Source of the DNA: Candidatus Peregrinibacteria bacterium
GTDB taxonomy: Bacteria > Patescibacteriota > Gracilibacteria > UBA1369 > LOWO2-01-FULL-3
NCBI GenBank assembly: GCA_026395515.1
Contig: JAPLYN010000005.1
Coordinates: 299,521-363,520 of the forward strand
Reading direction: 5' to 3'
DNA: 64,000 nucleotides
Numbering within the stretch: the stretch's first letter is position 1; every line of letters starts with the position of its first letter. Shown here piece after piece: positions 1 through 64,000 of this stretch. The notes beneath the pieces were generated by a model. The model had not been told where the DNA came from. It worked only from the letters and a program-made list of their open reading frames with translations, and searched no databases. A program made the translations under genes and the position numbers.

Positions 1-1527
1 GATCTTAAACAAGTACTCGAACACTTCATTTCACACAGAAAGGAAGTCATCACTCGTCGTACTGAATTTGATCTCAAACAAGCCCTTGCTAGAGCCCACA
101 TTTTGGAAGGTTTAAAAATTGCTATCGACAACATCGACGCAGTAATCAAAACTATCCGCGCTTCCGAGACAAAAGAAGAAGCTCTCGAACAATTAATGAA
201 AAAATTCAAACTTACAGAACTTCAAGGTAAAGCCATTCTCGACATGAGATTGCAAACTCTTGCTGGTTTGGAAAGACAAAAAATTGAAGATGAATTGGCT
301 GAAAAAATTAAAGAGATCGAACATCTAAAAAGCATTCTTGCAGACATCAAAAAAGTTCTCAAAATTATGCAGGATGAACTTTCAGAAATCAGAGCAAAAT
401 ACGCTGACGAACGTCGCACACAAATCGTTCCAAATGCTGTAGATGCTATTTCTCAGAAAGATACTATTCCAAACGAAGCTGTAATAATCATGTTAAGCCG
501 TGAAAATTACATCAAACGTATTCCAGCAAATACTTTCCGCGCACAACACCGTGGAGGTAAAGGAATTGTAGGAGGTACTACAAAGGAAGAAGACGAGATT
601 AAATTAATTAAATTCGCCTTCAATCACGACGAATTATTATACTTCACAAATCAAGGACGTGTATTCCGTCTCCCAACATACGAGATTCCAAAAACTTCTC
701 GCCAAGCGAAAGGTCAGGCCATCGTAAATCTTCTACAATTACAAGAAGACGAAATGGTTACTGCAATCTTAAACAGCGGTGAAAAATTTGAAGGTAAATA
801 TCTCTTCATGGCTACTAAGAAAGGTACTATCAAGAAAACACCTGTTGAAGATTTCAAGAACGTACGAAAGAGTGGTCTTATTGCAATGAAACTCCGCCCT
901 GGAGATTCTCTAGAATGGATCAAAGAAACTTCCCCAGGCAACGAAGTAATTCTCGTGAGTCATGAAGGTAAAGGAATTCGTTTCAACGAAGAAGATGCTC
1001 GTCCAATGGGTCGTCCATCTATCGGAGTTCGTGGAATGAAACTTAAAGGAAATGATGAAGTAGTAGAAATGGACGTAGTAAAAGATCCAAACATCGCTGA
1101 ACTTCTTGTAATTATGGAAAACGGTCTCGGAAAAATGACTACGGTTCAAGAATACAGATTCCAAGCTCGTGGTGGATCCGGTGTAAAAACTGCAAATATC
1201 ACAGCGAAAACTGGTAAAATAGTTGGAGCAAAAATTCTCGATAAAGATACTGATGCCGACTTAGTAATTATTTCTAAGGCTGGTCAGGTAATCCGTCTAC
1301 ATTCAAAACAAATTCCTTCACAAGGTCGTACAACTCAAGGTGTTTACCTCATGAGAATGCGTCCAAATGATAAAGTTGCTTCTATCTCCGTAATCGACAA
1401 CAAAGAATTACAAGCAGCAGCAGCTCTAGCAGGAGTAAATCCTGAAGAATTCGAAGAAGGTCAAGAAAGCATTGAAGACATCCAAGAAACAATCGAAGAA
1501 GTAAAGACAGTAAGTAAGAAAAAATAA
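1..1527 (+). CDS. gyrA: DNA gyrase subunit A, C-terminal part (5' end outside window)
   Basis: GyrA cuts and reseals DNA within the A2B2 gyrase that introduces negative supercoils; GyrB is not in this window. The frame is open from base 1 and starts inside the coiled-coil region before the C-terminal domain, so the real start lies to the left. The rest is the beta-pinwheel DNA-wrapping domain. The GyrA box reads QHRGGKG at 544..564, and a related blade motif QARGGSG lies at 1162..1182. The GyrA box is the usual mark of gyrase rather than topoisomerase IV ParC. The protein ends in an acidic stretch followed by lysines. The stop is TAA, and a surface-protein gene follows after 35 bases. Confidence 0.96.
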   Translation, partial: DLKQVLEHFISHRKEVITRRTEFDLKQALARAHILEGLKIAIDNIDAVIKTIRASETKEEALEQLMKKFKLTELQGKAILDMRLQTLAGLERQKIEDELAEKIKEIEHLKSILADIKKVLKIMQDELSEIRAKYADERRTQIVPNAVDAISQKDTIPNEAVIIMLSRENYIKRIPANTFRAQHRGGKGIVGGTTKEEDEIKLIKFAFNHDELLYFTNQGRVFRLPTYEIPKTSRQAKGQAIVNLLQLQEDEMVTAILNSGEKFEGKYLFMATKKGTIKKTPVEDFKNVRKSGLIAMKLRPGDSLEWIKETSPGNEVILVSHEGKGIRFNEEDARPMGRPSIGVRGMKLKGNDEVVEMDVVKDPNIAELLVIMENGLGKMTTVQEYRFQARGGSGVKTANITAKTGKIVGAKILDKDTDADLVIISKAGQVIRLHSKQIPSQGRTTQGVYLMRMRPNDKVASISVIDNKELQAAAALAGVNPEEFEEGQESIEDIQETIEEVKTVSKKK

Positions 1528-1562
1528 TTAGTTTGCCAATCCCCTCTCAATTAGCAAATCCT

Positions 1563-2894
1563 ATGAAAAAAGTTTTTTCTATCATCACAGGCTTAATAAG
1601 TTTTCTCACAATATCCAATATCGCCCTAGCTTATAGCGGCGATATTGCTATTGATAAACAAGATATCACTTTTTCTAATGACAACTTTACAGAAGGAAAA
1701 TCAGTTCGTATCTACGCAAACGTCGTAAATAATAGCGCACAAGATTTGCTAGGAGTTGTAAGATATTACGACAGCAACGGACAGATTGGAGGAGACCAAG
1801 TTGTTTCTATTTTTGCAAAAAAAACTGATGGAGTTTTCATAGATTGGCAACCACCATATGGCAAACAAGTGGTTACAGTAAAAATTTTTCCATGGATTCC
1901 AGCAATAGATGATCCAAAAAATAATGATATTTCTACTGAAATATATGTAGCACAAGATACCGATCATGACGGTATTCCAAACGACAGAGATCCAGATATG
2001 GACGGAGACAATGTTCTCAACGCTCAAGACGCTTTTCCAATAGACCCTAAAGAATGGAAAGATACTGACGGCGATGGTATCGGAGATAATTCCGATCCAG
2101 ATATTGATAACGACGGTGTTCCAAATAAATTCGATGAAATGCCTTTGGATGCTAATGAAACTTTAGATACTGACCACGACGGAATTGGAAATATCGCAGA
2201 TACAGATGACGACAATGACGGACTTCTCGACACCCAAGAAGAAAAAATTGGAACAAATCCATTAAAAGCTGACACTGATGGAGATGGAGTTATTGATGGC
2301 AAAGACGCTTTTCCATTAGATCCTAAAGAATGGAAAGATACTGATGGTGACGGTATTGGCAATAATTCCGATACAGATATTGATAACGATGGAATTCCAA
2401 ATACTACCGATCCCTTCCCTACAAACAAAGCCCCAACAATAGGAATAAATGTTAACGATTCCGAAATTTCCATTCCTCCTCAAACTCTACAAACTACAAC
2501 CACAAAAAATTCTGAAATTAATCTCCCAAGTGCTTCAACAACAGTAAGTTTGTTTACTCCTCAAATTTTTGATGCTACTCCTTCCACTGACCAAGACGGA
2601 AAAGTAGTTAGCTACAAATGGGAAATCGACGGCAAAGAAGTAAAAGAAGGAAATGCTATTAATGAAACTTTTAAAACCCTCGGAAAACACCAAATAAAAC
2701 TAACTATAACAGATAATAATGGGCAATCCGTAAGTCAAAATCTTGAAGTTTCCGTCCTAAATATTGGTCTCTACAAAGAAATTGGTCTTACCCTAGCTGC
2801 AATTTTGCTTGCACTCGGAATCTACTTCAAGTATATTGCCGTAGCTAAAGATCGAAAAGATCAAGAAAACACACAAAATAAGTTAAATTTATAA
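1563..2894 (+). CDS. Secreted, membrane-anchored protein with thrombospondin type 3 repeats and PKD domain
   Basis: Predicted surface protein of 443 aa; exact function unknown. A signal peptide (MKK, hydrophobic core, ALA) starts at the ATG at 1563. An in-frame TTG 30 bases upstream would put a polar leader before it, so the ATG is preferred. Residues about 25-125 look like an Ig/CARDB-type beta domain. Residues about 132-290 are D-x-D-x-D-G-type thrombospondin-3 calcium-binding repeats. A PKD-like domain (about 320-395) follows, then one C-terminal transmembrane helix with a short charged tail. TSP3 repeats normally bind calcium on extracellular proteins. A block within the repeat region is duplicated with a 276-base period. 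It lies close behind gyrA and just before rpmE, possibly co-transcribed. Confidence 0.82.
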   Translation: MKKVFSIITGLISFLTISNIALAYSGDIAIDKQDITFSNDNFTEGKSVRIYANVVNNSAQDLLGVVRYYDSNGQIGGDQVVSIFAKKTDGVFIDWQPPYGKQVVTVKIFPWIPAIDDPKNNDISTEIYVAQDTDHDGIPNDRDPDMDGDNVLNAQDAFPIDPKEWKDTDGDGIGDNSDPDIDNDGVPNKFDEMPLDANETLDTDHDGIGNIADTDDDNDGLLDTQEEKIGTNPLKADTDGDGVIDGKDAFPLDPKEWKDTDGDGIGNNSDTDIDNDGIPNTTDPFPTNKAPTIGINVNDSEISIPPQTLQTTTTKNSEINLPSASTTVSLFTPQIFDATPSTDQDGKVVSYKWEIDGKEVKEGNAINETFKTLGKHQIKLTITDNNGQSVSQNLEVSVLNIGLYKEIGLTLAAILLALGIYFKYIAVAKDRKDQENTQNKLNL

Positions 2895-2897
2895 GAT

Positions 2898-3170
2898 ATG
2901 AAAGCTGATATCCACCCAAAATTCGAAACTATCAATTTTATCTGCGCATGCGGAGCAACTTACGTAGCAGGTTCTACTATGAAAGAAGACTTTCATACTG
3001 AAATCTGTTCAGCTTGCCACCCATTCTACACAGGTAAACAGAAATTAATGGATAGTTCAGGTCGTGTAGATAAGTTCGTAGCTAGAATGAAGAAAGCTCA
3101 AGCTACAGCTGAAAAGAAGGTAAAAAAAGTGAAGAAAGACGCAGGAGAAGAGACAGGATCAGAAGATTAA
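2898..3170 (+). CDS. rpmE: 50S ribosomal protein bL31
   Basis: Large-subunit ribosomal protein bL31, 90 aa. The start MKADIHPKF and the motif [13 protein letters not shown] are typical of the family. Four cysteines (C16, C18, C37, C40) form the zinc site of the zinc-binding (C+) type. The C-terminus carries a lysine-rich then acidic extension beyond the usual roughly 70 residues. It starts 3 bases after the preceding stop with no ribosome-binding site. A strong hairpin terminator follows at 3196, so this gene closes the transcription unit. Confidence 0.95.
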
Positions 3171-3195
3171 TCTCAAGCATTCAAATTCTAAATTC

Positions 3196-3227
3196 AAAAG
3201 CTGATTCCAAAAGAGTCAGCTTTTTTT
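3196..3227 (+). terminator. Rho-independent terminator after rpmE
   Basis: AAAAGCTGA (3196..3204) pairs with TCAGCTTTT (3216..3224) and is followed by a T run. The T run merges into the -35 box of the aroC promoter. Confidence 0.85.
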
Positions 3228-3254
3228 GCAATTAAATCTCAAATCCCCTATATT
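3226..3254 (+). promoter_or_regulatory. Sigma70-type promoter of aroC
   Basis: -35 TTGCAA (3226..3231), 17-base spacer, -10 TATATT (3249..3254). The -35 box contains the TTG that a naive reading would take as the aroC start. Confidence 0.65.
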
Positions 3255-3276
3255 TAAGCCATTATTAAACATTTAT

Positions 3277-4359
3277 ATGGCTGGTAATACTTTTGGCACA
3301 TTATTCAGAATCACTACTTGGGGCGAATCTCATGGCCCTGCAACAGGTGTAGTTATCGATGGCTGCCCAGCTGGATTATATCTTAATGAAGCCGATATTC
3401 AGAAAGAAGTGGATCGTCGTCGCCCAGCTTTAGGCTCAAAAATAGCTACAGCACGCCGCGAAAACGACCAAGTTCAGATTTTGTCAGGAGTTTTCGAAGG
3501 TAAAACTACAGGGATGCCAATTTCTTTAATGGTAAACAACGAAGACACTCGTTCTAAAGACTATTCCAATATTCAAGATAAATATCGCCCGGCTCATGCC
3601 GACTACACTTATGATCTAAAATATGGCTTCCGCGATTATCGTGGAGGTGGCAGATCATCTGGTCGCGAAACATTAGCACGAGTAATGGCCGGAGCAATCG
3701 CCAAGAAAATTCTCACACAAAAGGCAAAAACCATGATTTTTGGCCATACTATTCAAGTGGGAGATATTAAAACTAAAAATTTCGACAAATCTGAAATAGA
3801 AAAAAACGAATTGAGATGTGCCGATCCTATGGCTGCCGTGAAAATGCAGAAAATGATAGAAAAACTTCGTTTTACAGAAGGAGATTCAGTTGGTGCCATC
3901 ATAGAAATAATCATTAAAAATCCTCCAAAAGGTCTCGGCGAACCAGTTTTTGATAAACTAGATGCTGACTTGGCAAAAGCCATGATGTCCATCGGAGCGA
4001 TCAAAGCTATCGAAATTGGCGCTGGATTTGAAGCTGCTGCCATGAAAGGCAGCCAAAATAATGATCAAATGGAGAAAAAAGGAGGAAAAGTAAAATTTCT
4101 CACCAATAATAGTGGCGGAATTCTTGGAGGAATCTCCACTGGAGAAGATATTCTTATCAGATTAGGCATAAAACCAGTTCCATCTATTAGCAAATCTCTC
4201 AAAACCATCACCAAATCAGGCGAAAACGCTGAAATTGCCACTCTTGGCCGCCATGATTGCTGCCTAGCTCCAAGAATCATTCCCGTAGCCGAATCCATGG
4301 CCGCATTGGTTCTTGTAGATAAATGGTTAGAGCAAATGGTTCAAAACAGCTTAAGATAA
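3277..4359 (+). CDS. aroC: Chorismate synthase
   Basis: Last step of the shikimate pathway: 5-enolpyruvylshikimate-3-phosphate to chorismate, using reduced FMN. The sequence shows the GESHG signature near the N-terminus, the RPAHADYTY...RDYRGGGRSSGRET region and the C-terminal RHDCCLAPRIIPVAESM block. At 360 aa it has the usual length. The start is the ATG at 3277 (MAGNTFG, the family's normal N-terminus). The upstream TTG falls in the -35 box. No other aromatic-pathway gene lies nearby. It appears to be transcribed alone from its own promoter, just after the rpmE terminator. Confidence 0.96.
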   Translation: MAGNTFGTLFRITTWGESHGPATGVVIDGCPAGLYLNEADIQKEVDRRRPALGSKIATARRENDQVQILSGVFEGKTTGMPISLMVNNEDTRSKDYSNIQDKYRPAHADYTYDLKYGFRDYRGGGRSSGRETLARVMAGAIAKKILTQKAKTMIFGHTIQVGDIKTKNFDKSEIEKNELRCADPMAAVKMQKMIEKLRFTEGDSVGAIIEIIIKNPPKGLGEPVFDKLDADLAKAMMSIGAIKAIEIGAGFEAAAMKGSQNNDQMEKKGGKVKFLTNNSGGILGGISTGEDILIRLGIKPVPSISKSLKTITKSGENAEIATLGRHDCCLAPRIIPVAESMAALVLVDKWLEQMVQNSLR

Positions 4360-4383
4360 AGATAAAACAAAGTCTCAGCACCC

Positions 4384-4411
4384 TTGACTTTCAGGGTATT
4401 TTTGGTATTAT
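4384..4411 (+). promoter_or_regulatory. Promoter of the histidine-repeat gene
   Basis: -35 TTGACT (4384..4389), 16-base spacer, -10 TATTAT (4406..4411). The ATG at 4438 lies 26 bases past the -10 with no Shine-Dalgarno. The in-frame TTG at 4384 is the -35 box itself. Confidence 0.75.
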
Positions 4412-4437
4412 CAACTACTCTAAATTTAAGCAAATTT

Positions 4438-5487
4438 ATGTCAGAACACGGTCACGAACATGGAGGTCACGATGAGCACGCAGATGCTCATGCTCCTGCT
4501 GCTCACGGACACGATGCTGCTCATGGCGACGCTCACGGTGGTGGTCATGATGCCCATGCTCCTGCTGCTCACGGTCACGAAGCTGCTCATGGCGATGCCC
4601 ATGGTGGACATGATGCCCATGCTCCTGCTGCTCATGGTCACGAAGCTGCTCATGGCGATGCCCATGGTGGTGGTCATGATGCCCATGCTCCTGCTGCTCA
4701 CGGTGACGCTCACGGTGGTCATGATGCTCATGCTCCAGCTGCTCACGGTCATGAAGCTGCTCATGGCGACGCTCACGCTGCCCACGCCCCAACCGGTGGC
4801 CGCAGTCCAATAATCAAAGCTAGAGATGGTATTCTTGCTGCAAGTGGCGCAGTCGTAGCTCTCACATCTTCATTTGGAGATGGCATAAACAAAGCTTTAC
4901 GCGCAGGAGACCTTCCTCCAGTAAGCAAAAAATCTATAATAGCGACACCATTTTACGCAGTAGGTCACGTCGCCGACGGTACAGTATTAAATGCTGGTCG
5001 CCGCGGAATGGAAGTAGTATCCCCTTCAATTTCATTCATCAGATACTTCATTAGTACAACTGTCGGAACAATTCTCAAACCATCAAATCTCACAAACGGC
5101 GAGACAAAGAAAAATGCAATTGGCATGGTCAAATCAGCTGGAATGCTTGGTAAAAATGTTCTCATGGCAGCCCCACGAGCCCTTAACGATTTTGCTGATC
5201 GCGCAGTTGACCGTACAGTTCAACAAGTTAGTGCTCAAATCGAACGCGTTCCAATTGTTGGAAAATTAATTGCCGGCCCACTCAAATGGATAAGTGGTGG
5301 AATAAAAAAAGCTGCCGCAGCCGTTACCAACGTAGCCGACATCATCACTTCACCTCTTGGTGGAAGATCAATGTCTGCATCTGCAGCCGATCACGGACAC
5401 GGAGGTCACGATGCCCACGGTGGTCATGACGCACATGGTGGTGGACACGATGCCCATGCTCCCGCTGCCCATGGCGGTCATCACTAA
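4438..5487 (+). CDS. Histidine-rich repeat protein, possible metal-binding protein
   Basis: A 349-aa protein of unknown family. The first ~120 residues are a near-pure His/Ala/Gly/Asp/Glu/Pro repeat built on HAPAAHGHEAAHGDAHGG-like units; I count 33 histidines in the first 119 residues. A less repetitive middle (about 121-315) has hydrophobic and amphipathic stretches rich in Ala, Ser and Val. The last ~34 residues return to the repeat, with 11 histidines. There is no signal peptide. Such composition in other proteins binds Ni, Zn or Cu, so metal buffering or storage is plausible but inferred. The start MSEHGHEHGG at 4438 follows a good promoter. The gene is probably monocistronic, since tgt has its own promoter. 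Confidence 0.7.
   Translation: MSEHGHEHGGHDEHADAHAPAAHGHDAAHGDAHGGGHDAHAPAAHGHEAAHGDAHGGHDAHAPAAHGHEAAHGDAHGGGHDAHAPAAHGDAHGGHDAHAPAAHGHEAAHGDAHAAHAPTGGRSPIIKARDGILAASGAVVALTSSFGDGINKALRAGDLPPVSKKSIIATPFYAVGHVADGTVLNAGRRGMEVVSPSISFIRYFISTTVGTILKPSNLTNGETKKNAIGMVKSAGMLGKNVLMAAPRALNDFADRAVDRTVQQVSAQIERVPIVGKLIAGPLKWISGGIKKAAAAVTNVADIITSPLGGRSMSASAADHGHGGHDAHGGHDAHGGGHDAHAPAAHGGHH
4484..4796 (+). repeat. In-frame tandem repeats of about 45-66 bp encoding His-rich units
   Basis: Four to five imperfect units built on gatgcccatgctcctgct...catggcgatgcccatggt occur in tandem with lengths about 66, 63, 66 and 45 bp, all multiples of three. The length differences look like unit gain and loss. Because the repeat lacks stops in other frames, long spurious ORFs appear on both strands here. 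Confidence 0.85.
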
Positions 5488-5514
5488 AAACCCTTCATTA
5501 ATATTCTAATCTTG

Positions 5515-6705
<1,191 letters not shown>

Positions 6706-6715
6706 CCTCCCTCTC

Positions 6716-7303
6716 ATGATTGCCTACCTCAAAGGAAATGTTCTCAAAAAAATTGAAAAAGGAATCATATTAGATACAGGAAATGTAGGTTATTTAGTGC
6801 ATCCACCAGCCGCTTTACTCGACAGTTTGAAAGAGACTCAAAGCATAGAACTCTTCATTCACAGCAACATTCGCGAAGACGCTTTTGACCTCTATGGCTT
6901 CGCCAATTACAACGATCTTACTTTCTTTAAAACACTTCTCAGCGTTAGCGGAATAGGACCAAAAACCGGACTAGAAATAATGAATAGCGACATTCAAAAA
7001 ATTAAACTCGCCATCCTAAACGAAGATCACGGCTACATTAAAAAAATACCTGGCATTGGTGAAAAAACTGCGAAGAGAATGATCCTGGAATTGAAAAGTA
7101 AAATTGAAATGGAAGACATCAGTGCTCTCGGAAATTCATCTAGCAATAAATCAAGCACCAGCTCAGATCCGCATCCAGATGCCATGGAAGCACTTCTTCG
7201 TCTCGGCTACCAAAGACAACAAGTCTCAAAAACTCTTCGTGGCATGCCTACGGAAATTATCGAAGCAGAAGAAGTTATCACGTATTTTCTGAAGAATAAT
7301 TAA
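6716..7303 (+). CDS. ruvA: Holliday junction branch migration protein RuvA
   Basis: RuvA tetramers bind four-way junctions and load the RuvB motor. The 195-aa protein starts MIAYLKGNV as usual and has an OB-fold N-terminal domain. Two helix-hairpin-helix motifs follow (VSGIGPKTGLEI and IPGIGEKTAKRMILELK). The C-terminal domain III ends with an MEALLRLGY-type RuvB-binding helix. It lies between tgt (10-base gap) and an M24 peptidase (9-base gap). ruvC is at 14620 in another operon and ruvB is not in the window. Confidence 0.96.
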   Translation: MIAYLKGNVLKKIEKGIILDTGNVGYLVHPPAALLDSLKETQSIELFIHSNIREDAFDLYGFANYNDLTFFKTLLSVSGIGPKTGLEIMNSDIQKIKLAILNEDHGYIKKIPGIGEKTAKRMILELKSKIEMEDISALGNSSSNKSSTSSDPHPDAMEALLRLGYQRQQVSKTLRGMPTEIIEAEEVITYFLKNN

Positions 7304-7312
7304 ACCCTCATT

Positions 7313-8401
7313 ATGAAATCAGACGCGCAATTAATCACCAACAAAACTAACGTTGCCTATCTTTCAAACTTCAACGGTTCTTCCGGTTTCATGCTCCTCA
7401 CAAAGAATAAAAAATATCTTTTCACAGATTTTCGTTATATTGAAAGAGCCAAGAGCATAATTAAAAAAGATATTGAACTCGTAAACATCACTCGCGTCTG
7501 GAGAAATCCAAAAGAACTTGCTGCAAGTTGGCAAAAAATTCTCAAACAACACAAAATTAAAACTCTTGGCGTCGAAGAATCCGACCTCACCGTAAATCGC
7601 TATAAAAAATTCAAAAAGATTTCCAAGAACGGAAAAAAATCTCCGAAGTTCGTAGACATTTCCGACGAAATAGAATCAATAAGAGCCATCAAAACCTCAG
7701 CCGAAATCAAAATTCTTAGCGAAAGTCAGGCTATAAATGAGCGTGTCTTCCTAGAGATCAAAAAAATTATACAAAACTGGCTAAAATCAGATAGAAAGAA
7801 GCCCCTAAAAGAATGCGACCTAGCCTGGTTGATCAAAAGTTTTGCTCATGAATTTGGAGCAGAAGACATCTCTTTCGACCCAATTGTTGGATTTGGTCCC
7901 CACAGCGCTAGACCTCACCACGAGCCGGACCAAACTCCACTCAAAAAAGGCGACATCGTTCTCATCGATATGGGCGTGAAATATAAAGGCTATTGCTCGG
8001 ATATGACCCGCATGCTCTTCACTTCCACCCCTACTCCAAAGCAAAAAGAAATTTATAATCTAGTTTTAGAAGCACAAGAAAACGCCATCAATAAAATCAA
8101 GGCTGGAATCTCCGGAATCGACGCTGACAAACTTTCACGCGACATCATCGACAAAGCTGGCTACAAAGAACAGTACGGTCACGCTGGCGGTCACGGAATT
8201 GGTTTAGACATTCATGAAATCCCATCACTTGCTTCCGGTTACAAAGGACCAATAAAAGAAAACACCATAGTCACAGTTGAGCCAGGAATTTACCTAGAAG
8301 GAGAATTCGGCGTACGCATCGAAGACATGATTCTCGTAACAAAAACTGGAAATAGAAACCTTACAAAGATTGCCAATAAAATCGAAGAAATTACTCTTTG
8401 A
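7313..8401 (+). CDS. M24 family metallopeptidase (Xaa-Pro aminopeptidase type)
   Basis: Predicted cytosolic aminopeptidase cleaving N-terminal residues next to proline. The 362-aa protein has a creatinase-like N-terminal domain (about 1-125) and a pita-bread catalytic domain. All five metal ligands are visible: Asp in VLIDMG, Asp in YCSDMTRM, His in GHAGGHGIGL, Glu in TVEPGIY and Glu in VRIEDM. The stop is TGA (8399..8401) at the expected protein end, which is evidence that TGA means stop. The 3' end overlaps the convergent gene at 8391 by 11 bases. Third gene of the tgt operon. Confidence 0.92.
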   Translation: MKSDAQLITNKTNVAYLSNFNGSSGFMLLTKNKKYLFTDFRYIERAKSIIKKDIELVNITRVWRNPKELAASWQKILKQHKIKTLGVEESDLTVNRYKKFKKISKNGKKSPKFVDISDEIESIRAIKTSAEIKILSESQAINERVFLEIKKIIQNWLKSDRKKPLKECDLAWLIKSFAHEFGAEDISFDPIVGFGPHSARPHHEPDQTPLKKGDIVLIDMGVKYKGYCSDMTRMLFTSTPTPKQKEIYNLVLEAQENAINKIKAGISGIDADKLSRDIIDKAGYKEQYGHAGGHGIGLDIHEIPSLASGYKGPIKENTIVTVEPGIYLEGEFGVRIEDMILVTKTGNRNLTKIANKIEEITL

Positions 8402-8735
8402 AAGAAGATAAACCAATCTTATCCAAAAAATCCCTAGTTTCTTCAATAGTCCCATTCAGAACTCTAAACATCAGAGGGTTTTCACAATAGAAAAATACCA
8501 AATATCTAGCTGGCAAACGATCACTTTCTCTTATAACAGTAAAATTAAAAGTAACCATTTTAGGATCCTCAGTTCTCTTGGTCAACAAACCACTTTCCTC
8601 CCCCACCTTAATTTCAATATGCTCACAATCCGGCAAAGACATGAATTTAGCCAAATGATTCATCGATATTCCTAAAGGACCAATCACATCATTTTCATCA
8701 ACCTCAGCAGCTAAACCATTATCTAAACCAGCCAT
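8391..8735 (-). CDS. Small hypothetical protein
   Basis: A 114-aa protein I do not recognise. The start is taken at the ATG at 8735 (MAGLDNG). A TTG 36 bases further upstream would overlap the preceding gene. The predicted layout is a beta-rich core (about 40-90) followed by a helix ending in a TIEETRDFLDKIG-type segment. The neighbour at 8761 has a similar strand-rich core and final helix of alike size, so the two may be distant paralogues. They form a two-gene unit with a 25-base gap. The 3' end overlaps the M24 peptidase gene tail to tail. Confidence 0.6.
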   Translation of the reverse strand: MAGLDNGLAAEVDENDVIGPLGISMNHLAKFMSLPDCEHIEIKVGEESGLLTKRTEDPKMVTFNFTVIRESDRLPARYLVFFYCENPLMFRVLNGTIEETRDFLDKIGLSSFKE

Positions 8736-8760
8736 AAAAATTAATTTAAGAATTCTTCTA

Positions 8761-9081
8761 TTAATCCTCAATAATTCTATACTTTCTCAAAAAGGTTCTG
8801 ACCCACTCCATATCCACACCAGTTAAATTCATAATCCGACGAGTTTCCTTATTGAAATCAAAAGAAATGGATACCGCATTAGCTGCATTAGTTCCACGAA
8901 AACTAATAAAATTTTTATCAGCTCTCACATCCACAAAAATTTTTTCCTTCTTGAACTCAACCATTCTACAACCGTAAATCAAACGCTCTAACTCTTCAAT
9001 TTCTGCTAAATCCAAATCCATAGAAACTTCACCTTCCATTTCTACATCATCATTCCCACACTCATCTTCTAAAGGACTCAT
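8761..9081 (-). CDS. Small acidic hypothetical protein
   Basis: A 106-aa protein of unknown family. The first ~30 residues are strongly acidic (MSPLEDECGNDD...). Beta strands follow (KIFVDVRADKNFISFRG), then a final helix (DMEWVRTFLRKYR). No signal peptide or membrane segment is seen. The start is the ATG at 9081, preceded by an AT-rich region with TATATT/TTAAAT -10-like hexamers. First gene of a two-gene unit with 8391..8735, divergent from glmS. Confidence 0.6.
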   Translation of the reverse strand: MSPLEDECGNDDVEMEGEVSMDLDLAEIEELERLIYGCRMVEFKKEKIFVDVRADKNFISFRGTNAANAVSISFDFNKETRRIMNLTGVDMEWVRTFLRKYRIIED

Positions 9082-9197
9082 AAAATTTATTTAAAATATA
9101 GAGAAAAATAATACACTAAAATTTTACTATGTCAACCAATCCTCCTCCACTTTTACCTATGAATAAAGTAAAATCGACACACTAAAAACAATAAATT

Positions 9198-10976
9198 ATG
9201 TGCGGAATATTTGCCTACTATGGGGAGAAAAAAAATGCTCCTCAGTTAGTTATTGAAGGCTTAAAAAATCTAGAGTACAGAGGGTATGATTCCTGGGGCA
9301 TTGCCTACAAGAATGCAGGAGATATCATTGTACACAAAGAAGTTGGCAAGATTGGCGATATCAATGCTAAAGACCTAAATCTTGGAGAATCTAGCGTAGC
9401 CATGGCGCATTCACGCTGGGCCACTCATGGAGGAGTCACAAAAGCTAATGCTCATCCACATTTTTCCGAACACAATGAAATAGTCCTAATTCATAATGGA
9501 ATTTTCGAAAACTACCAAGAAATAAAAAAAGACTTAATTAAAAAAGGTCACAAATTTCTTTCACAAACAGACACCGAAGTTTTAGCCCATTTAATTGAAC
9601 AACACAGTCGCAAAAATTCTTTTGAAGATAGTGTAAAATTGGCAGTAAAAGAAATAGAAGGACGCTACGCAATCGTAGTAATGAAAAAAGATGAAGACAA
9701 AGTTATCGCAGCCCGTAAAGGATCACCTCTCATTATTGGAGTTGGAAAAGAACACGGAGAATATTTTATTGCTTCAGACATTCCAGCCTTTTTAGCACAA
9801 ACAAATAAAGTTATTTATCTCGACGATAATCAAATTTGCGTCATTGGAAATAAAAAAATAAATTTCTACGACAACTCTACAAACGAAGAAATAAAAAAGC
9901 GTATTATTGAAATTGACTGGGACGTTGAAAGTGCAGAAAAAGGCGAATTTGCTCACTTTATGATTAAAGAAATCATGGAACAAAAAGACACTTTAAATCG
10001 TGCCATAAACCAAGATCCAAAAAATATTGAACTTGTTGCCAAGGCAATTGAAGAAGCCGAAAGCACCTATTTTGTTGGCTGCGGAACAGCAGGAAAAGTG
10101 GCCATGGTAGGAGCATATCTCTTTGCTAAAATTTCAAAAAAACAAATTCATTTCGTATTCGGTTCAGAGTTCCAAAACTACAAAGACTTCATCAATAAAA
10201 AAACTTTACTCGTCTGCATTTCCCAATCCGGCGAAACCGCCGACACATTAGAAGCTATAGAAATCGCTAAAGAAAAAGGCGCAAAAATAGCCTCTATAGT
10301 AAACGTAGAAAACTCCAGCATTGCACGACATTCTGACATCGTAATCCCAATTAAAGCCGGTCCAGAAAAAGCAGTAGCTTCTACCAAAGCTACCACTTCT
10401 CAGCTCGCCATTCTCACGCTTCTAGCTTATGCCTGCGACGGTGGAGTAGAGATTGGTAAACAGCTACTTATCCGAACAGCAAGCCAAATTAACGACATGT
10501 TAAATCCTCGTTACGCTGACCATATCAAAAAAATTGCTACCAAAATTAAAGATATTGAATCAATGTACATCATCGGGCGCGGAGCCAATTTCCCAATAGC
10601 TTTAGAAGCCGCAATTAAACTTCAGGAAGTTTCCTATATTCATGCTGAAGGTTTTGCCGGTGGAGAATTAAAACACGGACCAATCGCTCTAATTAGCAAA
10701 AACACTCCTGTAATTGCGCTTGTCGCCAATGACGATTCTCGCAAAGAAATTCTCAGCAACGCCCAAGAAGTAAAAGCTCGTGGAGGTTATATCATCGGAG
10801 TATCACCTACAAACGAAGAAGTTTTTGATTTCTGGATTAGAGTGCCAGACACAGGAGCTACTTCTCCAATTGTTAATATTATTCCAGTACAAATCCTCGC
10901 TTACCAGCTAGCTGTCCTGCGTCAAAATGACCCAGACAAGCCAAGAAACCTAGCTAAGAGCGTGACGGTGAAATAA
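9198..10976 (+). CDS. glmS: Glutamine-fructose-6-phosphate aminotransferase (isomerizing)
   Basis: Makes glucosamine-6-phosphate from fructose-6-phosphate and glutamine, the entry step to UDP-GlcNAc for cell wall and surface sugars. The 592-aa protein begins MCGIFAYYG, so the N-terminal nucleophile is Cys2 of the class II glutaminase domain (about 1-220). Two SIS sugar-isomerase domains follow, and the normal C-terminus DKPRNLAKSVTVK is present. The stop at 10974..10976 directly abuts the stop of the convergent pseudouridine synthase, with no spacer. Confidence 0.97.
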   Translation: MCGIFAYYGEKKNAPQLVIEGLKNLEYRGYDSWGIAYKNAGDIIVHKEVGKIGDINAKDLNLGESSVAMAHSRWATHGGVTKANAHPHFSEHNEIVLIHNGIFENYQEIKKDLIKKGHKFLSQTDTEVLAHLIEQHSRKNSFEDSVKLAVKEIEGRYAIVVMKKDEDKVIAARKGSPLIIGVGKEHGEYFIASDIPAFLAQTNKVIYLDDNQICVIGNKKINFYDNSTNEEIKKRIIEIDWDVESAEKGEFAHFMIKEIMEQKDTLNRAINQDPKNIELVAKAIEEAESTYFVGCGTAGKVAMVGAYLFAKISKKQIHFVFGSEFQNYKDFINKKTLLVCISQSGETADTLEAIEIAKEKGAKIASIVNVENSSIARHSDIVIPIKAGPEKAVASTKATTSQLAILTLLAYACDGGVEIGKQLLIRTASQINDMLNPRYADHIKKIATKIKDIESMYIIGRGANFPIALEAAIKLQEVSYIHAEGFAGGELKHGPIALISKNTPVIALVANDDSRKEILSNAQEVKARGGYIIGVSPTNEEVFDFWIRVPDTGATSPIVNIIPVQILAYQLAVLRQNDPDKPRNLAKSVTVK

Positions 10977-11738
10977 CTATTCTTTCCACTTACCACTACG
11001 AATTCTATTCAAAGCCTGAGTTAAATCAGGTGGCATTTCTACCTGAATACTAATGGTCTTATTCAAAATTGGATGGAAAAATTCAATACGCTCAGAGTGC
11101 AAGAATTGACGACCCAACCAAAACTTCAAACGAAATCTACGATTCCATTTTGGATCACCATATTGTTCATCAAGAACTACCGGAAAACCAATATGAGCAA
11201 AGTGCTGACGAATTTGATGTTTACGACCAGTAGTAATTTCCGCTGAAGTAAGCGCACAATTCTCCTTATCAAAAACTCTAAAAGTCTTAAAAACTTTAAA
11301 TTCAGTATGAGCAGAAACCTTATCTGCAGAAGCGCCTTCGCTCTCTTCTTCACCCTTTCTATCTTTTTTATCTCCTTTGTATCTATCATCCAAACCATGC
11401 TTAATAGTTCCAGATTCCGGTACACCACGAAGCAAAGCTAGATAAACTTTTTTTGTTCTATCATCTTTGAAAATTCCTTCTAATTCCTTACGATTCTCTT
11501 CATGTTTTCCAAAAAGCATCACGCCTGAAGTATTCATATCCAAACGATGCAAAAGATATGGTTTAAAACCCTTCTCTTTGTAACGATCTTGAAGAATCTC
11601 CAAAACGGATTTTTGTGGAATAGCACGTGAGCCTGCCCTAATAGCATGATCTGCAGGAACACTCATCACACGAGGCGGTTTATTCACCGCAAACATGTAA
11701 TCGTCCTCGTACAATAATGGCACTTTTATCTTTCTCAT
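10977..11738 (-). CDS. RluA-family pseudouridine synthase
   Basis: Converts uridines to pseudouridine in rRNA or tRNA; the exact target cannot be read from sequence. The catalytic-Asp motif HRLDMNTSGVMLF is present, as are the GRKHQIRQHFAHIGFPVV and QFLHSERIEF blocks. A charged insertion (about residues 118-140, KGDKKDRKGEEESEG) lies between conserved blocks. The 253-aa protein lacks an N-terminal S4 domain. The start at 11738 is supported by a -10 TATACT (11745..11750, minus strand) exactly six bases upstream, a leaderless arrangement. It is separate from asnS, which ends 37 bases upstream. Confidence 0.9.
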   Translation of the reverse strand: MRKIKVPLLYEDDYMFAVNKPPRVMSVPADHAIRAGSRAIPQKSVLEILQDRYKEKGFKPYLLHRLDMNTSGVMLFGKHEENRKELEGIFKDDRTKKVYLALLRGVPESGTIKHGLDDRYKGDKKDRKGEEESEGASADKVSAHTEFKVFKTFRVFDKENCALTSAEITTGRKHQIRQHFAHIGFPVVLDEQYGDPKWNRRFRLKFWLGRQFLHSERIEFFHPILNKTISIQVEMPPDLTQALNRIRSGKWKE

Positions 11739-11744
11739 ACGGGC

Positions 11745-11750
11745 AGTATA
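11745..11750 (-). promoter_or_regulatory. -10 element of the RluA-type gene, leaderless geometry
   Basis: TATACT on the minus strand ends six bases before the ATG at 11738. A weak TTTGAT (11773..11768) lies 17 bases further upstream. Confidence 0.55.
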
Positions 11751-11775
11751 CAGATTCTCAAGCCAAAATCAAAGC

Positions 11776-13074
11776 TTACGGTCTAATTCTACCAATAGTT
11801 CTTGGGAACGGAATAGTTTCACGAATGTGTTGGCGACCACAAATCCATCCAGTAAGACGCTCTAAACCAATTCCAAATCCACTATGTGGAACAGATCCAT
11901 ATTTACGTAAATCAAGGTACCAATCGAAAGCTTCCACTGACAATTTATGTTCTTTAATACGACCCAAAAGCACATCATAATCATCTTCACGCTGACTTCC
12001 TCCAATCACCTCTCCGTAACCCTCTGGAGCAAGTAGATCAGCACAAAGAGCAAACTTACCATCATCAGTACGCTTCATGTAAAAAGCTTTCACCTCAGCA
12101 GGATATTTTTCTACGAAAATTGGTTTGTCATATTTCATTGTAAGCATTGTCTCATCAGCCGCACCAAGATCCTGATTTTCCTTAATCTCTGAACCCATTT
12201 CACGAAGTTCCTTCACAACTTCAGTATGAGTTTTGTGAATAAATGGAGCTTTAATTTTTTTCAATGGCTCAGTGTCGCGCTCAAGTATTACCAATTCTTT
12301 CAAATTTTTCTCTAGAACTTTTTGCACTACGAATTCCACTAATCCTTCCTGAATTTTCATATTTTCTTCTTGGTCCACGAAAGCAGCCTCTGCATCCATC
12401 ATCCAGAATTCTGTAAGATGACGACGAGTTTTAGATTTTTCAGCACGGAACACCGGACCAAAATCAAAACATCTTCCTACTGAGAAAATTGCCGCTTCAA
12501 TATAAAGCTGACCAGATTGGGAAAGATAAGCTTTTCCTTCTTCAAAATAATCAATTTCAAAAAGTTCTGTCGTACCTTCACAAGCATTCGGTGTCAAAAT
12601 TGGTGAATCAATTTTAATAAAACCATTAGTATTCAAATATTCAAAAATGGCATTAATAATAGTATTTCTCACGATTTGAATTGCTCTTTGAGTTGGAGAA
12701 CGAAGCCACAAATGACGATTCTGAAGCAAGAAATCAGGACCGTGTTCTTTCTTTGAAATCGGATAATCTTCCTTCACAAGCTGAATCACTTCAATATTTT
12801 TCACCTGCAATTCATATTCATCTTCATGTTTTGGATGCTTAGTAACTTCTCCAGTCACACGCACAGAAGATTCCATTGTTAACTCTTCCGCAATCTTAAA
12901 AACCTCAGGAGAAACTGCTTTTACAAACACAATTCCCTGCACAATTCCACTACCATCACGAAGTTCTAAAAAATAAATTTTACCTGCACCACGTTTATTA
13001 AACATCCAACCTTCCATCGTAATTTCCTGACCTACATGATCTCTTAAATCCTTGAGAAAAATTTTCTGAGCCAT
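11776..13074 (-). CDS. asnS: Asparaginyl-tRNA synthetase
   Basis: Class II synthetase charging tRNA-Asn. The 432-aa protein has an N-terminal OB-fold anticodon-binding domain (about 1-105). Motif 2 reads FRAEKSKTRRHLTEFWMMDAE, where EFWM is typical of AsnRS rather than AspRS. Motif 3 is GFGIGLERLTGW, and the C-terminus has HIRETIPFPRT, where FPRT again indicates Asn. The length fits the short Bacillus/archaeal AsnRS class. With AsnRS present, the GatCA genes at 57262 are more likely needed for Gln-tRNA formation. No ribosome-binding site precedes the ATG at 13074. Confidence 0.94.
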   Translation of the reverse strand: MAQKIFLKDLRDHVGQEITMEGWMFNKRGAGKIYFLELRDGSGIVQGIVFVKAVSPEVFKIAEELTMESSVRVTGEVTKHPKHEDEYELQVKNIEVIQLVKEDYPISKKEHGPDFLLQNRHLWLRSPTQRAIQIVRNTIINAIFEYLNTNGFIKIDSPILTPNACEGTTELFEIDYFEEGKAYLSQSGQLYIEAAIFSVGRCFDFGPVFRAEKSKTRRHLTEFWMMDAEAAFVDQEENMKIQEGLVEFVVQKVLEKNLKELVILERDTEPLKKIKAPFIHKTHTEVVKELREMGSEIKENQDLGAADETMLTMKYDKPIFVEKYPAEVKAFYMKRTDDGKFALCADLLAPEGYGEVIGGSQREDDYDVLLGRIKEHKLSVEAFDWYLDLRKYGSVPHSGFGIGLERLTGWICGRQHIRETIPFPRTIGRIRP

Positions 13075-13134
13075 AAAACTAAATGTTAATCATATTTCTC
13101 AAGCATTCTAGTAGAACAGATCAAAAAAGGCCAA

Positions 13135-13164
13135 TTGAAAAAAGCACCCCCTTTCTGATATAAT
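13135..13164 (+). promoter_or_regulatory. Promoter of the pyk-ruvC operon
   Basis: -35 TTGAAA (13135..13140), 18-base spacer, -10 TATAAT (13159..13164). The 34-base leader is pyrimidine-rich (CCTCA, CCTC repeats) with no Shine-Dalgarno. Confidence 0.75.
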
Positions 13165-13198
13165 CCTTCTGAAAACTTCCTCACATTCCTCAATCCTC

Positions 13199-14617
13199 AT
13201 GCATATCAAAAATACGAAAGTTGTTTGTACGCTTGGACCTGCGAGTAATTCCGTTACGGAAATCACAAAATTGGTACAGGCTGGAATGAATGTAGCCCGT
13301 CTAAATTTTTCGCATGGCGACTACAAAAGTCATGAGGAACTAATTCTAAATATTCACACAGTAGAAAAAAATACCGGCAAATGCATTGGCATTCTTCAAG
13401 ATCTACAAGGCCCAAAAATCCGTTTGGGAGATTTGCCAATAGAAGGAATTCAAATTAAAAAAGGCGACACTTTTATACTCACTGCTAAAAAAGTTGATTT
13501 CAAAAAAGAAGGAAAAATTCTCCATCTTCCAATCCAATTCAAACCATTCACTAAAGGTTTGAAAAAAAATGACATGATTCTTTTTAACGACGGACTTATA
13601 GAAAACCAAGTCATCCAAGTCATTGATAAAGAAAACGTAAAATGCCTCGTGAAGTGCGGCGGATTAGTACGTCCACATGCCGGAGTTCACCTTCCTGGCA
13701 TCACTGGAAATATTGAAACAATCACCGCAAAAGATAAAAAAGATCTCACATTCGGCTTAAAAAATAATGTTGATTACGTCGCTCTTTCCTTTGTGAAATC
13801 TGCCAACGACATAAAAAATCTTCGCAGATTAATTTCTAAACAAAAAAAATCTACAAAAATTATTGCGAAAATAGAATTAAAAATGGCTGTCGATAATCTT
13901 GAAGAAATTATGAAAACCGTCGATGGAGTCATGGTCGCACGTGGCGATCTAGGTATTGATATTCCCGCTGAACAAGTACCAATCGTCCAGAAACGCATCA
14001 TTGCACTAGCAAATAAATACGCAAAACCGGTAATCACTGCTACAGAAGTTCTTCTTTCTATGGTTACTAATCCTCGCGCTACTCGTGCCGAAATTTCTGA
14101 CGCTGCCAATGCCGTCTACGACCGCACCGATGCCATCATGTTATCCAACGAATCTGCCGTAGGAAAGTTCCCATCACAAGCTGCTGCTACGTTAAGTAGA
14201 GTCGCCAGCACCGTAGAAAAGGAGCTCAGAAAATATAGCGAATTAGAGAACAACTTTTTTGTACACAGTCGCGAAGTAGCCAATCCTCACTGCTCTAATG
14301 CTTGTGACCTAGCAGAAGAAACAAAAGCAGACTTTCTAGTCATTTATACATCTGATGGATACACTGCCCGTGAACTTTCCAGACATCGCCCAAGCACCCC
14401 AATAATCACAATTTGCGAGAAAGAAGAAACCGCCAGAGAACTCACACTCGTCTGGGGATTGAACAATATTTTTGCACAGACTTTGAAGAAAGAAAACAAG
14501 ATTGAGCAGATAATTCAAATTCTAAAAAGTAAAAAATTAGTTAAACCAAAACAAAAGATCGTCATCCTCGCCAACGCTAGTAAGAAAGAGAAATTAATTT
14601 CAACCGTCACGATATAA
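13199..14617 (+). CDS. pyk: Pyruvate kinase
   Basis: Final ATP-yielding step of glycolysis, phosphoenolpyruvate plus ADP to pyruvate plus ATP. The 472-aa protein opens with TKVVCTLGPAS and VARLNFSHG. The catalytic Lys and metal-binding Glu are in IIAKIELKMAVDNLEEI, the metal Asp is in VMVARGDLGIDIP, and substrate-loop residues are in NPRATRAEISDAANAVYD. A B-domain lies at about 70-170 and a regulatory C-domain at the end. It heads a tight cluster with ruvC two bases downstream. With gpmA and tpiA also in the window, the lower half of glycolysis is well represented. Confidence 0.96.
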   Translation: MHIKNTKVVCTLGPASNSVTEITKLVQAGMNVARLNFSHGDYKSHEELILNIHTVEKNTGKCIGILQDLQGPKIRLGDLPIEGIQIKKGDTFILTAKKVDFKKEGKILHLPIQFKPFTKGLKKNDMILFNDGLIENQVIQVIDKENVKCLVKCGGLVRPHAGVHLPGITGNIETITAKDKKDLTFGLKNNVDYVALSFVKSANDIKNLRRLISKQKKSTKIIAKIELKMAVDNLEEIMKTVDGVMVARGDLGIDIPAEQVPIVQKRIIALANKYAKPVITATEVLLSMVTNPRATRAEISDAANAVYDRTDAIMLSNESAVGKFPSQAAATLSRVASTVEKELRKYSELENNFFVHSREVANPHCSNACDLAEETKADFLVIYTSDGYTARELSRHRPSTPIITICEKEETARELTLVWGLNNIFAQTLKKENKIEQIIQILKSKKLVKPKQKIVILANASKKEKLISTVTI

Positions 14618-14619
14618 AA

Positions 14620-15111
14620 ATGCGCATTATTGGAATAGATCCAGGCACTGCAACGACAGGATTTTCCATCCTCGACCACGAAAAGGGAAAATTTATCCTG
14701 CGCGATTACGGCTGCATAAAAACTCAAGCCGGACTGCCCCCAAATATTCGCCTACAACAAATCGCCGAAGACCTCTCAACACTAATAACAAAGTGGCGCC
14801 CACAATTCGCTTCTATTGAAAAATTATTTTTCCAAAAAAATGTTAAGACTGCGATGTCTGTCTCAGAAGCTCGTGGCGTAATCCTTCATACCTTCACAAA
14901 TTTTGGCTTAAATATCACGGAATTCACTCCAATGGAAATTAAATGTGCGGTTTGCGGTTATGGCAAAGCCGACAAAAAAATGGTTCAACAAATGGTTAAA
15001 ATAATTCTCGGACTTAAAGTCACTCCAAAGCCAGACGATGCAGCTGATGCCATCGCTGGCGCAATCTGCCTCGCAAATTCCTTAGCATTAAAACAAGCCA
15101 CTTTCGCTTAA
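14620..15111 (+). CDS. ruvC: Holliday junction resolvase RuvC
   Basis: Endonuclease that cleaves four-way junctions handed over by RuvAB. The 163-aa protein starts MRIIGIDPGTATTGFSI, with the first catalytic Asp in GIDPG. The second acidic residue is the Glu in FASIEKLFF, and the final acidic pair lies in KPDDAADAIAGAICLA. It starts two bases after the pyk stop and ends two bases before the TPR gene, so it is almost certainly co-transcribed with both. Confidence 0.96.
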   Translation: MRIIGIDPGTATTGFSILDHEKGKFILRDYGCIKTQAGLPPNIRLQQIAEDLSTLITKWRPQFASIEKLFFQKNVKTAMSVSEARGVILHTFTNFGLNITEFTPMEIKCAVCGYGKADKKMVQQMVKIILGLKVTPKPDDAADAIAGAICLANSLALKQATFA

Positions 15112-15113
15112 AC

Positions 15114-16535
15114 ATGAGAAAAATCTTAGCTACATTATGGATCGTAATCATTGCTTCAGTGGTATTTATTACCTTCCATTTTTCAAAACCAAAATCTGCT
15201 CAACTTGAAAATCAATTACCAGTCACAACAACCTTAGATACAAAAATTTCTCGCGGACAAGCTATTGCCACAAACGGTAATTACGAAAAAACAGGCGACG
15301 AGTTCTTAAATAAAGATGATTTAGAAAATGCTATCGCCAATTACCAAAAAGCCTTAACCGTAAAGCCTAGCGACACAGATTTAATGCTAAAACTTGGTGA
15401 CACCTATTTGAAAAACAACCAAACTGATGAAGCTCGCGATCTCTTCACCGAAGCAGTGAAACTAAAACCAGATTCTATTGATGTAAACATCGCACTTGCT
15501 CGCACATACCTAGGCATGAGACAAATTGAAAACGCAAAAAAAATTATTTGGAACCTAGATGATAAAAATCCACGAGCACAGTACTACAAAGGTATAATCG
15601 CCATCCTCTATAAAAACTTCGCCGGTGCAAAAACTATCTTCGAAGATATTTCAAAATTAAACCCAAAACCAGAACAATCTCTCATCGATAATAATCAGAA
15701 ATTCCTCGATGCTTATCAGAATTTTTCATACTACAAAGGATCGGAAAACACTTATCTCGAGCTACTTTTAGCCAAAGCAATGACTAGCACAAATGAGTAC
15801 CAAGCCGCGATTCCACTACTATATGACATATTAAATACAAAAAATAATTATCGCGATGCATGGATAGTACTTGGCTACGCTTATCTAAACATCAATAAAC
15901 CAAACGACGCCGTAGACGCTTTAATCCAAGCCAAAGATCTAACCCCTGAAAAACCAGAAACTCTTTTTTATCTAGGACTCGCCTACTTTGCAAAAGACGA
16001 TTTAGACAAAGCAATTTACTATATTGAAAAAGCCGACAAACAAGGCTACGAACCAAAAGACCAAATAAATTTAAAATTAGGAGATCTTTATTTACTTAAA
16101 AAAGATTATCAAAAATCATCAGACCATTACTCAAATGTTGTAAGTACAAATACTAAAAACATGGATATTTTTGTCCGCACAGTCTGGCTCAACATAGAAC
16201 AATTAAACAAACCAGACGCAGCTCTAGCACTCAGTAAAAAAGCGCTTGAGACCCATCCAAATGACGCTATGAGCTACAATCTACTTGGCTGGTCTTACAC
16301 CGCTCTTGGCAATTTTGCCGATGCAAAAAAGAATCTAGACACAGCAATTTCTATGCAACCAAATCTCGACGCTACGAATTTAAACTACGGATGGCTTTCA
16401 GAAAAATCCGGCGACAACAATCAGGCAAAAGCCTATTATAAAAAAGCCTACGCTTTAGGTCGCGGCAACTCTATAAGCAAACTCGCTGCCACTCGTTACA
16501 ATTCCTTAAATCAAAACGGACCAATCCCCCGTTAA
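15114..16535 (+). CDS. TPR-repeat protein with N-terminal membrane anchor
   Basis: A 473-aa protein. One transmembrane or uncleaved signal helix (about 5-24, LATLWIVIIASVVFITF) is followed by roughly ten tetratricopeptide repeats (for example AIANYQKALTVKPSD and EARDLFTEAVKLKPDS). It is probably anchored in the membrane with the TPR array outside the cytoplasm. TPR proteins scaffold complexes in envelope assembly and pilus systems, and the next gene is a prepilin peptidase 23 bases on. The specific partner is unknown. Confidence 0.85.
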   Translation: MRKILATLWIVIIASVVFITFHFSKPKSAQLENQLPVTTTLDTKISRGQAIATNGNYEKTGDEFLNKDDLENAIANYQKALTVKPSDTDLMLKLGDTYLKNNQTDEARDLFTEAVKLKPDSIDVNIALARTYLGMRQIENAKKIIWNLDDKNPRAQYYKGIIAILYKNFAGAKTIFEDISKLNPKPEQSLIDNNQKFLDAYQNFSYYKGSENTYLELLLAKAMTSTNEYQAAIPLLYDILNTKNNYRDAWIVLGYAYLNINKPNDAVDALIQAKDLTPEKPETLFYLGLAYFAKDDLDKAIYYIEKADKQGYEPKDQINLKLGDLYLLKKDYQKSSDHYSNVVSTNTKNMDIFVRTVWLNIEQLNKPDAALALSKKALETHPNDAMSYNLLGWSYTALGNFADAKKNLDTAISMQPNLDATNLNYGWLSEKSGDNNQAKAYYKKAYALGRGNSISKLAATRYNSLNQNGPIPR

Positions 16536-16558
16536 AATAAAATATTAACCCTCGCCTT

Positions 16559-17416
16559 ATGCAACTCCTAGTTTCAGCAATAATTTTCATTCTCGGCTCC
16601 GCAATTGGAAGCTTCATTAGTGTTGTTATATACCGTCTACAAGCCAAAAAGAAAGGAATTATCGCTGGACATTCTATGTGCCCGTCTTGCAAAAAACAAT
16701 TAAAATGGAAACATTTAATTCCAATTTTTAGCTGGCTATTTCTTCGTGGAAAATGTGCATATTGTAATAAAAAAATATCTGTTCACTATCTCTTACTTGA
16801 AGTCCTAACAGGAACACTTTTTCTAGTAAGTTTTATTCATTGGAATTTTCTTATCAGCATTCCTTCAATAATAAATCCTCAATTTCTAAACTACTCCATC
16901 GACTGGAACATATTCGCAACATTAGCCTTCTACTTAGTAGAATTCAGTTTCCTCATGGCCATCTTCTTCTTTGACTTAATGCACAAAGAAATACCAGACC
17001 AACTATCTATTCCAGCAATAGTAATCGCCATTGCCGGCATTCTTTCCTTTAGCCCCGTAATGCAAACAGGAATAAACATGTTAATTGGAGGAGGCATCAT
17101 TTTTCTTTTCTTTTTCCTTCAGTACATTCTTTCAAGAGGAACCTGGATTGGCGGAGGAGACTTAAGACTTGGAGCCTTAATGGGAATTTTGCTTAGCTGG
17201 AGCACTGGAGGATTTTCCGGTTGGCTCGTGGGAATACTTGGCTTAGTCATTGCCTATTTAATTGGAGGACTTCTAAGTGTAATCTTAATTATTGCAAAAA
17301 AACTAAATCACAAAAGCACAATTCCATTTGGACCATTCTTAGTAATAGGAACAGTAACAGCCATTTTCTTTGGCCAAACAATCCTAAATTGGTATTTCAA
17401 TACCTTATTGATGTAA
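16559..17416 (+). CDS. pilD: Type IV prepilin peptidase / methyltransferase
   Basis: Membrane aspartyl protease that cuts leader peptides of type IV pilins and type II secretion pseudopilins and methylates the new N-terminus. The 285-aa polytopic protein has the two-pair zinc site (CPSC...CAYC, about residues 41-76). The first active Asp region is FFFDLMHKEIPD and the second is GGGDLRLGALMG. The substrate pilins are not in this window. The stop abuts the stop of the convergent gpmA directly. It is the last gene of the pyk cluster. Confidence 0.92.
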   Translation: MQLLVSAIIFILGSAIGSFISVVIYRLQAKKKGIIAGHSMCPSCKKQLKWKHLIPIFSWLFLRGKCAYCNKKISVHYLLLEVLTGTLFLVSFIHWNFLISIPSIINPQFLNYSIDWNIFATLAFYLVEFSFLMAIFFFDLMHKEIPDQLSIPAIVIAIAGILSFSPVMQTGINMLIGGGIIFLFFFLQYILSRGTWIGGGDLRLGALMGILLSWSTGGFSGWLVGILGLVIAYLIGGLLSVILIIAKKLNHKSTIPFGPFLVIGTVTAIFFGQTILNWYFNTLLM

Positions 17417-18163
17417 TTATTTAGTGGATCCCTGATTTGCCACAGCAGCCGCTGCCGCTGCAATTTTTTCCTGATTTCCCAAATAATAATGCTTCACAGG
17501 TTTTAAATTTTCATCCAACTCATAAACCAAAGGCACACCAGTAGGAATATTTAATCCAGTAATTTCATCGTCAGAAATATTGTCTAAATATTTCACCAAA
17601 GCGCGCAAACTATTTCCATGCGCCACAATTAAAACATTTTTGCCACCTTTCACTTCGGGAGCAATTTCCTTTTCCCAATAAGGCAAAAATCTCTCAACCG
17701 TATCCTTCAAACATTCTGTTAAAGGCAATTCCTTTTCATTTAAATCGCTATACATAGGATCCTTTCCAGGATATCTCTCATCATCTTTAGTAAGAGCTGG
17801 TGGCTGAATATCATAACTTCTACGCCAAACTTTCACCTGGTCCTCTCCATATTTAGCGGCAGTCTCAGCCTTATTCAATCCCTGCAATGCACCATAATGC
17901 CTTTCATTAAGTCTCCAAGATTTTTTCACTGGCAAATTCTGCAAACCCATTTCTTCAAGTACAAATTCCATCGTTTTATTCGCACGCTTCAATACAGAAG
18001 TAAAAACTAAATCAAAATTAAAACCTTCCTTTTTTAAAAGCTTTCCCGCCTCATGAGCCTCAGAAATTCCTTTCTCTGACAATTCCACGTCCGTCCAGCC
18101 AGTAAAACGATTCTCTTTATTCCAAATACTCTCCCCATGACGTAACAAAACAATTTTATTCAT
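17417..18163 (-). CDS. gpmA: 2,3-bisphosphoglycerate-dependent phosphoglycerate mutase
   Basis: Interconverts 3- and 2-phosphoglycerate. The 248-aa protein has the phosphohistidine motif [10 protein letters not shown], the [13 protein letters not shown] block, [15 protein letters not shown], and the second active-site His in [17 protein letters not shown]. Length and motifs match the cofactor-dependent enzyme. The C-terminus is Ala-rich. It is transcribed divergently from manC; the 102-base spacer holds the promoter regions of both. Confidence 0.96.
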
Positions 18164-18251
18164 AGATTTGGTTTATTTGTTTAAAAATAGCAAATATTCG
18201 CAATAATACAAAAAGTAAAATCTTACTCTGGTTTTTCAAAAAAACACCTGA

Positions 18252-18257
18252 TACAAT
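18252..18257 (+). promoter_or_regulatory. -10 element of manC
   Basis: TACAAT at 18252..18257 is preceded by TGA and followed by eight bases and the ATG at 18266. The message should have almost no leader. Confidence 0.55.
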
Positions 18258-18265
18258 CCCACCAT

Positions 18266-19303
18266 ATGAAAGCAGTAATATTAGCAGGTGGCGGTGGAAC
18301 AAGGCTTTGGCCTCTATCCACACCAGAAAGACCAAAGCAATTTCAGAAATTAGTTTCTGAGAAAACTATGATCGAAGAAACAGTTGAAAGACTGGATTTT
18401 CTAAAACCTGAAGATATTTACGTTGCAATCAATGAAAAACATTTAGAATTAGTAAAAGAACTCTGCCCAACTATTCCAGAAAGAAATATTATTATTGAAC
18501 CTGCACTACGCGATACAGCTCCATGCATTGGATTTGCCTCAACAATTATCGCAAAAAGACATCCTGGAGAAGTAATGGCTATTATTTATGCTGACCACTT
18601 AATAAAGAACAAAGCTGAATTTCAATCTAAACTAAAACTTGCTGAGAAATTAGCCAAAGAACAAAACACACTCAATATTATTGAAGTTGAAGCCACAGAA
18701 CCAAACATTAATTATGGCTACGTACAGCTCGGTTCAGTTGTAGAAAAAATAGACGACACGGAAATTTTCCAGCTAGATTGCTTCAAAGAAAAGCCAGATC
18801 TAGAAACTGCCAAAAAATTTCTTGAAGCCGGAAACTATCTCTGGAATACTGGATTATATGTCTGGAAGGCAGAAACTATTCTTGAAAATTATCAAAAATA
18901 TCAGCCTGAAACTTACGCAAAACTTCAACAAATGGTCACTTCATCAGGAGACATTTCTGAAGAAACTCGCACAATTTACGGTACTTTAGAAAAAAATTCT
19001 CTCGATTATGCCATCATGGAAAAAATTGATACTTCAACCGTAAGAATTATAAAAGGAGATCTAGGTTGGTCCGACATCGGCAGTTTCAAAGCAATTTGGG
19101 AAGAATTATCAAAATCAAAAGAAGAAAACATCACTCGCGGCCAAACAAACCTCATCGGCTGTTCCGGCTGTCTCATTTACGCAGACAACAACGAACCAGT
19201 CGCTGGCATCAGCCTCACTGACACTGTCATCATAGATAGCCCAAATGGCTTATTAGTCTGCAATAAAGAAGACAGCAAACGCGTCAAAGACCTCAATAAA
19301 TAG
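18266..19303 (+). CDS. manC: Mannose-1-phosphate guanylyltransferase
   Basis: Makes GDP-mannose from mannose-1-phosphate and GTP, feeding mannose-derived surface sugars. The 345-aa nucleotidyltransferase has AVILAGGGGTRLWPLS followed by PKQF, the acidic IIYADHLI block and GDLGWSDIGSF near the C-terminus. The bifunctional form carries a C-terminal mannose-6-phosphate isomerase cupin. Here the protein ends before that domain and a separate cupin gene follows at 19389. The start ATG sits eight bases after a -10 box. Confidence 0.93.
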   Translation: MKAVILAGGGGTRLWPLSTPERPKQFQKLVSEKTMIEETVERLDFLKPEDIYVAINEKHLELVKELCPTIPERNIIIEPALRDTAPCIGFASTIIAKRHPGEVMAIIYADHLIKNKAEFQSKLKLAEKLAKEQNTLNIIEVEATEPNINYGYVQLGSVVEKIDDTEIFQLDCFKEKPDLETAKKFLEAGNYLWNTGLYVWKAETILENYQKYQPETYAKLQQMVTSSGDISEETRTIYGTLEKNSLDYAIMEKIDTSTVRIIKGDLGWSDIGSFKAIWEELSKSKEENITRGQTNLIGCSGCLIYADNNEPVAGISLTDTVIIDSPNGLLVCNKEDSKRVKDLNK

Positions 19304-19305
19304 CC

Positions 19306-19328
19306 AGATCGAGACTTGATCTGTTTAT
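19306..19328 (+). terminator. Possible weak terminator after manC
   Basis: CAGATC pairs with GATCTG across a 7-base loop (about 19307..19325). The following sequence is only moderately T-rich, so termination is uncertain. Confidence 0.35.
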
Positions 19329-19331
19329 CTC

Positions 19332-19360
19332 TTTCAAAAAAAGTCTTTTTCCACTATAGT
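19332..19360 (+). promoter_or_regulatory. Probable promoter of the cupin gene
   Basis: -35 TTTCAA (19332..19337), 17-base spacer, -10 TATAGT (19355..19360), with the ATG at 19389. Confidence 0.5.
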
Positions 19361-19388
19361 AGCCCAGAAAAATTTACTCTCATTTATC

Positions 19389-19793
19389 ATGCAAGAACAT
19401 AAATTGGAAATTAAGCCAAAACCATGGGGCCAAGAGATCTGGTTCGCCCATACCGACAAATACGCCGGAAAAATCCTTCAGATCAAAAAAGGACACCGTT
19501 ACAGCCTCCAATATCACGAGAAAAAACTCGAAACTCAGTACGTATATAAAGGAAGTGTGAAACTTACTTACGGCACAGATCAAGCCCATCTGCAAGATAA
19601 AATCCTAAATGCAGGTGACAAAATCGACGTGACTCCATATACTATCCACCGCTTGGAGGCCTTAGAAGATGCAGAGGTCTTTGAAGTCTCCACTCCAGAT
19701 CTAGAAGATGTCGTAAAATTGCACGACGACTACGGTAGAAGCGGCAAAGGAAACAATGAATCTCTAGATCAAGAACTAAACAAGAAACTTTAA
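19389..19793 (+). CDS. Cupin, mannose-6-phosphate isomerase type II-like
   Basis: A 134-aa single-domain cupin. It resembles the isomerase half of bifunctional ManC proteins: KPWGQEIWFAHTDKYAGKIL, then metal-ligand candidates in GHRYSLQYHEKKLETQYV and a later His in TPYTIHRLEA. The likely role is fructose-6-phosphate to mannose-6-phosphate conversion, supplying manC 86 bases upstream. Stand-alone cupins of this type are often annotated only as cupin, so the exact reaction is inferred from similarity and position. It appears to have its own promoter. Confidence 0.78.
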   Translation: MQEHKLEIKPKPWGQEIWFAHTDKYAGKILQIKKGHRYSLQYHEKKLETQYVYKGSVKLTYGTDQAHLQDKILNAGDKIDVTPYTIHRLEALEDAEVFEVSTPDLEDVVKLHDDYGRSGKGNNESLDQELNKKL

Positions 19794-19800
19794 CAATATC

Positions 19801-19806
19801 TATAAT
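19801..19806 (+). promoter_or_regulatory. -10 element of secDF
   Basis: TATAAT eleven bases before the ATG at 19818. No convincing -35 was found. Confidence 0.5.
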
Positions 19807-19817
19807 ATAACTCTTTT

Positions 19818-22800
19818 ATGAAAAAACATCTCTCCTGGAAACTGCTGACTATCCTTATGGTAACATTGGTACTTGGCTTCTTTGATTTGCCAAGCAGCAT
19901 TCAGCAAAAAATCGTTCCATTCACTCCTCAATCTATTCTTAAGGCTAAAGTAAACCTTGGTCTTGATCTACAAGGAGGTTCTCAATTGGATTACAAAGTA
20001 GATCTTCGCGACGTTCCAGAGAAAGATCGCAAAAGCATCGTAGAGGGTGTTCAGGAAGTAATTACAAAACGTGTAAATGGTTTAGGAGTAGAAGAACCAA
20101 ATATTTACAACTCTACTATTAGTGACGAAGCTCATATCATCGTAGAATTGGCAAACAACGCTACTATCGAACAAGCCGACGTAGAAAAATACATTGGTAA
20201 AGATAAACTTCTAGCAGATATTACTGACGATGAAAAAAAAGAAGTAAGTATTGAAAAAGCTAAAGAAGCTGTAGGTAAAACTATCCAGCTTGAATTCAAA
20301 GAACAGAAAACTCAACTTGATCCTCAAGAAAAAGATAAGATTAAAGCAAACGCTCAAACAGCTCAAGACAAAATCAATAAAGGTGCAGATTTTTCAGTTG
20401 TAGCTCAAGAAGAATCTCAATCAGCTGCAGATAAAATCAAATATGTAAAACCTGACTACGCTTTCGCCACAGATCTTCCAGGTTATTTGAAAGATACTCT
20501 TAGCAAAATGAAAGTAGGAGATGTTACTAAGAATCTCGTAGAATCTAGCGGAACTTTTGCTTTAGATTCAACAGGCCAAGCAGTACAGGACACAAGCTTA
20601 AACATCATCAAACTAGTAGACTCTAAAGAAGAAGTTAAAGACCAGAAACAAGTAGAAGTAAGCAGAATTCTTATCGCATTCAAAGGCGCTGAAAAAGCTA
20701 ACGCAACAGTAACAAGAAACGAAGATGAAGCTTACAAACTTGCTAAGGAAGTAAAAGACAAATTAAACGCTGGAGAAAAATTCGACGACCTTGCTAAAAA
20801 ATATTCTGACGATTCAGACACAGCAGCTAACGGAGGAAAATTAGACAATCCTATTACAGGAAATGGTACTCAACCATACGATTTTGAAAAAACTGCTCTT
20901 GGCCTCGCAAAAGATGGAGACATCAGCGAAATAGTAAAAACTCAAAACGGATACAACATTATCAGAGCCGACTCAGTTCAGAGCAATGTTAAACAACAGA
21001 AATATAAATATGAAATGTTGAGCTATTCAACAAAACCAGATGAATGGAAAGATACTGGTTTGAATGGTAAACATTTCGTTCATGCAGACGTACAGGTAGA
21101 TTCTTTCTTCCAACCATACGTAAACATTCAATTCGACGCAGAAGGTGCAAAGATGTTTGAAGACCTTACAGCAAAAAATGTTGGTAAACCAATTGCCATC
21201 TTCGTAGGAGGAGAGAAGATTTCTAGCCCAAGAGTAAATGAAAAGATTTCAGGCGGAAAAGCTCAAATCACTGGAAACTTCAGCAATGAAGAATCTAAGA
21301 ACCTCGCAAGAGATTTGAACACAGGTGCTATCCCTGCTCCTATCGTTCTTACAGGTGAATACACTCTTGGAGCAAGCCTAGGTCATGAAGCTCTAAACCA
21401 AAGCTTACTAGCAGGTTTCATTGGTATCTTACTCGTAGTTATCTTCATGATTGTTATGTATCGCCTACCAGGTGTTGTTGCCAGCGTTGCATTAGTACTT
21501 TATGGAACAATCTTACTATTCTTATTTAAGGCTCACTTAAGCTTAGCTCTATCACTATTAATAGCTCTAGTTATTTTCGGAGCTATCGTTTGGAAAATCA
21601 TCAACACTAAAGAACCAGGTTGGGAAAAATTAATCTCATTTGTTCTTAGCTGTTTTGGATTCTTCTTCATTACATTCTTACTTAAGAACGGAGTTGTTAT
21701 GACTCTTGCTGGTATCGCCGGTGTGGTGATGTCATTCGGTATCGCTGTAGATGCAAACGTTCTTATTTTTGAAAGATTGAAAGAAGAGCTTAACGAAGGT
21801 AAAACTTTCGCTGCATCTGTAGACGCAGCCTTCCACAGAGCTTGGACTGCTATCCGCGATTCAAACTTCTCTACTCTATTCACATGTGCAATCTTGTTCT
21901 ACTTTGGTAGCTCAATCATCCGTGGTTTTGCTTTCAACTTAGCAGCAGGTATTTTGGTATCTTTGTTCACAGCTATCGCCGTAACAAAGACAATTCTTAG
22001 CAGCTTTATCGGCAAGAAAATTGCTGAAAATCTAAAACTATTCGGAATCACTGAAAAGAAAACAACTTACAATTTTGGTTTCATTAAGAGCTCAAAGATT
22101 TGGTTAGCAATTTCTGGAACATTAGTAGGTATTTCACTTTTAGGTTTCATTGGTTTCGGTCTCAATCTTGGAATTGATTTCCAAGGAGGAAGCTTGATGC
22201 AATTTAAATTCACAGAAGCAACAACTAAGGACAAGATTGTTAGCGCAATTAAAGATGCTAGCAACTCAGTAAATAACGCTCCTCAAGCAACTCCAGAAGC
22301 TGCACCAGCTACACCTGTAGCACCATCAAAAACTACAGACAAAGGATTACAAACTGCTGAAGACACAAAATTAAACCTATCAACAATCAACGTTCTTGAA
22401 TCAGGCAAAGATAGCTTTATCATCAAGACAAACTACATTACTTCCCCAAATCACGATAAACTAATAGCAGCATTACAGGATAAATTACCAAAATTCACTG
22501 AATCACGCTTCACAAGTATTGGTCCAGTAGTTGGTCAGACTTTATTCAATAAAGCTATTCTTGCTATCATCTTCGCCGTAGTTCTTATCGTTCTTTACCT
22601 CTCATTTGCGTTCAGAAAGGTTCCAAAGTCAGTTAACCCTTGGAGATTCGGTACTTGTGCGATCATCGCTATGATCCACGATATTGCAATCACTAGTGGT
22701 ATATTCGTTTTCCTTGGTAAATTTATGGGAGTTGAAATCGATGCCCTATTCATCACTGCGATGCTTACAGTATTCGGTTACTCTGTAAATGACACAATCG

Positions 22801-23075
22801 TAGTTTACGACAGAATCAGAGAGAAACTCTTACACGAATCAAATGAATCATTCGAAGTTACTGCAAACAAAGCTTTGAACGAAACATTCGTACGTTCTAT
22901 CAACACTTCTATGACTGCTGTATTGGCACTACTAGCTGTATTGATCTTCGGAAATAGCTCAATTTTCTTCTTCGTACTAGCTCTTACAATCGGTATCATC
23001 GTTGGTACTTACTCATCAATTTTCGTAGCGACTCCACTATTAGTATTCTGGAACAAGAAAGTTAAAAGAGATTAA
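19818..23075 (+). CDS. secDF: Fused SecD-SecF translocase subunit with inserted parvulin-type (PpiC) domain
   Basis: SecDF uses the proton gradient to pull proteins out of SecYEG. This 1085-aa protein has an N-terminal helix and SecD motif GLDLQGG (48-54). A very long outer region separates these from the SecD membrane half (about 528-735, with VDANVLIFERLKEE near 644). The SecF half begins about 757 (GIDFQGG 785-791, later VNDTIVVYDRIRE). Inserted in the first outer domain, residues about 278-386 match a parvulin peptidyl-prolyl isomerase: SRILIAF, FDDLAKKYSDDSDTAANGGKL, DISEIVKTQNGYNIIRAD. Residues about 160-268 look like a second, decayed copy. The SecD membrane part also holds about 50 extra residues with two more hydrophobic stretches (about 572-622). 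A terminator follows. Confidence 0.94.
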   Translation: MKKHLSWKLLTILMVTLVLGFFDLPSSIQQKIVPFTPQSILKAKVNLGLDLQGGSQLDYKVDLRDVPEKDRKSIVEGVQEVITKRVNGLGVEEPNIYNSTISDEAHIIVELANNATIEQADVEKYIGKDKLLADITDDEKKEVSIEKAKEAVGKTIQLEFKEQKTQLDPQEKDKIKANAQTAQDKINKGADFSVVAQEESQSAADKIKYVKPDYAFATDLPGYLKDTLSKMKVGDVTKNLVESSGTFALDSTGQAVQDTSLNIIKLVDSKEEVKDQKQVEVSRILIAFKGAEKANATVTRNEDEAYKLAKEVKDKLNAGEKFDDLAKKYSDDSDTAANGGKLDNPITGNGTQPYDFEKTALGLAKDGDISEIVKTQNGYNIIRADSVQSNVKQQKYKYEMLSYSTKPDEWKDTGLNGKHFVHADVQVDSFFQPYVNIQFDAEGAKMFEDLTAKNVGKPIAIFVGGEKISSPRVNEKISGGKAQITGNFSNEESKNLARDLNTGAIPAPIVLTGEYTLGASLGHEALNQSLLAGFIGILLVVIFMIVMYRLPGVVASVALVLYGTILLFLFKAHLSLALSLLIALVIFGAIVWKIINTKEPGWEKLISFVLSCFGFFFITFLLKNGVVMTLAGIAGVVMSFGIAVDANVLIFERLKEELNEGKTFAASVDAAFHRAWTAIRDSNFSTLFTCAILFYFGSSIIRGFAFNLAAGILVSLFTAIAVTKTILSSFIGKKIAENLKLFGITEKKTTYNFGFIKSSKIWLAISGTLVGISLLGFIGFGLNLGIDFQGGSLMQFKFTEATTKDKIVSAIKDASNSVNNAPQATPEAAPATPVAPSKTTDKGLQTAEDTKLNLSTINVLESGKDSFIIKTNYITSPNHDKLIAALQDKLPKFTESRFTSIGPVVGQTLFNKAILAIIFAVVLIVLYLSFAFRKVPKSVNPWRFGTCAIIAMIHDIAITSGIFVFLGKFMGVEIDALFITAMLTVFGYSVNDTIVVYDRIREKLLHESNESFEVTANKALNETFVRSINTSMTAVLALLAVLIFGNSSIFFFVLALTIGIIVGTYSSIFVATPLLVFWNKKVKRD

Positions 23076-23081
23076 TAAATT

Positions 23082-23113
23082 GAAAAGGCGACATCACAAG
23101 TGTCGCCTTTTTC
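23082..23113 (+). terminator. Rho-independent terminator after secDF
   Basis: AAAAGGCGACA (23083..23093) pairs with TGTCGCCTTTT (23101..23111), 7-base loop, T-rich tail. It ends only about 17 bases before the tRNA-Arg gene. Confidence 0.85.
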
Positions 23114-23129
23114 TTTGAAGGCTCAATAT

Positions 23130-23206
23130 GCACCCGTAGCTCAACTGGATAGAGCATCAGTCTTCGGAACTGAGGGTTACAGGTTCGACCCCTGTCGGGT
23201 GCACCA
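23130..23206 (+). tRNA. tRNA-Arg, anticodon UCG
   Basis: Full cloverleaf of 77 bases with encoded CCA. The acceptor stem is GCACCCG/CGGGTGC, the D-arm GCTC...GAGC, the anticodon stem TCAGT/ACTGA with loop CTTCGGA (anticodon TCG, positions 34-36), and the T-arm ACAGG-TTCGACC-CCTGT. It reads CGA and perhaps other CGN codons. Little room for a separate promoter remains behind the secDF terminator hairpin. Confidence 0.97.
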
Positions 23207-23219
23207 TTTTTACATCCTA

Positions 23220-23247
23220 TTGACCTAAGGATATTTTTTGTTAGAAT
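23220..23247 (+). promoter_or_regulatory. Promoter of the 87-aa ORF
   Basis: -35 TTGACC (23220..23225), 16-base spacer, -10 TAGAAT (23242..23247). The ATG at 23280 follows 32 bases later. Confidence 0.7.
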
Positions 23248-23279
23248 TCAGCTCGTAAATATTTTTTTATCATCCATTC

Positions 23280-23543
23280 ATGACAGAAATACAAAGAGAA
23301 GACGCAGTAACAGAACCAGGAGCAGGAAGAACTGAAACATTAGCAACAGAACCTACAGAAGCAGATGCTACACGTAGAACATCTCACGATGAACTTCTAG
23401 CAAGATCCGCAACTCCATGGGGAGAAAGAGCTCAACCAGCACAAGAAACAAAACCTGCAAATTTAACAGCAGCGGATATACACACAGCAGGAGCAGCATC
23501 ATCAGACAAAGACTGGGACGCTTTGCACCTACATCACGAATAA
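23280..23543 (+). CDS. Small hypothetical protein, predicted disordered
   Basis: An 87-aa protein of unknown family, rich in Ala, Glu, Thr and Asp with few hydrophobic residues, so probably unstructured. It ends in a His-rich DALHLHHE. No signal peptide or membrane helix is present. It is supported as a gene by its own near-consensus promoter upstream and a hairpin terminator just after the stop, making a compact single-gene unit between tRNA-Arg and a convergent gene. Confidence 0.6.
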   Translation: MTEIQREDAVTEPGAGRTETLATEPTEADATRRTSHDELLARSATPWGERAQPAQETKPANLTAADIHTAGAASSDKDWDALHLHHE

Positions 23544-23561
23544 TAATTTAGATTAAAACTT

Positions 23562-23592
23562 AAAAGATCAGGCTCACACCTGGTCTTTTTTT
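23562..23592 (+). terminator. Terminator between convergent genes
   Basis: AAAAGATCAGG (23562..23572) pairs, with one G-T wobble, with CCTGGTCTTTT (23579..23589), loop CTCACA, followed by T residues. It touches the stop of the minus-strand gene at 23591. Confidence 0.8.
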
Positions 23593-24187
23593 ATTTTCTA
23601 AACATTTCCGACTTCTCTACCGGTCTATGTACCCTATTCACGTTCATCATGGCGGAAAAAGCCTTCAAACCGTAATCAAAGTTTGTTTCATCAAAAATAT
23701 CTTCGCACACAGAATGAAGTAATAGATCCAAAATTCTCGCCCAATTTTCCTCATATTTTTCTTTCCAAATTCCCAATACCTTTCTAACAAAATCACCACC
23801 ACGAGCCTTAAAAGCAATCATGTAACGATCTCTATTTTGCATTACATGGTAATACAAACCATCATTAGAAATAGCCAAGAAATCAAACACTATCTCCAAT
23901 GGCAAATTATAAGAATCAGCTACAACATCCATCAACTCTCTTACATGAGCCATTCCATGCTTCACATAATTATCAAAAAAGAAGTCTTTAGCCTGAACCA
24001 CAGTCTTATACAGAAGATTGTGCTCTATAACCAAGTAATCAAAAATAACCCTCCACTCCTCATCAGAAAGCTCCATTTCCTCCTTTAAAGCCGCAGGACC
24101 ATCAGAAATATAACGATCTATCAGCTTAGCCTCACGGCCTCTGACATATCTCTCAAGAAGCATATTTTTATCTGATAAACTCAACAT
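23591..24187 (-). CDS. Hypothetical alpha-helical protein
   Basis: A 198-aa protein of unknown family, mostly helical with many aromatic and charged residues (ERYVRGREAKLIDRYISDG, YHVMQNRDRYMIAFKARGG). No transmembrane helix or signal peptide is seen. The start is placed at the ATG at 24187 (MLSLSDKN). The in-frame TTG at 24214 overlaps the -10 box TATAAT and so cannot start the message. The promoter is a perfect consensus pair, which suggests strong expression. Its function cannot be read from the context. Confidence 0.7.
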   Translation of the reverse strand: MLSLSDKNMLLERYVRGREAKLIDRYISDGPAALKEEMELSDEEWRVIFDYLVIEHNLLYKTVVQAKDFFFDNYVKHGMAHVRELMDVVADSYNLPLEIVFDFLAISNDGLYYHVMQNRDRYMIAFKARGGDFVRKVLGIWKEKYEENWARILDLLLHSVCEDIFDETNFDYGLKAFSAMMNVNRVHRPVEKSEMFRK

Positions 24188-24213
24188 AGAGTAGTATTTG
24201 ATTAAAGCCAGCA

Positions 24214-24241
24214 ATTATACATTAAATTAGTAGTCTGTCAA
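24214..24241 (-). promoter_or_regulatory. Consensus promoter of the 198-aa hypothetical gene
   Basis: Minus strand: -35 TTGACA (24241..24236), 16-base spacer, -10 TATAAT (24219..24214). Both hexamers match the sigma70 consensus exactly. It is divergent from the priA promoter. Confidence 0.85.
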
Positions 24242-24261
24242 GTGTTCGTTATGAGCAATGA

Positions 24262-24270
24262 TGTTAAGAT
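24262..24270 (+). promoter_or_regulatory. Extended -10 of priA, leaderless geometry
   Basis: TGT-TAAGAT (24262..24270) ends six bases before the ATG at 24277. The predicted first transcribed base is the A of ATG. Confidence 0.65.
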
Positions 24271-24276
24271 ACAAAT

Positions 24277-26289
24277 ATGTACGCAGAGATACTTATTCCA
24301 CAAAAAATAGGCAACGATAAAGAAACTTTAACCTATAAGATACCAGAAAATACCCCCCTGGAAATCGGACAAATAGTTAAGGTGAATTTACGCAGAAAAA
24401 GTGTTTTTGGCATAGTTTGGGACATAAATAACACCGAACCAAGCTTCAAAACCCTGGAAATCAGCGAAATTCCACAAAAAAAGCCTCTTATTTCAAATAA
24501 ACAAATAGAATTGATCAATTGGATGAGCAAATACTACTTTTGCCCAATCCACAAGTTGATCAAATATTTTATACCAAAGAGAGTATTTCTAAACAAAGAA
24601 CTACCAAAAAGGCTAAAGAAGACAACAAAACTTGATCAAAATTTTAATACACAGAAGCTAAGCACCGAACAAGAAGCCGCTTTCCGCACAATAACAACGG
24701 AAAACAAGAACAAGTTTTTGATACACGGGGTCACGGGATCTGGCAAAACAGAGATATATTCTCAACTCTCTAGACATTGTATAAATAATTTAGACAAACA
24801 AGTTCTAATTTTAGTTCCAGAAATATCCCTTACTCCCCAAATTATTGAATATTTTGAGAAATCTTTAGGAATTGCTGCCACCGTAATCAACAGCAAGATT
24901 TCCGAAGGAGAAAGACAATTGGCCTGGGAAAATATTTGGAATAACAAAAGTAAACTAATTATTGGATCTAGATCGGCAATTTTCGCTCCATTTCAAAATC
25001 TTGGAATGATTATCGTCGACGAAGAACACGAGAACTCTTACAAACAAGACAAATCCCCTAGGTACAACATCCACCAAATTACAAAAAAACTTCAAGCTCA
25101 AGATCCTACTCTAAAAGTAATTCTTGGCAGCGCCACACCATCCATAGAAACAGCCGAAGAATCAAAAGACTCAACAATTTTCCTCAAAGAAAGATTCTCA
25201 CAAACAATACTGCCAAAAATTGAAATAATAGACCTACGAGATGAATTCAAAAAACATAATCACTCCATATTCAGCGAAAGACTCGCAGAAGAAATCAGAA
25301 ACACCTTAGAGAAAAAGGAACAAGCCATTCTCTTTCTCAATCGTCGAGGTTCAGCTTCCTCAATAGTGTGTCGCGATTGTGGCTACACTGCCAAATGCCA
25401 AAAATGCGAAACTCCACTCACCTATCACAGCAAGACTCTACAAACCCCCACTTTAATCTGTCATCACTGCGGAGAAATCAGCAAACCAATTTCAACCTGC
25501 CCAACCTGCAAAGGAGCAAATATCCGCTTCCTCGGAATTGGTACTCAAAGAATTGAAGAAGAAGTAAAAAAAGCCTTTCCCCAAGCCAGAGTTCTCAGAG
25601 CAGATAAAGACACCACAAACACAAAACATGGCTTCAAAGAAATCTATAAAAAATTCAGAAATCAAGAAGCAGACATCCTCATTGGAACTCAAATGATTGC
25701 AAAAGGACTTCACCTTCCAAATGTTAATTTAGTAGGAGTAATCGTTGCGGACATTGGACTAAACATTCCAGATTTCCGCACAGAAGAACGCAATTTTCAG
25801 CTAATGACTCAGGTTTCCGGTCGCGCCGGCCGTGCCAGCAACGAAGGAAAAGTAATCATTCAAACTTATAACCCAGGGCACTTTTCACTCATTTGCACCA
25901 AGGAAAATAATTACGAAAAATTTTTCAACTACGAAAGAACTCAAAGGAAACTTCTTCGTAATCCCCCATTTGGACGTTTAGGAAAACTAGTCATAGAAAA
26001 CAAATCCCTTCAAGACTGCCAAAAGGTCACAGAAAAAATTGAAAACTTACTTTGGAAATATTACAGAGAGGAAGAAAAAACCACAGAAAAAGTTGAAACA
26101 ACCAACGACCTAGAAATCAGATCCTATCCAGCATATCTCGCTCGCCTTCGCGGAAAATATCGATACGTCATCCTAATCAAAACTCATTTAGATTACGACC
26201 TAATTCACAAATTATTAGAAAAACTACCAAAAGAATATATAATGGATTCAAATATCAAAATTGATATAGATCCGATCAGCACGACTTAA
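24277..26289 (+). CDS. priA: Primosomal protein N' (replication restart helicase PriA)
   Basis: 3'-5' superfamily 2 helicase that reloads the replisome at stalled forks and recombination intermediates. The 670-aa protein has an N-terminal DNA-binding part, Walker A GVTGSGKTE (about residue 151) and the DEEH box VDEEHENSYKQ (about 247). The zinc-binding insert is built from CRDCGYTAKCQKC and CHHCGEISKPISTCPTC. The helicase motif QVSGRAGRA is also present. trpS follows after a 16-base gap, so the two are likely co-transcribed. Confidence 0.96.
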   Translation: MYAEILIPQKIGNDKETLTYKIPENTPLEIGQIVKVNLRRKSVFGIVWDINNTEPSFKTLEISEIPQKKPLISNKQIELINWMSKYYFCPIHKLIKYFIPKRVFLNKELPKRLKKTTKLDQNFNTQKLSTEQEAAFRTITTENKNKFLIHGVTGSGKTEIYSQLSRHCINNLDKQVLILVPEISLTPQIIEYFEKSLGIAATVINSKISEGERQLAWENIWNNKSKLIIGSRSAIFAPFQNLGMIIVDEEHENSYKQDKSPRYNIHQITKKLQAQDPTLKVILGSATPSIETAEESKDSTIFLKERFSQTILPKIEIIDLRDEFKKHNHSIFSERLAEEIRNTLEKKEQAILFLNRRGSASSIVCRDCGYTAKCQKCETPLTYHSKTLQTPTLICHHCGEISKPISTCPTCKGANIRFLGIGTQRIEEEVKKAFPQARVLRADKDTTNTKHGFKEIYKKFRNQEADILIGTQMIAKGLHLPNVNLVGVIVADIGLNIPDFRTEERNFQLMTQVSGRAGRASNEGKVIIQTYNPGHFSLICTKENNYEKFFNYERTQRKLLRNPPFGRLGKLVIENKSLQDCQKVTEKIENLLWKYYREEEKTTEKVETTNDLEIRSYPAYLARLRGKYRYVILIKTHLDYDLIHKLLEKLPKEYIMDSNIKIDIDPISTT

Positions 26290-26305
26290 ACCCTAATTCC
26301 AAATT

Positions 26306-27274
26306 ATGAAACGTATTCTTTCAGGCGTTCAACCAAGCGGAAAACCCCACATCGGCAATTATCTTGGTGCCATTCGCCAACACATTGAAATGCAAAAAGA
26401 TTATGAATGCTTTCTTTTTATTGCTGATCTACATGCGCTCACCACTGTTCGAGATGCCGAATTAATGAGAAAACAAAGCTATGAATTAGCAGTTGCATAT
26501 TTAGCGCTAGGATTAGATCCAAAGAAAACAGCCTTCTTTAAACAATCATCACTCCCAGAACATGCAGAGCTATGCTGGATTTTCGACTGTATTACTAAAA
26601 TGCCATTTATAGAAAGAGCTCATGCTTGGAAAGACGCTCAAGCCAAAGGTAAAAAAGAAGTTACAGTAGGACTTTTTAATTATCCAGTATTGATGTCCGC
26701 CGATATTTTACTTTATCAACCAGACTTAGTTCCAGTAGGAAAAGATCAAAAACAACACGTGGAAATAGCTAGAGACATTGCCACAAACTTCAATCAAACT
26801 TTTGGAGAAACATTCAAACTACCAGACGCCTTCATCAAGGAAGACGTAGCCGTAGTTCCAGGAACAGACGGACAAAAAATGAGTAAGTCATACGGCAACA
26901 CCATCGACCTCTTCGGAACAGATGCCGAACTAAAAAAACAAGTAATGGGAATAATTACAGATTCAACTCCTCTAGAAGAACCAAAAAATCCAGAAACTTG
27001 TAATGTCTTCAAACTCTACAAACTCTTTGCCGACAAAAAAGAAATTCAAGAATTGGCAGCAAAATACAAAGCTGGTGGCATGGGTTACGGAGACGCAAAA
27101 AAAACACTACTTTCAAAGTTAATGGAACACTTCGCTGAAGCCCGCACAAAATACAACGAACTTCTTCCAAAAAAAGACTACGTTTACGGCGTGCTTGAAG
27201 ACGGCGCAAAACGTGCAAAAAAAGTTGCTGCTAACACTTTAGAAACAGCAAAAAAGAAGATTGGCTATATTTAG
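26306..27274 (+). CDS. trpS: Tryptophanyl-tRNA synthetase
   Basis: Class I synthetase for tRNA-Trp, 322 aa. The HIGH motif appears as PHIGNYLGA near the N-terminus, and the KMSKS loop is intact as GQKMSKSYGN (about residues 190-199). The FLFIADLHALT segment also matches the family. The stop is TAG and sits within a small hairpin (TTGGCTA/TAGCCAA, 27261..27278). It is probably transcribed with priA. Confidence 0.97.
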   Translation: MKRILSGVQPSGKPHIGNYLGAIRQHIEMQKDYECFLFIADLHALTTVRDAELMRKQSYELAVAYLALGLDPKKTAFFKQSSLPEHAELCWIFDCITKMPFIERAHAWKDAQAKGKKEVTVGLFNYPVLMSADILLYQPDLVPVGKDQKQHVEIARDIATNFNQTFGETFKLPDAFIKEDVAVVPGTDGQKMSKSYGNTIDLFGTDAELKKQVMGIITDSTPLEEPKNPETCNVFKLYKLFADKKEIQELAAKYKAGGMGYGDAKKTLLSKLMEHFAEARTKYNELLPKKDYVYGVLEDGAKRAKKVAANTLETAKKKIGYI

Positions 27275-27287
27275 CCAAATTTAGCTA

Positions 27288-27339
27288 TTGCCCTTTTCAG
27301 TTCACTGGTTTAAATTAACTAGAGTTAGAACAAGGGCAA
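27288..27339 (+). promoter_or_regulatory. Inverted repeat in the pyrG leader region
   Basis: TTGCCCTT (27288..27295) can pair with AAGGGCAA (27332..27339) around a 36-base AT-rich loop, upstream of pyrG. No T run follows. It could be an mRNA structure or chance. Confidence 0.3.
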
Positions 27340-27388
27340 ATTTCAACAATCAGTCCTTCCTTAAATCCTCGCTCATTTAAAAATTTGC

Positions 27389-29008
27389 ATGTGTAAATAT
27401 ATCTTTGTCACTGGTGGTGTATGTAGTTCGTTAGGTAAGGGAATAGCCTCAGCCTCTATCGGAGCACTTCTCAAAGCCTCAGGCCTTAAAGTGTTCACTC
27501 AGAAGCTCGATCCTTACCTCAATGTCGACCCCGGAACAATGAGTCCTTTTCAACATGGTGAAGTTTTTGTTACAGACGATGGTGGAGAAACAGATCTAGA
27601 TCTAGGACATTACGAGAGATTCATCGATACAAGCCTAAGCAAACTTTCTTCCGTCACAACTGGAAGAATTTATAGTGAAGTATTAGAAAAAGAACGTAAA
27701 GGAACTTTCCTTGGACGCACTATTCAAATTATTCCTCATATTACAGATGCCATTCAGAATAAAATTACTGAGGCAGCAAAATCATCTGGATGCGACATTA
27801 TGATGATTGAAATTGGAGGTACAGTAGGAGACATAGAAGGACTTCCTTATCTCGAATCTATCAGACAATTAAGATACAAACTCGGCTCAGAGAACACATT
27901 ATTTGTTCACTGTACTTTGCTTCCCTACTTAGGTGGATCTAAAGAATTAAAAACTAAACCTACTCAAGCTTCAGTAAGAGAACTTCGATCAATTGGTATC
28001 CAACCAGATTTTATCCTAGCGAGAGCCGATTACCACATTGAAAAAGAACTACTCAAGAAAATTTCTCTTTTCTGCGATGTTCAAGAGGAATATGTAATCC
28101 CAGCTCAAACTCTAAAATCAATTTACGAAGTACCTTTAAATTTTCAGAAAAACAACATCGTTCAATTAATTGCCGACAGATTAAATCTTGGCAAATTAAA
28201 ACCAAATCTTAAAGAATGGGAAGACTTGGAAAAGAAAATTAATGCCAAGAGAACTCCACTTAACATCGCTATTGTTGGTAAATACACAGGACTCGACGAT
28301 GCTTACCTCAGCGTAATTGAATCACTCAAAATTGCTGGATACCATACAGGTACCGATACGAAAATTATGTGGGTTTCATCAGAAAAACTAGAAGAAAACG
28401 ATAAAGATACCTGGGCAAATCTTCGCACAGCAGATGGAATATTAGTTCCAGGAGGATTTGGTAAACGCGGAATCGAAGGAAAAATCTTAGCAGCAAAATA
28501 TGCTCGTGAAAATAAAATTCCATACCTTGGTTTATGCTTAGGAATGCAAATTATGAGCATAGAATTTGCACGTTTAGCTCTCAAGGATTCTCAAATTACT
28601 TCAGAAGAATTTGACGAAGAAGGCAAACTAGATGCATCAAAGTATGCAATTCACTTCCTTCCAGGACAACACAAAGACAGAGATAAAGGAGGAACTTTAA
28701 GACTAGGAAAATATCCATGCAAAGTCATCAAAGGTACAAAAACCTACGAACTCTACAAATCAACCGACATAGAAGAAAGACACCGTCATCGCTACGAATT
28801 TAATAATGAATTCAAAGATAAACTAGAAAAAGCTGGCATGGTATTCTCAGGAATTTATGAAAAAGGAAATCTCGTAGAAATAGCAGAATTGAAAGATCAT
28901 CCATTCATGATTGGCTGTCAATTCCATCCTGAATTCAAATCTCGTCCAACTAAGGCTCACCCACTCTTCAGAGGATTTATAGAGGCTGCGAAAAAACAAA
29001 ACGCCTAA
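27389..29008 (+). CDS. pyrG: CTP synthase
   Basis: Makes CTP from UTP, ATP and glutamine. The 539-aa protein has the amidoligase domain (KYIFVTGGVCSSLGKG, LDPYLNVDPGTM, EVFVTDDGGETDLDLGHYERF) and a C-terminal class I glutaminase. The latter has nucleophile Cys in YLGLCLGMQ and His/Glu in CQFHPEFKSRP. The start MCKYIFVTGG at 27389 fits the family. The 114-base upstream region has inverted repeats. A 7-base gap links it to the following gene. Confidence 0.97.
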   Translation: MCKYIFVTGGVCSSLGKGIASASIGALLKASGLKVFTQKLDPYLNVDPGTMSPFQHGEVFVTDDGGETDLDLGHYERFIDTSLSKLSSVTTGRIYSEVLEKERKGTFLGRTIQIIPHITDAIQNKITEAAKSSGCDIMMIEIGGTVGDIEGLPYLESIRQLRYKLGSENTLFVHCTLLPYLGGSKELKTKPTQASVRELRSIGIQPDFILARADYHIEKELLKKISLFCDVQEEYVIPAQTLKSIYEVPLNFQKNNIVQLIADRLNLGKLKPNLKEWEDLEKKINAKRTPLNIAIVGKYTGLDDAYLSVIESLKIAGYHTGTDTKIMWVSSEKLEENDKDTWANLRTADGILVPGGFGKRGIEGKILAAKYARENKIPYLGLCLGMQIMSIEFARLALKDSQITSEEFDEEGKLDASKYAIHFLPGQHKDRDKGGTLRLGKYPCKVIKGTKTYELYKSTDIEERHRHRYEFNNEFKDKLEKAGMVFSGIYEKGNLVEIAELKDHPFMIGCQFHPEFKSRPTKAHPLFRGFIEAAKKQNA

Positions 29009-29015
29009 AAATTCT

Positions 29016-30419
29016 ATGGCAATTTTTAAATACACAATCGCCAACAAGGACGGCAAAAAACTCAGCGGTAGCGTTGAAGCACCTGATGAAAATACCGCGC
29101 GTCTAGAGTTAGAAAACCTCGGCTTTTCCATTCTCCTACTACAAGAAACAAAAGAGTCCCCTCAATCTGACTCTACTCTAGGCAAATTTGCTTTTGAAGC
29201 TATAGACAAAAATTCCAGACTAGTAAGTGGTACCATTCCTTCTAAAACAAAAGAGGAAGCAATTGTAAAACTACAAACCGAATACGAACTAAACATAAGC
29301 GCAATTTGGCCAGAAGGATCAACAAACGAACAGATAGAAGCCGCACGAAAAGAAGGACAACAAAGACTTCAAACTCAACTTCAAACAACAACTCCCACCA
29401 TCCCTACACAAGCACAAAATCCTGAAGGGGAAACTAAAGTTGTCAGCCTCGAACAAGAAAAAAAGAATCAATTCATTAAAGAAAAAATTGAACTTACCTT
29501 AAAAGCTGTAAATGAGTTAATTAAAAAATTTGACCAAGACCTAGCTCCAGACAAAAAAGTAGAAATAAACAAGAAAATAGACAAATTACTACGTATTAAA
29601 AATAGTACAAACGTAGATTATATCCTTGAAAGCGCCAATGAATTATTGAAATTTCTCGAAGAACAAGAAAAATCTTTAAAGGAGAATGTTCACCAAGAAA
29701 AACGTTTTGAGTTCCAAGTACAAACTCAAAAAATGCTCCAGACTCTTAATCAACAAGAGCATCAAAAGAACTTCAGCGAAGATCTAACAGAGAAAATTCA
29801 AGGATGGCAAAAAGCACATCTGGAAAATCCTGAAAAAGCTTCTTTGGGCGCAAGAATTATAAACAGCGTTTTAGTTAAAATTCAAAAATTTTTTACTACA
29901 CCACCAGAAATTGCTGCTCTAAAAATGCAAATTTCCAGCTACAACAAACAACTTTGGGAATTTGCAAAACTTTATTTCAAAGAACCAACACCTGAATACA
30001 AAACAAAAGTAAAAAATACTCTAAAAACCATCTGGCAAGCACGAAAAAGAGCAATTGAAAATCTTAAAATTTTAAAACAACAACTGAAAGGAGCTGAAAT
30101 TGTAGAAAAATCCGAAGAAAAAGTTCTTTTCACTCTCATTGAAGAAATGAATGCCTTTACGGGATGGCTTCTCGGATTTTACGTTATTTACTACATAGTC
30201 TCTCTCTACTTAAACACAAAGGATTTCGGCCTCAGCTCAATCCCAACATCCTTTCACGTCTACGAAACACATCTATTTAAATACATTTTAGTAATAACCT
30301 TTCTACTACACTCAATTAGTGCCCTTAAAGTAAACTTCTTCCGTAACAGTGCAGCAGCAAACATCATACTTCCACCAATATTCGTTTTTGGTAGCATCAT
30401 AACTTTACTTAACTTCTAA
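29016..30419 (+). CDS. Membrane protein with two GspF/PilC-like N-terminal domains, coiled coil and C-terminal helices
   Basis: A 467-aa protein of unknown function. Residues 1-42 (FKYTIANKDGKKLSGSVEA...) match the short domain that opens type II secretion/pilus platform proteins GspF/PilC, and residues about 56-101 look like a second copy (FAFEAIDKNSRLVSGTI). The platform helical domains themselves are missing. Instead there is a Gln/Glu/Lys-rich coiled-coil region (about 140-360) and three hydrophobic segments (about 380-467). The small domain may dock onto a secretion or pilus ATPase or serve as a protein-binding module; this is inferred. It lies 7 bases after pyrG and 4 before the Lgt-like gene. 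Confidence 0.72.
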   Translation: MAIFKYTIANKDGKKLSGSVEAPDENTARLELENLGFSILLLQETKESPQSDSTLGKFAFEAIDKNSRLVSGTIPSKTKEEAIVKLQTEYELNISAIWPEGSTNEQIEAARKEGQQRLQTQLQTTTPTIPTQAQNPEGETKVVSLEQEKKNQFIKEKIELTLKAVNELIKKFDQDLAPDKKVEINKKIDKLLRIKNSTNVDYILESANELLKFLEEQEKSLKENVHQEKRFEFQVQTQKMLQTLNQQEHQKNFSEDLTEKIQGWQKAHLENPEKASLGARIINSVLVKIQKFFTTPPEIAALKMQISSYNKQLWEFAKLYFKEPTPEYKTKVKNTLKTIWQARKRAIENLKILKQQLKGAEIVEKSEEKVLFTLIEEMNAFTGWLLGFYVIYYIVSLYLNTKDFGLSSIPTSFHVYETHLFKYILVITFLLHSISALKVNFFRNSAAANIILPPIFVFGSIITLLNF

Positions 30420-30423
30420 AAAA

Positions 30424-31221
30424 ATGTTCCCAGTAATATTCTCAACAAATTTCTTTGAACTACACACTCTCTGGGTATTTTTTGCTATTGCCCTAATAAT
30501 TTCAACAATAGTTTTGATTAGATTATCTTTATCTAATGGTCTTAAAGTCCAATTTATCAGTACCAATGCTTGGAAAATTATTCTCTGGGGAATAGTTGGT
30601 GCCAGAATTTGGTCCATAATAAATAACTACACCAGTTACTTTAGTGACATCAGCCTTTCAAACCTATTTCGTCTATTCTACTTTTGGGACAAAGGTCTAG
30701 AATTATGGGGAGCAATAATTGCCGCAACAATCTACTTCTACCTCTTGTGCAAAAAAAATGAACAGAATTTCTGGAAATGGCTTGATGTAATCGTTCCTGC
30801 CACTATACTCGGACTAGCAATTGGAGGTATTGGAACCTTTTTCGATGGTACTAATTATGGAACACCATCTTCCCTACCTTGGGCTGTTAATTTCGACAAC
30901 GCTGCTATCAAATATTCTGTTCCCATTCATCCAACCCAAATCTATACCTTCTTGTACTCTTCAATTATTTTCACAGCACTTATATTAATCGGACAAAACC
31001 AAAAAGTGAAAGAAATGGATACTTCAGGATTGGTAGGACTAATAGGTGTTGCCAGTTTTTGTTTCTTTCACTTCTTAGAAGAATTTGTCAGAGGAGACGA
31101 TGCTTTGAGTCTTTTCAGCATAAGAATTCCTCAAATTGCAGCTTTTATTGCAACAATTGCATCATTAATAGTAATATATCGCCGATTTCTCAAAAAAAGA
31201 TCTAGCTTGCATTCTAAATAA
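30424..31221 (+). CDS. Divergent prolipoprotein diacylglyceryl transferase (Lgt-like)
   Basis: Lgt attaches diacylglycerol to lipobox cysteines of prelipoproteins. This 265-aa polytopic protein follows the Lgt plan: GARIWSI near residue 60, a WDKGLELWG segment, the DVIVPATILGLAIGGIGTFF-type block, IHPTQIY and a final EEFVRGDD. Key positions differ. The HG after the glycine-rich turn is WG (W95), and the GRxGNFxN signature reads GGIGTFFDG, losing Arg and Asn that are essential in E. coli. It may be a relative with changed or lost activity. It sits between the GspF-like gene and a small membrane protein. Confidence 0.75.
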   Translation: MFPVIFSTNFFELHTLWVFFAIALIISTIVLIRLSLSNGLKVQFISTNAWKIILWGIVGARIWSIINNYTSYFSDISLSNLFRLFYFWDKGLELWGAIIAATIYFYLLCKKNEQNFWKWLDVIVPATILGLAIGGIGTFFDGTNYGTPSSLPWAVNFDNAAIKYSVPIHPTQIYTFLYSSIIFTALILIGQNQKVKEMDTSGLVGLIGVASFCFFHFLEEFVRGDDALSLFSIRIPQIAAFIATIASLIVIYRRFLKKRSSLHSK

Positions 31222-31241
31222 ATTTAACTTATCTTCTGCAC

Positions 31242-31661
31242 ATGAAATACATCAAATACTTTCTCTCTCCAAATCCAGGCGTAGACTTCAGATTTTATAC
31301 AGCATTAGCTATAATTGTGTTTTTGCTATTTGCGGGAGCCGTAGCTGTATCAGTAATTTATGATAGAAAGAAGCATTATGATTTTGCTTTCAAGCGTCTA
31401 TTCCGCAAAACATCTCTACACCTATCTCTTTTCGCAATTCTATTCTTATTCCTTTTAGCCGTACGCTACGAAGGCATTCCATATTTCTCTGCGAGAGTTT
31501 TACTTTTTGCAGCATTTGCATGGTTAGGATACTTTATCTACAAAACAGTTAAAGTTTTCAAAAAAGACTATCCACGTGAGCAAGAGAATGTAAAAAATCT
31601 TACAGTTAACAGCCAAACAAAGAAAGTTCACAAATACCTTCCAAATAAGAGAAAACACTAA
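31242..31661 (+). CDS. Small membrane protein, unknown
   Basis: A 139-aa protein with three predicted transmembrane segments (about 18-40, 57-76, 83-102) and a basic C-terminal tail (KKVHKYLPNKRKH). No family is recognised. TATCTT ends six bases before the ATG at 31242, again leaderless-like, although it also lies 20 bases behind the Lgt-like gene. A strong bidirectional terminator follows. Confidence 0.65.
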   Translation: MKYIKYFLSPNPGVDFRFYTALAIIVFLLFAGAVAVSVIYDRKKHYDFAFKRLFRKTSLHLSLFAILFLFLLAVRYEGIPYFSARVLLFAAFAWLGYFIYKTVKVFKKDYPREQENVKNLTVNSQTKKVHKYLPNKRKH

Positions 31662-31685
31662 GAGACAATAAACAGACAAACAAAC

Positions 31686-31736
31686 AAAACCCCGATCGCG
31701 AATGTCCTAGAGGACCGCAAAACGGGGTTTTATTTT
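31686..31736. terminator. Bidirectional terminator with nested hairpin
   Basis: AAAACCCCG (31686..31694) pairs with CGGGGTTTT (31723..31731). Inside it sits a second stem GTCC/GGAC flanked by GCG/CGC. It lies between the plus-strand pyrG unit and the minus-strand operon ending in greA, with A/T runs on both sides. Confidence 0.8.
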
Positions 31737-31754
31737 AATCATTTATCCACTCTA

Positions 31755-32333
31755 CTAGTCAATTTTCACAATAACGTATTCCATAGTACCAGCAGGCACT
31801 ATTACTTTTACTTTGTCACCTTTCTGTTTATCAAGAACTGCACTTCCAACTGGTGATTCATTAGAAATCTTAGAAGAGAAAGGATCCGCTTCTGTAGAAC
31901 CAACGATAGTATAAATCTCCAAATCGTCTTTACCCTTAGTAACATTCTTCAAATGAACAGTGCTACCCATCTGTACAGACTTTGTTTTGTGATTTTCAGC
32001 AATAATCTTAGCGTGCTTAACCTTATCCTCCAATTCCATGATACGACCTTCTACAAAAGCCTGTTCATTCTTAGCCTCTTCGTACTCTGAATTCTCAGAA
32101 AGATCTCCATAAGAAATCGCTTCTTTAATTCTCTCAGCTACTTCTTTTCTTTTTACAGACTTCAAATGCTCTAATTCTTCCTTCAATTTATCAAAACCTT
32201 CTTTAGTAACAAGAGTAACCTTAGTGTTTGAGCTCTGAGTAGAATCATCCCCCATATGAGCATCTTCATCAGTAGCATCATCTGGAGTAATATTTTCCGG
32301 ATCAAAATCCTCATCATCATCCATCATTGTCAT
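31755..32333 (-). CDS. greA: Transcription elongation factor GreA with acidic N-terminal extension
   Basis: GreA enters the RNA polymerase secondary channel and stimulates cleavage of backtracked RNA. The family core begins about residue 37 (VTLVTKEGFDKLKEEL). The coiled-coil tip acidic motif GDLSENSEYEEAK is intact and the C-terminal FKBP-like domain is present. The first ~36 residues are an Asp/Glu-rich extension absent from ordinary GreA (about 158 aa; here 192). It is the last gene of the minus-strand dnaG-rpoD unit, 36 bases after rpoD. Confidence 0.93.
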   Translation of the reverse strand: MTMMDDDEDFDPENITPDDATDEDAHMGDDSTQSSNTKVTLVTKEGFDKLKEELEHLKSVKRKEVAERIKEAISYGDLSENSEYEEAKNEQAFVEGRIMELEDKVKHAKIIAENHKTKSVQMGSTVHLKNVTKGKDDLEIYTIVGSTEADPFSSKISNESPVGSAVLDKQKGDKVKVIVPAGTMEYVIVKID

Positions 32334-32369
32334 AATATTTTAGGTTAAAGTATATTAATTAAAATCAGT

Positions 32370-33551
32370 TCAGTGCGGACGGATCTTAACAGAAGTTGGA
32401 TGTTCTTTCAACTTTTGTAAGACCTTAGCCTCGATCTGACGAATACGTTCACGAGTAACATGGAATTCCTGACCTACTTCTTCCAAAGTATGACCAACTC
32501 CATCTTTCAAACCAAATCTCATTTCAATAATCTTTCTTTCACGTGGAGAAAGGTACTGCAACATTTCATGAATGTTCTCACGAATCAACTGTCTATTTGT
32601 AGATTCAGCAGGAGAAAGCGCTTCATCATCCTCGATAAAGTCTCCCAACTTGCTATCTTCTTCAGTACCAACCGGTGCCTCCAAAGAAACGATATCCTGA
32701 GAAATTTTCATAATATGACGAACTTTTTTCACATCCATATCCATTTCTGCCGCCAACTCTTCAACCAATGGCTCACGACCAAGCTCCTGAACCAATCTAC
32801 GTTGAGCATGAGTCAACTTATTGATTGTCTCAACCATATGAACTGGAATACGAATCGTTCTAGCCTGATCAGCAATAGCACGTGTAATAGCCTGACGAAT
32901 CCACCAAGTAGCATAAGTTGAAAACTTGAAACCTCTATTTGGATCAAATTTTTCTACAGCACGGAATAAACCAATATTTCCTTCCTGAATAAGATCCAAG
33001 AAAGATAAACCTCTTCCAATATATTTTTTAGCGATACTCACAACCAAACGCAAATTTGCCTCAGCCAATTTACCCTTAGCAGCTTGATCTCCTTTCGCAA
33101 TACGACGTGCCAATTCCACCTCTTCTTTACCAGTCAAAAGATCTACACGACCAATTTCACACAAATACAATCTGATGGAATCATTAGCAATTTCTTTAAA
33201 CTCTGCTTCTTTTTTAACTTTTTTTGCTTTTTTCTCTCTAAGAGTAAGATCCTCTTCAGGCTCAGTAATATCCTCAACCTTAGCCAAAGCCTCAGTTTTC
33301 TTCCATTCCTCATCATCAGGCACCAAGGCATCTTTTGTATCAAGAACCTCAACACCAATTTCCATGAAGAGACTATAAATCTCATCCAATAAAATAAGAT
33401 CATCCTCGATATGAGGCATGGCCTTAAGCAACTCTTGATGAGTCACGAAACCCTGCTCCTTACCTTTTTTAATGAGGTGCTGAACTTCCTTGGGAAACCT
33501 ATCCATTTGCTCATCAGAAGGATGTGCAATAAATTTACTTGTCCTAGCCAT
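32370..33551 (-). CDS. rpoD: Primary sigma factor RpoD (sigma70/SigA)
   Basis: Housekeeping sigma factor, 393 aa. An N-terminal region 1.1-like segment is followed by region 1.2 ([21 protein letters not shown]) and region 2 ([29 protein letters not shown]...). Region 2.3-2.4 is [22 protein letters not shown], and region 4.2 is [21 protein letters not shown]. Intact regions 2.4 and 4.2 fit the consensus TTGACA/TATAAT promoters seen in this window. The stop codon is TGA (32370..32372), further evidence that TGA is a stop here. It lies between dnaG (25-base gap) and greA. Confidence 0.97.
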
Positions 33552-33576
33552 TTAGTTTTTGGATAATGGAGTAAAA

Positions 33577-35343
33577 CTAACTTTTTAAAAGCCTTTGCTG
33601 CTCCAATAATAATGTCTTTAATTGATCTCTATTATCAGCTTTTTCAGCTTCTGCGATACTAATTTGCAACTCACTTAGAACTTTTGTTTTACGATCTTTT
33701 TTATACCTGTCAATTAGTTTTTCCACCTCTGCGCTTAAAGCTTCGTGGGAAAATCCATTATATAATTCTTCGGCATAAAGACGTAAGACGTCGATTTTCT
33801 CTTTGTCTTGAGACAAAAAGCCAATTTCGAAATTCCAGTTTTTGAAATTTTCTCGGGCCGAATTATACTGTTCTAATAGATCATTGTAAACATTTTTCGT
33901 CCAGTCTGTCACGATTCCCAAATCTATCGTTTTTTTAGCATTTTCAAACAAAGTAGGATTTTCCAAAATTAAAGCGACAACCAACTCTTCAGTGGTAAGT
34001 TTATTAGCAACTGCTTTTACCTCACTCATTTCCGCAGCCTGTCTCATTGGATGACCTGAAGGCAATTTATAACTCTCAATTTCCTCATACAAATGCTGTT
34101 CATTCATACCCAATCGCTGAGAAAGTTCTTTTACGCAGAAATCACGAGTCGTCGGTGACATTCCATGATAATACGGCAAAAGCTCCTTCACGACCTTTCT
34201 ACGCCCAGTCAAAGCAGTAATATCGTTATCTCCAATTACCTTTGAAATCATAAAACTAAGAAAATCTCCCGCCTTATCCACCAACTCTTTAAATTTATCT
34301 CCGTGCTCCAACACGAAATCTGCAGGATCCTTCTTATCAATACCCGTCACCGTCTTTACTTGAATATCTTCATTTTGAAAAAGGGCGTAAGCACGTTTTG
34401 TCGCTTCTATACCAGCACCGTCAGTGTCGAAAGAAGTTACAACGTTGGTGGTAAGTCTCTTAATAATTCTAACTTGTTCGTTAGAAAGAGCAGTACCAGA
34501 ACTTGCCACTAAATTCTTTATTCCAGCCTGATACGGCAAAATCACATCAAAATAACCTTCCACAAGCACAATCTGATTTTGTTCCTTAATGTATTTCTTA
34601 CTATGATGAAGACCATAAAGAACACGACTTTTATTATAAACAGGATTTTCCGGTGAATTTAGATATTTAGGAGCTTGATCATGCTTCAAAGCTCGTCCAC
34701 CAAAGCCACACACCCTACCAACCGCATCAAGAATAGGAAACATCAATCGCGCACGATATTTATCATAAACATTGTCAGTACCAATGTTTTTAGCAGAAAC
34801 AAATCCAGATTTAAGCAAAATTTCTTTAGAAATACCCTTATTGAGAAGAATTGGATAAAGCTCGTCATATTTATCTGGCGCAAAACCTAATCTAAATTCC
34901 TTAATAGTTTCATCCTTAAGTCCACGTCGATATAAGTATTCCAGTACCTTCTTTCCATCACTTGTTGTATACAATTGTTGTTCAAAAAATTCGCAAGCTA
35001 AATCATGAGCTTTAAAGTAAATATCTTTTTCGGACTTAGCAGCTTTCTTTTCTAATTTATCTTCATCAATTTTTATTCCACATCTATCAGCCAAAATATG
35101 CATTGATTCAACAAAACTAACACCTTCAACTTCCTGAATAAATGCAAAAATATCTCCACCCTTATTACATCCAAAACAGTGGCAAATTTGTTTTTCAGGG
35201 CTTACTACAAAACTAGGAGTCTTCTCTCCATGAAAAGGACAGAGGCCTTTGAGGTTTCTTCCGAACTTCTTCAGCTGAACGTACTGAGAAACCACCTCTT
35301 CAATACCTAGCCTACTTTTAATATCATCAACTACATCTGCCAT
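33577..35343 (-). CDS. dnaG: DNA primase
   Basis: Makes RNA primers for replication. The 588-aa protein has an N-terminal CHC2 zinc finger (CPFH at 35-38, CFGC at 56-59). The TOPRIM core has VEGYFDVI and SFDTDGAGIEATKRAY. A C-terminal helicase-interaction region (about 440-588) completes it. It heads a dnaG-rpoD-greA order like the classic macromolecular-synthesis operon, without rpsU. The start at 35343 follows a TTGTAA/TATAAC promoter. The stop is TAG. Confidence 0.96.
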   Translation of the reverse strand: MADVVDDIKSRLGIEEVVSQYVQLKKFGRNLKGLCPFHGEKTPSFVVSPEKQICHCFGCNKGGDIFAFIQEVEGVSFVESMHILADRCGIKIDEDKLEKKAAKSEKDIYFKAHDLACEFFEQQLYTTSDGKKVLEYLYRRGLKDETIKEFRLGFAPDKYDELYPILLNKGISKEILLKSGFVSAKNIGTDNVYDKYRARLMFPILDAVGRVCGFGGRALKHDQAPKYLNSPENPVYNKSRVLYGLHHSKKYIKEQNQIVLVEGYFDVILPYQAGIKNLVASSGTALSNEQVRIIKRLTTNVVTSFDTDGAGIEATKRAYALFQNEDIQVKTVTGIDKKDPADFVLEHGDKFKELVDKAGDFLSFMISKVIGDNDITALTGRRKVVKELLPYYHGMSPTTRDFCVKELSQRLGMNEQHLYEEIESYKLPSGHPMRQAAEMSEVKAVANKLTTEELVVALILENPTLFENAKKTIDLGIVTDWTKNVYNDLLEQYNSARENFKNWNFEIGFLSQDKEKIDVLRLYAEELYNGFSHEALSAEVEKLIDRYKKDRKTKVLSELQISIAEAEKADNRDQLKTLLLEQQRLLKS

Positions 35344-35353
35344 AGTACATGGA

Positions 35354-35382
35354 GTTATAATCGAAAAATAAACCAGTTACAA
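35354..35382 (-). promoter_or_regulatory. Promoter of dnaG
   Basis: Minus strand: -35 TTGTAA (35382..35377), 17-base spacer, -10 TATAAC (35359..35354), ten bases before the ATG at 35343. Confidence 0.55.
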
Positions 35383-35387
35383 GCAAA

Positions 35388-36440
35388 TCATTTCTTGTTT
35401 GGAATCATTACAAGCGCTACAGCCAGAAGCAACATCAGTACTGCCAAAGCTATTACCATGAAAAATTTCTGCTGAGTACTAACCAACGCCACCGCTGAAA
35501 ATCCAAAAATTGCAGTCACAAAAAGATAAAACAAAACTACTTTTCTCCTGGAAAATCCCAAATTCAACAACCTATGATGCAAATGCATCAAGTCTCCCTG
35601 CCAAAACTTTTTTCCAGACATAGTTCTTCTAATAATTACCCAAATCATATCTAGAATTGGAATACCAAGAACAAGGAAAGCTGTCGCCACCTTTCCTCCA
35701 GAAAAAATAGCCAAACTTGCAAGCATGAAGCCAAGAAAAGTACTTCCTGTATCCCCCATCAAAATTTTTGCTGCCGGAAAATCAAACAACAAAAACGCCA
35801 AACTAATCATTGAAATAATCAAAGCAATCAATGCCACAGGCAATTGAGCCTGAGGATTTTCATGTAAACCAGGATGAACACTCAAAAAGAAAATTGTTAG
35901 GCCAGCCACAAAACTCACCCCACTTACCAAACCACTAACACCATCAACAAAATTCATCGTATTCAAAATTGTCATCACCCACAAAACTGTAAACAAAGCG
36001 GAGCCCAAATAAACTCCACCCCACAAAATCATATCGAAATTAATCGCTCCAATAAAAGGTAATTTAATAGATAGAATTCCAATTCCAAAAATCACCAAGA
36101 CCACTGCCGCCAAGAACTGCACTCCTAATCTAAACCAAGGACTCAAACTAAATAGATCATCAAAAAAACCAAGTACCATAATCATCGAAGAACCAATCAG
36201 TAAACCTATAACATGCTTTTCAAGTGGAACAAAAATAAACAAAGAAATCAAAAATGCAAAATAAATCGTAAGACCACCATAATAAGGGATAGGAGCCCTA
36301 TCGAGTCCATACTTATGAGGCCTATCCATTAACTTAAGTTTCGGAAAAAGCTTCAACGCTATCAAAATAAAAACAACCGCTAAAGCAAAAGAAAAAATAG
36401 CGGGCTGACAGAACTGTAAAAAAATATTTTGTAAATTCAT
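35388..36440 (-). CDS. WecA/TagO-like undecaprenyl-phosphate sugar-1-phosphate transferase
   Basis: Polytopic membrane enzyme (350 aa, about ten helices) that starts lipid-linked glycan synthesis by moving a HexNAc-1-phosphate onto undecaprenyl phosphate. Diagnostic motifs are GFFDDLFSL, NTMNFVDGVSGL, KILMGDTGSTFLGF and the HLHHRLL box. The HHR-type box separates WecA/TagO from MraY. The product likely primes a surface or wall polysaccharide, consistent with the ligase-like gene at 39171 and the SLH protein at 53848. The stop is TGA (35388..35390). It lies between truB and dnaG. Confidence 0.88.
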   Translation of the reverse strand: MNLQNIFLQFCQPAIFSFALAVVFILIALKLFPKLKLMDRPHKYGLDRAPIPYYGGLTIYFAFLISLFIFVPLEKHVIGLLIGSSMIMVLGFFDDLFSLSPWFRLGVQFLAAVVLVIFGIGILSIKLPFIGAINFDMILWGGVYLGSALFTVLWVMTILNTMNFVDGVSGLVSGVSFVAGLTIFFLSVHPGLHENPQAQLPVALIALIISMISLAFLLFDFPAAKILMGDTGSTFLGFMLASLAIFSGGKVATAFLVLGIPILDMIWVIIRRTMSGKKFWQGDLMHLHHRLLNLGFSRRKVVLFYLFVTAIFGFSAVALVSTQQKFFMVIALAVLMLLLAVALVMIPNKK

Positions 36441-36490
36441 AGTTATTCAAAAAATATTTTCGCACAGTTTGACAAAAAAAACAAAAACAA

Positions 36491-37384
36491 CTAATCAAAT
36501 ACCTGTTTCCTGAATTTAATAGTATCCGGGGCTGATCCAGCCTCCAAAAGTCCTATTACTTTATCTTTATAATAAGCCAATGTCACACCATTAAGTTCAT
36601 TTTTTTTATACAAGATAGAGCCTCCATCCTTCAAAAGCCTAAATTCCTCATCAGTCAGCTCTATTTTAGGCCAATGACTCAGCATTTTCTCCAAAGAGAT
36701 CAAGTATTGTTCAATATTTTTATTCGCAAAGTCGAAATCACGGCTTATCTCAATAGCATCTACCACATTATACCTATCAACACTCACCCTCCTCAATTCC
36801 TTCACATAAGCACCACAACCAATCACCTCACCCATGTCATTAACCAAAGAACGAATGTAAGTTCCTGATCCACATTTCACCTTTATCACCACTTCAGGCC
36901 ATTCAAATCTCAAAACCTTCAAATCATAGATCATCACTTTTCTCGACTTCATTTCAAATTCCTTTCCGCTTCTGGCCATATCCATCGCTTTTCTGCCAGC
37001 AATTTTAAGAGCGGAGTATTTTGGTGGCACTTGATCTATCTCGCCTAGAAACTTCGGCAAAATTATTTTTTCAAAATCCTCTCTAGTCATATCTTCATAT
37101 TTTTTCATTTCATCCTCACTCAAAGACTCCACTTTTCCCTCAGCATCATAAGTGTCTGTCACTGCTCCGAAACATCCTCTGACTTCATATTCCTTATCAA
37201 AACCAATCAAATATTCTAAAACCTTCGTTGACTCACCAATTGCCACAATAAGAAGACCAGTGGCTAAAGGATCCAATGTGCCAGCATGACCAACACCACG
37301 TTCCTGCGCCCATTTCCTTACCTTGAAAACCACATCAAAAGAAGTGATTCCCTTTCCTTTATCAACCAATAGAAAACCACGCAT
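36491..37384 (-). CDS. truB: tRNA pseudouridine(55) synthase
   Basis: Makes pseudouridine-55 in the T-loop of tRNAs. The 297-aa protein has the opening RGFLLVDKGKGITSFDVV and the catalytic-Asp block HAGTLDPLATGLL. KCGSGTYIRSLVNDMGE and a C-terminal extension follow. It begins two bases after the murE stop, so the two are co-transcribed. Confidence 0.95.
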   Translation of the reverse strand: MRGFLLVDKGKGITSFDVVFKVRKWAQERGVGHAGTLDPLATGLLIVAIGESTKVLEYLIGFDKEYEVRGCFGAVTDTYDAEGKVESLSEDEMKKYEDMTREDFEKIILPKFLGEIDQVPPKYSALKIAGRKAMDMARSGKEFEMKSRKVMIYDLKVLRFEWPEVVIKVKCGSGTYIRSLVNDMGEVIGCGAYVKELRRVSVDRYNVVDAIEISRDFDFANKNIEQYLISLEKMLSHWPKIELTDEEFRLLKDGGSILYKKNELNGVTLAYYKDKVIGLLEAGSAPDTIKFRKQVFD

Positions 37385-37386
37385 AA

Positions 37387-38736
37387 TTAAGATACTTTAC
37401 AAACATTTTCACGTTTTTCCCACTCACCACTATCCAATTTCACTTCCACTTCCCTTTCCAAGAGTTCAGTAATCACCTTTTTATCATTCCAAGGAATAGT
37501 CTTACCTCTAAGCTTAATAACCTCTTCAGAACCTTTACCCGCAACAACAACACAATCATTATCATCAGCCATAGTTAAAGCCAAACGAATGGCTTCTTTT
37601 CTATCTGGAATTTTCCAAAAATTCTTTCCTTCTTTACGAGGAATAGCTTGAGAAACTTGATCAATAATTTGCCACTCATCTTCTTCATATGGATCATCAT
37701 CCGTAACAATTACGTAATCAGCAAGTTCATGAGCAATTGCACCCATCTTAGGTCTCTTCGACTTATCTCTACCTCCACCAGTTGCACCAAAAACTAAAAA
37801 TAATTTACCTGGAGTAAGATTTTTATATAACTTTAATAAACCTTCTAAAGACTCAGGAGTATGAGCATAATCCACAATCACACTATATTTTTGACCACAC
37901 CTTACATGTTCAAATCTACCAGCAATTGAAGAACTTTCATCAAGACCTCTCTTTATTACTGATAATGGAATTTGCAAAGACATACAAACAGCAGTAGCCG
38001 CCAAAGAATTATAAACATTAAACAAGCCAGGAATTTTCAAATCAATAGGCATGGAATTATTCGGTACATGCATAATGTAATGAGATCCCTCTGGATGCTT
38101 CTCTACATTTTCCGCATACACAGTAGCAGTTTTCAATCCGTAAGTAATTTTTCTATCAGCAACAAACTGATCAAAATAGCTAAAATACTGATCATCAGCA
38201 TTAGCAATTAAAACTTTAGGCACACCAAATTTCTTACGACCACGAGAAACCTTTTTAAACAACTCCGCCTTAGTCGCAACATAATTATTGAAATTACCGT
38301 GATACTCAATATGCTCAGGAGCAATATTGGTAACCACCGCCACATCAAAATTAATTCCAAAAATTCTAGATTGATCAATAGCATGAGAAGTAACCTCTAA
38401 TACCGCATACTTACAACCAGCCTTAACCATCTCCTTCAACATCTTCTGCAAAATAAAAGGACTTTGAGTACTTTTCTTAGTAGCATTCACCCAACGTTGA
38501 TTCAAAATCTGAAAATTAATAGTAGAAGTCATACCAACTCTACAACCAGCAGTATTCAAAATATTCGTAATGAAATTAACCGTCGTAGACTTCCCCTTAG
38601 TACCAGTAACTCCAATTACTATCATTTTATTCCCAGGAAAGCCATTAATCACAGCGGCAATAACACCCATTATTTTATGATACAAAAGTCTCAAAGGATG
38701 GCGCTCCGGAAAAAGTTTTGCGAGTAAACGTTTCAT
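37387..38736 (-). CDS. murE: MurE-like UDP-N-acetylmuramyl-tripeptide synthetase, short N-terminus
   Basis: Mur ligase adding the third amino acid to the peptidoglycan stem peptide. The 449-aa protein has the P-loop VIGVTGTKGKSTT, the SHAIDQSR block, VVTNIAPEHIEYHG with the carbamylated-Lys region, GRFEHV and DYAHTPESLE. The N-terminal UDP-binding domain is shorter than in typical 490-aa MurE. The amino-acid selecting loop, DNPR in DAP-type and DNPA in some Lys-type enzymes, here reads DDPY (in VTDDDPYEEDEW). The added residue therefore cannot be told from sequence. It follows the ribF kinase by 16 bases. Confidence 0.88.
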   Translation of the reverse strand: MKRLLAKLFPERHPLRLLYHKIMGVIAAVINGFPGNKMIVIGVTGTKGKSTTVNFITNILNTAGCRVGMTSTINFQILNQRWVNATKKSTQSPFILQKMLKEMVKAGCKYAVLEVTSHAIDQSRIFGINFDVAVVTNIAPEHIEYHGNFNNYVATKAELFKKVSRGRKKFGVPKVLIANADDQYFSYFDQFVADRKITYGLKTATVYAENVEKHPEGSHYIMHVPNNSMPIDLKIPGLFNVYNSLAATAVCMSLQIPLSVIKRGLDESSSIAGRFEHVRCGQKYSVIVDYAHTPESLEGLLKLYKNLTPGKLFLVFGATGGGRDKSKRPKMGAIAHELADYVIVTDDDPYEEDEWQIIDQVSQAIPRKEGKNFWKIPDRKEAIRLALTMADDNDCVVVAGKGSEEVIKLRGKTIPWNDKKVITELLEREVEVKLDSGEWEKRENVCKVS

Positions 38737-38752
38737 GAAATGTTTTAATTCT

Positions 38753-39112
38753 TTAAATATTATAGCAAGTTTTCACAAATTCCACATCTTTGGCAATTTG
38801 AGATTTGAGCTCCTCAAAATTAGCAAATTTTTTCGTATCTCTAATCTTCTGCTTCAATTCAACTTCTATCTCAGTACCAACAGTAATATCTTTAGTCCAA
38901 TTCAAAATATGAGACTCACATAAATTAGCTTCATTATCTATAGTTGGTCTCACACCAATATTAATAGCAGCAGGCCTCCAATCACCTTCCAAAAGAACTC
39001 TTCCGGCAAAAACACCTTTCTCTTCACCCATATAAAAGATATTCAAAGTAGGAAAACCAAACTGCTTCCCCAACTTATTCCCCTCCAAAGTTTTCCCCTT
39101 AATCTTTTCCAT
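38753..39112 (-). CDS. ribF: Stand-alone riboflavin kinase
   Basis: Phosphorylates riboflavin to FMN. Only the kinase domain is present (119 aa): LGKQFGFPTLN (the PTxN motif), GVFAGRVLL, NIGVRPTID and catalytic-Glu region ESHIL. The FMN adenylyltransferase half found in bacterial bifunctional RibF is absent. The start is the ATG at 39112 (MEKIKGKTL): a TATATT box ends six bases upstream, and the TTG that would give a longer protein lies between -35 and -10. It heads the minus-strand ribF-murE-truB-wecA run. A RibL-like gene at 59423 may supply the missing activity. Confidence 0.85.
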   Translation of the reverse strand: MEKIKGKTLEGNKLGKQFGFPTLNIFYMGEEKGVFAGRVLLEGDWRPAAINIGVRPTIDNEANLCESHILNWTKDITVGTEIEVELKQKIRDTKKFANFEELKSQIAKDVEFVKTCYNI

Positions 39113-39118
39113 AGCGGA

Positions 39119-39147
39119 AATATACGCTAAAAATTTTGCCAAAACAA
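39119..39147 (-). promoter_or_regulatory. Promoter of ribF, leaderless geometry
   Basis: Minus strand: -35 TTGTTT (39147..39142), 17-base spacer, -10 TATATT (39124..39119), then six bases and the ATG. It overlaps the divergent promoter of the ligase-like gene. Confidence 0.65.
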
Positions 39148-39164
39148 AATAATCAGCTTAAACT
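39136..39164 (+). promoter_or_regulatory. Promoter of the ligase-like gene, leaderless geometry
   Basis: -35 TTGCCA (39136..39141), 17-base spacer, -10 TAAACT (39159..39164), then exactly six bases and the ATG at 39171. Confidence 0.65.
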
Positions 39165-39170
39165 CGAACC

Positions 39171-40376
39171 ATGAAAATAAACAAATTGCTACTTTACTTC
39201 AATTTATTCTTCCTCCAATCCTACCTTGTCAGATTCAAAATAGGCAATTTCCCAACAAACCTACAAGAAGTTTTAATTGGTCTACAATGCTTAGTCTTTC
39301 TTTTCGCCATAATTAAAAATAAGACTTTTCTACAAACAATTAAAAACTTAAAAAGACACTGGGTAATATTAGGATTACTAGGACTAACGCTTCTATCTAC
39401 AGCATTAGTGCCGACAGAAAATAAAATCGATTTTCTTCGCCACTCAAGATTTTTAATCATCTCCTGTGTCACAAGTTTTATTTTCATTGAGACATTTAAA
39501 ACTAGTGAAGAAAGATTCAAAGCTTTCAAAATTGCCGGAATTGGAGCCATGGTCTTCGGATTTTTCTGCGTGGCTTATAATCTTCTTGGATATAACGTTG
39601 CTTACGACCACAGATTGCTTGGACCGCTTGATGCTGCCGTTTACTTAGGATACTACCTCACACCATTTTTCATTTTCTTTGCTATAGAATTTTTCAAAGA
39701 CACAAAAGTTAAATCAAATCTACTCTACGCAATTGCCCTAGGAATATTAATGCTTGCCACAGTATCAATGGGCTCACTCACCGGAAGTTTAATCGTAATA
39801 TTGCTCTACCTTTTCAAAAAAAATGACAGCAAAATCCTAAAAAGCAAAACTGCACGAGCAATCATTGGAGCAATTTGTCTCCTAGTATCAGCCACAGTTT
39901 TTTACCTGAAAATTCTCCCAACAATCCAAACAAATTACTCCAGTATAAGTGAACGCGAACAAATCTGGACCACCTCATTCAGCCTCTTGAAAACTCCAAA
40001 AAATTTAGCCTTAGGAGTCGGCTTCGGTCAATTCCAAGAACAATACGCTCAGCACGTAAAAGCCGTACTTGGCCACGAACCTCTAGACTACTACGTACTT
40101 CAACCTCACAACATTTTCCTTCTTTTCATTTTTCAATTTGGAATTCTGGGATTCACCTTTCTTCTTTTCTGCATTAATAGAAACCTGCATAACATCTTCA
40201 GCTGGAAAAAAGATCAGCCTTTTGACTTTCGAATCTTAGCAAATTTCCTATTACTCTACTTTTTCATCCACGGACTAATAGACACGCCATTCTTTAAAAA
40301 TGACCTACTTATAATTTTAGTTCTATTAATGGAGTTAAGCCTTCTTAAGACCAGCAACAAGACCTTGGAGAACTAA
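39171..40376 (+). CDS. O-antigen ligase / Wzy-type polytopic membrane protein
   Basis: A 401-aa protein with about ten to twelve hydrophobic segments. A large outer loop has the Wzy_C-type layout: SEREQIWTTSFSLLKTPKNL, GVGFGQFQEQY, then QPHNIFLLFIFQFGILGF. Such proteins polymerise or transfer lipid-linked glycans on the outer face of the membrane. Whether this one is a ligase or a polymerase cannot be told. It fits the WecA-like initiator encoded divergently nearby. The 3' end overlaps the convergent tpiA by 42 bases. Confidence 0.8.
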   Translation: MKINKLLLYFNLFFLQSYLVRFKIGNFPTNLQEVLIGLQCLVFLFAIIKNKTFLQTIKNLKRHWVILGLLGLTLLSTALVPTENKIDFLRHSRFLIISCVTSFIFIETFKTSEERFKAFKIAGIGAMVFGFFCVAYNLLGYNVAYDHRLLGPLDAAVYLGYYLTPFFIFFAIEFFKDTKVKSNLLYAIALGILMLATVSMGSLTGSLIVILLYLFKKNDSKILKSKTARAIIGAICLLVSATVFYLKILPTIQTNYSSISEREQIWTTSFSLLKTPKNLALGVGFGQFQEQYAQHVKAVLGHEPLDYYVLQPHNIFLLFIFQFGILGFTFLLFCINRNLHNIFSWKKDQPFDFRILANFLLLYFFIHGLIDTPFFKNDLLIILVLLMELSLLKTSNKTLEN

Positions 40377-41000
40377 ATATGGATCAGACGACTTAGTAAC
40401 GCCTGAAGCTAGTAGAACACCTACAGCGCCAAGAGACAGAGCTATGGTCACATCCTCTGGGTCCCTAATTCCTGCACCCACAAGAATTCTATTTTCACCA
40501 ACCATTCTCACAGCATTCTCAATAATATGAGGACCAGCCTTTGAAACAGAAATATCACCTCCTATTAATTCTGGAGGCTCAACAGCGATCAAATCTGGAT
40601 TATATTTCACAAATTCTTTCGCGGTTTCAGGTGTATTTGCACATAAAACAGTAAAAAGTCCCACCTCACGGCATCTTTCTACAGATTTTCTGATAGTCTC
40701 ATGTTCCATAGGATACTCAGCGTGATTTAGAAGAGTACCATAGGCACCAACCTCCTTAACCAAATCCGGAGATATATGACCAGTGTGACCACCAAACTTA
40801 ATAGGATCAACATGTTGAGCAAAAACAGGAATACTTACGGCCTCACAAACTCTAGCCAAATCAACAGGATTCACGGCAACAGCCAAACTAGCCCCGGTTT
40901 CCTTCGCAACTTTTTCATGAATTTTAGCTAATTCCACAGCGTTATCTCCTGTGGCTTGCTCGTAAAGTTTAAAGTTTACAATGATTATTGGTAATTTCAT
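40335..41000 (-). CDS. tpiA: Triosephosphate isomerase, archaeal type
   Basis: Interconverts dihydroxyacetone phosphate and glyceraldehyde-3-phosphate. The 221-aa protein is short, like archaeal TIM (about 225 aa; bacterial about 250). It carries the archaeal-style blocks IPVFAQHVDPIKFGGHTGH, GTLLNHAEYPM, AVEPPELIGGDI and GVLLASGVTKSSDP. The catalytic Lys (NFK), His (LLNHAE) and Glu (AVEPPE) are all present. Its ATG follows a TATATT box by six bases. Tail-to-tail overlap with the ligase-like gene. Confidence 0.93.
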   Translation of the reverse strand: MKLPIIIVNFKLYEQATGDNAVELAKIHEKVAKETGASLAVAVNPVDLARVCEAVSIPVFAQHVDPIKFGGHTGHISPDLVKEVGAYGTLLNHAEYPMEHETIRKSVERCREVGLFTVLCANTPETAKEFVKYNPDLIAVEPPELIGGDISVSKAGPHIIENAVRMVGENRILVGAGIRDPEDVTIALSLGAVGVLLASGVTKSSDPYLVLQGLVAGLKKA

Positions 41001-41006
41001 GAAACC

Positions 41007-41012
41007 AATATA
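41007..41012 (-). promoter_or_regulatory. -10 element of tpiA, leaderless geometry
   Basis: Minus strand TATATT (41012..41007) ends six bases before the ATG at 41000. A weak TTCATT lies 17 bases upstream, next to the divergent promoter of the giant gene. Confidence 0.6.
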
Positions 41013-41035
41013 GCCAATTTACAGCTTTAAATGAA

Positions 41036-41064
41036 TTGACCTAAGTCTCAAAATTTGATATAAT
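41036..41064 (+). promoter_or_regulatory. Strong promoter of the giant two-gene locus
   Basis: -35 TTGACC (41036..41041), 17-base spacer, -10 TATAAT (41059..41064) preceded by TGA. The leader is 52 bases and contains a small CGGG/CCCG stem (41087..41099). No Shine-Dalgarno before the ATG at 41117. Confidence 0.8.
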
Positions 41065-41116
41065 AACAAGATTTAATTTAAAAAACCGGGGATCTCCCGC
41101 CAAAACAAAAAACAAA

Positions 41117-44100
41117 ATGAGTACTCACAAATTTTTATTTCTGTTTAATAAAGTAAAGAAGAACCTCTTTAAAGAAAGTCGTTTTGTATTTGATGAACCA
41201 GAAACACATCCGACTGCAGAAACTGAAGACCCGAAAGTTAAAGAGGCAAAACTAGCAAAAGAAAAAGAAGAAGAAGAAAAGAGAAAAGCAGCAGAAAGAG
41301 CACCAGAAGCAGATAAAAATGCCCAAGCGATAGTCAAAGAAAATGAACAATTAAATGAAGATTTAAAGAGTTTAGATCAAAAAAAATTCGATAAAATCAT
41401 CAAAGAACGCATTAAAGAAAAAGGATCTAAAGGAGATTTAGAAATAGCTCAAATTGATAAACTTGCTCTTTTTGCTGCGGCAAATGAACCTGAAAAAAAT
41501 GTAAAAGCTTTATTTGAAGAATTCAAAGAACAACGTCTACATACTAATCAATTAAGCGCTGAAACAACAAAATTATTCATTCAAAAATTAAAAGAAGGAG
41601 ATAAAAAAATCTTAATAGATGAATTAATTAAAACAACAGCTACAGCAACTATTCTGATAGAAGCAACAGCCGATGAAGACTTCAAAGAATTACTTACAAA
41701 ATTTAGTGACAGTCAAAAAGCAGATCTATTAAATTCAAAAATAGATGGACCAAAGAAACAAGAAATTTTTGACAATTTAATTAGAGCCAAAATTTTTACA
41801 AATGGAGATTCAGCAACTATAGAAAAAATAATTTTATATGTGTGCAAGGAAAATCCTGGAATGATTAATACAACAATATTCCAAGAATTCACAGGAAGTG
41901 GAGTTGAATCAAAATTTGCAAAACTAACTTATCCAGCAGCAAAAGCTCTATTAGAAATAACATTTCCAAAATTTGACACCGAACAACAAAGTCAAAGTAT
42001 TTTCAACGGTTTGCTAAACAATTTGAGTAAAGAACTTCTCGGAAAATTAATTGGAGATAAAAATTTAAAATTTGAAATAAGAGATAAACTATACAGTAAA
42101 TCACTACCAAGTAGAGTAGATGGCATTTCTAAACCAGTGGAATTATTAAAAGAAGTTACAGAAGATGGCAAACCAGCTGAGGAAGCCGCGAAAACTGTAG
42201 AAAAATCCACAGAAAAAAGAAGAGATATAGAAACTGAGGTTCCAGTTAAAGGAGATAAAAAAGATAAGAAAGGAGCTGTAGTTCCCGCAGAAGGAACAAG
42301 CGCATCATCCCCTGCTTCAACTCCAGCTCAATTTTCAGAAGAGAAAGATTGGAAAGCCATCATTGAAAAAATGGCTGGAGAACTAGAATTCGACGGTAAA
42401 AGCATCTCTTGGACCTTCCCACTAAAAATTGATGGGAAACAAGTTAGTAGCGAACGAAGCTTCCGTGTAACTAAAAAATTCCTTAAAGAATTAAATAAAA
42501 CTGACGAAAATGGTCGTGTGCACAATACAAAAGATAAAGTAAAACTTTGTGCCTATGAATGGCTCTTTAAACACATTTACAAGGGTGATAAAGATGCAGC
42601 CATGAAAGGTAAAGTAGAAGCGTTTAAGGAATCACAAGCATACTTAGTTGAACAAATTGATGCATTAAATGCAAAAATAAAAGCTGAAGCAGAAAAACCT
42701 GGCACTGTTGAAGCTCCAAAACCTGGTGCTGCTGAAGCTCCAAAGCCTGGTGCTGCCGAAGCTCCAAAACCTGGAACTGTTGAAGCCAGACCCGCTGAAA
42801 CTGGCGGTAGAGAAAAAGCTCCAGAAAAAGAACTAACCTTAGCCGAAAAACTTGCAGAAAAAGTTCAAGAACTACAATCAATTGCTGATGAAGTAGCTGA
42901 TAAAAATAGTGATTCAATCGGAGCAGGAAAACGTTCCATCAAAATCGAGGGACCAAAAAGCGAAAACGAAAGTGGCCAAATTTATGCAATCAAAATTGAT
43001 GGTAAAGAAACTACTTTCGTCTTAGACATTGCAAAGAAACAAAATGACAAAAAAGAATTTGAATTCTCATTCAAAAAAGAAATAGGTGAAAAATCAGAAT
43101 ATAAGAGTTACAGCAAAGAAGAAGTAACTGCAAAATTCCAAGGTATTTTGACTCAAAGTCCAGATGAGAGAGCGGTACAAGATTTTGACAAAGCCATCCT
43201 CGAACTCGGTAAAACTGGATACGGAGCTACCATTGAAAACAAAGAGCCAAAAGCTCTCAATGTGACACAATTTACAGCTCTAAAAGACACTTTATCTAAA
43301 ATTAAAACCATCATCAAAGATGGTGAAGATTTACCAAGCATTTTAGAAAAACTAAATAACTTAGCTAGAGATACCCAACCAATAATCGAAAAAACAAGCA
43401 TCGTAAAAATCACCATCAACAGTGATCCAAAAATGGAATGGAACCCATCTAATAAAGATGCACCATTCGGAGAATTTTCAAAATTCGAAGACACAATTAA
43501 AGCCATAAAAATGGCAGAACTTGGTGGAGATAAATCTCCAAAATTCGCAGCATTTATAGAGCAAAGTGAAAAAACTAGCACTGAAAAAGATTATGAAAAA
43601 GATCAAGCAGATAGAATGAAAGAATACCGTGGTAAATATAAATCTTTGACTGAAAAAGTTTACAAAATGAAGTTCGATCTTTATGAAGGTGAAATAGTAA
43701 AGAACTTCAAGAAAATGAGTGGCTACAAGAAAGTTTCAAACATCATGAAGAATCCACCATTTTTCTTCCATGAAACTGGAGAAGTAGCAAAAAAAGTTGG
43801 TGAAATTGTATCTAATGGTCTCAATGACAGAGTAGATTTTGGCGATGTATTTAAAGCAATTAAAGATGTACCTGCCCTAAAAGCAAAAGGTCTAACAAAT
43901 TTAATGGAAGACCCAGATAAGTTCATAAAGACTTTTGATAGATTACTAAGTAAACAAAATCCAGATAAGGGAGATCAAGAACAACTAGAATTGATGTTCA
44001 ACGAAGTTCTCACTCCTTGTTTAGACTTACTAAAAGCACTAGAACAACTTGAATTCAATCCAGATAAACAAAAAGAAAGATCTGAATTGCCTAAAGAAAC

Positions 44101-47100
44101 CACAGGCATCTTAGGAGGTTTAAGCAAATTATGCGACTTCAAGAGCCGAGAACAAGGTGGCTGGGCTAAATTCTTAGGATTGATAAATGGAGCAAAGGGA
44201 GAAATTACTATGGCAGACATTGATGGTAATACAATGTTCGTAACTAAAGACAAATTCCATGATCACTACAGCACAAAAGCTGCCCTAACTATTCTTACAA
44301 ATATTAATGAAGACAAAAACAACGATGGTGAAGTAGATCACTATAGTTTCGATAAGAGTGGAAACAAAGTTTTCAATCAAGAAGCAATGACCAAGGAAAT
44401 AAATGACCTCATTCAATTGGGCGTCACCAATATGGTTATGGCTGAAGCCGGACAAAAAGGATCAAAGATAGCACCAGGAGAAATAGTTGGAATGATTAAG
44501 GAGAAATCTGGAAAATTAATGATCAAAGATTTCAACAATCTAACAAATGAACAGATCTTAGCTTTCCAATTAGGATTCATCGTTAAACAAGCTAGCCAAT
44601 TTGCCACACAGGTAAAAGAAGCCGGACAAATTGTTACAGAATCGAGCGAAGATCCAAGAATCAAAAACAATCCCCTACTAAAACAAGTTGCAAAACAATT
44701 ACTTGAACAGGGATTAAAACCAAGTGAAGTCAAAAAAATTCAAGAAAAATTACTACTTGCCGCAGGAGCTTCATTCGTAAAGACAAATGACGGAAATTAT
44801 GAATTTGAAGGAGGTGCAGTAGGAGTTATGATTCCAATTCCAGATAGCAGATTAAGCATCATGATCCAAATGGGTGGAACAATGAATGGACAATTCATTG
44901 CCGGCATAGGATTAAATATCAAAGTATATGAAGGAGAAACGTTCAAATTCAATGTTGCCACAAACTTAGATCTTAAAGGATTCACTGCAGGCGCAAATGG
45001 CTCAGTAGCGATGGGACAAGTCGATGCCAATGCATTTGTAGGAGTTCGCTTTGGATGGGACAGCATCATTCCAACAGTTGGTGGAGGAGTTGGATTCTCA
45101 TGGAATAGAGATGCTCAATTAAAGAGTAACTTAGAAGAAGCCAAGGAACAAACTGACTACGCTCAAGTATGGGCAGAATGGCAAAAAATGCCTAAATCTG
45201 ATACCGATGCCAAATTTGCTAAATTACAAGAAATCAAACCAGTTTACGACAAAATCGCTCCTGTTATGGCTGAATTCAAACTCAGCAAGGAAGATGTCGT
45301 AACCATGGTAGAAGAAATGAAAGAAGAACTAAATCGTGGAGTTATCCAGGATATGAGTTCACGTATCATTACCTACGTTGGTTTCGCGATGGTTGGTCCA
45401 GTGCCTGTTCCACAAATCGGATTCTCAATTGGTTCAGTAGAAGTTACTACTCCAAACCGTGCAGAAATTTCCAAGATTCTAGGCGAAATTTCAGACATAA
45501 AAGTGACAAAAGCTCTGAAAGAAGCCGTAAAAGAAGTAGATGAAAAACTCAAGAAAGGAGAATCAACACCAATCCTTAAAGAAGGTACAAGCAAACTTGT
45601 TTATGGACGTGACGGTAAATTAATGAGCTTAGTGAAAGAAGAAGAGGTTAAGATGATTGAAGTAAAAAACAATCTTGAAAGCTACAACCAAAGTTTGAAA
45701 CGCACAGAAATGGCATTGGAAAAGAATCCAAATGGCACTATGAAGTTGAAAATATATGGAACAGACAGAAAAGATGTAGAAATCCATATCGATCCACAAC
45801 TCAAAGATCTCGCAATTATCACAGATAAGGGTCAAATTATCATAGAAGGTAATGTGGATAAACTAGTAATAAGCCGTGAGAGATTCTCTCTTCCTTTCGA
45901 AGAGACTGAAGGTAGCGCCACAATGAGAGATATCATTACAATTAGAAGTGCGGAATCATTGGTAACAAATCGCGATAGAACTTGGATTGAAAAATACGAA
46001 AGTAAATTCCTTCAGAAATTAGAAGATGAAGAAAGCTTCTCAATTCAAAAAGGTAATTTTGAAAAAGGAAAACAAGAAAATATACGTTCAGTTGATGGAT
46101 ACTCCTCTAAAAAAGTAGAGGAAATTGCAAAAATTCCAGAGGTGAAAGACTTCATTGCTAAACGCGTAAATCTCGACTCAAGAATAGACAATGCTACTCT
46201 AAAAGAATTAAGAGTATTAATTAAAGAACGTCAAAAAGCCCTTATTGAAGGCAAATTCAGTGAGAAACAGGACGACTTCGACAAAATGGGAACAAGAGAA
46301 AATTTATTTGAAAATTTAGAGGGATTATTCCTAGGAAAGGACAAACTAAGTAAAGCTTTCCGTAAAGAATTTACTAGTGAAATTGATGACCCGGAAGCAC
46401 TAGTAAGCACTTTAATAAAATTTGCCGAACAAACAGACACACTAAAAGATTTAAATGAAAAAGAATTAAATTTAGGCCTCACTCATTTAATCAATGTACA
46501 CTTCACAAATGTATACAAAGAGGCAGCTGACAGAATTAATAAGAAAAAGAAAGGAACAAAAGTGTCAGAGAATGGTAAAGAAGAAGATAGTGAAGATCTA
46601 CAAGATTTAAACAAAAAAGAAATACAAAGAATAAATGGAGAAGTACTAAAAGGGATGAAGAAGAAATTGGAATTCGTAAAAGAAAAAGTTTTCACCAAAT
46701 CTTTCAAGAATGCAGTAAATAACATGGAGCCAAAACCAGAGACTCCAGTTCAAGAATTAATTGATAAATTATTCAAAGATATTTACGAAAAATTAAAAGC
46801 TAAATTATTAGATCCAGACTTCGATTTCCGTACTATTAAAGTTGAAGCAATACCTGGTGGAGCATATCTCTTCTCAGGCTCAAGACTTTACAACGAAAAA
46901 GGAAAAGTCAAAGGAGCAATGTCACAAAACATTGGTTACGAAACTCTAGAAAAAAATCCTAAATTACTTTTAGACTTTGGATTTCTAGAAGGAACAACTG
47001 GCAAATACTCACTTGAATCAAAAGTCCAAGTTGAAAAAGACCTAGCACGTGTAATGCTCGAACTCGCTAGTCCAATTCCTAAAGATGACGCAGAATTCTT

Positions 47101-47740
47101 ACGCAGTCCACTAGCAATGAAATTTGCAGGACTTCAAGCTACTGCCCTACTCACTTATGACGAAGGAAGCAAATTTGATGACTATAAGAAAATTTCAGAA
47201 ATTTATAAAAACCCAGAACTATTAACAGAGCCAGCCTATAAAGCATCTCTCGACAAATATAGAGCAGTTATCAATGAAATTCGTGGAACACAATTAGACG
47301 GAAAAACATTTGAAAAGAAAATTGGAAACACCGGACTCACAGTGAAATTGAAAATGAATACAGACATAAGCTATGGCGCATATTCTAAATGTACCAATAC
47401 TAGTTTCTATGTAAATGAAGTTGGAGAAATTGAAATCAGCCAAGAGACAATGAGCGGAGGCAAAGGATTAATCGCTAAATTCAACACCACTAACGAAGTA
47501 GTTTCTACAGATGTAAGCAAGATTTTTGCTTCAGTCGTGATTGGTGCCGGATTCAGAAGCGAAAGAGTATCTAGTGAAGGAAGCGGAGGCAAACATTCTG
47601 AACAAGGAGTTAAAGATAAACCAGTTGATGATAAATCCTCTGCAAGTGGACCAGCACCAGCCCAACCAGTTGCAGGAGAACAGCAAGCAAAAGTTCCTGT
47701 TCAACCAGCATCACAAAGTGCTTCACCTCATAAACATTAA
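41117..47740 (+). CDS. Giant protein of unknown function (2207 aa)
   Basis: I do not recognise a family. There is no signal peptide or clear membrane helix. An acidic/lysine-rich start (about 25-90) leads to a helical stretch (about 90-340). A low-complexity linker with four KPGxxEAP repeats (527-558) separates two regions that each contain an IDGK strand motif. Residues 1066-1074 read DKNNDGEVD, an EF-hand-like calcium loop. Residues about 1231-1335 are glycine-rich alternating strands (GGTMNGQFIAGIGLNIKV, VGVRFGWDS, VGGGVGFSW), like a beta-barrel or beta-solenoid piece. Long charged helical regions follow, then a Pro/Gln/Ser tail. A near-consensus promoter drives it, and a 1649-aa secreted protein follows 29 bases downstream. 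Confidence 0.75.
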   Translation: MSTHKFLFLFNKVKKNLFKESRFVFDEPETHPTAETEDPKVKEAKLAKEKEEEEKRKAAERAPEADKNAQAIVKENEQLNEDLKSLDQKKFDKIIKERIKEKGSKGDLEIAQIDKLALFAAANEPEKNVKALFEEFKEQRLHTNQLSAETTKLFIQKLKEGDKKILIDELIKTTATATILIEATADEDFKELLTKFSDSQKADLLNSKIDGPKKQEIFDNLIRAKIFTNGDSATIEKIILYVCKENPGMINTTIFQEFTGSGVESKFAKLTYPAAKALLEITFPKFDTEQQSQSIFNGLLNNLSKELLGKLIGDKNLKFEIRDKLYSKSLPSRVDGISKPVELLKEVTEDGKPAEEAAKTVEKSTEKRRDIETEVPVKGDKKDKKGAVVPAEGTSASSPASTPAQFSEEKDWKAIIEKMAGELEFDGKSISWTFPLKIDGKQVSSERSFRVTKKFLKELNKTDENGRVHNTKDKVKLCAYEWLFKHIYKGDKDAAMKGKVEAFKESQAYLVEQIDALNAKIKAEAEKPGTVEAPKPGAAEAPKPGAAEAPKPGTVEARPAETGGREKAPEKELTLAEKLAEKVQELQSIADEVADKNSDSIGAGKRSIKIEGPKSENESGQIYAIKIDGKETTFVLDIAKKQNDKKEFEFSFKKEIGEKSEYKSYSKEEVTAKFQGILTQSPDERAVQDFDKAILELGKTGYGATIENKEPKALNVTQFTALKDTLSKIKTIIKDGEDLPSILEKLNNLARDTQPIIEKTSIVKITINSDPKMEWNPSNKDAPFGEFSKFEDTIKAIKMAELGGDKSPKFAAFIEQSEKTSTEKDYEKDQADRMKEYRGKYKSLTEKVYKMKFDLYEGEIVKNFKKMSGYKKVSNIMKNPPFFFHETGEVAKKVGEIVSNGLNDRVDFGDVFKAIKDVPALKAKGLTNLMEDPDKFIKTFDRLLSKQNPDKGDQEQLELMFNEVLTPCLDLLKALEQLEFNPDKQKERSELPKETTGILGGLSKLCDFKSREQGGWAKFLGLINGAKGEITMADIDGNTMFVTKDKFHDHYSTKAALTILTNINEDKNNDGEVDHYSFDKSGNKVFNQEAMTKEINDLIQLGVTNMVMAEAGQKGSKIAPGEIVGMIKEKSGKLMIKDFNNLTNEQILAFQLGFIVKQASQFATQVKEAGQIVTESSEDPRIKNNPLLKQVAKQLLEQGLKPSEVKKIQEKLLLAAGASFVKTNDGNYEFEGGAVGVMIPIPDSRLSIMIQMGGTMNGQFIAGIGLNIKVYEGETFKFNVATNLDLKGFTAGANGSVAMGQVDANAFVGVRFGWDSIIPTVGGGVGFSWNRDAQLKSNLEEAKEQTDYAQVWAEWQKMPKSDTDAKFAKLQEIKPVYDKIAPVMAEFKLSKEDVVTMVEEMKEELNRGVIQDMSSRIITYVGFAMVGPVPVPQIGFSIGSVEVTTPNRAEISKILGEISDIKVTKALKEAVKEVDEKLKKGESTPILKEGTSKLVYGRDGKLMSLVKEEEVKMIEVKNNLESYNQSLKRTEMALEKNPNGTMKLKIYGTDRKDVEIHIDPQLKDLAIITDKGQIIIEGNVDKLVISRERFSLPFEETEGSATMRDIITIRSAESLVTNRDRTWIEKYESKFLQKLEDEESFSIQKGNFEKGKQENIRSVDGYSSKKVEEIAKIPEVKDFIAKRVNLDSRIDNATLKELRVLIKERQKALIEGKFSEKQDDFDKMGTRENLFENLEGLFLGKDKLSKAFRKEFTSEIDDPEALVSTLIKFAEQTDTLKDLNEKELNLGLTHLINVHFTNVYKEAADRINKKKKGTKVSENGKEEDSEDLQDLNKKEIQRINGEVLKGMKKKLEFVKEKVFTKSFKNAVNNMEPKPETPVQELIDKLFKDIYEKLKAKLLDPDFDFRTIKVEAIPGGAYLFSGSRLYNEKGKVKGAMSQNIGYETLEKNPKLLLDFGFLEGTTGKYSLESKVQVEKDLARVMLELASPIPKDDAEFLRSPLAMKFAGLQATALLTYDEGSKFDDYKKISEIYKNPELLTEPAYKASLDKYRAVINEIRGTQLDGKTFEKKIGNTGLTVKLKMNTDISYGAYSKCTNTSFYVNEVGEIEISQETMSGGKGLIAKFNTTNEVVSTDVSKIFASVVIGAGFRSERVSSEGSGGKHSEQGVKDKPVDDKSSASGPAPAQPVAGEQQAKVPVQPASQSASPHKH
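42695..42790 (+). repeat. Four in-frame 24-bp repeats (KPGxxEAP linker)
   Basis: Units start at 42695, 42719, 42743 and 42767. Each is close to AAACCTGGTGCTGCTGAAGC plus four more bases, and together they encode a proline/alanine spacer in the 2207-aa protein. Confidence 0.9.
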
Positions 47741-47769
47741 TATTTAAATAATAAAAATAAAATAAAAAT

Positions 47770-50700
47770 ATGAAAACGCCAAAACTATTTAAATCACTGC
47801 TTCTCAGCATACTAGGTATCGCAGTCGTAATAACAACTGCACATGCCGACAATCTTCAAAACATAACGAAGTACACTCCAGACAGACCAGGAGTAAATTT
47901 TGTTGAAGGTATGCAAGGATTTCCGTATCCGACTTTCAACAATTTCATAAATCAGCCAAACCTAATTGGCGGTGCTTTCGAAGGAGATGAAAGAAAATTT
48001 GCGATTGGAAAATACTGTCCAGCAGCTAAATGTGATGATAATGGTATCTATGTAAATACTATCCAGACAGCTGTAAAAGATGGAGATGTTTTGAGAATGG
48101 AATTGTATTTTCACAACAATGGCGAAGATGCATATGACAATGGAGGAACAACAAGTCCTGATGCAAAAAATGTACAAATTGGTGTCGACCTAAACAACAT
48201 TCAAGATCCAGATCATGATTACATGGTAAGACCACGTGGTTTTATTACAGCGGACAACAATGAATATCGTACAGATAGAACACAAATTTCCACTCAAATC
48301 AAAGATGCTAATGGAAACGTAATCCACACAGCAACTGATGATTTACAGGTTTTACTATCAGAATATGGGCTTGAACTTCAACCCGTAAAAGATAGTGCTT
48401 GGTTATATGTTCAAAACCAAACAACAACAGATGGTTACTATGACGACTATGTGAAAGGTCCTACAAGTCTAACATTTAAAACAGTTAAACCTGCAACTCA
48501 AACTATCAATGTAAGCCCAAACTATACAGACAAAAAAATGTGGCTTAATTTTGATAGAATACCTGGATGTTTCAGATACAGTGGATTCGCATACTTCGAC
48601 GTTAAAGTAGTGAAAAAAGCTACTCCACCAAACGTTTGTACCGAACTCAAAGCCACTCTAGACGATAAAAATCCAATTAAACTTAATGGCAATGATCTTT
48701 ACCCAATGACGGTAAACAGCATCACTTTTGCGCCACAAAATAATGTTCCTAATGATGCAGAATTAAAATGGACAACAGATGATTCAAACGGAAAATTCTA
48801 CTTCGACGTGCCCATGGCAACGCCAAAATTACCTCCAAAAAAAGTTGAAATTACCAAAAACGCTGACGGATCTGTAAACACAAGTACAGACACTACGGTT
48901 TATTATTCTGGCAAACCAGAATCTAAAATCAAAGTCACATTAGATAACATTCCAGCCGACCAAGTAGGTCCTCTATGTAACGCTTCAATGCAAACTCCAG
49001 CAGTACTCGAATGTACTGATCTTCTCGTAGATCACCCAGAACATATTTATGAAAATACATACTCTGTATTCAAAGCAAAAGCTCTTGGATCAGATGGTAA
49101 AGATCTCACAGGAAAAATTAAATATTGGGTAGATTCAGGATATGGAGAATTCTATACAGTTGCTCCTACAGGCGTTGCACAAAATAAATCTAAGATGGTG
49201 TATGAAGCGACACCTACAAGCAAAACATTCCCATTCGGAGACAATACTTTTAAACCAGATTTCACATTAGATCCAAAGATTTTCGTCGCTGGAAATAGCA
49301 ACAGCCAAGCAGCTGAAACTTTTATCTATCTTGCACCAAAATTTGCCGCAGGAACATTCGGTATCCAAGACGTTTCTGGCAACATTCAAGATCAAGGAAA
49401 ACTTGGACTCGCAGTTCAAATCAAATTCCTTGAATTGCCAAAATGGGTTACTAGTCCTATTCCAATGAATATCAACCCAGTTGATCCAAATCCAAACAGC
49501 AGCAAAGGCGCATTCAATCCATCCAATTATGGACAAAACAATGTACTTCTAGCAGTTGCTGGAGTAGGTGCTACAGATAAGATTGGCAATAGTTACCCTA
49601 CTGCAATTGATGGGACAAAGTTCATGAACCAGCCTAGCTCAGGAAGTCTATTCGATTTAAATATTGACCCAAATAAAGCTATTGGACCTGGGCAAAATAT
49701 TGATATACAAAATGCCGCTACACTTGGAAATTCAAAACAATTCTTCTTCAGTTCCCTATTCGAATCAATCACAGTTGATCCAGGAACTACGGTTTATTTT
49801 AACGCTAAAAAACCAGGAAAAGGAGTAATCCACGTACAAGTAATTGGTAGCACAAATCCAGATTGTTCAAGAACTTTCGATATTGAAGGTTTATGTAAAA
49901 CACTAGCTTTGGAAAGCTCTCCTGCCAACCCTCTAGTTGGAAATGAAATCACTTTAAACAAAGTGACATTAACAGACTCAACAGGAAAAGTTCTCCCAAG
50001 TTCTACAAACACTAACCTCACAACAACAGCAGGTGGCACATTCAAAACAGCCACACTCTCAAACATTATCTCAGCAAAAGTAAGTGACTTCCCTGTGAAA
50101 ACCACTCCTACTAAAGAAGGTACTGTCACAGTAACTATGGACCCAAACGATCCTGCGTATTCTGCAGCTTGTTCAAGTTCAGTGACTGTAAGTAAACCGG
50201 CATCTCAGGAATGTACGGCTCTTACTCTAAATATCTCAGAAAAAGGAATTACAACAAAACAAAATCCTCAAATTCTACAAAAAAACAAACAGTACATTAT
50301 TAGTGCAAGTCTCACTACAAAGTTGCCGAACGAAAACATGGTGACCTACTCTATCGACAAAGCTTATGGATCATTCTTCGATCCATTGAAACCTACAACT
50401 CCTATACAAACAATGACTGTAGGTGAAAACACTGAAGTTATTCTTCAAACCTATGATGGTCCAGTAAATACATCTGGAACTGATCTTGTTCCTAATGTTC
50501 TTAAAGTAAATGGCGTAGGATATGGAGACGCATGTAGCAAACCTCTTCCATTCAATAATCCTGCACCTGCACTCGCTTGTAACAGCATAAATGTAGATCC
50601 ACACGGTGATAGCTTTGACCCTACATCTAACGCATTCATCCCATTTACTATTAATGGCAATTTCAAAGACCACAATGGTGAAATTCGTGTAAGCATCAAG

Positions 50701-52719
50701 AGCAGCGGAGTACAAGGTTCAAAACCAACTATCAAACGTGCTGATGGTTCACAATCAACAGAGAATGGTTATATCACATTCACAAGTGATGAAGTTAAAA
50801 ACAGTAACAACCAACTAGGATTTATCTATACAAGCAATAATTTTGGTGACAGCATAACTGTTAATAACACTACCAAAGAGACATTAGACATTATTACAAC
50901 AGCCGTAGGATCATCAAATACAGCATGTAATTATCCAATTCATAAAGAAGTTTCAAGTGATCAAACATGTGAAAAAACTAATTCATGTCCTCCAGGTCCA
51001 GACAAATACACTGCACCAACATTCAGCAAAGCGTCATTCGTTGATCACAACATCAAAGATGCAGGTCCTGTTTCTAATCTTAAGAAAACAAATCACACAG
51101 TTACTTATGCTATTTCATTAGACACCGGAAATAACATCAGCGACCTCGCTACAATTTGGGATGCTTCATTGAAAGATGGAGGCACAATCTACAAGAAAGG
51201 CGTTTCAACTTGTAACCCTACAATTGCCGGATGTCTCCAAATTAAAGGAATGGAAATAAATTGGGTAAAAACTTCTGGCGGAAAAGTTTCTTTCAAAAAA
51301 ACATTATTTAAAGATAACTTCAATAACGAATCATATAAATTCGATAGCGAATTATCCGATGATGATATTAAAGATTTGAAATCAAGCTACGAACTAAATG
51401 ATTGTAGCAAAAATACAAACACAGATGAACCATGTATTGATACAGGCATAAATAAACCAAGTCTCGATGCATTTGCTGCAAACATCAAATCTACATTCAG
51501 CGCTGGAGGAGGCCTAAAATTTAGACATCTAGGAAAACTTTCAACTGGAAATAAGATTATTATCAAATACCAAATGGATTATGTATTTGGTGAAGATTTA
51601 AGCTCTAGATGTGAAAGATACAAGAATTCTAAAGATGGTTGCGGTGAACAATTCGAAAACACAGCATATTATACTGCTCTAAAGAAAACATCTGGTACTT
51701 ACAGTGAAAATAAAACTGCAAAAGTAGTAGCTATCTGTCCTTACGTTCTTTCTCGTAATGGAGGAGATGTATTCTTCCACGATGTAGTTGATACAGGTTC
51801 AGACGTAAGCCAATGTTACGAAGTTAAATCTTGTGACGGACCTTGTATTCAACCAGAATCAGATAAAGAAAAAACAACACCTAGTACTGGTACTGGAGCA
51901 AGCGGTAATGCACCTCTTCTCAAATCTCCATCACATGATGTTTGTAGCAAGAGTAACATCTCAAAAGAACAGACAGGCGGTAATGAAGGTCTAGATGCTT
52001 ACCAAGACGTCCTCAAAAACTTCTCAAGTAGCATTTGTGAATTACGTGCCGATGTATCCAAAGCTTGGACAAAACAAAACGTAACAGATTCAATTAACGC
52101 AAACGTGAAGAGACTTTCAAGATTTGGTTCAAACATAAGTGAAATACCTTCAGCGTCATCAACACACAATCTTCCACAAGATCCAAGCGGAGTATTTGTA
52201 AAAGTTGGTGGATCATTCACTATTGGAAATGGTCTACAAGATTACGTAATTGGAAATAAACTGGAAGATCGTGCAATCCCAGCTGCTCAAACCTATATCG
52301 TAATAGGTGGCAACCTAAGAATTAAATCAAACATTGTTTATGACAATAATTTAGATTTCGTTACAACATTTGATAAAACTCGTATCGCTTCCGCAGCCTT
52401 CATAGTAATCGGCGGCAACATTGAAATCGACGATAACGTAAGCCAAATTGACGGTATCATTATGGCCGTAGAAGACTCTAAAGGTAACGGAGGAAAAATT
52501 AAAGCAACAGGAGATATTTCTACTGATACAACAATCCTAAACATCAATGGTAACCTCATTGGTGACGTTTATAACCTCTTCAAGAATCGCCAAGCAGTTG
52601 GTGACCCACTTAAAGATCAAGGTTCTGTAAACATCCATTATGACGAACGTATTCTCTTGAATCCTCCATCAGGAATCAATGAGCTCATCAATCTACAGCA
52701 AGTAGTCGTTCCAAACTAA
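47770..52719 (+). CDS. Giant secreted multi-domain surface protein (1649 aa)
   Basis: A signal peptide (MKTPKLFKSLLLSILGIAVV...AHA) marks export. The N-terminal region (about 60-285) is a beta-rich module in a style seen in other CPR surface proteins. Five Ig-like modules follow. Each opens with a Cys-x-x-L/I motif (C290, C415, C709, C815, C937) and closes with another Cys, which suggests disulfide-bracketed repeats. An additional domain (about 1080-1360) precedes a C-terminal region with VIGGNLRIKSN, VIGGNIEIDDN and INGNLIGDVYNL strands that look like a beta-helix, then NIHYDERILLNPPSG. No LPXTG, SLH or clear transmembrane anchor is seen. A surface or adhesin role is inferred. A terminator follows. 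Confidence 0.75.
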   Translation: MKTPKLFKSLLLSILGIAVVITTAHADNLQNITKYTPDRPGVNFVEGMQGFPYPTFNNFINQPNLIGGAFEGDERKFAIGKYCPAAKCDDNGIYVNTIQTAVKDGDVLRMELYFHNNGEDAYDNGGTTSPDAKNVQIGVDLNNIQDPDHDYMVRPRGFITADNNEYRTDRTQISTQIKDANGNVIHTATDDLQVLLSEYGLELQPVKDSAWLYVQNQTTTDGYYDDYVKGPTSLTFKTVKPATQTINVSPNYTDKKMWLNFDRIPGCFRYSGFAYFDVKVVKKATPPNVCTELKATLDDKNPIKLNGNDLYPMTVNSITFAPQNNVPNDAELKWTTDDSNGKFYFDVPMATPKLPPKKVEITKNADGSVNTSTDTTVYYSGKPESKIKVTLDNIPADQVGPLCNASMQTPAVLECTDLLVDHPEHIYENTYSVFKAKALGSDGKDLTGKIKYWVDSGYGEFYTVAPTGVAQNKSKMVYEATPTSKTFPFGDNTFKPDFTLDPKIFVAGNSNSQAAETFIYLAPKFAAGTFGIQDVSGNIQDQGKLGLAVQIKFLELPKWVTSPIPMNINPVDPNPNSSKGAFNPSNYGQNNVLLAVAGVGATDKIGNSYPTAIDGTKFMNQPSSGSLFDLNIDPNKAIGPGQNIDIQNAATLGNSKQFFFSSLFESITVDPGTTVYFNAKKPGKGVIHVQVIGSTNPDCSRTFDIEGLCKTLALESSPANPLVGNEITLNKVTLTDSTGKVLPSSTNTNLTTTAGGTFKTATLSNIISAKVSDFPVKTTPTKEGTVTVTMDPNDPAYSAACSSSVTVSKPASQECTALTLNISEKGITTKQNPQILQKNKQYIISASLTTKLPNENMVTYSIDKAYGSFFDPLKPTTPIQTMTVGENTEVILQTYDGPVNTSGTDLVPNVLKVNGVGYGDACSKPLPFNNPAPALACNSINVDPHGDSFDPTSNAFIPFTINGNFKDHNGEIRVSIKSSGVQGSKPTIKRADGSQSTENGYITFTSDEVKNSNNQLGFIYTSNNFGDSITVNNTTKETLDIITTAVGSSNTACNYPIHKEVSSDQTCEKTNSCPPGPDKYTAPTFSKASFVDHNIKDAGPVSNLKKTNHTVTYAISLDTGNNISDLATIWDASLKDGGTIYKKGVSTCNPTIAGCLQIKGMEINWVKTSGGKVSFKKTLFKDNFNNESYKFDSELSDDDIKDLKSSYELNDCSKNTNTDEPCIDTGINKPSLDAFAANIKSTFSAGGGLKFRHLGKLSTGNKIIIKYQMDYVFGEDLSSRCERYKNSKDGCGEQFENTAYYTALKKTSGTYSENKTAKVVAICPYVLSRNGGDVFFHDVVDTGSDVSQCYEVKSCDGPCIQPESDKEKTTPSTGTGASGNAPLLKSPSHDVCSKSNISKEQTGGNEGLDAYQDVLKNFSSSICELRADVSKAWTKQNVTDSINANVKRLSRFGSNISEIPSASSTHNLPQDPSGVFVKVGGSFTIGNGLQDYVIGNKLEDRAIPAAQTYIVIGGNLRIKSNIVYDNNLDFVTTFDKTRIASAAFIVIGGNIEIDDNVSQIDGIIMAVEDSKGNGGKIKATGDISTDTTILNINGNLIGDVYNLFKNRQAVGDPLKDQGSVNIHYDERILLNPPSGINELINLQQVVVPN

Positions 52720-52724
52720 TAAAC

Positions 52725-52755
52725 AAAAGGCCCTGAGAAATCGGGGCCTTTATTG
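52725..52755 (+). terminator. Terminator after the giant locus
   Basis: AAAAGGCCC (52725..52733) pairs with GGGCCTTT (52744..52751), 10-base loop, T-rich tail. Confidence 0.8.
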
Positions 52756-52791
52756 TACACAAAATTTATTCAAGCCTCACGTAGTTTGTTT

Positions 52792-52819
52792 TTGAACAAA
52801 GGTAAATTCCTGATATAAT
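52792..52819 (+). promoter_or_regulatory. Promoter of holA
   Basis: -35 TTGAAC (52792..52797), 16-base spacer, -10 TATAAT (52814..52819) preceded by TGA. The ATG at 52829 lies nine bases after the -10. Confidence 0.75.
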
Positions 52820-52828
52820 CCACTCACC

Positions 52829-53806
52829 ATGGATAAGAAAACAGTTTACCTTTTTTACGGCGACGATCGCTACTCACTGAATCAAAAGCTAAAATTTTGG
52901 CAGGATGAGTTTGTAAAAAAATACGGTGAAAATTCTTTAGAAATAATTGATGGAGCTAGACTAGATGCCGATAATTTCTCCACCAATCTCGAATCTCTCC
53001 CTTTCCTTTCAGATAAGCGTTTAGTATTAGTTAAAGATTTCCTAGATCTCGGCAAAGAGGATAAACAAAAGCAAATCGCCTCCGCCATAGAAAACACTCC
53101 AGACTTTTGCCTACTAATTTTTCAGGAGAACGAAGTTCCAAAAAAGACTAATCCTATCTATAAAAAAATTAGCAAAATCGGTACACTTCAAGAATTTAAA
53201 TCCTTGATGCCAACAGAAATAACTAAATGGATCACGGATAAAGCCAGGAAAGAAAATATTAAAATCAGCTTTTTTACAGCAAACTATTTAACTCAACAAT
53301 GCGGCCCAGAACTATGGACCATCTCCAACGAATTAGATAAACTAGCCCTTTTCTCCAATGGAAAAGAAATCACCAAAGAGATGATAGACGATATTTGCAT
53401 ACCATCACTCACCTCTTCAATTTTTAAATTAACTGATGAAGTAGCACAAAAAAATGCCAAAGCTTCCCTCCGAACATTCAGAATTCTCAAAGATAGTGGC
53501 CAAGAATTAAACGGTATTTTCTTCATGCTAGTTCGTCACTTCCGCATTCTTACTCAAGTAGAAGAACTAGTTAACAAAGGAGAAAGTGCAGCAGAGATCA
53601 CAAAAAAACTAAAACAACATCCTTTCGTAATTCAAAAGACTTCCCTTCAAGCTAGAAATTTTAATCGCGAAAAATTAGTAGAAATTTATCAAGAAATGAT
53701 CAATATAGATAAAGGAGTCAAAACCGGAATTATAAAAAGTTTCAAAGGCGACAATCGCGAATTTGAACTCGCCATCGAAAAATTCATCATCAATTGCTGT
53801 AAATAA
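52829..53806 (+). CDS. holA: DNA polymerase III, delta subunit
   Basis: Clamp-loader subunit that opens the beta sliding clamp. The 325-aa protein opens with VYLFYGDDRYSLNQKL and has the LESLPFLSDKRLVLVKDF block with ordinary spacing. It then shows the KLALFSNGKEITKEMIDDIC and LRTFRILKDSGQELNGIFFMLVRHFRIL regions of HolA. Usual length. It has its own strong promoter. The SLH-protein gene follows after 41 bases with a separate -10. Confidence 0.93.
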   Translation: MDKKTVYLFYGDDRYSLNQKLKFWQDEFVKKYGENSLEIIDGARLDADNFSTNLESLPFLSDKRLVLVKDFLDLGKEDKQKQIASAIENTPDFCLLIFQENEVPKKTNPIYKKISKIGTLQEFKSLMPTEITKWITDKARKENIKISFFTANYLTQQCGPELWTISNELDKLALFSNGKEITKEMIDDICIPSLTSSIFKLTDEVAQKNAKASLRTFRILKDSGQELNGIFFMLVRHFRILTQVEELVNKGESAAEITKKLKQHPFVIQKTSLQARNFNREKLVEIYQEMINIDKGVKTGIIKSFKGDNREFELAIEKFIINCCK

Positions 53807-53815
53807 AAACCAAAG

Positions 53816-53824
53816 TGCTATACT
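53816..53824 (+). promoter_or_regulatory. Extended -10 of the SLH protein gene
   Basis: TGC-TATACT (53816..53824). The GTG at 53815 that would extend the protein overlaps this element, so the ATG at 53848 is the start. Confidence 0.6.
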
Positions 53825-53847
53825 CAATTAAGTTTTTAACTTTCTAT

Positions 53848-56085
53848 ATGAAAAAAACAATTCTAGCCGCAAGTATTCTCTCTCTATTTATCACTACAAA
53901 CATCGTATCGGCAAATAGCTTAAAAGAAGTTATTCCTGGCTCTACAGACATGTACCTTGAATTTAACACCACCTCAAAAAATCCTCTTCAAGACTACATC
54001 AGCAAAGAAATGCCAAAGCAATTTGCAAACAGCATATTTTCTGATGAAACAGATCAAACTCAAAAAGAAAAGGTGATCAAAGCTTTCGGAGACATTCTTT
54101 CCAATACCACTCTTTCATTTGGAATGAACTACCCTGAAGATTTTTCTGCTGGATTAAAAGTTACAGATACTCAATTCCAAAATTTTATTGATGCACTTGG
54201 CTCAAAAGCCACAGTTGAATCTGAAAATCCAAAGATCTATTTAACAAGAGAGGACTTTTTCTTCACAAAATCAGGAGATCTATTATTAGCCGCTCCTACA
54301 AAGGAAAAATTACTTTCAATCTTAAATAACACCGGAGACATTTTGACATCAGATACAAATTTCAAAGATGTCAGCAGCGACTTCAGCGCAGAAGATGCCA
54401 TCACAATTTTTATTTCAAATTCATTCGTCAAAAATATTTTCAAAAATAGCACAAAAGCTGAAGAAATGGCCACTGCCATTACAGATTCATTCAAAGCTTT
54501 TGGACTCACAATCAGAAAAACAAGCACTGGAATTAACTCAAAAATAATCACAGTTTTCGATTCCGCAAAGGCTAAAGAACTTGGATTGAATACAACAGCA
54601 AACAATTTCACTCCGCTCTTATACAAAGTCATGCCAAGTGAAAATCCAATTTTTTACACTGAAGCTTCAAATCTAAAAAACTCTCTTGATACAGCCATAA
54701 ATTTGATAGAAAAAACTGGAAAAGTACCAGCATCAGAATTAAAGATTCCAACAGAAATAGACACATATCTTTCAATTCTAGAAAATGAAATTGCAGTTTA
54801 TATTCAAAAAGACACTCAAATTCTTCCTGCGGTTACAATTATATTAAACACTTCAGCTCATAAAGATATTGCAGCAGACATCGTAACAAAACTAACTTCT
54901 GCATTAGAAGAAGAATTCAAAAACAACAATACTGAATATCAACAATCAGTAAGTAAAGGATTAACTACTTACACTTTTGATCTAAACAAGCTAGACAAAG
55001 AAGGCCAAATTCCAGATGGAATGAATAAAATCAGCATCACAATTGGAATAACTCCTGAGAATTATCTCATCCTTTCTTCTTACTCAAAAATTGCTTCAAA
55101 ATACGGAGAAGGTCTCACAAAAAATTCCGATTTCAAAACTGCCTTCTCAAACCTAAATCAAACAGTTGCCGGAATTACCTATGGAAACATCGAAAATCTT
55201 GCTTCATGGTATGACCAAGTTCTTAACACTGTAGAACAAGTAAGCACTAACGATTTTACAAAAAAACAAATCACAGAAACACGTGATTTACTCAAGCAAG
55301 CAAAGAAACCATGGCACGACTTCGCAATCACAAAGAAAAATACAGAAACAAAGAGTACTACAGAAATTAATCTAAATTTTGATATCAACCAACTCAACCT
55401 ATCTTATTTCAAAACTTTCTACGACTTTTCAAAAGCAAATAAGTTAACTTTCAAAAGTTTCACAAACTCACGCCAAACTTTCAATGATACACCTGCTGAC
55501 GGCTGGTATTACAGCGACGTCAAAGAACTAAGCGCTCGTGGAGTCATTAATGGCTACGGAGACAATAGCTTTAAACCAAATAATCAAATCACACGTGCAG
55601 AGTTTTTAACTATGGTGTTACGTGCATTTGAAGGAAACAATTTCGATTACAATTACGGAGAATCTACTTCTAAATTTAAAGATGTCAAAGATAGCGACTG
55701 GTTTGCAAATGCTGTAACACAAGGAACAAATGATGGTCTAGTTAGCGGTTACAGCGACAACAGCTTCCATCCAAACAGCCCAATAACTAGAGCAGAAGCC
55801 ACAGCCCTTCTACATAAAATGATCAAGTTCAAATACGGTGAACAAGTTAAACTTCCAGTGAGAGCTTTCGCTGATCCATTCACAGACGTTAAACCAAATG
55901 ACTGGTACTATGAAGATGTTCAAAGAATTTACGGATACTCCATTATTGACGGAGACAGCAATGGCACTTCCTTCTCACCAAATCGCAATTTAAACCGCGC
56001 TGAAGCTTCAAAAATTATCAACAAAGCCTTAAAAGGAATAGATGAAGTTTCTAAAGGAGGAAATAGTTTTCCAGAGATGCAATAA
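53848..56085 (+). CDS. Exported protein with DUF3352-like region and three SLH domains
   Basis: A 745-aa protein with a signal peptide (MKKTILAASILSLFITTNIVSA). Residues about 28-480 resemble DUF3352-type lipoprotein-like domains (EVIPGSTDMYLEFNTTS...). Three S-layer homology domains follow at about 552-605, 610-660 and 680-732, with GWYYSDVKELSARGVINGYG, DWFANAVTQGTNDGLVSGY, FHPNSPITRAEAT and DWYYEDVQRI. SLH domains hold proteins to pyruvylated wall polymers in other bacteria, so this protein is probably held at the cell surface. The ligand here is unknown. The WecA-like, ligase-like, manC and glmS genes could supply such a polymer. Confidence 0.88.
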   Translation: MKKTILAASILSLFITTNIVSANSLKEVIPGSTDMYLEFNTTSKNPLQDYISKEMPKQFANSIFSDETDQTQKEKVIKAFGDILSNTTLSFGMNYPEDFSAGLKVTDTQFQNFIDALGSKATVESENPKIYLTREDFFFTKSGDLLLAAPTKEKLLSILNNTGDILTSDTNFKDVSSDFSAEDAITIFISNSFVKNIFKNSTKAEEMATAITDSFKAFGLTIRKTSTGINSKIITVFDSAKAKELGLNTTANNFTPLLYKVMPSENPIFYTEASNLKNSLDTAINLIEKTGKVPASELKIPTEIDTYLSILENEIAVYIQKDTQILPAVTIILNTSAHKDIAADIVTKLTSALEEEFKNNNTEYQQSVSKGLTTYTFDLNKLDKEGQIPDGMNKISITIGITPENYLILSSYSKIASKYGEGLTKNSDFKTAFSNLNQTVAGITYGNIENLASWYDQVLNTVEQVSTNDFTKKQITETRDLLKQAKKPWHDFAITKKNTETKSTTEINLNFDINQLNLSYFKTFYDFSKANKLTFKSFTNSRQTFNDTPADGWYYSDVKELSARGVINGYGDNSFKPNNQITRAEFLTMVLRAFEGNNFDYNYGESTSKFKDVKDSDWFANAVTQGTNDGLVSGYSDNSFHPNSPITRAEATALLHKMIKFKYGEQVKLPVRAFADPFTDVKPNDWYYEDVQRIYGYSIIDGDSNGTSFSPNRNLNRAEASKIINKALKGIDEVSKGGNSFPEMQ

Positions 56086-56103
56086 AGAATAGCCTTTAAG
56101 CTG

Positions 56104-56132
56104 TTGAAATTTCCGACGACTTGAGTTAAAAT
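56104..56132 (+). promoter_or_regulatory. Promoter of the TrmB-like regulator gene
   Basis: -35 TTGAAA (56104..56109), 17-base spacer, -10 TAAAAT (56127..56132). ATG at 56155. Confidence 0.65.
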
Positions 56133-56154
56133 ATCCACAAATAACAGATACAAA

Positions 56155-56997
56155 ATGGAAAATCAACTCATCGCTATTCTCACAAATTTAGGACTTACAG
56201 ACAAGGAAGCCAAGGTATATCTTTCCTGTACCGAAATTGGCACTGGAGTCGTGTCAGATATTGCTCACAAAGCTGGTATTAATCGTGTCACAACTTATGA
56301 CATCCTCGAAAAACTTTCACAAAGAGGAATGGTAAGCTTTTACACTAAGAAAAAAATTAAATATTTCAGCAGCATTGCTCCGGAAAATCTTTTAGAGGAA
56401 TTCGAAAAACGCACTAATGACCTTCGCAGCTCCCTACCAAAATTTAAAACTCTTACTGGTGAAATTAATCATCCACGTATCAGATATTTTGAAGGACTTG
56501 AAGGTATCAAAGCCATTTATGCCGATACTCTTAGTAGCAAGAGCGAAATTCTAAACTATTCAAACTCTCACGAAATCCGCAAACAGTGGCCGACATACGA
56601 TCAAGATTACGTAGAAAAAAGAGCTGAAAAACAAATCTACCTTCGTGGTATTTCACCAAAGGACAAAGCCGGAGAAACAGTGCAATCACAAGATAAAGAA
56701 TTCTTCCGTGAAATGCGCCTCATCCCATCTGACCAATTTGATTTCACAAATGAGATCAATATTTACGACGACAAAGTGGCAATTATATCTTTCAAAGATG
56801 AGCTTATCGGTATGATTATCGAAAGCATAGAAATCGCCAATAGCCAACGCGCCATCTTCAACATGTGCTGGCAATTCGCCAATATAGTCTATCCATTAAA
56901 TGTAAAAAATAAATTAATGGAGCCACTGAAAACACCAGAGGCAAAAGGAAGATTAATAGCAGAAGGAAGCGCTGAAGACAATTTATCATTATTCTAA
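56155..56997 (+). CDS. TrmB-family transcriptional regulator
   Basis: A 280-aa protein. The N-terminal winged helix-turn-helix (about 8-75, [20 protein letters not shown]...[21 protein letters not shown]) is typical of TrmB-like regulators. A coiled dimer helix and a PLDc-like effector domain follow, opening with [20 protein letters not shown]. Members sense sugars in archaea, but the ligand and targets here cannot be told. A DUF2164-like gene follows after seven bases and is probably co-transcribed. Confidence 0.85.
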
Positions 56998-57004
56998 AAT
57001 TTTC

Positions 57005-57259
57005 ATGTCCATCATCAAACGCAAATGGGATTTCCTCAGAAAAGACCGCAGAGCAGCTCTAATTAAAGCAGTAATCACCTATTTCAAAGAAGAAAAAGAA
57101 AAAGAAATTGGCATGATTGAAGCCGAAGAAATTCTAGATTTTTTCTTAGAGACATTAACTCCAGACATCTACAATAAAGCCATCGATGATGCAAAAAACA
57201 CGGTAAAACAAAATTACGAGAACATGGAAATAGATCTCGATTTACTATTAAACAAATAG
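57005..57259 (+). CDS. DUF2164-like small protein
   Basis: An 84-aa protein matching the DUF2164 pattern: KWDFLRKDRRAALIKAVITYF, EIGMIEAEEILDFFLE and PDIYNKAIDDAKNTV. The biochemical function of the family is not known. It is mostly helical and charged, without signal or membrane segment. Co-transcribed with the TrmB-like gene. Its stop (TAG) is two bases from the stop of the convergent gatA. Confidence 0.8.
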   Translation: MSIIKRKWDFLRKDRRAALIKAVITYFKEEKEKEIGMIEAEEILDFFLETLTPDIYNKAIDDAKNTVKQNYENMEIDLDLLLNK

Positions 57260-57261
57260 TT

Positions 57262-58698
57262 CTAGTTCCTCTCCAAGAAATCACTCACCTGAAGACATCT
57301 TCCTTCCTCAAATTGCGGAGCAATAATTTGTAATCCAATTGGCAATCCAGCCTTATCTTTTCCTGCAGGCACAGCCAAAGCCGGCACACCAGCAGCATTC
57401 ACTGGAATAGTCAGAGCATCAGCCATATACATCGCCAAAGGATCATCCATAAATTCCCCAATTTTAAACGGAGGAATAGGAGAAACTGGCGCAATCATCA
57501 CATCAACTTTTTTGAAAGCATCCGCAAACTCATTGATAATCACCGTACGAACTTTCTGAGCTTTCTTATAATAAGCATCATAATAACCCGCAGAAAGCAC
57601 ATAAGTTCCAATCATAATTCTACGCTTAATTTCATCACCAAATCCTTCACCTCTAGCCTCACAATAAAAATCCATTAAATCTTTTGGATCACTAGCCGGT
57701 TTCTTACCATATCTAATTCCATCAAATCTTTCCAAATTAGCAGATAGCTCCGCTGGAATACTGACGTAATAAACAGCTACAGCGTATTTAGTTGAAGGCA
57801 AATCTACTTCCATCACTTCAGCACCAGCCTTTTCCAAAATCGCCACCTTAGCCATCACCGCCTCTTTAATTTCTTTCTGCACTCCTTCACCAAAATATTG
57901 TTTAGGTAAACCAATTTTCATTCCTTTCACATCCTTACCTAAAAACCCATTATAATCTGGAACTTTCACGTCTGGTGTCGTCAAATCACGACGATCCTTA
58001 CCAGCAATCGCCTGCAAGACAGTCGCCACATCTTCAGTGCTCTTTGCAAAATGACCAATAGTATCCCAAGAAGAAGCCATGGCATTCACGCCAGAACGAC
58101 TCACACGACCATAAGTCACCTTCATGCCATAGTTACCACAAAAAGAAGCAGGAAGACGAATAGAACCTCCTGTATCAGTTCCCAAAGTGTACATACACAT
58201 ATTCGCAGTCACAGCCGCCGCACTTCCACCAGAAGAACCTCCAGCCACACGACTCAAATCAAAAGGATTTTTTGTAGGACCAAAACAAGAATGCTCACTA
58301 GATCCACCACAAGCAAATTCATCCAAATTAGTTTTTCCAATCATCACCATATCTTGTGCTTTCAATCTCTCAATTACAGTCGCATCATAAGGTGGCACAA
58401 AATCCTTCAAAATCGGAGAACAGCAGGTCGTCCTCACGCCCTTAGTACAGATCAAATCTTTCACTCCACAAGGAATTCCGGCCAAAGCTGAAATCTTTTC
58501 CCCAGCTGCGATTTTCTTATCCACAGCTTCAGCAGTCTCCATGGCACCTTTTGCATCCACCGTCACAAAAGCATTGAGCTCGCCATTCTTCGCCTCAATC
58601 GCCGCCAAACAATCCTTCAACAAATCTACAGAAGAAAATTTCTTTTCCTTGAGACCTTTTGAGGCTGCACTAATTGTTAATTCATTTAATTTTCCCAT
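57262..58698 (-). CDS. gatA: Aspartyl/glutamyl-tRNA amidotransferase subunit A
   Basis: Amidase subunit of GatCAB, which releases ammonia from glutamine to convert Glu-tRNA-Gln (or Asp-tRNA-Asn) to the amide form. The 478-aa protein has the amidase triad: Lys in GIPCGVKDLICTKG, the first Ser in GGSSGGSAAA and the catalytic Ser in DTGGSIRLPAS. It is co-transcribed with gatC five bases upstream. GatB is not in the window. Since AsnRS is present at 11776, Gln-tRNA formation is the likelier need. Confidence 0.96.
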   Translation of the reverse strand: MGKLNELTISAASKGLKEKKFSSVDLLKDCLAAIEAKNGELNAFVTVDAKGAMETAEAVDKKIAAGEKISALAGIPCGVKDLICTKGVRTTCCSPILKDFVPPYDATVIERLKAQDMVMIGKTNLDEFACGGSSEHSCFGPTKNPFDLSRVAGGSSGGSAAAVTANMCMYTLGTDTGGSIRLPASFCGNYGMKVTYGRVSRSGVNAMASSWDTIGHFAKSTEDVATVLQAIAGKDRRDLTTPDVKVPDYNGFLGKDVKGMKIGLPKQYFGEGVQKEIKEAVMAKVAILEKAGAEVMEVDLPSTKYAVAVYYVSIPAELSANLERFDGIRYGKKPASDPKDLMDFYCEARGEGFGDEIKRRIMIGTYVLSAGYYDAYYKKAQKVRTVIINEFADAFKKVDVMIAPVSPIPPFKIGEFMDDPLAMYMADALTIPVNAAGVPALAVPAGKDKAGLPIGLQIIAPQFEEGRCLQVSDFLERN

Positions 58699-58703
58699 TT
58701 CAA

Positions 58704-58994
58704 TTATTTTACAACTCTAAGAACTCTCACTTGTCCGCCATCCACAGGCAATTCACTACACTTCAAAAGCTCAGACTTTGTACTCTGACCCTGTATCACT
58801 TCGTCCTTATCCATCACATTGGTAAGACCAGTCACCTGGTTTGTCCCAACCACATCCTTCGTATCCACTTCAGCTAAAATATCAATATACTCAAGCACAC
58901 TAGAAAGCTGCTTACCGAATTTCTTCACTTCCTGATCAGTAAGTTTGATTCTAGCTAACTTCGCTACATGTTTTACCTGGTCGTCGTTTAACAT
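58704..58994 (-). CDS. gatC: Aspartyl/glutamyl-tRNA amidotransferase subunit C
   Basis: Small GatCAB subunit that ties A to B, 96 aa. DDQVKHVAKLARIKLTDQEV, FGKQLSSVLEYIDILAEVDT and the final block KCSELPVDGGQVRVLRVVK fit the family. The start is the ATG at 58994. A longer open frame continues upstream to 59111 but adds 39 residues foreign to GatC. A TATATT box ends exactly six bases before this ATG. Confidence 0.92.
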   Translation of the reverse strand: MLNDDQVKHVAKLARIKLTDQEVKKFGKQLSSVLEYIDILAEVDTKDVVGTNQVTGLTNVMDKDEVIQGQSTKSELLKCSELPVDGGQVRVLRVVK

Positions 58995-59000
58995 ACGAGA

Positions 59001-59006
59001 AATATA
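59001..59006 (-). promoter_or_regulatory. -10 element of gatC, leaderless geometry
   Basis: Minus strand TATATT (59006..59001) is followed by six bases and the ATG at 58994. Confidence 0.6.
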
Positions 59007-59082
59007 TAGAACAAAATCAGATCTGGCAACTACCAAAGCTAAGGCAACGTACCGTGTGGTGTACACGGCCAAACAAATAGCA

Positions 59083-59088
59083 TATAAT
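59083..59088 (+). promoter_or_regulatory. -10 element of the 59100 gene
   Basis: TATAAT eleven bases before the ATG at 59100. The TTG at 59088 that could be read as a start overlaps it. Confidence 0.55.
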
Positions 59089-59099
59089 TGTTGCGCCTT

Positions 59100-59420
59100 A
59101 TGAACACTCATTCCTCAACAATCACCAATATAAAGAAGGTTGCCCTGGTATTCTTCATTGTTACCGGTGTACTTCATCTCGGTTCAAGTATGTTTTTGGC
59201 TAACAACCTTTTTGTAAAAGCAGCATTTATCACCAATAAGACCATGGACATTCCATTCGCCATTACTGGTCTGATTTATGCTTTATCTTCACTCCGTTTA
59301 AACCTCACAAACCCTGAGCACGATCACAAAACACTTGATATTATCCTGATCTGTGCGATTATATTAGTCCTGCTCGGTCTTATAGGTGTAAATCTATTCT
59401 TACCTGACCTTCAGGCCTAA
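59100..59420 (+). CDS. Small three-helix membrane protein, unknown
   Basis: A 106-aa protein with three predicted membrane segments (about 11-32, 49-63, 80-101). No family is recognised. The start is the ATG at 59100 because the upstream TTG lies in the -10 box. It is coupled to the RibL-like gene, which begins two bases after its stop, so they share a message, but a link to flavin metabolism is only positional. Confidence 0.65.
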   Translation: MNTHSSTITNIKKVALVFFIVTGVLHLGSSMFLANNLFVKAAFITNKTMDIPFAITGLIYALSSLRLNLTNPEHDHKTLDIILICAIILVLLGLIGVNLFLPDLQA

Positions 59421-59422
59421 TT

Positions 59423-59875
59423 ATGAACCAGGAGAAAAAAACTAGAGTCATGGTTTTTGGCACCTTTGACTACTTACATGCTGGCCACGAAAATCTTTTT
59501 ATTCAAGCCCGTGAGCTTGGAGATGAGATTGTAGCTATTATTGCTCGTGATAAAACTGTAAGAAACATTAAAGGAGAAACTCCAGATCACAATGAAAAAG
59601 AAAGATTAGCAAATTTAAAGAATACAGGTTGGGCAGAAATGGTTTTCTTAGGAAATCCTAAAGATAAAACTAAAGTTATCAAGGAATACCGCCCAGATAT
59701 TATTGCTTTGGGCTATGACCAATTTGCCTTCACTTACAGATTAGAAAAATTTCTTATGGATATAAAACTCGACGCAAAAATCGTCAGATTGAAACCATAC
59801 AGACCAGACATGTACAAATCTTCAATTATCAAAAAACAGAAGTTAGAATCAGCAGAAAATCAACCAGCAGCCTAA
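59423..59875 (+). CDS. TagD/RibL-like nucleotidyltransferase, candidate FAD synthase
   Basis: A 150-aa single-domain nucleotidyltransferase with the HxGH motif (GTFDYLHAGHENLF). The segments IARDKTVRNIKGETP, NEKERLANLKN, PDIIALGYDQF and a final KSSIIKK follow. This pattern is closer to archaeal FAD synthetase RibL than to glycerol-3-phosphate cytidylyltransferase, in my reading. The window's riboflavin kinase (38753) lacks the adenylyltransferase domain, so this enzyme could turn FMN plus ATP into FAD. The alternative is a CDP-glycerol or other CDP-alcohol enzyme. Substrate is inferred. Confidence 0.75.
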   Translation: MNQEKKTRVMVFGTFDYLHAGHENLFIQARELGDEIVAIIARDKTVRNIKGETPDHNEKERLANLKNTGWAEMVFLGNPKDKTKVIKEYRPDIIALGYDQFAFTYRLEKFLMDIKLDAKIVRLKPYRPDMYKSSIIKKQKLESAENQPAA

Positions 59876-59905
59876 ATAGATCTTTCAACCAGATTCAGCT
59901 TGTTA

Positions 59906-59911
59906 TATAAT
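59906..59911 (+). promoter_or_regulatory. -10 element of the ftsX-recO pair
   Basis: TATAAT with a TTTCAA-like -35 (59883..59888) at 17 bases. The ATG is at 59935. Confidence 0.5.
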
Positions 59912-59934
59912 CCTGACAAAGCTCACCCTTTCCT

Positions 59935-60870
59935 ATGCAAAATAAATCCTCGTTTTTTTCTCTTTTTGAAAAAAGTCTTAAATTAAGCCTTAGCAATATT
60001 TGGCGTAATAAAGTGCTTTCCTTAGCCACAGTTTTTGTAACTGGAACTATTCTTTTCATTTTCAATATCATTCTATCGATAAATTTTATCACCCAGAGCG
60101 CACTTACAGACCTCAATAAAAAAGTAGACATCACAGTTTATCTCAAAGAAACAACTACCGAAGAACAAGCTCAATTAATTACCAAAGACCTCGAAGGCAT
60201 CAAGGAAATTGCCGGAGTGAACTACACTTCAAAAGCTCAAGCACTAGAGCAAATCAAAACTACTCATCCTGACCTCACTCTTTCTTTTGAAAAATACAAT
60301 CTCGGAAATCCACTTCCGGCCAGCCTAAACATCATCACTGTAAATCCTAAGTATCATCAAGCCGTAGCCGATTTTCTCGCTCAGGATAAATACCAAGTTT
60401 ATCTTTCCAATGTAATCACTAATAATTCTAGCGACAACAACATCATCACTAGCGTTTCAAAAAACCTCATTAAGCTCAGCGATTTCACTCATCAAGTAAT
60501 TTTCTGGCTCATTATTACCTTCGTACTTGGAGGTGCACTCATCATCCTTAATGCTCTACAAATTACTATCTTCACTAGAAAAAATGAGATCAGCGTAATG
60601 AAATTAGTTGGAGCATCTCATTGGTTTATTCGTTCCCCATTTATTATTGAAAGCATTATATACGGAATATCATCAGTACTTTTGAGCTTTATCATGTTCT
60701 TCAGCTTAACTGGAAAAATTCAAATTGAAGAAACATCTTTCTGGAGTTATTACACAAGTATTAACTTTATTCTTGTCTTCCTATTGGAACTCCTAGGTAC
60801 AATTTTGCTCTGTATTTTCAGCTCAAGCATTGCTATTCACGAATATCTGAAACAAGATCTTCAAGATTAA
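59935..60870 (+). CDS. ftsX: Cell division protein FtsX
   Basis: Integral membrane partner of the FtsE ATPase that activates peptidoglycan hydrolases at the septum. The 311-aa protein has a cytoplasmic start ending in SLSNIWRNKVLSLATV, then TM1. The extracellular domain (about 60-165) has VDITVYLKETTTEEQAQ and NPLPASLNI. The TM2-4 block includes FTRKNEISVMKLVGASHWFIRSPFIIE. ftsE is not adjacent. recO starts two bases after its stop. Confidence 0.94.
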   Translation: MQNKSSFFSLFEKSLKLSLSNIWRNKVLSLATVFVTGTILFIFNIILSINFITQSALTDLNKKVDITVYLKETTTEEQAQLITKDLEGIKEIAGVNYTSKAQALEQIKTTHPDLTLSFEKYNLGNPLPASLNIITVNPKYHQAVADFLAQDKYQVYLSNVITNNSSDNNIITSVSKNLIKLSDFTHQVIFWLIITFVLGGALIILNALQITIFTRKNEISVMKLVGASHWFIRSPFIIESIIYGISSVLLSFIMFFSLTGKIQIEETSFWSYYTSINFILVFLLELLGTILLCIFSSSIAIHEYLKQDLQD

Positions 60871-60872
60871 AA

Positions 60873-61478
60873 ATGAAAAGTACTAGCGTCAATTGTGTCA
60901 TTCTCGGCCATCGTGATTTCACTGAAAATGACAAACTAATTTTTCTATACACAGAAGAATTTGGGAAAATTAAAGTCATTGCAAAAGGAGGTCGTAAGAT
61001 TACCAGCAAGTTTACCGGACACGTGGAAACTCTGAATTTTGCCATGGCTGAAATTTACTTTGGACCAAAAAATATTATTCTCAAAGAAATAATTACTATA
61101 AAAAATTTCAAAAAAATACGCGATAATTTGGAAAGACTTTCAGCCGCTATTCAAATTGCCGAAATTACCAATCACCTACTTTATGAAGGTCAAAAATTAG
61201 ACAATTTAATGGGTCTACTTACAGATACTCTACAACAGCTCAGCACCTCGACAAAACCCGCATTAACAAGCCAAGCATACATGATCAAAATTCTTGATCA
61301 ATCAGGCCTTGTTCCTGACTTCAAAAACATCATCAGCAACCTCGACCAAAAATATTTAAAATTCTTCCACTACCTCCAAACTCAACCACTAAACGCCATA
61401 GATAAAATAAACGTCACCGAAAAAGAAAACGAAACTATAAACCTAGTCATTAAAAAAATTATCAACTACAACTCATAA
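60873..61478 (+). CDS. recO: DNA repair protein RecO
   Basis: Helps load RecA on SSB-covered DNA with RecR. The 201-aa protein has the N-terminal OB-fold (NCVILGHRDFTENDKLIFLYTEEFGKIKVIAKGGRK) and a helical domain. It is at the short end of the family and lacks the C-terminal zinc-finger cysteines seen in many RecO proteins. It is coupled with ftsX. Its last six bases overlap the stop region of the convergent relA-like gene. Confidence 0.88.
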   Translation: MKSTSVNCVILGHRDFTENDKLIFLYTEEFGKIKVIAKGGRKITSKFTGHVETLNFAMAEIYFGPKNIILKEIITIKNFKKIRDNLERLSAAIQIAEITNHLLYEGQKLDNLMGLLTDTLQQLSTSTKPALTSQAYMIKILDQSGLVPDFKNIISNLDQKYLKFFHYLQTQPLNAIDKINVTEKENETINLVIKKIINYNS

Positions 61479-63689
61479 GCCAGCATTTCTAAAAACTTCA
61501 TCGGCTCTATTCACTTTTATTACACCTTCAATATCCTCTAAACGATTTAACAATTCGTTAAATTGATCAAAGTCATTCATATCTAACAAGAAGTAATCAT
61601 AATGCAATTTATCTTCTCCTCTTTTAATCATAATATCTAAAATATTAATCTTCAATTTGCCCATAACCGCAGCAATATCCTGAATCAAACCTACTCTAGA
61701 AAATACCTCGAGTTTTATACCAACTCTAAATCCATTATCTCTTGCCACGGCTTCATGCCCCTTCCATTCAGCAAAAATAACCTTTTCGCGATTTAAAGTA
61801 TCAACAACTGGACAATTCAATTTATGAATACTTATACGTTTACCACGGCTATTTACATATCCCATAATTGGCTGACCTATTTCAGGCTTACAACAAGCCG
61901 CAATCTTTGCTGGAAAACCTGTCTGTCCACCAACAACAACTTGCTGTTCCAATGGAAGAACTGGCACAACTTTTAGTTTCTTTTTTGTAGCAGCAGATTC
62001 AGCTTTTTCCGTACTCATTCCAGCAGGCAAAATCTTTTCATATGGATATATTTTTTTGACAACATCGGTAGCAAACTTACTTCCACGTCCCACTTCTTCC
62101 AACAAAGCTTCACGCTGACTCAAAGTCAAATTTGCATCTCCAAAATCCTTCAATAGTGAATAATTTTGATCTAGTGGAGGCTTATTCAAACGCTCTAGTT
62201 GAGTATTAATTAATTCCCTACCACTCTTTAAATTTTTATCTTTATGCTGACCACTAAACCAAGCCTTAATTTTATTTTTAGCAAAACCACTCTTAACCAT
62301 TGAAAGCCATTTCACCTTTGGAATAGCATCATTTCTCAAAACAATTTCCACCACGTCTCCATTTTGTAATTGATAATCAAGAGGCACAATCACCCCATTA
62401 ACCTTTGCCGAAATACAGTGATTTCCCACATCCGTATGTACAGCATAAGCAAAATCCAAAGGGATAGCACCAACAGGAAGATCCTTAACTTCACCTCTAG
62501 GAGTAAGTACAAAAATCCTATCCTTGAAAATATCAATTTCAACTTCCTTCATTACATCTGAAGACTCTGAACCAAAAAACTCATGAATTTGCTCGAGACC
62601 ACGAATCCAATCCACATGACGATTCAAATCCTCCATTGAAGAAGATCTATTAGTCTTATAGAGCCAATGCGAAGCAATACCATACTCAGCCTCACGATGC
62701 ATTTTCTCATCTCTAATTTGTATCTCCACGGGCTTATCAAAACCCTTCGGTCCCATTCCCAAGACCACAGTGTGCAAACTTCTATAACCATTAGGTTTTG
62801 GTACGGCTACATAATCCTTAAATCTACTAGAAATAGGTTTCCATTCACTATGAATCAAACCAAGTGCCGCATACAAATGATCATAATTTTCTTTCTCCGG
62901 CAAAATAACTCTAATAGCAAAAAAATCGTATAAATCATAAAGATTTACATATCCTTTCTTCGCCAACTTTGTATAAATACTATAAAAATTTTTAATACGT
63001 CCGTGAACCTCAGCCTCTATTCCTCGAGCTCTCAAAAAAGCTACAAGCTGATCCCTTATAACTTCAATAGGCATACCTTTAGTCTCAGTAAACTCCTTAA
63101 TCTGATCAGTAAGTTTCTCCCACTCTTCAGGATTCAAATATCTAAAAGCCAAATCTTCTAATTGGATTTTAATCTTATAAATACCTAAACGTGAAGCAAT
63201 TGGCACATACACATTCATTGTTTCCTTAGCAAAATGGTAACTTTCAGCAGGACTCATGGCTTGAATCAAATTCTGCATCATGCATAAACGATGAGCCAAC
63301 CAAATCAAAATAACCCTCACATCTTTAGCCAAGGTCATAAACATTTTACGCAAAACTTCAACCTGAGTACCCTTATCATTTTCAGAATACTTAAGCCCAT
63401 AAATTTTTCTCAGAGAATTTAAAATTTCCAAGACATTAGGTCCAAAATTAGTAAGCACAGTGTCCTCACTAATCATCGACATCACAAACAAATCATGCAA
63501 AAGAATAGCCACGATTGTATCTTCATCAGGCTTCAAAGGAAGCAAAATTTCCAAGACACATAAATGAAAATTTTGGCTATTATCTAATGAAGCATACTTT
63601 TCAGTAGCAAAATCGAAAGCTTTCAAAATTCTAGCTTTATCAAAAAGCTTCCTGTAACTACTTATTTTTTCCAGTATTTCCGTACTCAT
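61473..63689 (-). CDS. RelA/SpoT-family (p)ppGpp synthetase with degenerate hydrolase domain
   Basis: Long RSH protein of 738 aa. The N-terminal HD hydrolase domain keeps HD (65-66) but the following Glu-Asp pair is FVMS (68-71), and the usual LADRLHNM reads LAHRLCMM (131-138), so hydrolase activity is probably lost. The synthetase domain looks intact: GRIKNFYSIYTKL, LYDFFAIRV, RFKDYVAVPKPNGYRSLHT (RFKD 289-292), VEIQIR (321-326) and AEYGIASHW. TGS (about 388-450), a CC-containing regulatory domain (IAACCKPEIGQPI) and a C-terminal ACT domain follow. The start is the ATG at 63689; the ATG at 63725 overlaps a TATAAT box. The stop is TGA. Confidence 0.92.
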   Translation of the reverse strand: MSTEILEKISSYRKLFDKARILKAFDFATEKYASLDNSQNFHLCVLEILLPLKPDEDTIVAILLHDLFVMSMISEDTVLTNFGPNVLEILNSLRKIYGLKYSENDKGTQVEVLRKMFMTLAKDVRVILIWLAHRLCMMQNLIQAMSPAESYHFAKETMNVYVPIASRLGIYKIKIQLEDLAFRYLNPEEWEKLTDQIKEFTETKGMPIEVIRDQLVAFLRARGIEAEVHGRIKNFYSIYTKLAKKGYVNLYDLYDFFAIRVILPEKENYDHLYAALGLIHSEWKPISSRFKDYVAVPKPNGYRSLHTVVLGMGPKGFDKPVEIQIRDEKMHREAEYGIASHWLYKTNRSSSMEDLNRHVDWIRGLEQIHEFFGSESSDVMKEVEIDIFKDRIFVLTPRGEVKDLPVGAIPLDFAYAVHTDVGNHCISAKVNGVIVPLDYQLQNGDVVEIVLRNDAIPKVKWLSMVKSGFAKNKIKAWFSGQHKDKNLKSGRELINTQLERLNKPPLDQNYSLLKDFGDANLTLSQREALLEEVGRGSKFATDVVKKIYPYEKILPAGMSTEKAESAATKKKLKVVPVLPLEQQVVVGGQTGFPAKIAACCKPEIGQPIMGYVNSRGKRISIHKLNCPVVDTLNREKVIFAEWKGHEAVARDNGFRVGIKLEVFSRVGLIQDIAAVMGKLKINILDIMIKRGEDKLHYDYFLLDMNDFDQFNELLNRLEDIEGVIKVNRADEVFRNAGL

Positions 63690-63723
63690 TTTTAGCAAAA
63701 AAAATAACGACTCTTGAGAGTAC

Positions 63724-63729
63724 ATTATA
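63724..63729 (-). promoter_or_regulatory. -10 element of the relA-like gene
   Basis: Minus strand TATAAT (63729..63724), 34 bases before the ATG at 63689. No clear -35. Confidence 0.45.
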
Positions 63730-63758
63730 AGACAATCTCATCTACCTTGACCAGCATT

Positions 63759-64000
63759 TTAATTTACTGGAATGATGGCGTTAATATCAGATCCTTTGAT
63801 ATCAAAAACCTTAACGCCCTTAATCAAAGCCTCAGTATTAGTAGAAATATCCTTTGCCCTTGGCTTCATAGCAGCCAAAGAGTTAATAAACATATTTTTT
63901 AAAATATTTTCTGCTCCATATTGAGCTTTAGTCCTAGAAGCCTGATTAGAAGTATCCATAAACAACTGTAAATTGTCATAAGAAGTTTGTCCATAATAAT
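63759..64000 (-). CDS. C-terminal end of an unknown protein (5' end outside window)
   Basis: The minus-strand frame is open from the right edge to a TAA at 63759, giving at least 80 residues and continuing upstream beyond the window. The visible part (QTSYDNLQLFMDTSNQ..., ending KGSDINAIIPVN) shows no family I recognise. A TTG at 63965 could be read as a start, but the frame extends past it to the edge. Confidence 0.5.
   Translation of the reverse strand, partial: YYGQTSYDNLQLFMDTSNQASRTKAQYGAENILKNMFINSLAAMKPRAKDISTNTEALIKGVKVFDIKGSDINAIIPVN

Follow-up and report, generated by a model that had tools for sequence, protein, structure and literature searches.

The only SecD/SecF protein encoded in this genome (1.30 Mb, 99.9% complete) is a fused, otherwise intact SecDF in whose outer domain two parvulin-type domains are inserted in tandem, between the base and the head of P1. 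An insertion of one or two such domains recurs across the bacterial class to which the genome belongs. MAGs with the label Candidatus Peregrinibacteria or Candidatus Peribacteria are the named genomes nearest to it. The gene lies in a 64,000-nucleotide stretch of DNA, the window, whose coordinates are used here (Table 1).

Tandem parvulin domains between the P1 base and head of SecDF

The SecDF that surrounds the insert is intact. It contains the P1 base and head, the GG motifs and the membrane domains of the family, the latter matched by Pfam SecD_SecF_C twice, once in each half of the 1085-aa protein. We take D645, D992 and R1026, the equivalents of Thermus D340, D637 and R671, to be the proton-path residues, and alignment to 3aqp shows that this conserved Asp/Asp/Arg set is retained. 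The SecDFs of Thermus thermophilus and Deinococcus radiodurans (3AQP, 5YHF, 5XAN) share the fusion of SecD with SecF, the P1 base and head, the membrane part and the proton-path residues with the window protein; however, they lack the parvulin insert, and the 34 residues 114-147 of Thermus SecDF stand against 270 (residues 133-402) here. Measured against Bacillota SecDF/SecD, the interval at residues 146-412 comprises 267 aa, versus 50-54 aa in four of five proteins and 25 in the fifth. The preliminary description, made from the sequence alone, thus correctly recognised an enlarged P1, but its estimate of roughly 230 additional residues comes down to about 215 between base and head.

Two stretches of the protein match the Rotamase profile PF00639 (whole-protein E=5.6e-25, the better stretch at residues 286-385), and Rotamase_3 matches residues 262-385 (E=6e-22). 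In a genome-wide search with PF00639, whose curated cut-off is 21.7 bits, both copies score above this value, domain 2 with 74.4 bits (E=1.2e-20) and domain 1 with 27 bits (E=8.2e-6). Both parvulin copies are real, including the degenerate domain 1, for which several lines of evidence agree: besides its score above the cut-off, PF00639 matches this stretch on its own in 11 of 26 relatives, a profile built from these 26 finds SurA parvulin domain 1 as its top PDB match (E=0.004), and hhalign relates domain 1 to domain 2 with a probability of 95% (E=5.6e-8).

Because a fold search with the full-length model returned only SecDF and RND-type transporters, the insert was also folded alone (mean pLDDT 84, pTM 0.60). 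Its predicted fold matches PrsA, SurA and Pin1 in the PDB (Foldseek), with a TM score by target of 0.86 for a PrsA fragment and a SurA alignment of about 250 columns that spans both domains. In the full-length model (overall pTM 0.40), the insert itself is confident and long continuous strands (residues 255-286 and 378-404) join the two parvulin domains, while the relative orientation of base, insert and head is not fixed. The absence of a parvulin HMM match and a different predicted fold had been named beforehand as outcomes that would speak against the preliminary description; neither occurred, and its placement of a parvulin domain and a second, degenerate copy at 20295-20975 (residues 160-386) proved accurate.

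Table 1 Positions of the features discussed in the text (window coordinates, except for the cyclophilin gene, which is given by contig)
Feature	Residues	Position	Strand	Basis or remark
secDF gene (fused SecD-SecF, 1085 aa)		19818..23075	+	complete ORF
SecD GLDLQGG motif	47-54	19956..19979	+	
P1 base, N-terminal part	76-127	20043..20198	+	Pfam SecD_1st
Near-invariant strand GKTIQLEFKE, base-head junction	153-162	20274..20303	+	insert starts right after
Parvulin domain 1, degenerate	~165-270	20310..20627	+	Pfam match 20319-20561
Parvulin domain 2	~276-390	20643..20987	+	Pfam match 20670-20972
Arg in place of first parvulin His (SHIL in relatives)	R283	20664..20666	+	
Asp in YSDDS, position of catalytic Asp/Cys, kept	D332	20811..20813	+	
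Asn in place of second parvulin His (FGYHII in relatives, NGYNII here)	N380	20955..20957	+	
P1 head subdomain	412-507	21051..21338	+	Pfam SecDF_P1_head
Equivalent of Thermus SecDF D340	D645	21750..21752	+	alignment to 3aqp
SecF membrane domain	885-1080	22470..23057	+	Pfam SecD_SecF_C
Equivalent of Thermus SecDF D637	D992	22791..22793	+	alignment to 3aqp
Equivalent of Thermus SecDF R671	R1026	22893..22895	+	alignment to 3aqp
Sole cyclophilin of the window genome (L117), ISGC lipoprotein-type signal		G000:C4:173920-174378	minus	

Loss of the histidine pair in the window genus

Nearly all relatives retain the histidine pair of domain 2 (SHIL and FGYHII in the alignment). In the window protein, the dual-histidine motif of parvulin prolyl isomerases is absent (R283, N380), and all four genomes of the window genus lack both histidines, with Arg or Asn at the first position and Asn at the second; the Phe preceding the Gly is likewise changed to Asn in all four. 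The catalytic Asp/Cys position is occupied by D332; the S-D-D motif keeps its Asp, and the pocket keeps its Leu (GGKL) and Phe (DFEKTAL). One further member of the same order (L062) also lacks both histidines of domain 2, and in two proteins from a second set of families (L089, L090; see below), Asn replaces the second one. Copies of domain 2 within the genus share 81-89% identity, with dN of about 0.08-0.11 and dS of about 1 or saturated; the domain appears to be under purifying selection, dS saturation making dN/dS only a rough measure.

Judged by these residues, normal isomerase activity of the window protein is unlikely, and with both histidines lost, domain 2 would most likely serve to bind or hold chains and have hardly any isomerase activity, if any. 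The proposal that a folding catalyst sits at the export motor is supported for the family, in which the histidine pair is kept, but not for the window protein, with its substituted pair and its degenerate domain 1.

Distribution of the insertion among Patescibacteria

Queried with the full protein, 55 of the 60 nearest genomes give a match, and in all alignable matches among these 55 the insert lies at the same site, right after GKTIQLEFKE. Across the class, 229 of 241 genomes match a profile built from domain 2 and the head, and one continuous match across parvulin and head is present in at least 110 of the 241 (a strict count and hence a lower bound). In the class members that we retrieved, SecD is often encoded by a separate, shorter gene in which one parvulin can be recognised. 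In three class proteins (L105, L107, L113), the insert is long and its PF00639-type parvulin falls below the cut-off or is undetected by Pfam. Outside the class but within the same phylum, the continuous match occurs in at least 21 sampled genomes from about 11 families, with one or two parvulins, so that the survey of SecD homologues suggested in the preliminary description finds the same insertion across the order, the class and these further families. The other patescibacterial SecDs among the matches listed are mostly of about 400-520 aa, match the head only and lack the insert. This systematic survey covered Patescibacteria; a scan of genome contigs returned close relatives and insert-free Bacillota SecDFs only.

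In a SecD tree, the class and the order form one group (support 92), while the second set of families is mixed with insert-free SecDs on weak branches, which leaves one gain versus several gains undecided. The SecD of one class member (L104, G089:C17:8000-12500) groups with this second set on a long branch (support 88), possibly reflecting transfer of the fused gene or a long-branch artefact. Two genomes of the same order that are 97-100% complete (G042, G052) contain neither a SecDF match nor a parvulin, through either an assembly gap or true loss. Within the window genus, the window SecDF is about 90% identical to two relatives (L007, L008) in the base but only about 52% in SecF, while its identity to a third (L006) stays at about 80% throughout; the gradient suggests recombination inside the gene.

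Other parvulins and prolyl isomerases in these genomes

Outside SecDF, no PF00639 match was found in the window genome, and nearly all matches in the 60 relatives belong to SecDF frames, either complete or truncated at the end of a contig; in one relative (G037), a frame of 295 aa resembles a fragment of SecDF. The exceptions are three SecD-like proteins of 479-508 aa without a membrane part and one tandem parvulin of 323 aa. The SecDF inserts are thus nearly the only parvulins in the genomes of this order. Among Patescibacteria outside the class, free parvulin proteins (about 290-420 aa) are present in many genomes and missing from many others.

The three SecD-like proteins consist of base, parvulins and head only (L045, G059:C7:8811-10208; L046, G049:C22:30473-31582; L047, G036:C3:143360-144643), and a 545 aa ORF (L108) is likewise SecD-like without a membrane part. 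Both parvulin histidines are kept in all of them, and lipobox-like motifs are present in L046 (LSGC) and L047 (LTGC) and absent from L045. By their sequences, these proteins resemble free-standing paralogues of the outer domain of SecD and perhaps stand in for PrsA. The free tandem parvulin (L048, G053:C1:67624-68304) is 38% identical to the SecDF insert and has a signal-like N-terminal segment but no SecD part.

Besides the SecDF insert, the window genome encodes one trigger-factor-like FKBP and one cyclophilin, which is probably extracytoplasmic because of its lipoprotein-type signal (Table 1). Extracytoplasmic prolyl isomerisation in the window genus may instead fall to this single protein. 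A newly gained cyclophilin as the cause of the histidine loss was considered and rejected, since most relatives also have one.

Discussion

The reading that we favour, and consider likely, is a SecDF motor with its own extracytoplasmic tandem-parvulin module that binds the emerging chain, acting as an isomerase in most relatives and mainly as a holding device in the window genus. The module begins right after the strand that connects base and head of P1. Its expected position is at the exit of the translocon, next to the head, which is the element of SecDF that engages emerging chains. This proximity is based on where P1 of SecD is known to lie; contact between insert and chain is something that we infer, since the low pTM of the full-length model leaves the orientation unfixed. 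The module would bind the unfolded chain as it emerges, while the head moves with the proton cycle, and would thereby hinder backsliding and aggregation; in relatives with an intact histidine pair, prolyl bonds would be isomerised as well. A wider version, in which the parvulin module moves with the head, so that proton-driven pulling is coupled to gripping of the chain and to prolyl isomerisation, the fusion replacing a separate SurA, PrsA or PpiD, is one that we offer tentatively and regard as possible, if rather doubtful. P1 of SecDF adopts several conformations, and PMF-dependent transport is reported to depend critically on it (PMC9508474).

Known extracytoplasmic parvulins offer close parallels. 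In E. coli, the holotranslocon is bound by SurA, whose parvulin domains P1 and P2 dock on the P1 head of SecDF in AlphaFold models (PMC9987972); the fusion would keep a SurA-like pair of parvulins permanently at the presumed docking place of SurA. As in the window insert, the parvulin domains of SurA are in tandem, the first weaker and the second better; however, SurA is free in the periplasm and has a distinct N-terminal chaperone domain, which the window SecDF lacks. PrsA, the nearest catalytic-type parvulin to domain 2 by sequence, also acts outside the membrane but is a lipoprotein with its own foldase domain and is not fused to SecDF. For PpiD, a parvulin-type chaperone anchored in the membrane, no detectable PPIase activity is reported (PMC2956729), and it associates with SecYEG (PMC9643414). 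A parvulin-type domain at the Sec translocon that is reported to be inactive (PpiD with YfgM; PMC2956729, PMC9643414) is the likeness that we have in mind for domain 2 in the window genus, which would most likely bind and hold; unlike the insert, PpiD has its own membrane anchor and a SurA-like N region and is a partner of SecYEG, not part of SecDF. Overall, the insert is probably a SurA/PpiD-like module for holding and isomerisation attached to the head of SecD; it would be catalytic in most relatives, while in the window protein its activity would be weak or limited to binding. The holding role calls for caution, because the chaperone activity of SurA and PpiD resides in their N-terminal region and not in the parvulin domains (PMC2956729), and no SurA_N-type or SurA/PrsA N-terminal chaperone region is matched by Pfam in the window SecDF at E<=0.1.

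Could the window insert nevertheless be an active prolyl isomerase, with a dispensable histidine pair and with Asp332 and the hydrophobic pocket sufficing? The retained Asp332, Leu and Phe would allow it, and published Pin1 studies describe the histidine pair as structural and H59N as sustaining yeast viability (PMC6983177, PMC2678132), with about 15% of activity left in the H59L/H157L double mutant (PMC6983177), so that loss of both histidines is no proof of lost activity. However, both histidines and the Phe before the Gly were lost together throughout the genus, in contrast to the other relatives, almost all of which retain the histidine pair, and Arg at the first position is absent from the tolerated Pin1 changes described there. 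We therefore regard an active enzyme in the window protein as unlikely.

Still less probable, in our judgement, is a mainly structural insert that never touches the substrate and serves either as a stiff spacer or brace extending the P1 arm or as a docking site for another envelope protein. The degeneracy of domain 1, the continuous strands that link the domains in the model and the three class inserts so diverged that Pfam barely detects a parvulin are all in keeping with a spacer, but a mere spacer would not need the histidine pair that most of the class has kept, and the parvulin domains of SurA are modelled on the same P1 head (PMC9987972). Chance, a fused-gene annotation and an assembly artefact are excluded, the last two having practically no probability left, by a single open frame with the same junction in dozens of genera.

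SecD and parvulins are both known families, and their combination within SecD as a class-wide trait was not found in the open-licence literature searched, and neither was any report of a SecD-parvulin fusion. The fusion bears on the open question of how SecDF passes the emerging chain to folding helpers. In E. coli, the placement of the SurA parvulin domains on the SecD P1 head comes from low-resolution data and models only, and a class-wide fusion in a single chain is natural evidence that the SecDF head and parvulins work at the same place. It also provides a construct of fixed geometry for structure determination and crosslinking, and the genus in which both histidines are replaced could show, as a natural experiment, whether selection acts on binding or on catalysis.

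Follow-up and report, generated by a model that had tools for sequence, protein, structure and literature searches.

Two adjacent genes on the forward strand were found in the window, i.e., the 64,000-nucleotide stretch of contig JAPLYN010000005.1 (positions 299,521 to 363,520) from a Candidatus Peregrinibacteria bacterium. Giant 1 encodes a protein of 2207 aa; giant 2, which starts 29 bases past it, encodes a protein of 1649 aa. The ORFs thus agreed with the first-pass annotation of this DNA, which had been made from the letters alone. Among the 1140 ORFs of 80 aa or more in the assembly analysed (1.30 Mb, 99.93% complete), giant 1 ranked 2nd and giant 2 ranked 9th in size. The longest ORF of the genome (G000 C1:153120-167708) encodes a predicted protein of 4862 aa that begins with a hydrophobic segment.

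Table 1. Features of the giant-gene locus, with positions in the window
Feature	Position	Strand	Basis
Probable extended -10 sigma70-type promoter, TTGACC-17-TGATATAAT with TG extension	41036..41064	+	11/12 consensus match
Giant gene 1, 2207 aa	41117..47740	+	ORF, hydropathy, orthologues
N-terminal motif KESRFVFDEP (aa 19-28)	41171..41200	+	orthologue N-termini, own-genome scan
Variable N-terminal half, helical/charged	41204..42682	+	low conservation, aa 26-830
Pro/Ala linker, 24-bp tandem repeat x 4.3	42683..42786	+	repeat analysis; left replacement joint versus G002
Conserved core, aa 830-1660	43604..46096	+	conservation, alignment
EF-hand-like loop DKNNDGEVDHYS (aa 1066-1077)	44312..44347	+	not conserved
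Gly-rich amphipathic beta block, 8 predicted strands (aa 1214-1329)	44756..45103	+	AF2 model, pLDDT about 50
Helical insert between predicted-barrel strands 8 and 9	45104..45367	+	AF2 model
Hydrophobic hairpin, strands 9-10 (aa 1418-1436)	45368..45424	+	alignment, AF2 model
Most conserved stretch, IDP ... ITRERF ... IRDxITIR (aa 1532-1611)	45710..45949	+	conservation, alignment
C-terminal domain (aa 1831-2150), invariant Cys2092 in GAYSKCxN	46607..47566	+	alignment
Disordered Gly/Pro/Ser-rich C-terminal tail	47567..47737	+	AF2 pLDDT 25-40; orthologue tails alike
Giant gene 2, 1649 aa, Sec-secreted	47770..52719	+	ORF, orthologues
Sec signal peptide, AHA|DN	47770..47847	+	sequence; hydropathy 2.11 at aa 6
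N-terminal domain, PTFNNF ... HNNG type	47848..48633	+	identity comparison with G002
Cys-bounded repeats	48634..51069	+	read from sequence; boundaries approximate
C-terminal beta-solenoid (aa 1453-1649), end YDERILLNPPSGINEL	52126..52716	+	AF2 pLDDT mostly 70-97
Terminator-like hairpin AAAGGCCC-10-GGGCCTTT	52726..52751	+	read from sequence

The first-pass annotation had placed the two genes between a near-consensus extended promoter and a strong terminator. Most family orthologues have a TTGAC...TATAAT site in the corresponding position 5' of giant 1, so the promoter is probably genuine. The hairpin behind giant 2 is also present, but calling it strong was an overstatement, as its T-run is short and lies partly inside the stem; an automated hairpin scan passed over it because its loop is longer than 8. 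The downstream gene holA has a promoter-like site of its own at 52792-52819. The mRNA-leader hairpin at the giant 1 start was common to the sister species G002 only.

A Shine-Dalgarno-like sequence was detected by a simple pattern scan in only 36 of the 781 genes of the whole genome G000, and the giant 1 leaders of many relatives are A/C-rich (AAAACAAAAACAAA-ATG) in place of it. In G000, MFKEKFLIFKEQT upstream of a 1566-aa glutamate synthase-like protein (C6:571692-576392) resembles the giant 1 start of L080, MFKERFLIFRGE, which may be a coincidence. Just 3' of holA, a secreted protein with three SLH domains is encoded at 53815-56085 of the window; it is fast-diverging too (58% to G003).

Both proteins had been described as unknown, and this description held. 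The Pfam and NCBIfam scans of proteins 1 and 2 gave no convincing match, homologue scans for known families returned scattered sub-threshold matches only (e.g., DUF7305 at E 0.07), and protein 1 matched no housekeeping family. The SLH family (PF00395) was found in neither giant protein, only in the nearby 53815-56085 product. When profiles were compared with PDB sequences, a TIM10 match (E 0.6) was discarded and there were otherwise no matches. No earlier account of a two-giant-gene locus in Peregrinibacteria was found in the open literature, the scope of which leaves most subscription journals outside.

Architecture of the two proteins

Protein 1 lacks a signal peptide, in line with the first-pass annotation, and its hydropathy shows no transmembrane helix. 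It carries strongly charged helical arrays, and cysteines are few in giant 1 proteins (1-12 each). Its conservation is high over the first 25 residues, low over aa 26-830, and high again over aa 830-1660 and 1775-2150; the domain at aa 1831-2150 is the part detectable by sequence in the other families of the order. The Pro/Ala linker and the glycine-rich strand block that had been noticed were both confirmed, the latter being conserved in most orthologues. The EF-hand-like loop is likewise present, but among 16 aligned orthologues it occurred only in the window and in G003 (L061), and it was therefore rejected as a core feature.

A short motif lies near the N-terminus (aa 19-28). Of 25 orthologue N-termini, 15 have the pattern R[FLM][VLIMA][FYH] in their first 60 aa, compared to 0.14 expected, and a corrected start in L146 adds a 16th; the other 9 lack the motif or have it in a changed form. 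A basic stretch lies N-terminal to it. In its own genome, a stricter form occurred near the N-terminus of six proteins and internally in none, a zero count that is optimistic because the pattern was refined after the matches had been seen. The carriers are a few other large proteins, including one with phage-tail-lysozyme and GDSL domains; such a protein at L093:14850-17399 (849 aa) has the N-terminal NNRFVFDKPGE and no obvious Sec signal. However, the G008 orthologue of the lysozyme/GDSL protein lacks the motif, and G008 has few motif proteins in the approximately 0.8 of its 1 Mb that was read. The reading of the motif as a strict secretion or export signal is therefore weakened. In G000, a cluster of large proteins of 2093, 360, 1325, and 1461 aa with no function assigned was noticed at C6:59324-75553 (L083/L084). 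Three proteins of this cluster have an N-terminal ENRLIY/ENRFIF/EARFVY motif, and the 1325-aa one was found in 20 of 60 genomes searched.

The AF2 model shows aa 1214-1329 as eight long antiparallel strands, with two further strands beyond the helical insert (pLDDT about 50). The alternating hydropathy of the six central strands was retained in 94-100% of 16 orthologues, and the strand 9-10 hairpin exists in a Gly/Ala-rich hydrophobic version in some of the orthologues. We then scored beta-amphipathicity over the least charged Gly-rich 115-residue stretch of each protein. The z value was 4.1 for protein 1 and 3.2 as the median of the giant 1 set (24 of 29 above 2), compared with a median of -0.25 for 94 other large proteins of the genome (3 of 94 above 2). 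The amphipathic block was also seen in families with barely detectable sequence similarity. In a Foldseek search against PDB, the top matches were almost all outer-membrane barrels (probability up to 0.99), at E values of 0.6-3 that are not significant alone. With VIA, KdgM matched at Z 9.8 over 143 of 171 residues, and the predicted 8+2 amphipathic strands resemble KdgM, NanC, OmpG, and FapF at Z 8.1-9.8. A viral structure library gave weak barrel matches only.

Unlike these outer-membrane barrels, protein 1 has no signal peptide, and its block, modelled with low confidence, sits in a mostly charged protein of 2207 aa. Omp85 (PF01103) was not found in the 99.93% complete genome, 7 control genomes being positive, and no secretin family was found either, again with positive controls. 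CPR bacteria have been proposed to lack an outer membrane (PMC12102498). Because of these two points, a classical outer-membrane protein is unlikely; the block may be either a soluble barrel or one that reaches a membrane by another route.

Protein 2 had been called clearly secreted, and its obvious Sec signal peptide bears this out. In G002 and G003, its N-terminal domain is replaced by one of a quite different type. Within homologues, repeated alignments were obtained for the segments aa 415-483, 665-870, and 909-1035; the Cys-bounded repeats are probably Ig-like. The C-terminal solenoid matched ComZ with VIA at Z 10.5 over 204 residues and ice-binding proteins at Z 8.5-9.9; Foldseek alone was not significant (best E 1.3, ComZ). 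ComZ, a competence pilin at the pilus tip of Thermus thermophilus (6qvi), shares the irregular beta-solenoid type with the protein 2 C-terminus, and its own paper relates it to the ice-binding protein FfIBP (PMC6561018), which was also among our top solenoid matches. In contrast to ComZ, protein 2 has no recognisable pilin fold, its solenoid ends a protein of 1649 aa whose Sec signal is ordinary, and giant 2 does not lie beside pilus genes. The class III prepilin signal motif is absent from its N-terminus. Pilus-type ATPase genes are present elsewhere in the genome. The likeness to ComZ is thus one of fold only, and the assignment of protein 2 as a pilin is unsupported; a structure by itself does not reveal function. 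DUF3494-type ice-binding proteins share the beta-solenoid fold, but no DUF3494 Pfam match was obtained in protein 2 or 33 homologues, and ice binding is unlikely to be the common function of the solenoid.

Distribution, chromosomal slot, and probable module replacement

The protein 1 search returned relatives in 32 of 99 genomes. Of the 89 genomes of the order, 79 were matched by a profile built on the protein 2 C-terminus, roughly 70 of the matches covering the full domain and the rest being short matches to related solenoids. The complete family f14 genomes G060, G067, and G076 gave no match with this profile, and G053, G072, and G081 of the same family gave short ones only; as judged from the profile, the giant locus is dispensable in several complete f14 genomes. 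The solenoid module alone is spread wider (64 of 239 phylum genomes sampled), and the protein 1 profile had no match outside the order in the phylum sample. On named contigs, nearly all of them from metagenome-assembled genomes, the relatives of protein 2 belonged almost entirely to Candidatus Peregrinibacteria, Peribacteria, or Gracilibacteria in a scan that rests on a close alignment, one broad alignment being unsuitable. Two contigs labelled Nitrospirota are probably misassigned bins.

Gene order was read in 34 related loci. In every locus of the order that has the upstream side on the contig, a same-strand giant ORF precedes giant 2, so that the two genes co-occur, as the first-pass annotation had asked to be checked. 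The slot reads tpiA, giant 1, giant 2, holA, bordered by wzyC and murE on one side and by trmB and gatA on the other; it is usually exact, but some loci have an additional gene or two or an inverted holA. Giant 1 usually stands directly before giant 2; the exceptions are two family f8 genomes, in which a 178-aa single-TM protein lies between them (L078:10100-10636 and L150:13720-14256). A small ORF was seen 5' of giant 1 in L072 and L073. In another order of the class, a distant giant 2 relative (L160:4582-9570, G093) has a different neighbourhood without giant 1. By gene order and distribution, the two-gene locus is read as ancient, order-wide, and vertically kept in Peregrinibacteria, whose cells are ultra-small.

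The giants diverge in sequence and length far faster than the neighbouring genes. Complete copies range from 1484 to 3344 aa for giant 1 and from 1008 to 2293 aa for giant 2, and in the comparison with G003 identity is 76-87% for flanking proteins and about 44-48% for the giants. Compared with G002, the concatenated flanks are 94% identical, protein 1 aa 1-500 75%, and its core (aa 830-1660) 33%; the N-terminal domain of protein 2 is 27% identical and its downstream parts 58-94%. In the core tree, G002 was placed beside G028, a different genus, with a support of 1.00. The nucleotide identity to G002 fell from about 80% to about 62% at 42700, within the 24-bp Pro/Ala repeat, and was regained near 48600, inside gene 2; more mosaic patches were present at about 50200-50600 and 50900-51700. 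Each of the two joints lies within a contig, although gene 1 of G002 is divided between two contigs. Identity also drops in a similar way inside gene 1 in a second species pair, G005/G027, at around residue 800. For a Gracilibacterium, a predicted surface protein with a hypervariable Pro-rich repeat has been described (PMC6851277).

The stretch that begins at the gene 1 Pro/Ala linker and extends into gene 2 thus looks as if it had been replaced between sister species, although very rapid divergence in place of transfer could, with lower probability, account for the identity drop. Since the protein 1 core and the protein 2 N-terminus were replaced together, the alignments suggest that these two parts interact.

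Interpretation of the giant pair

The first-pass annotation had suggested a dedicated surface or host-contact system. The secreted partner, the fast divergence, and the recurrent module replacement fit this suggestion, while a surface location of protein 1 and contact with a host stay conjectural. The explanation that we tentatively prefer, at somewhat less than an even chance, is that the two giants form a modular, lineage-specific, fast-evolving envelope or cell-contact system of Peregrinibacteria. The strict pairing in a fixed slot, the order-wide solenoid profile, and the restriction of protein 1 to the order point to it, as do the secreted partner with its ComZ-like solenoid, the recurrent amphipathic beta block, and the block replacement. 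Against it, the exit of protein 1 from the cytoplasm and its export route are matters we can only infer, the beta model is of low confidence, neither Omp85 nor secretins were found, the locus is missing in some f14 genomes, and the motif is inconstant. In such a system, protein 2 would be a surface protein of elongated shape, with the solenoid at its tip binding a target, and protein 1 would act with it at the envelope, possibly sorted by its N-terminal motif. The barrel-like block might enter or touch a membrane, the neighbour's or its own, during contact, and variation in partner cells or phages could drive the module replacement. A more specific proposal, which we regard as improbable, takes KExRFVF as an unrecognised non-Sec export or sorting signal that delivers giant soluble proteins to the outside or into other cells; an Omp85-independent barrel would insert in a membrane there, protein 2 would be the secreted partner for docking, and the barrel-bearing core would reassort like a cassette.

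Protein 1 could instead be a scaffold in the cytoplasm or on the inner-membrane face, docked by its N-terminal amphipathic/KExRFVF segment, that lends order or stiffness to the cell or to a surface machine it forms together with protein 2; in that case the beta block would be a soluble barrel. This possibility, which we consider rather unlikely, would fit a protein with strongly charged helical arrays, few cysteines, a basic stretch ahead of the motif, and no signal peptide or TM helix. However, a core that is replaced jointly with the N-terminus of a secreted partner and that diverges very fast is unusual for internal scaffolds, and the fold search for the block returned membrane barrels as the closest.

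An amphipathic beta block with a hydrophobic hairpin inside a soluble giant would also suit a contact-dependent weapon, in which protein 1 is an effector or pore-former entering neighbours by a non-Sec route, protein 2 is an adhesin or docking factor, and the variable cores reflect target conflict. As in polymorphic toxin systems, a constant N-terminal part is followed by an exchanged large carboxy part (in two species pairs here), and a protein with the same motif combines phage-tail-lysozyme and GDSL domains with no obvious Sec signal. We nevertheless judge a weapon to be improbable, since Pfam, NCBIfam, and homologue scans matched no toxin domain, no immunity gene was recognised in the slot, and the G008 orthologue of the lysozyme protein is without the motif; in addition, the replaced part here is huge and extends into the next gene, which differs from polymorphic toxins. 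An ordinary lineage-specific envelope structure, such as a sheath or fibre with no dedicated host role, would agree with an order-wide, vertical locus in a fixed slot, with the SLH-domain protein encoded nearby, and with the S-layers and giant surface proteins that are usual in CPR (PMC8080830, PMC6851277), but it is very unlikely because module replacement and diversification far exceed those of the neighbouring genes.

For the envelope or cell-contact system, the nearest comparison is Vampirococcus (Absconditabacteria), a sister lineage on the same CPR branch, in which very large surface proteins are thought to serve recognition and attachment (PMC8080830). Those giants differ in being inferred membrane proteins with known adhesion domains, and the part of PMC8080830 used here reports no syntenic two-gene unit like giant 1/giant 2. 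An operon held in one slot across an order, belonging to no described family and showing module replacement between sister species, is a strong candidate for the partner-facing machinery of the group. Since few CPR bacteria have been cultured, little is known of how they recognise other cells and exploit them. The locus offers pieces that can be tested, namely the motif, the beta block, and the solenoid, and the giant pair could show how uncultured Peregrinibacteria deal with other cells.

Follow-up and report, generated by a model that had tools for sequence, protein, structure and literature searches.

How does a cell dispose of the (p)ppGpp that it makes if the hydrolase domain of its RSH protein looks dead? 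This question is raised by a minus-strand gene in the stretch of Candidatus Peregrinibacteria DNA analyzed here (64,000 nucleotides; hereafter, the window). In the first-pass annotation, made from the letters of the window, the product of this gene (protein A) was noted to combine a dead-looking hydrolase domain with a synthetase motif of the kind usually linked to bifunctional enzymes, and it was reasoned that, were this the only RSH protein, the cell would lack an obvious way to degrade (p)ppGpp. Among named records, two MAGs of Candidatus Peribacteria come closest (80 and 88% identity; NCBI phylum Candidatus Peregrinibacteriota).

Protein A and its probable pseudo-hydrolase domain

The open reading frame (ORF) of protein A, a putative RelA-like synthetase-only stringent factor, was confirmed on the minus strand at 61473..63725, which gives 750 aa from the first ATG. 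The alternative in-frame ATG of the first-pass annotation (61473..63689, 738 aa) is a plausible start because three relatives from the same genus trim to 738 to 739 aa. Pfam searches recovered RelA_SpoT (9.4e-34), HD_4 (2.2e-27, the match beginning at profile position 22), TGS (6e-23), and ACT_4 (1.3e-10), and the protein has the domain order of long RSH proteins: HD (residues 16 to 182 of the 750-aa frame; 63180..63680), SYNTH (62649..63002), TGS (62340..62516), a conserved-cysteine region of the zinc-finger type with a CCKP motif (approximately residues 594 to 655; 61761..61946), and ACT (RRM; 61506..61736), all on the minus strand. It scores 538 bits against the general RSH model TIGR00691 (spoT_relA; cutoff, 499) and falls below the cutoffs of both equivalog models, those of E. 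coli-type RelA and SpoT. Among solved structures, it matches most closely in sequence the ribosome-bound RelA of E. coli (5iqr; 1.8e-113), followed by a 797-aa chain labeled RelA (8fr8; 1.1e-110). A convergent ORF (60873..61478, plus strand; RecO-like as read by eye), whose end overlaps that of the protein A gene by 6 bases, lies outside the RSH system, and a promoter scan gave no signal worth using above shuffled sequences. Elsewhere in the window (41117-52719), there are two very large adjoining plus-strand ORFs of 2,207 and 1,649 aa.

We scored the catalytic residues on an L-INS-i alignment of protein A with E. coli RelA, SpoT, and 146 other RSH proteins, focusing in the hydrolase domain on H53, H77, D78, E81, D82, and D144 (RelSeq numbering), which we take to be the metal ligands and the catalytic pair. 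Protein A retains two of these six (H77 and D78); H53, E81, D82, and D144 are changed, as are N148 and T151, and the stretch around R44 is deleted. The losses are concentrated in two motifs that correspond to HDVIEDT and LADRTHNM of E. coli SpoT, namely, HDLFVMS (residues 77 to 83; 63477..63497, minus strand), where the HD is kept and the Glu-Asp pair is lost, and LAHRLCMM (residues 143 to 150; 63276..63299, minus strand), where the Asp and Asn of LADRLHNM are lost. The dead-looking hydrolase of the first-pass annotation is thus borne out, and the compensating catalytic residues that would have spoken for the contrary were not seen. Chance is no issue for these losses because the residues are lost in all 27 family copies in which they can be read, with 13 of 13 synthetase positions kept.

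A predicted model of protein A superposes on S. aureus Rel (7oiw) with a TM-score of 0.88 (normalized to target length; 2.7 Å over 347 columns), the whole-chain model itself being of moderate quality (mean pLDDT, 68), and protein A is accordingly predicted to keep the fold of the Rel catalytic region, with the HD fold intact. This intact fold and the surviving H77-D78 are what one would expect if protein A were still a weak hydrolase, with other residues replacing those lost. Such an activity is very improbable, however, since protein A has lost two metal ligands (H53 and D144) as well as the E81-D82 pair and the positions that are retained vary among relatives, down to none of six in G010, G013, and G019, a pattern of decay rather than of a new site. 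Purifying selection nonetheless acts on the pseudo-HD domain, which is not junk: its dN/dS against three genomes of the same genus is 0.093 (G002), 0.121 (G003), and 0.153 (G001), values that are rough, as several synonymous distances are near saturation. According to one report (PMC8012599), the synthetase of E. coli RelA is regulated by its pseudo-HD domain, which makes a regulatory role in protein A a fair inference; by this analogy, the domain may be retained as a structural or regulatory module.

On the synthetase side, protein A has all 13 scored positions and the loop SRFKDY, which confirms the RFKD reported earlier (residues 301 to 304; 62814..62825, minus strand). The accompanying reading of RFKD as the bifunctional type stands for ancestry and fails as a sign of activity: 53 of 59 dead-hydrolase Rel-type proteins have RXKD, the others having KXKD (four), RFRD (one), and EFCD (one) and none EXDD, and RXKD is found in 18/18 intact-hydrolase Rel-type proteins of the same alignment. 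Going by these sequences, RFKD is best regarded as the ancestral motif and not as a predictor of hydrolase activity. The census likewise ties EXDD to descent from proteobacterial RelA and not to the loss of the hydrolase; the two features, often read together, are here separated. Work cited in PMC3153485 ties RXKD to a preference for GTP and EXDD to one for GDP. The single EFCD protein (L170; G111:C21) is a Rel-type protein on a 5.2-kb contig that clusters with E. coli RelA (0.97), which suggests transfer or contamination.

A second RSH protein with a predicted membrane tail

The premise that protein A is the only RSH protein, and hence that the cell has no degrader, proved wrong. The genome (1.30 Mb, 99.93% complete) contains exactly two RelA_SpoT and two HD_4 matches, and the genome search proposed in the first-pass annotation recovered a second RSH protein (protein B, 775 aa) on a different contig (G000:C5:28882-31209, plus strand). 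The same search gave no small alarmone hydrolase, as the HD_4 matches are those of A and B; a third RSH protein, a further HD_4 protein (HD-only alarmone hydrolase), and Ppx/GppA (PF02541) were likewise not found in this genome. The gene for protein B lies between sortase-like and YchF-like ORFs, both named by eye and both on the opposite strand (L262:7829-12287).

The hydrolase domain of protein B has all six positions (HDVPEDT and LADRLHNM). Its synthetase is worn, with 10 of 13 scored positions retained (counting RFRD as kept) and changes of Arg to Lys in GR-K, Arg to Lys after EIQI, and His to Asn in AAHW. Both acidic residues (the equivalents of D264 and E323) are kept, so protein B may make some (p)ppGpp. 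Its domain order is HD, SYNTH, TGS, and ACT, followed by four hydrophobic segments beginning at approximately residues 646, 683, 718, and 745, and it has no CCxP zinc-finger region. By the hydropathy rule applied to protein B, RelA and SpoT of E. coli are free of such segments, and none of 96 Rel-type proteins has two or more C-terminal transmembrane (TM) segments.

Hence, we consider it highly probable, judging from residues and domain architecture, that protein A is a RelA-like (p)ppGpp synthetase-only protein with a pseudo-hydrolase and that breakdown falls to the unlinked, membrane-tailed protein B. Protein A would then be orthologous to Rel, in a bacterium resembling the Peribacteria; it would synthesize (p)ppGpp, be unable to degrade it, and, given its TGS, zinc-finger-type, and ACT domains, sense starved ribosomes as Rel and RelA do. 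Breakdown would pass to protein B, with its complete HD site, worn synthetase, missing zinc-finger domain, and four predicted TM helices; with B at the membrane, the place and signal of breakdown would be set apart from those of synthesis. We infer the enzymatic activities of both proteins, the ribosomal control of A, and the membrane location of B from these features. Such a pair would amount to a RelA/SpoT-like division of labor reached outside the Beta- and Gammaproteobacteria, by a separate road and in a tiny freshwater/ultra-small bacterium.

Distribution of the pair and of other hydrolases among relatives

In the family of the window (f1; 30 genomes), we recovered 28 Rel-type proteins of at least 450 aa (a list of 29 contains one extra short RSH protein of G018); in G006 and G025, the Rel-type protein is seen only as contig-edge pieces. 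The hydrolase domain is readable in 27 of the proteins, each keeping 0 to 3 of the 6 positions, and all 13 synthetase positions are present in 28/28. B-type proteins of at least 500 aa occur in 26 of the 30 genomes, 25 of them with at least three C-terminal TM segments in a position-limited count; the one left over, a piece with a broken frame, likewise has four TM segments. G014 and G024 have hydrolase-domain pieces of a second protein, and none was seen in G020 and G026 (79 and 76% complete, respectively). The wear of the B synthetase is uneven, with the D264 or E323 equivalent lost in 11 of 26 copies and all 13 positions kept in 3. As read from these sequences, hydrolase loss in A is universal among the readable copies of the family, and synthetase loss in B appears to be under way. 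The converse scenario, in which protein A is decaying altogether and protein B is the only active bifunctional enzyme, could draw on the full hydrolase and the D264/E323 equivalents of B. We give it scant credence: the synthetase that is worn in the family is that of B, that of A is complete in every f1 copy recovered, and the dN/dS of A is low in all domains that allowed its calculation.

For the class, we listed 118 relatives and fetched the RSH loci of 103, of which 10 were dropped: G111 and G028 by hand; G006, G025, and G113, where the Rel-type protein is a short piece; and G034, G037, G051, G061, and G071, which have no Rel-type protein among their loci. In the resulting 93-genome table, the presence of another hydrolase was set by hand from motifs in six genomes (G010, G024, G068, G093, G109, and G114), and G043, whose HD protein is weak, was scored as lacking one. 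With "dead" taken as four or fewer of the six positions kept, which takes in partial losses (f8, f10, G045, G052, G064, and G087) and leaves G114 (five of six) as intact, another intact-HD protein is found in 66 of 68 dead-HD genomes versus 11 of 25 intact-HD genomes. This association has a Fisher P of 2.7e-8 when kinship is ignored; the kinship-corrected version has no power, as it comes down to only five independent pairs (about 1.7 in agreement and 0 against; median P, 0.5). The two dead-HD genomes without another intact hydrolase are assemblies of 79 and 76% completeness. Outside the table, the RelA-like protein of G111 (96% complete, with fragmented contigs) is dead, and an intact HD was not found in this genome. 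The dead/intact label requires at least eight changes on the Rel-type tree. In a tree of synthetase plus TGS, most families have their B-type proteins in a supported clade (0.98) that is separate from the Rel-type one, and several fall outside it, among them both from f7, three from f4, and L095, so that B need not have a single origin. L095 itself (694-4014, plus strand; G062) is a 1,103-aa RSH protein in which every scored position is intact, in hydrolase and synthetase alike, and whose ACT domain is followed by a long additional C-terminal part.

The split might also hold with the membrane tethering of B being incidental, that is, with the hydrophobic tail being a decayed, functionless domain. 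The tail matches no known Pfam domain, and 15 of 76 B-type proteins have fewer than two TM segments in the position-limited count (some of these being pieces from contig ends or broken frames). We regard this alternative as rather unlikely, because at least three helices are present in 59/76 B-type proteins, drawn from no fewer than 10 families, the tail has near-invariant columns (in alignment A1, E182 and P110, the latter not conserved in protein B of the present genome), and the tail dN/dS of protein B within the genus is 0.03 to 0.13. A profile of ACT plus tail matched 44 of 286 genomes from the phylum; RelA_SpoT is present in 196 of these 286. The profile was built from divergent tails and could miss distant ones, and its tail-spanning matches (eight genomes) are confined to the order of the window, which contributes 12 of the 286 genomes drawn; in the other 36, the match is shorter and partial, in most cases covering just ACT.

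Second hydrolases of other kinds occur in some members of the order and in lineages beyond it, either TM proteins of 910 to 935 aa or HD-only proteins (G104 and G090). The eight former (f8, f12, f19, f20, and f30) have an intact hydrolase, a destroyed synthetase, and seven to nine TM segments. Three of them match the Pfam EamA transporter above the cutoff (L142:806-3637, plus strand, G040; L218:843-3614, plus strand, G071; and L232:699-3428, minus strand, G112); two of the further five match it more weakly (L227 and L230), and the others are L228, L231, and L233. G104 encodes four HD-only proteins of 178 to 243 aa (L255 to L258) and a Rel-type protein with a dead hydrolase. Third RSH proteins of 622 to 640 aa in G038, G050, and G067 (L136, L139, and L152, respectively) have an intact or nearly intact HD domain, a degenerate synthetase, and no TM segment.

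We tentatively entertain, as a possible if doubtful extension of the synthetase/hydrolase split, that protein B is a membrane-embedded hydrolase whose ACT domain and four-helix tail read the state of the envelope, ions, or nutrients, that Rel is soluble and synthesis-only, and that the EamA-type fusions of the wider class are a second route to this arrangement. Such natural membrane-tailed and transporter-fused alarmone hydrolases would make nutrient or envelope input to (p)ppGpp breakdown testable; the EamA-type fusion, if true, would link degradation of the alarmone straight to the uptake of nutrients.

Comparison with known RSH systems

Like RelA[hS] of the Beta- and Gammaproteobacteria, as described in PMC3153485 and PMC8012599, protein A is a full-length long RSH protein with a complete synthetase and a pseudo-HD domain and is paired with a hydrolase-competent paralog. 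A candidate assignment of protein A to proteobacterial RelA itself was ruled out by motif, loop, and tree: it has RFKD, unlike the EXDD of RelA[hS]; its HD loop between helices 6 and 7 is not extended (22 residues, versus 27 in E. coli RelA and 21 in SpoT); and in the tree it belongs with the Rel-type proteins of its own class, apart from RelA. It also scores 424.8 bits against the NCBIfam RelA model PRK10872 (cutoff, 728). With bifunctional Rel[HS], it shares RXKD but not the intact HD residues.

Protein B resembles SpoT[Hs] of the Moraxellaceae (A. baumannii), for which PMC9974481 describes an intact HD domain and a degenerate synthetase, and its residues (6/6 and 10/13) conform to a SpoT with an intact HD and a weak or lost synthetase. 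Unlike SpoT, which has TGS, helical, zinc-finger, and ACT domains and no membrane segment, it lacks CCxP and has four predicted TM segments after ACT. The pair can also be likened, by description, to RshB of the Bacteroidetes, a duplicate of Rel whose HD domain has diverged strongly (PMC3153485); in contrast to that other phylum, here the canonical Rel-type copy has lost the hydrolase and the odd copy has kept it. Another likeness by description is Arabidopsis RSH1, a long RSH protein for which a TM region (811-827 and 848-864) was once proposed; according to PMC5633626, it is located in the chloroplast and anchoring to the cell membrane was not upheld. In partial coverage of the literature, we found no study of (p)ppGpp enzymes of the Candidate Phyla Radiation/Patescibacteria/Peribacteria/Gracilibacteria, no description of a membrane-tailed RSH protein other than this plant proposal, and no hydrolase-transporter (EamA) fusion. 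A hydrolase-dead long RSH protein beside a hydrolase-competent one is the known pattern of RelA/SpoT and RshB; what is unusual here is the lineage, the retention of RXKD, the membrane tail, and the transporter-fused hydrolases of relatives.
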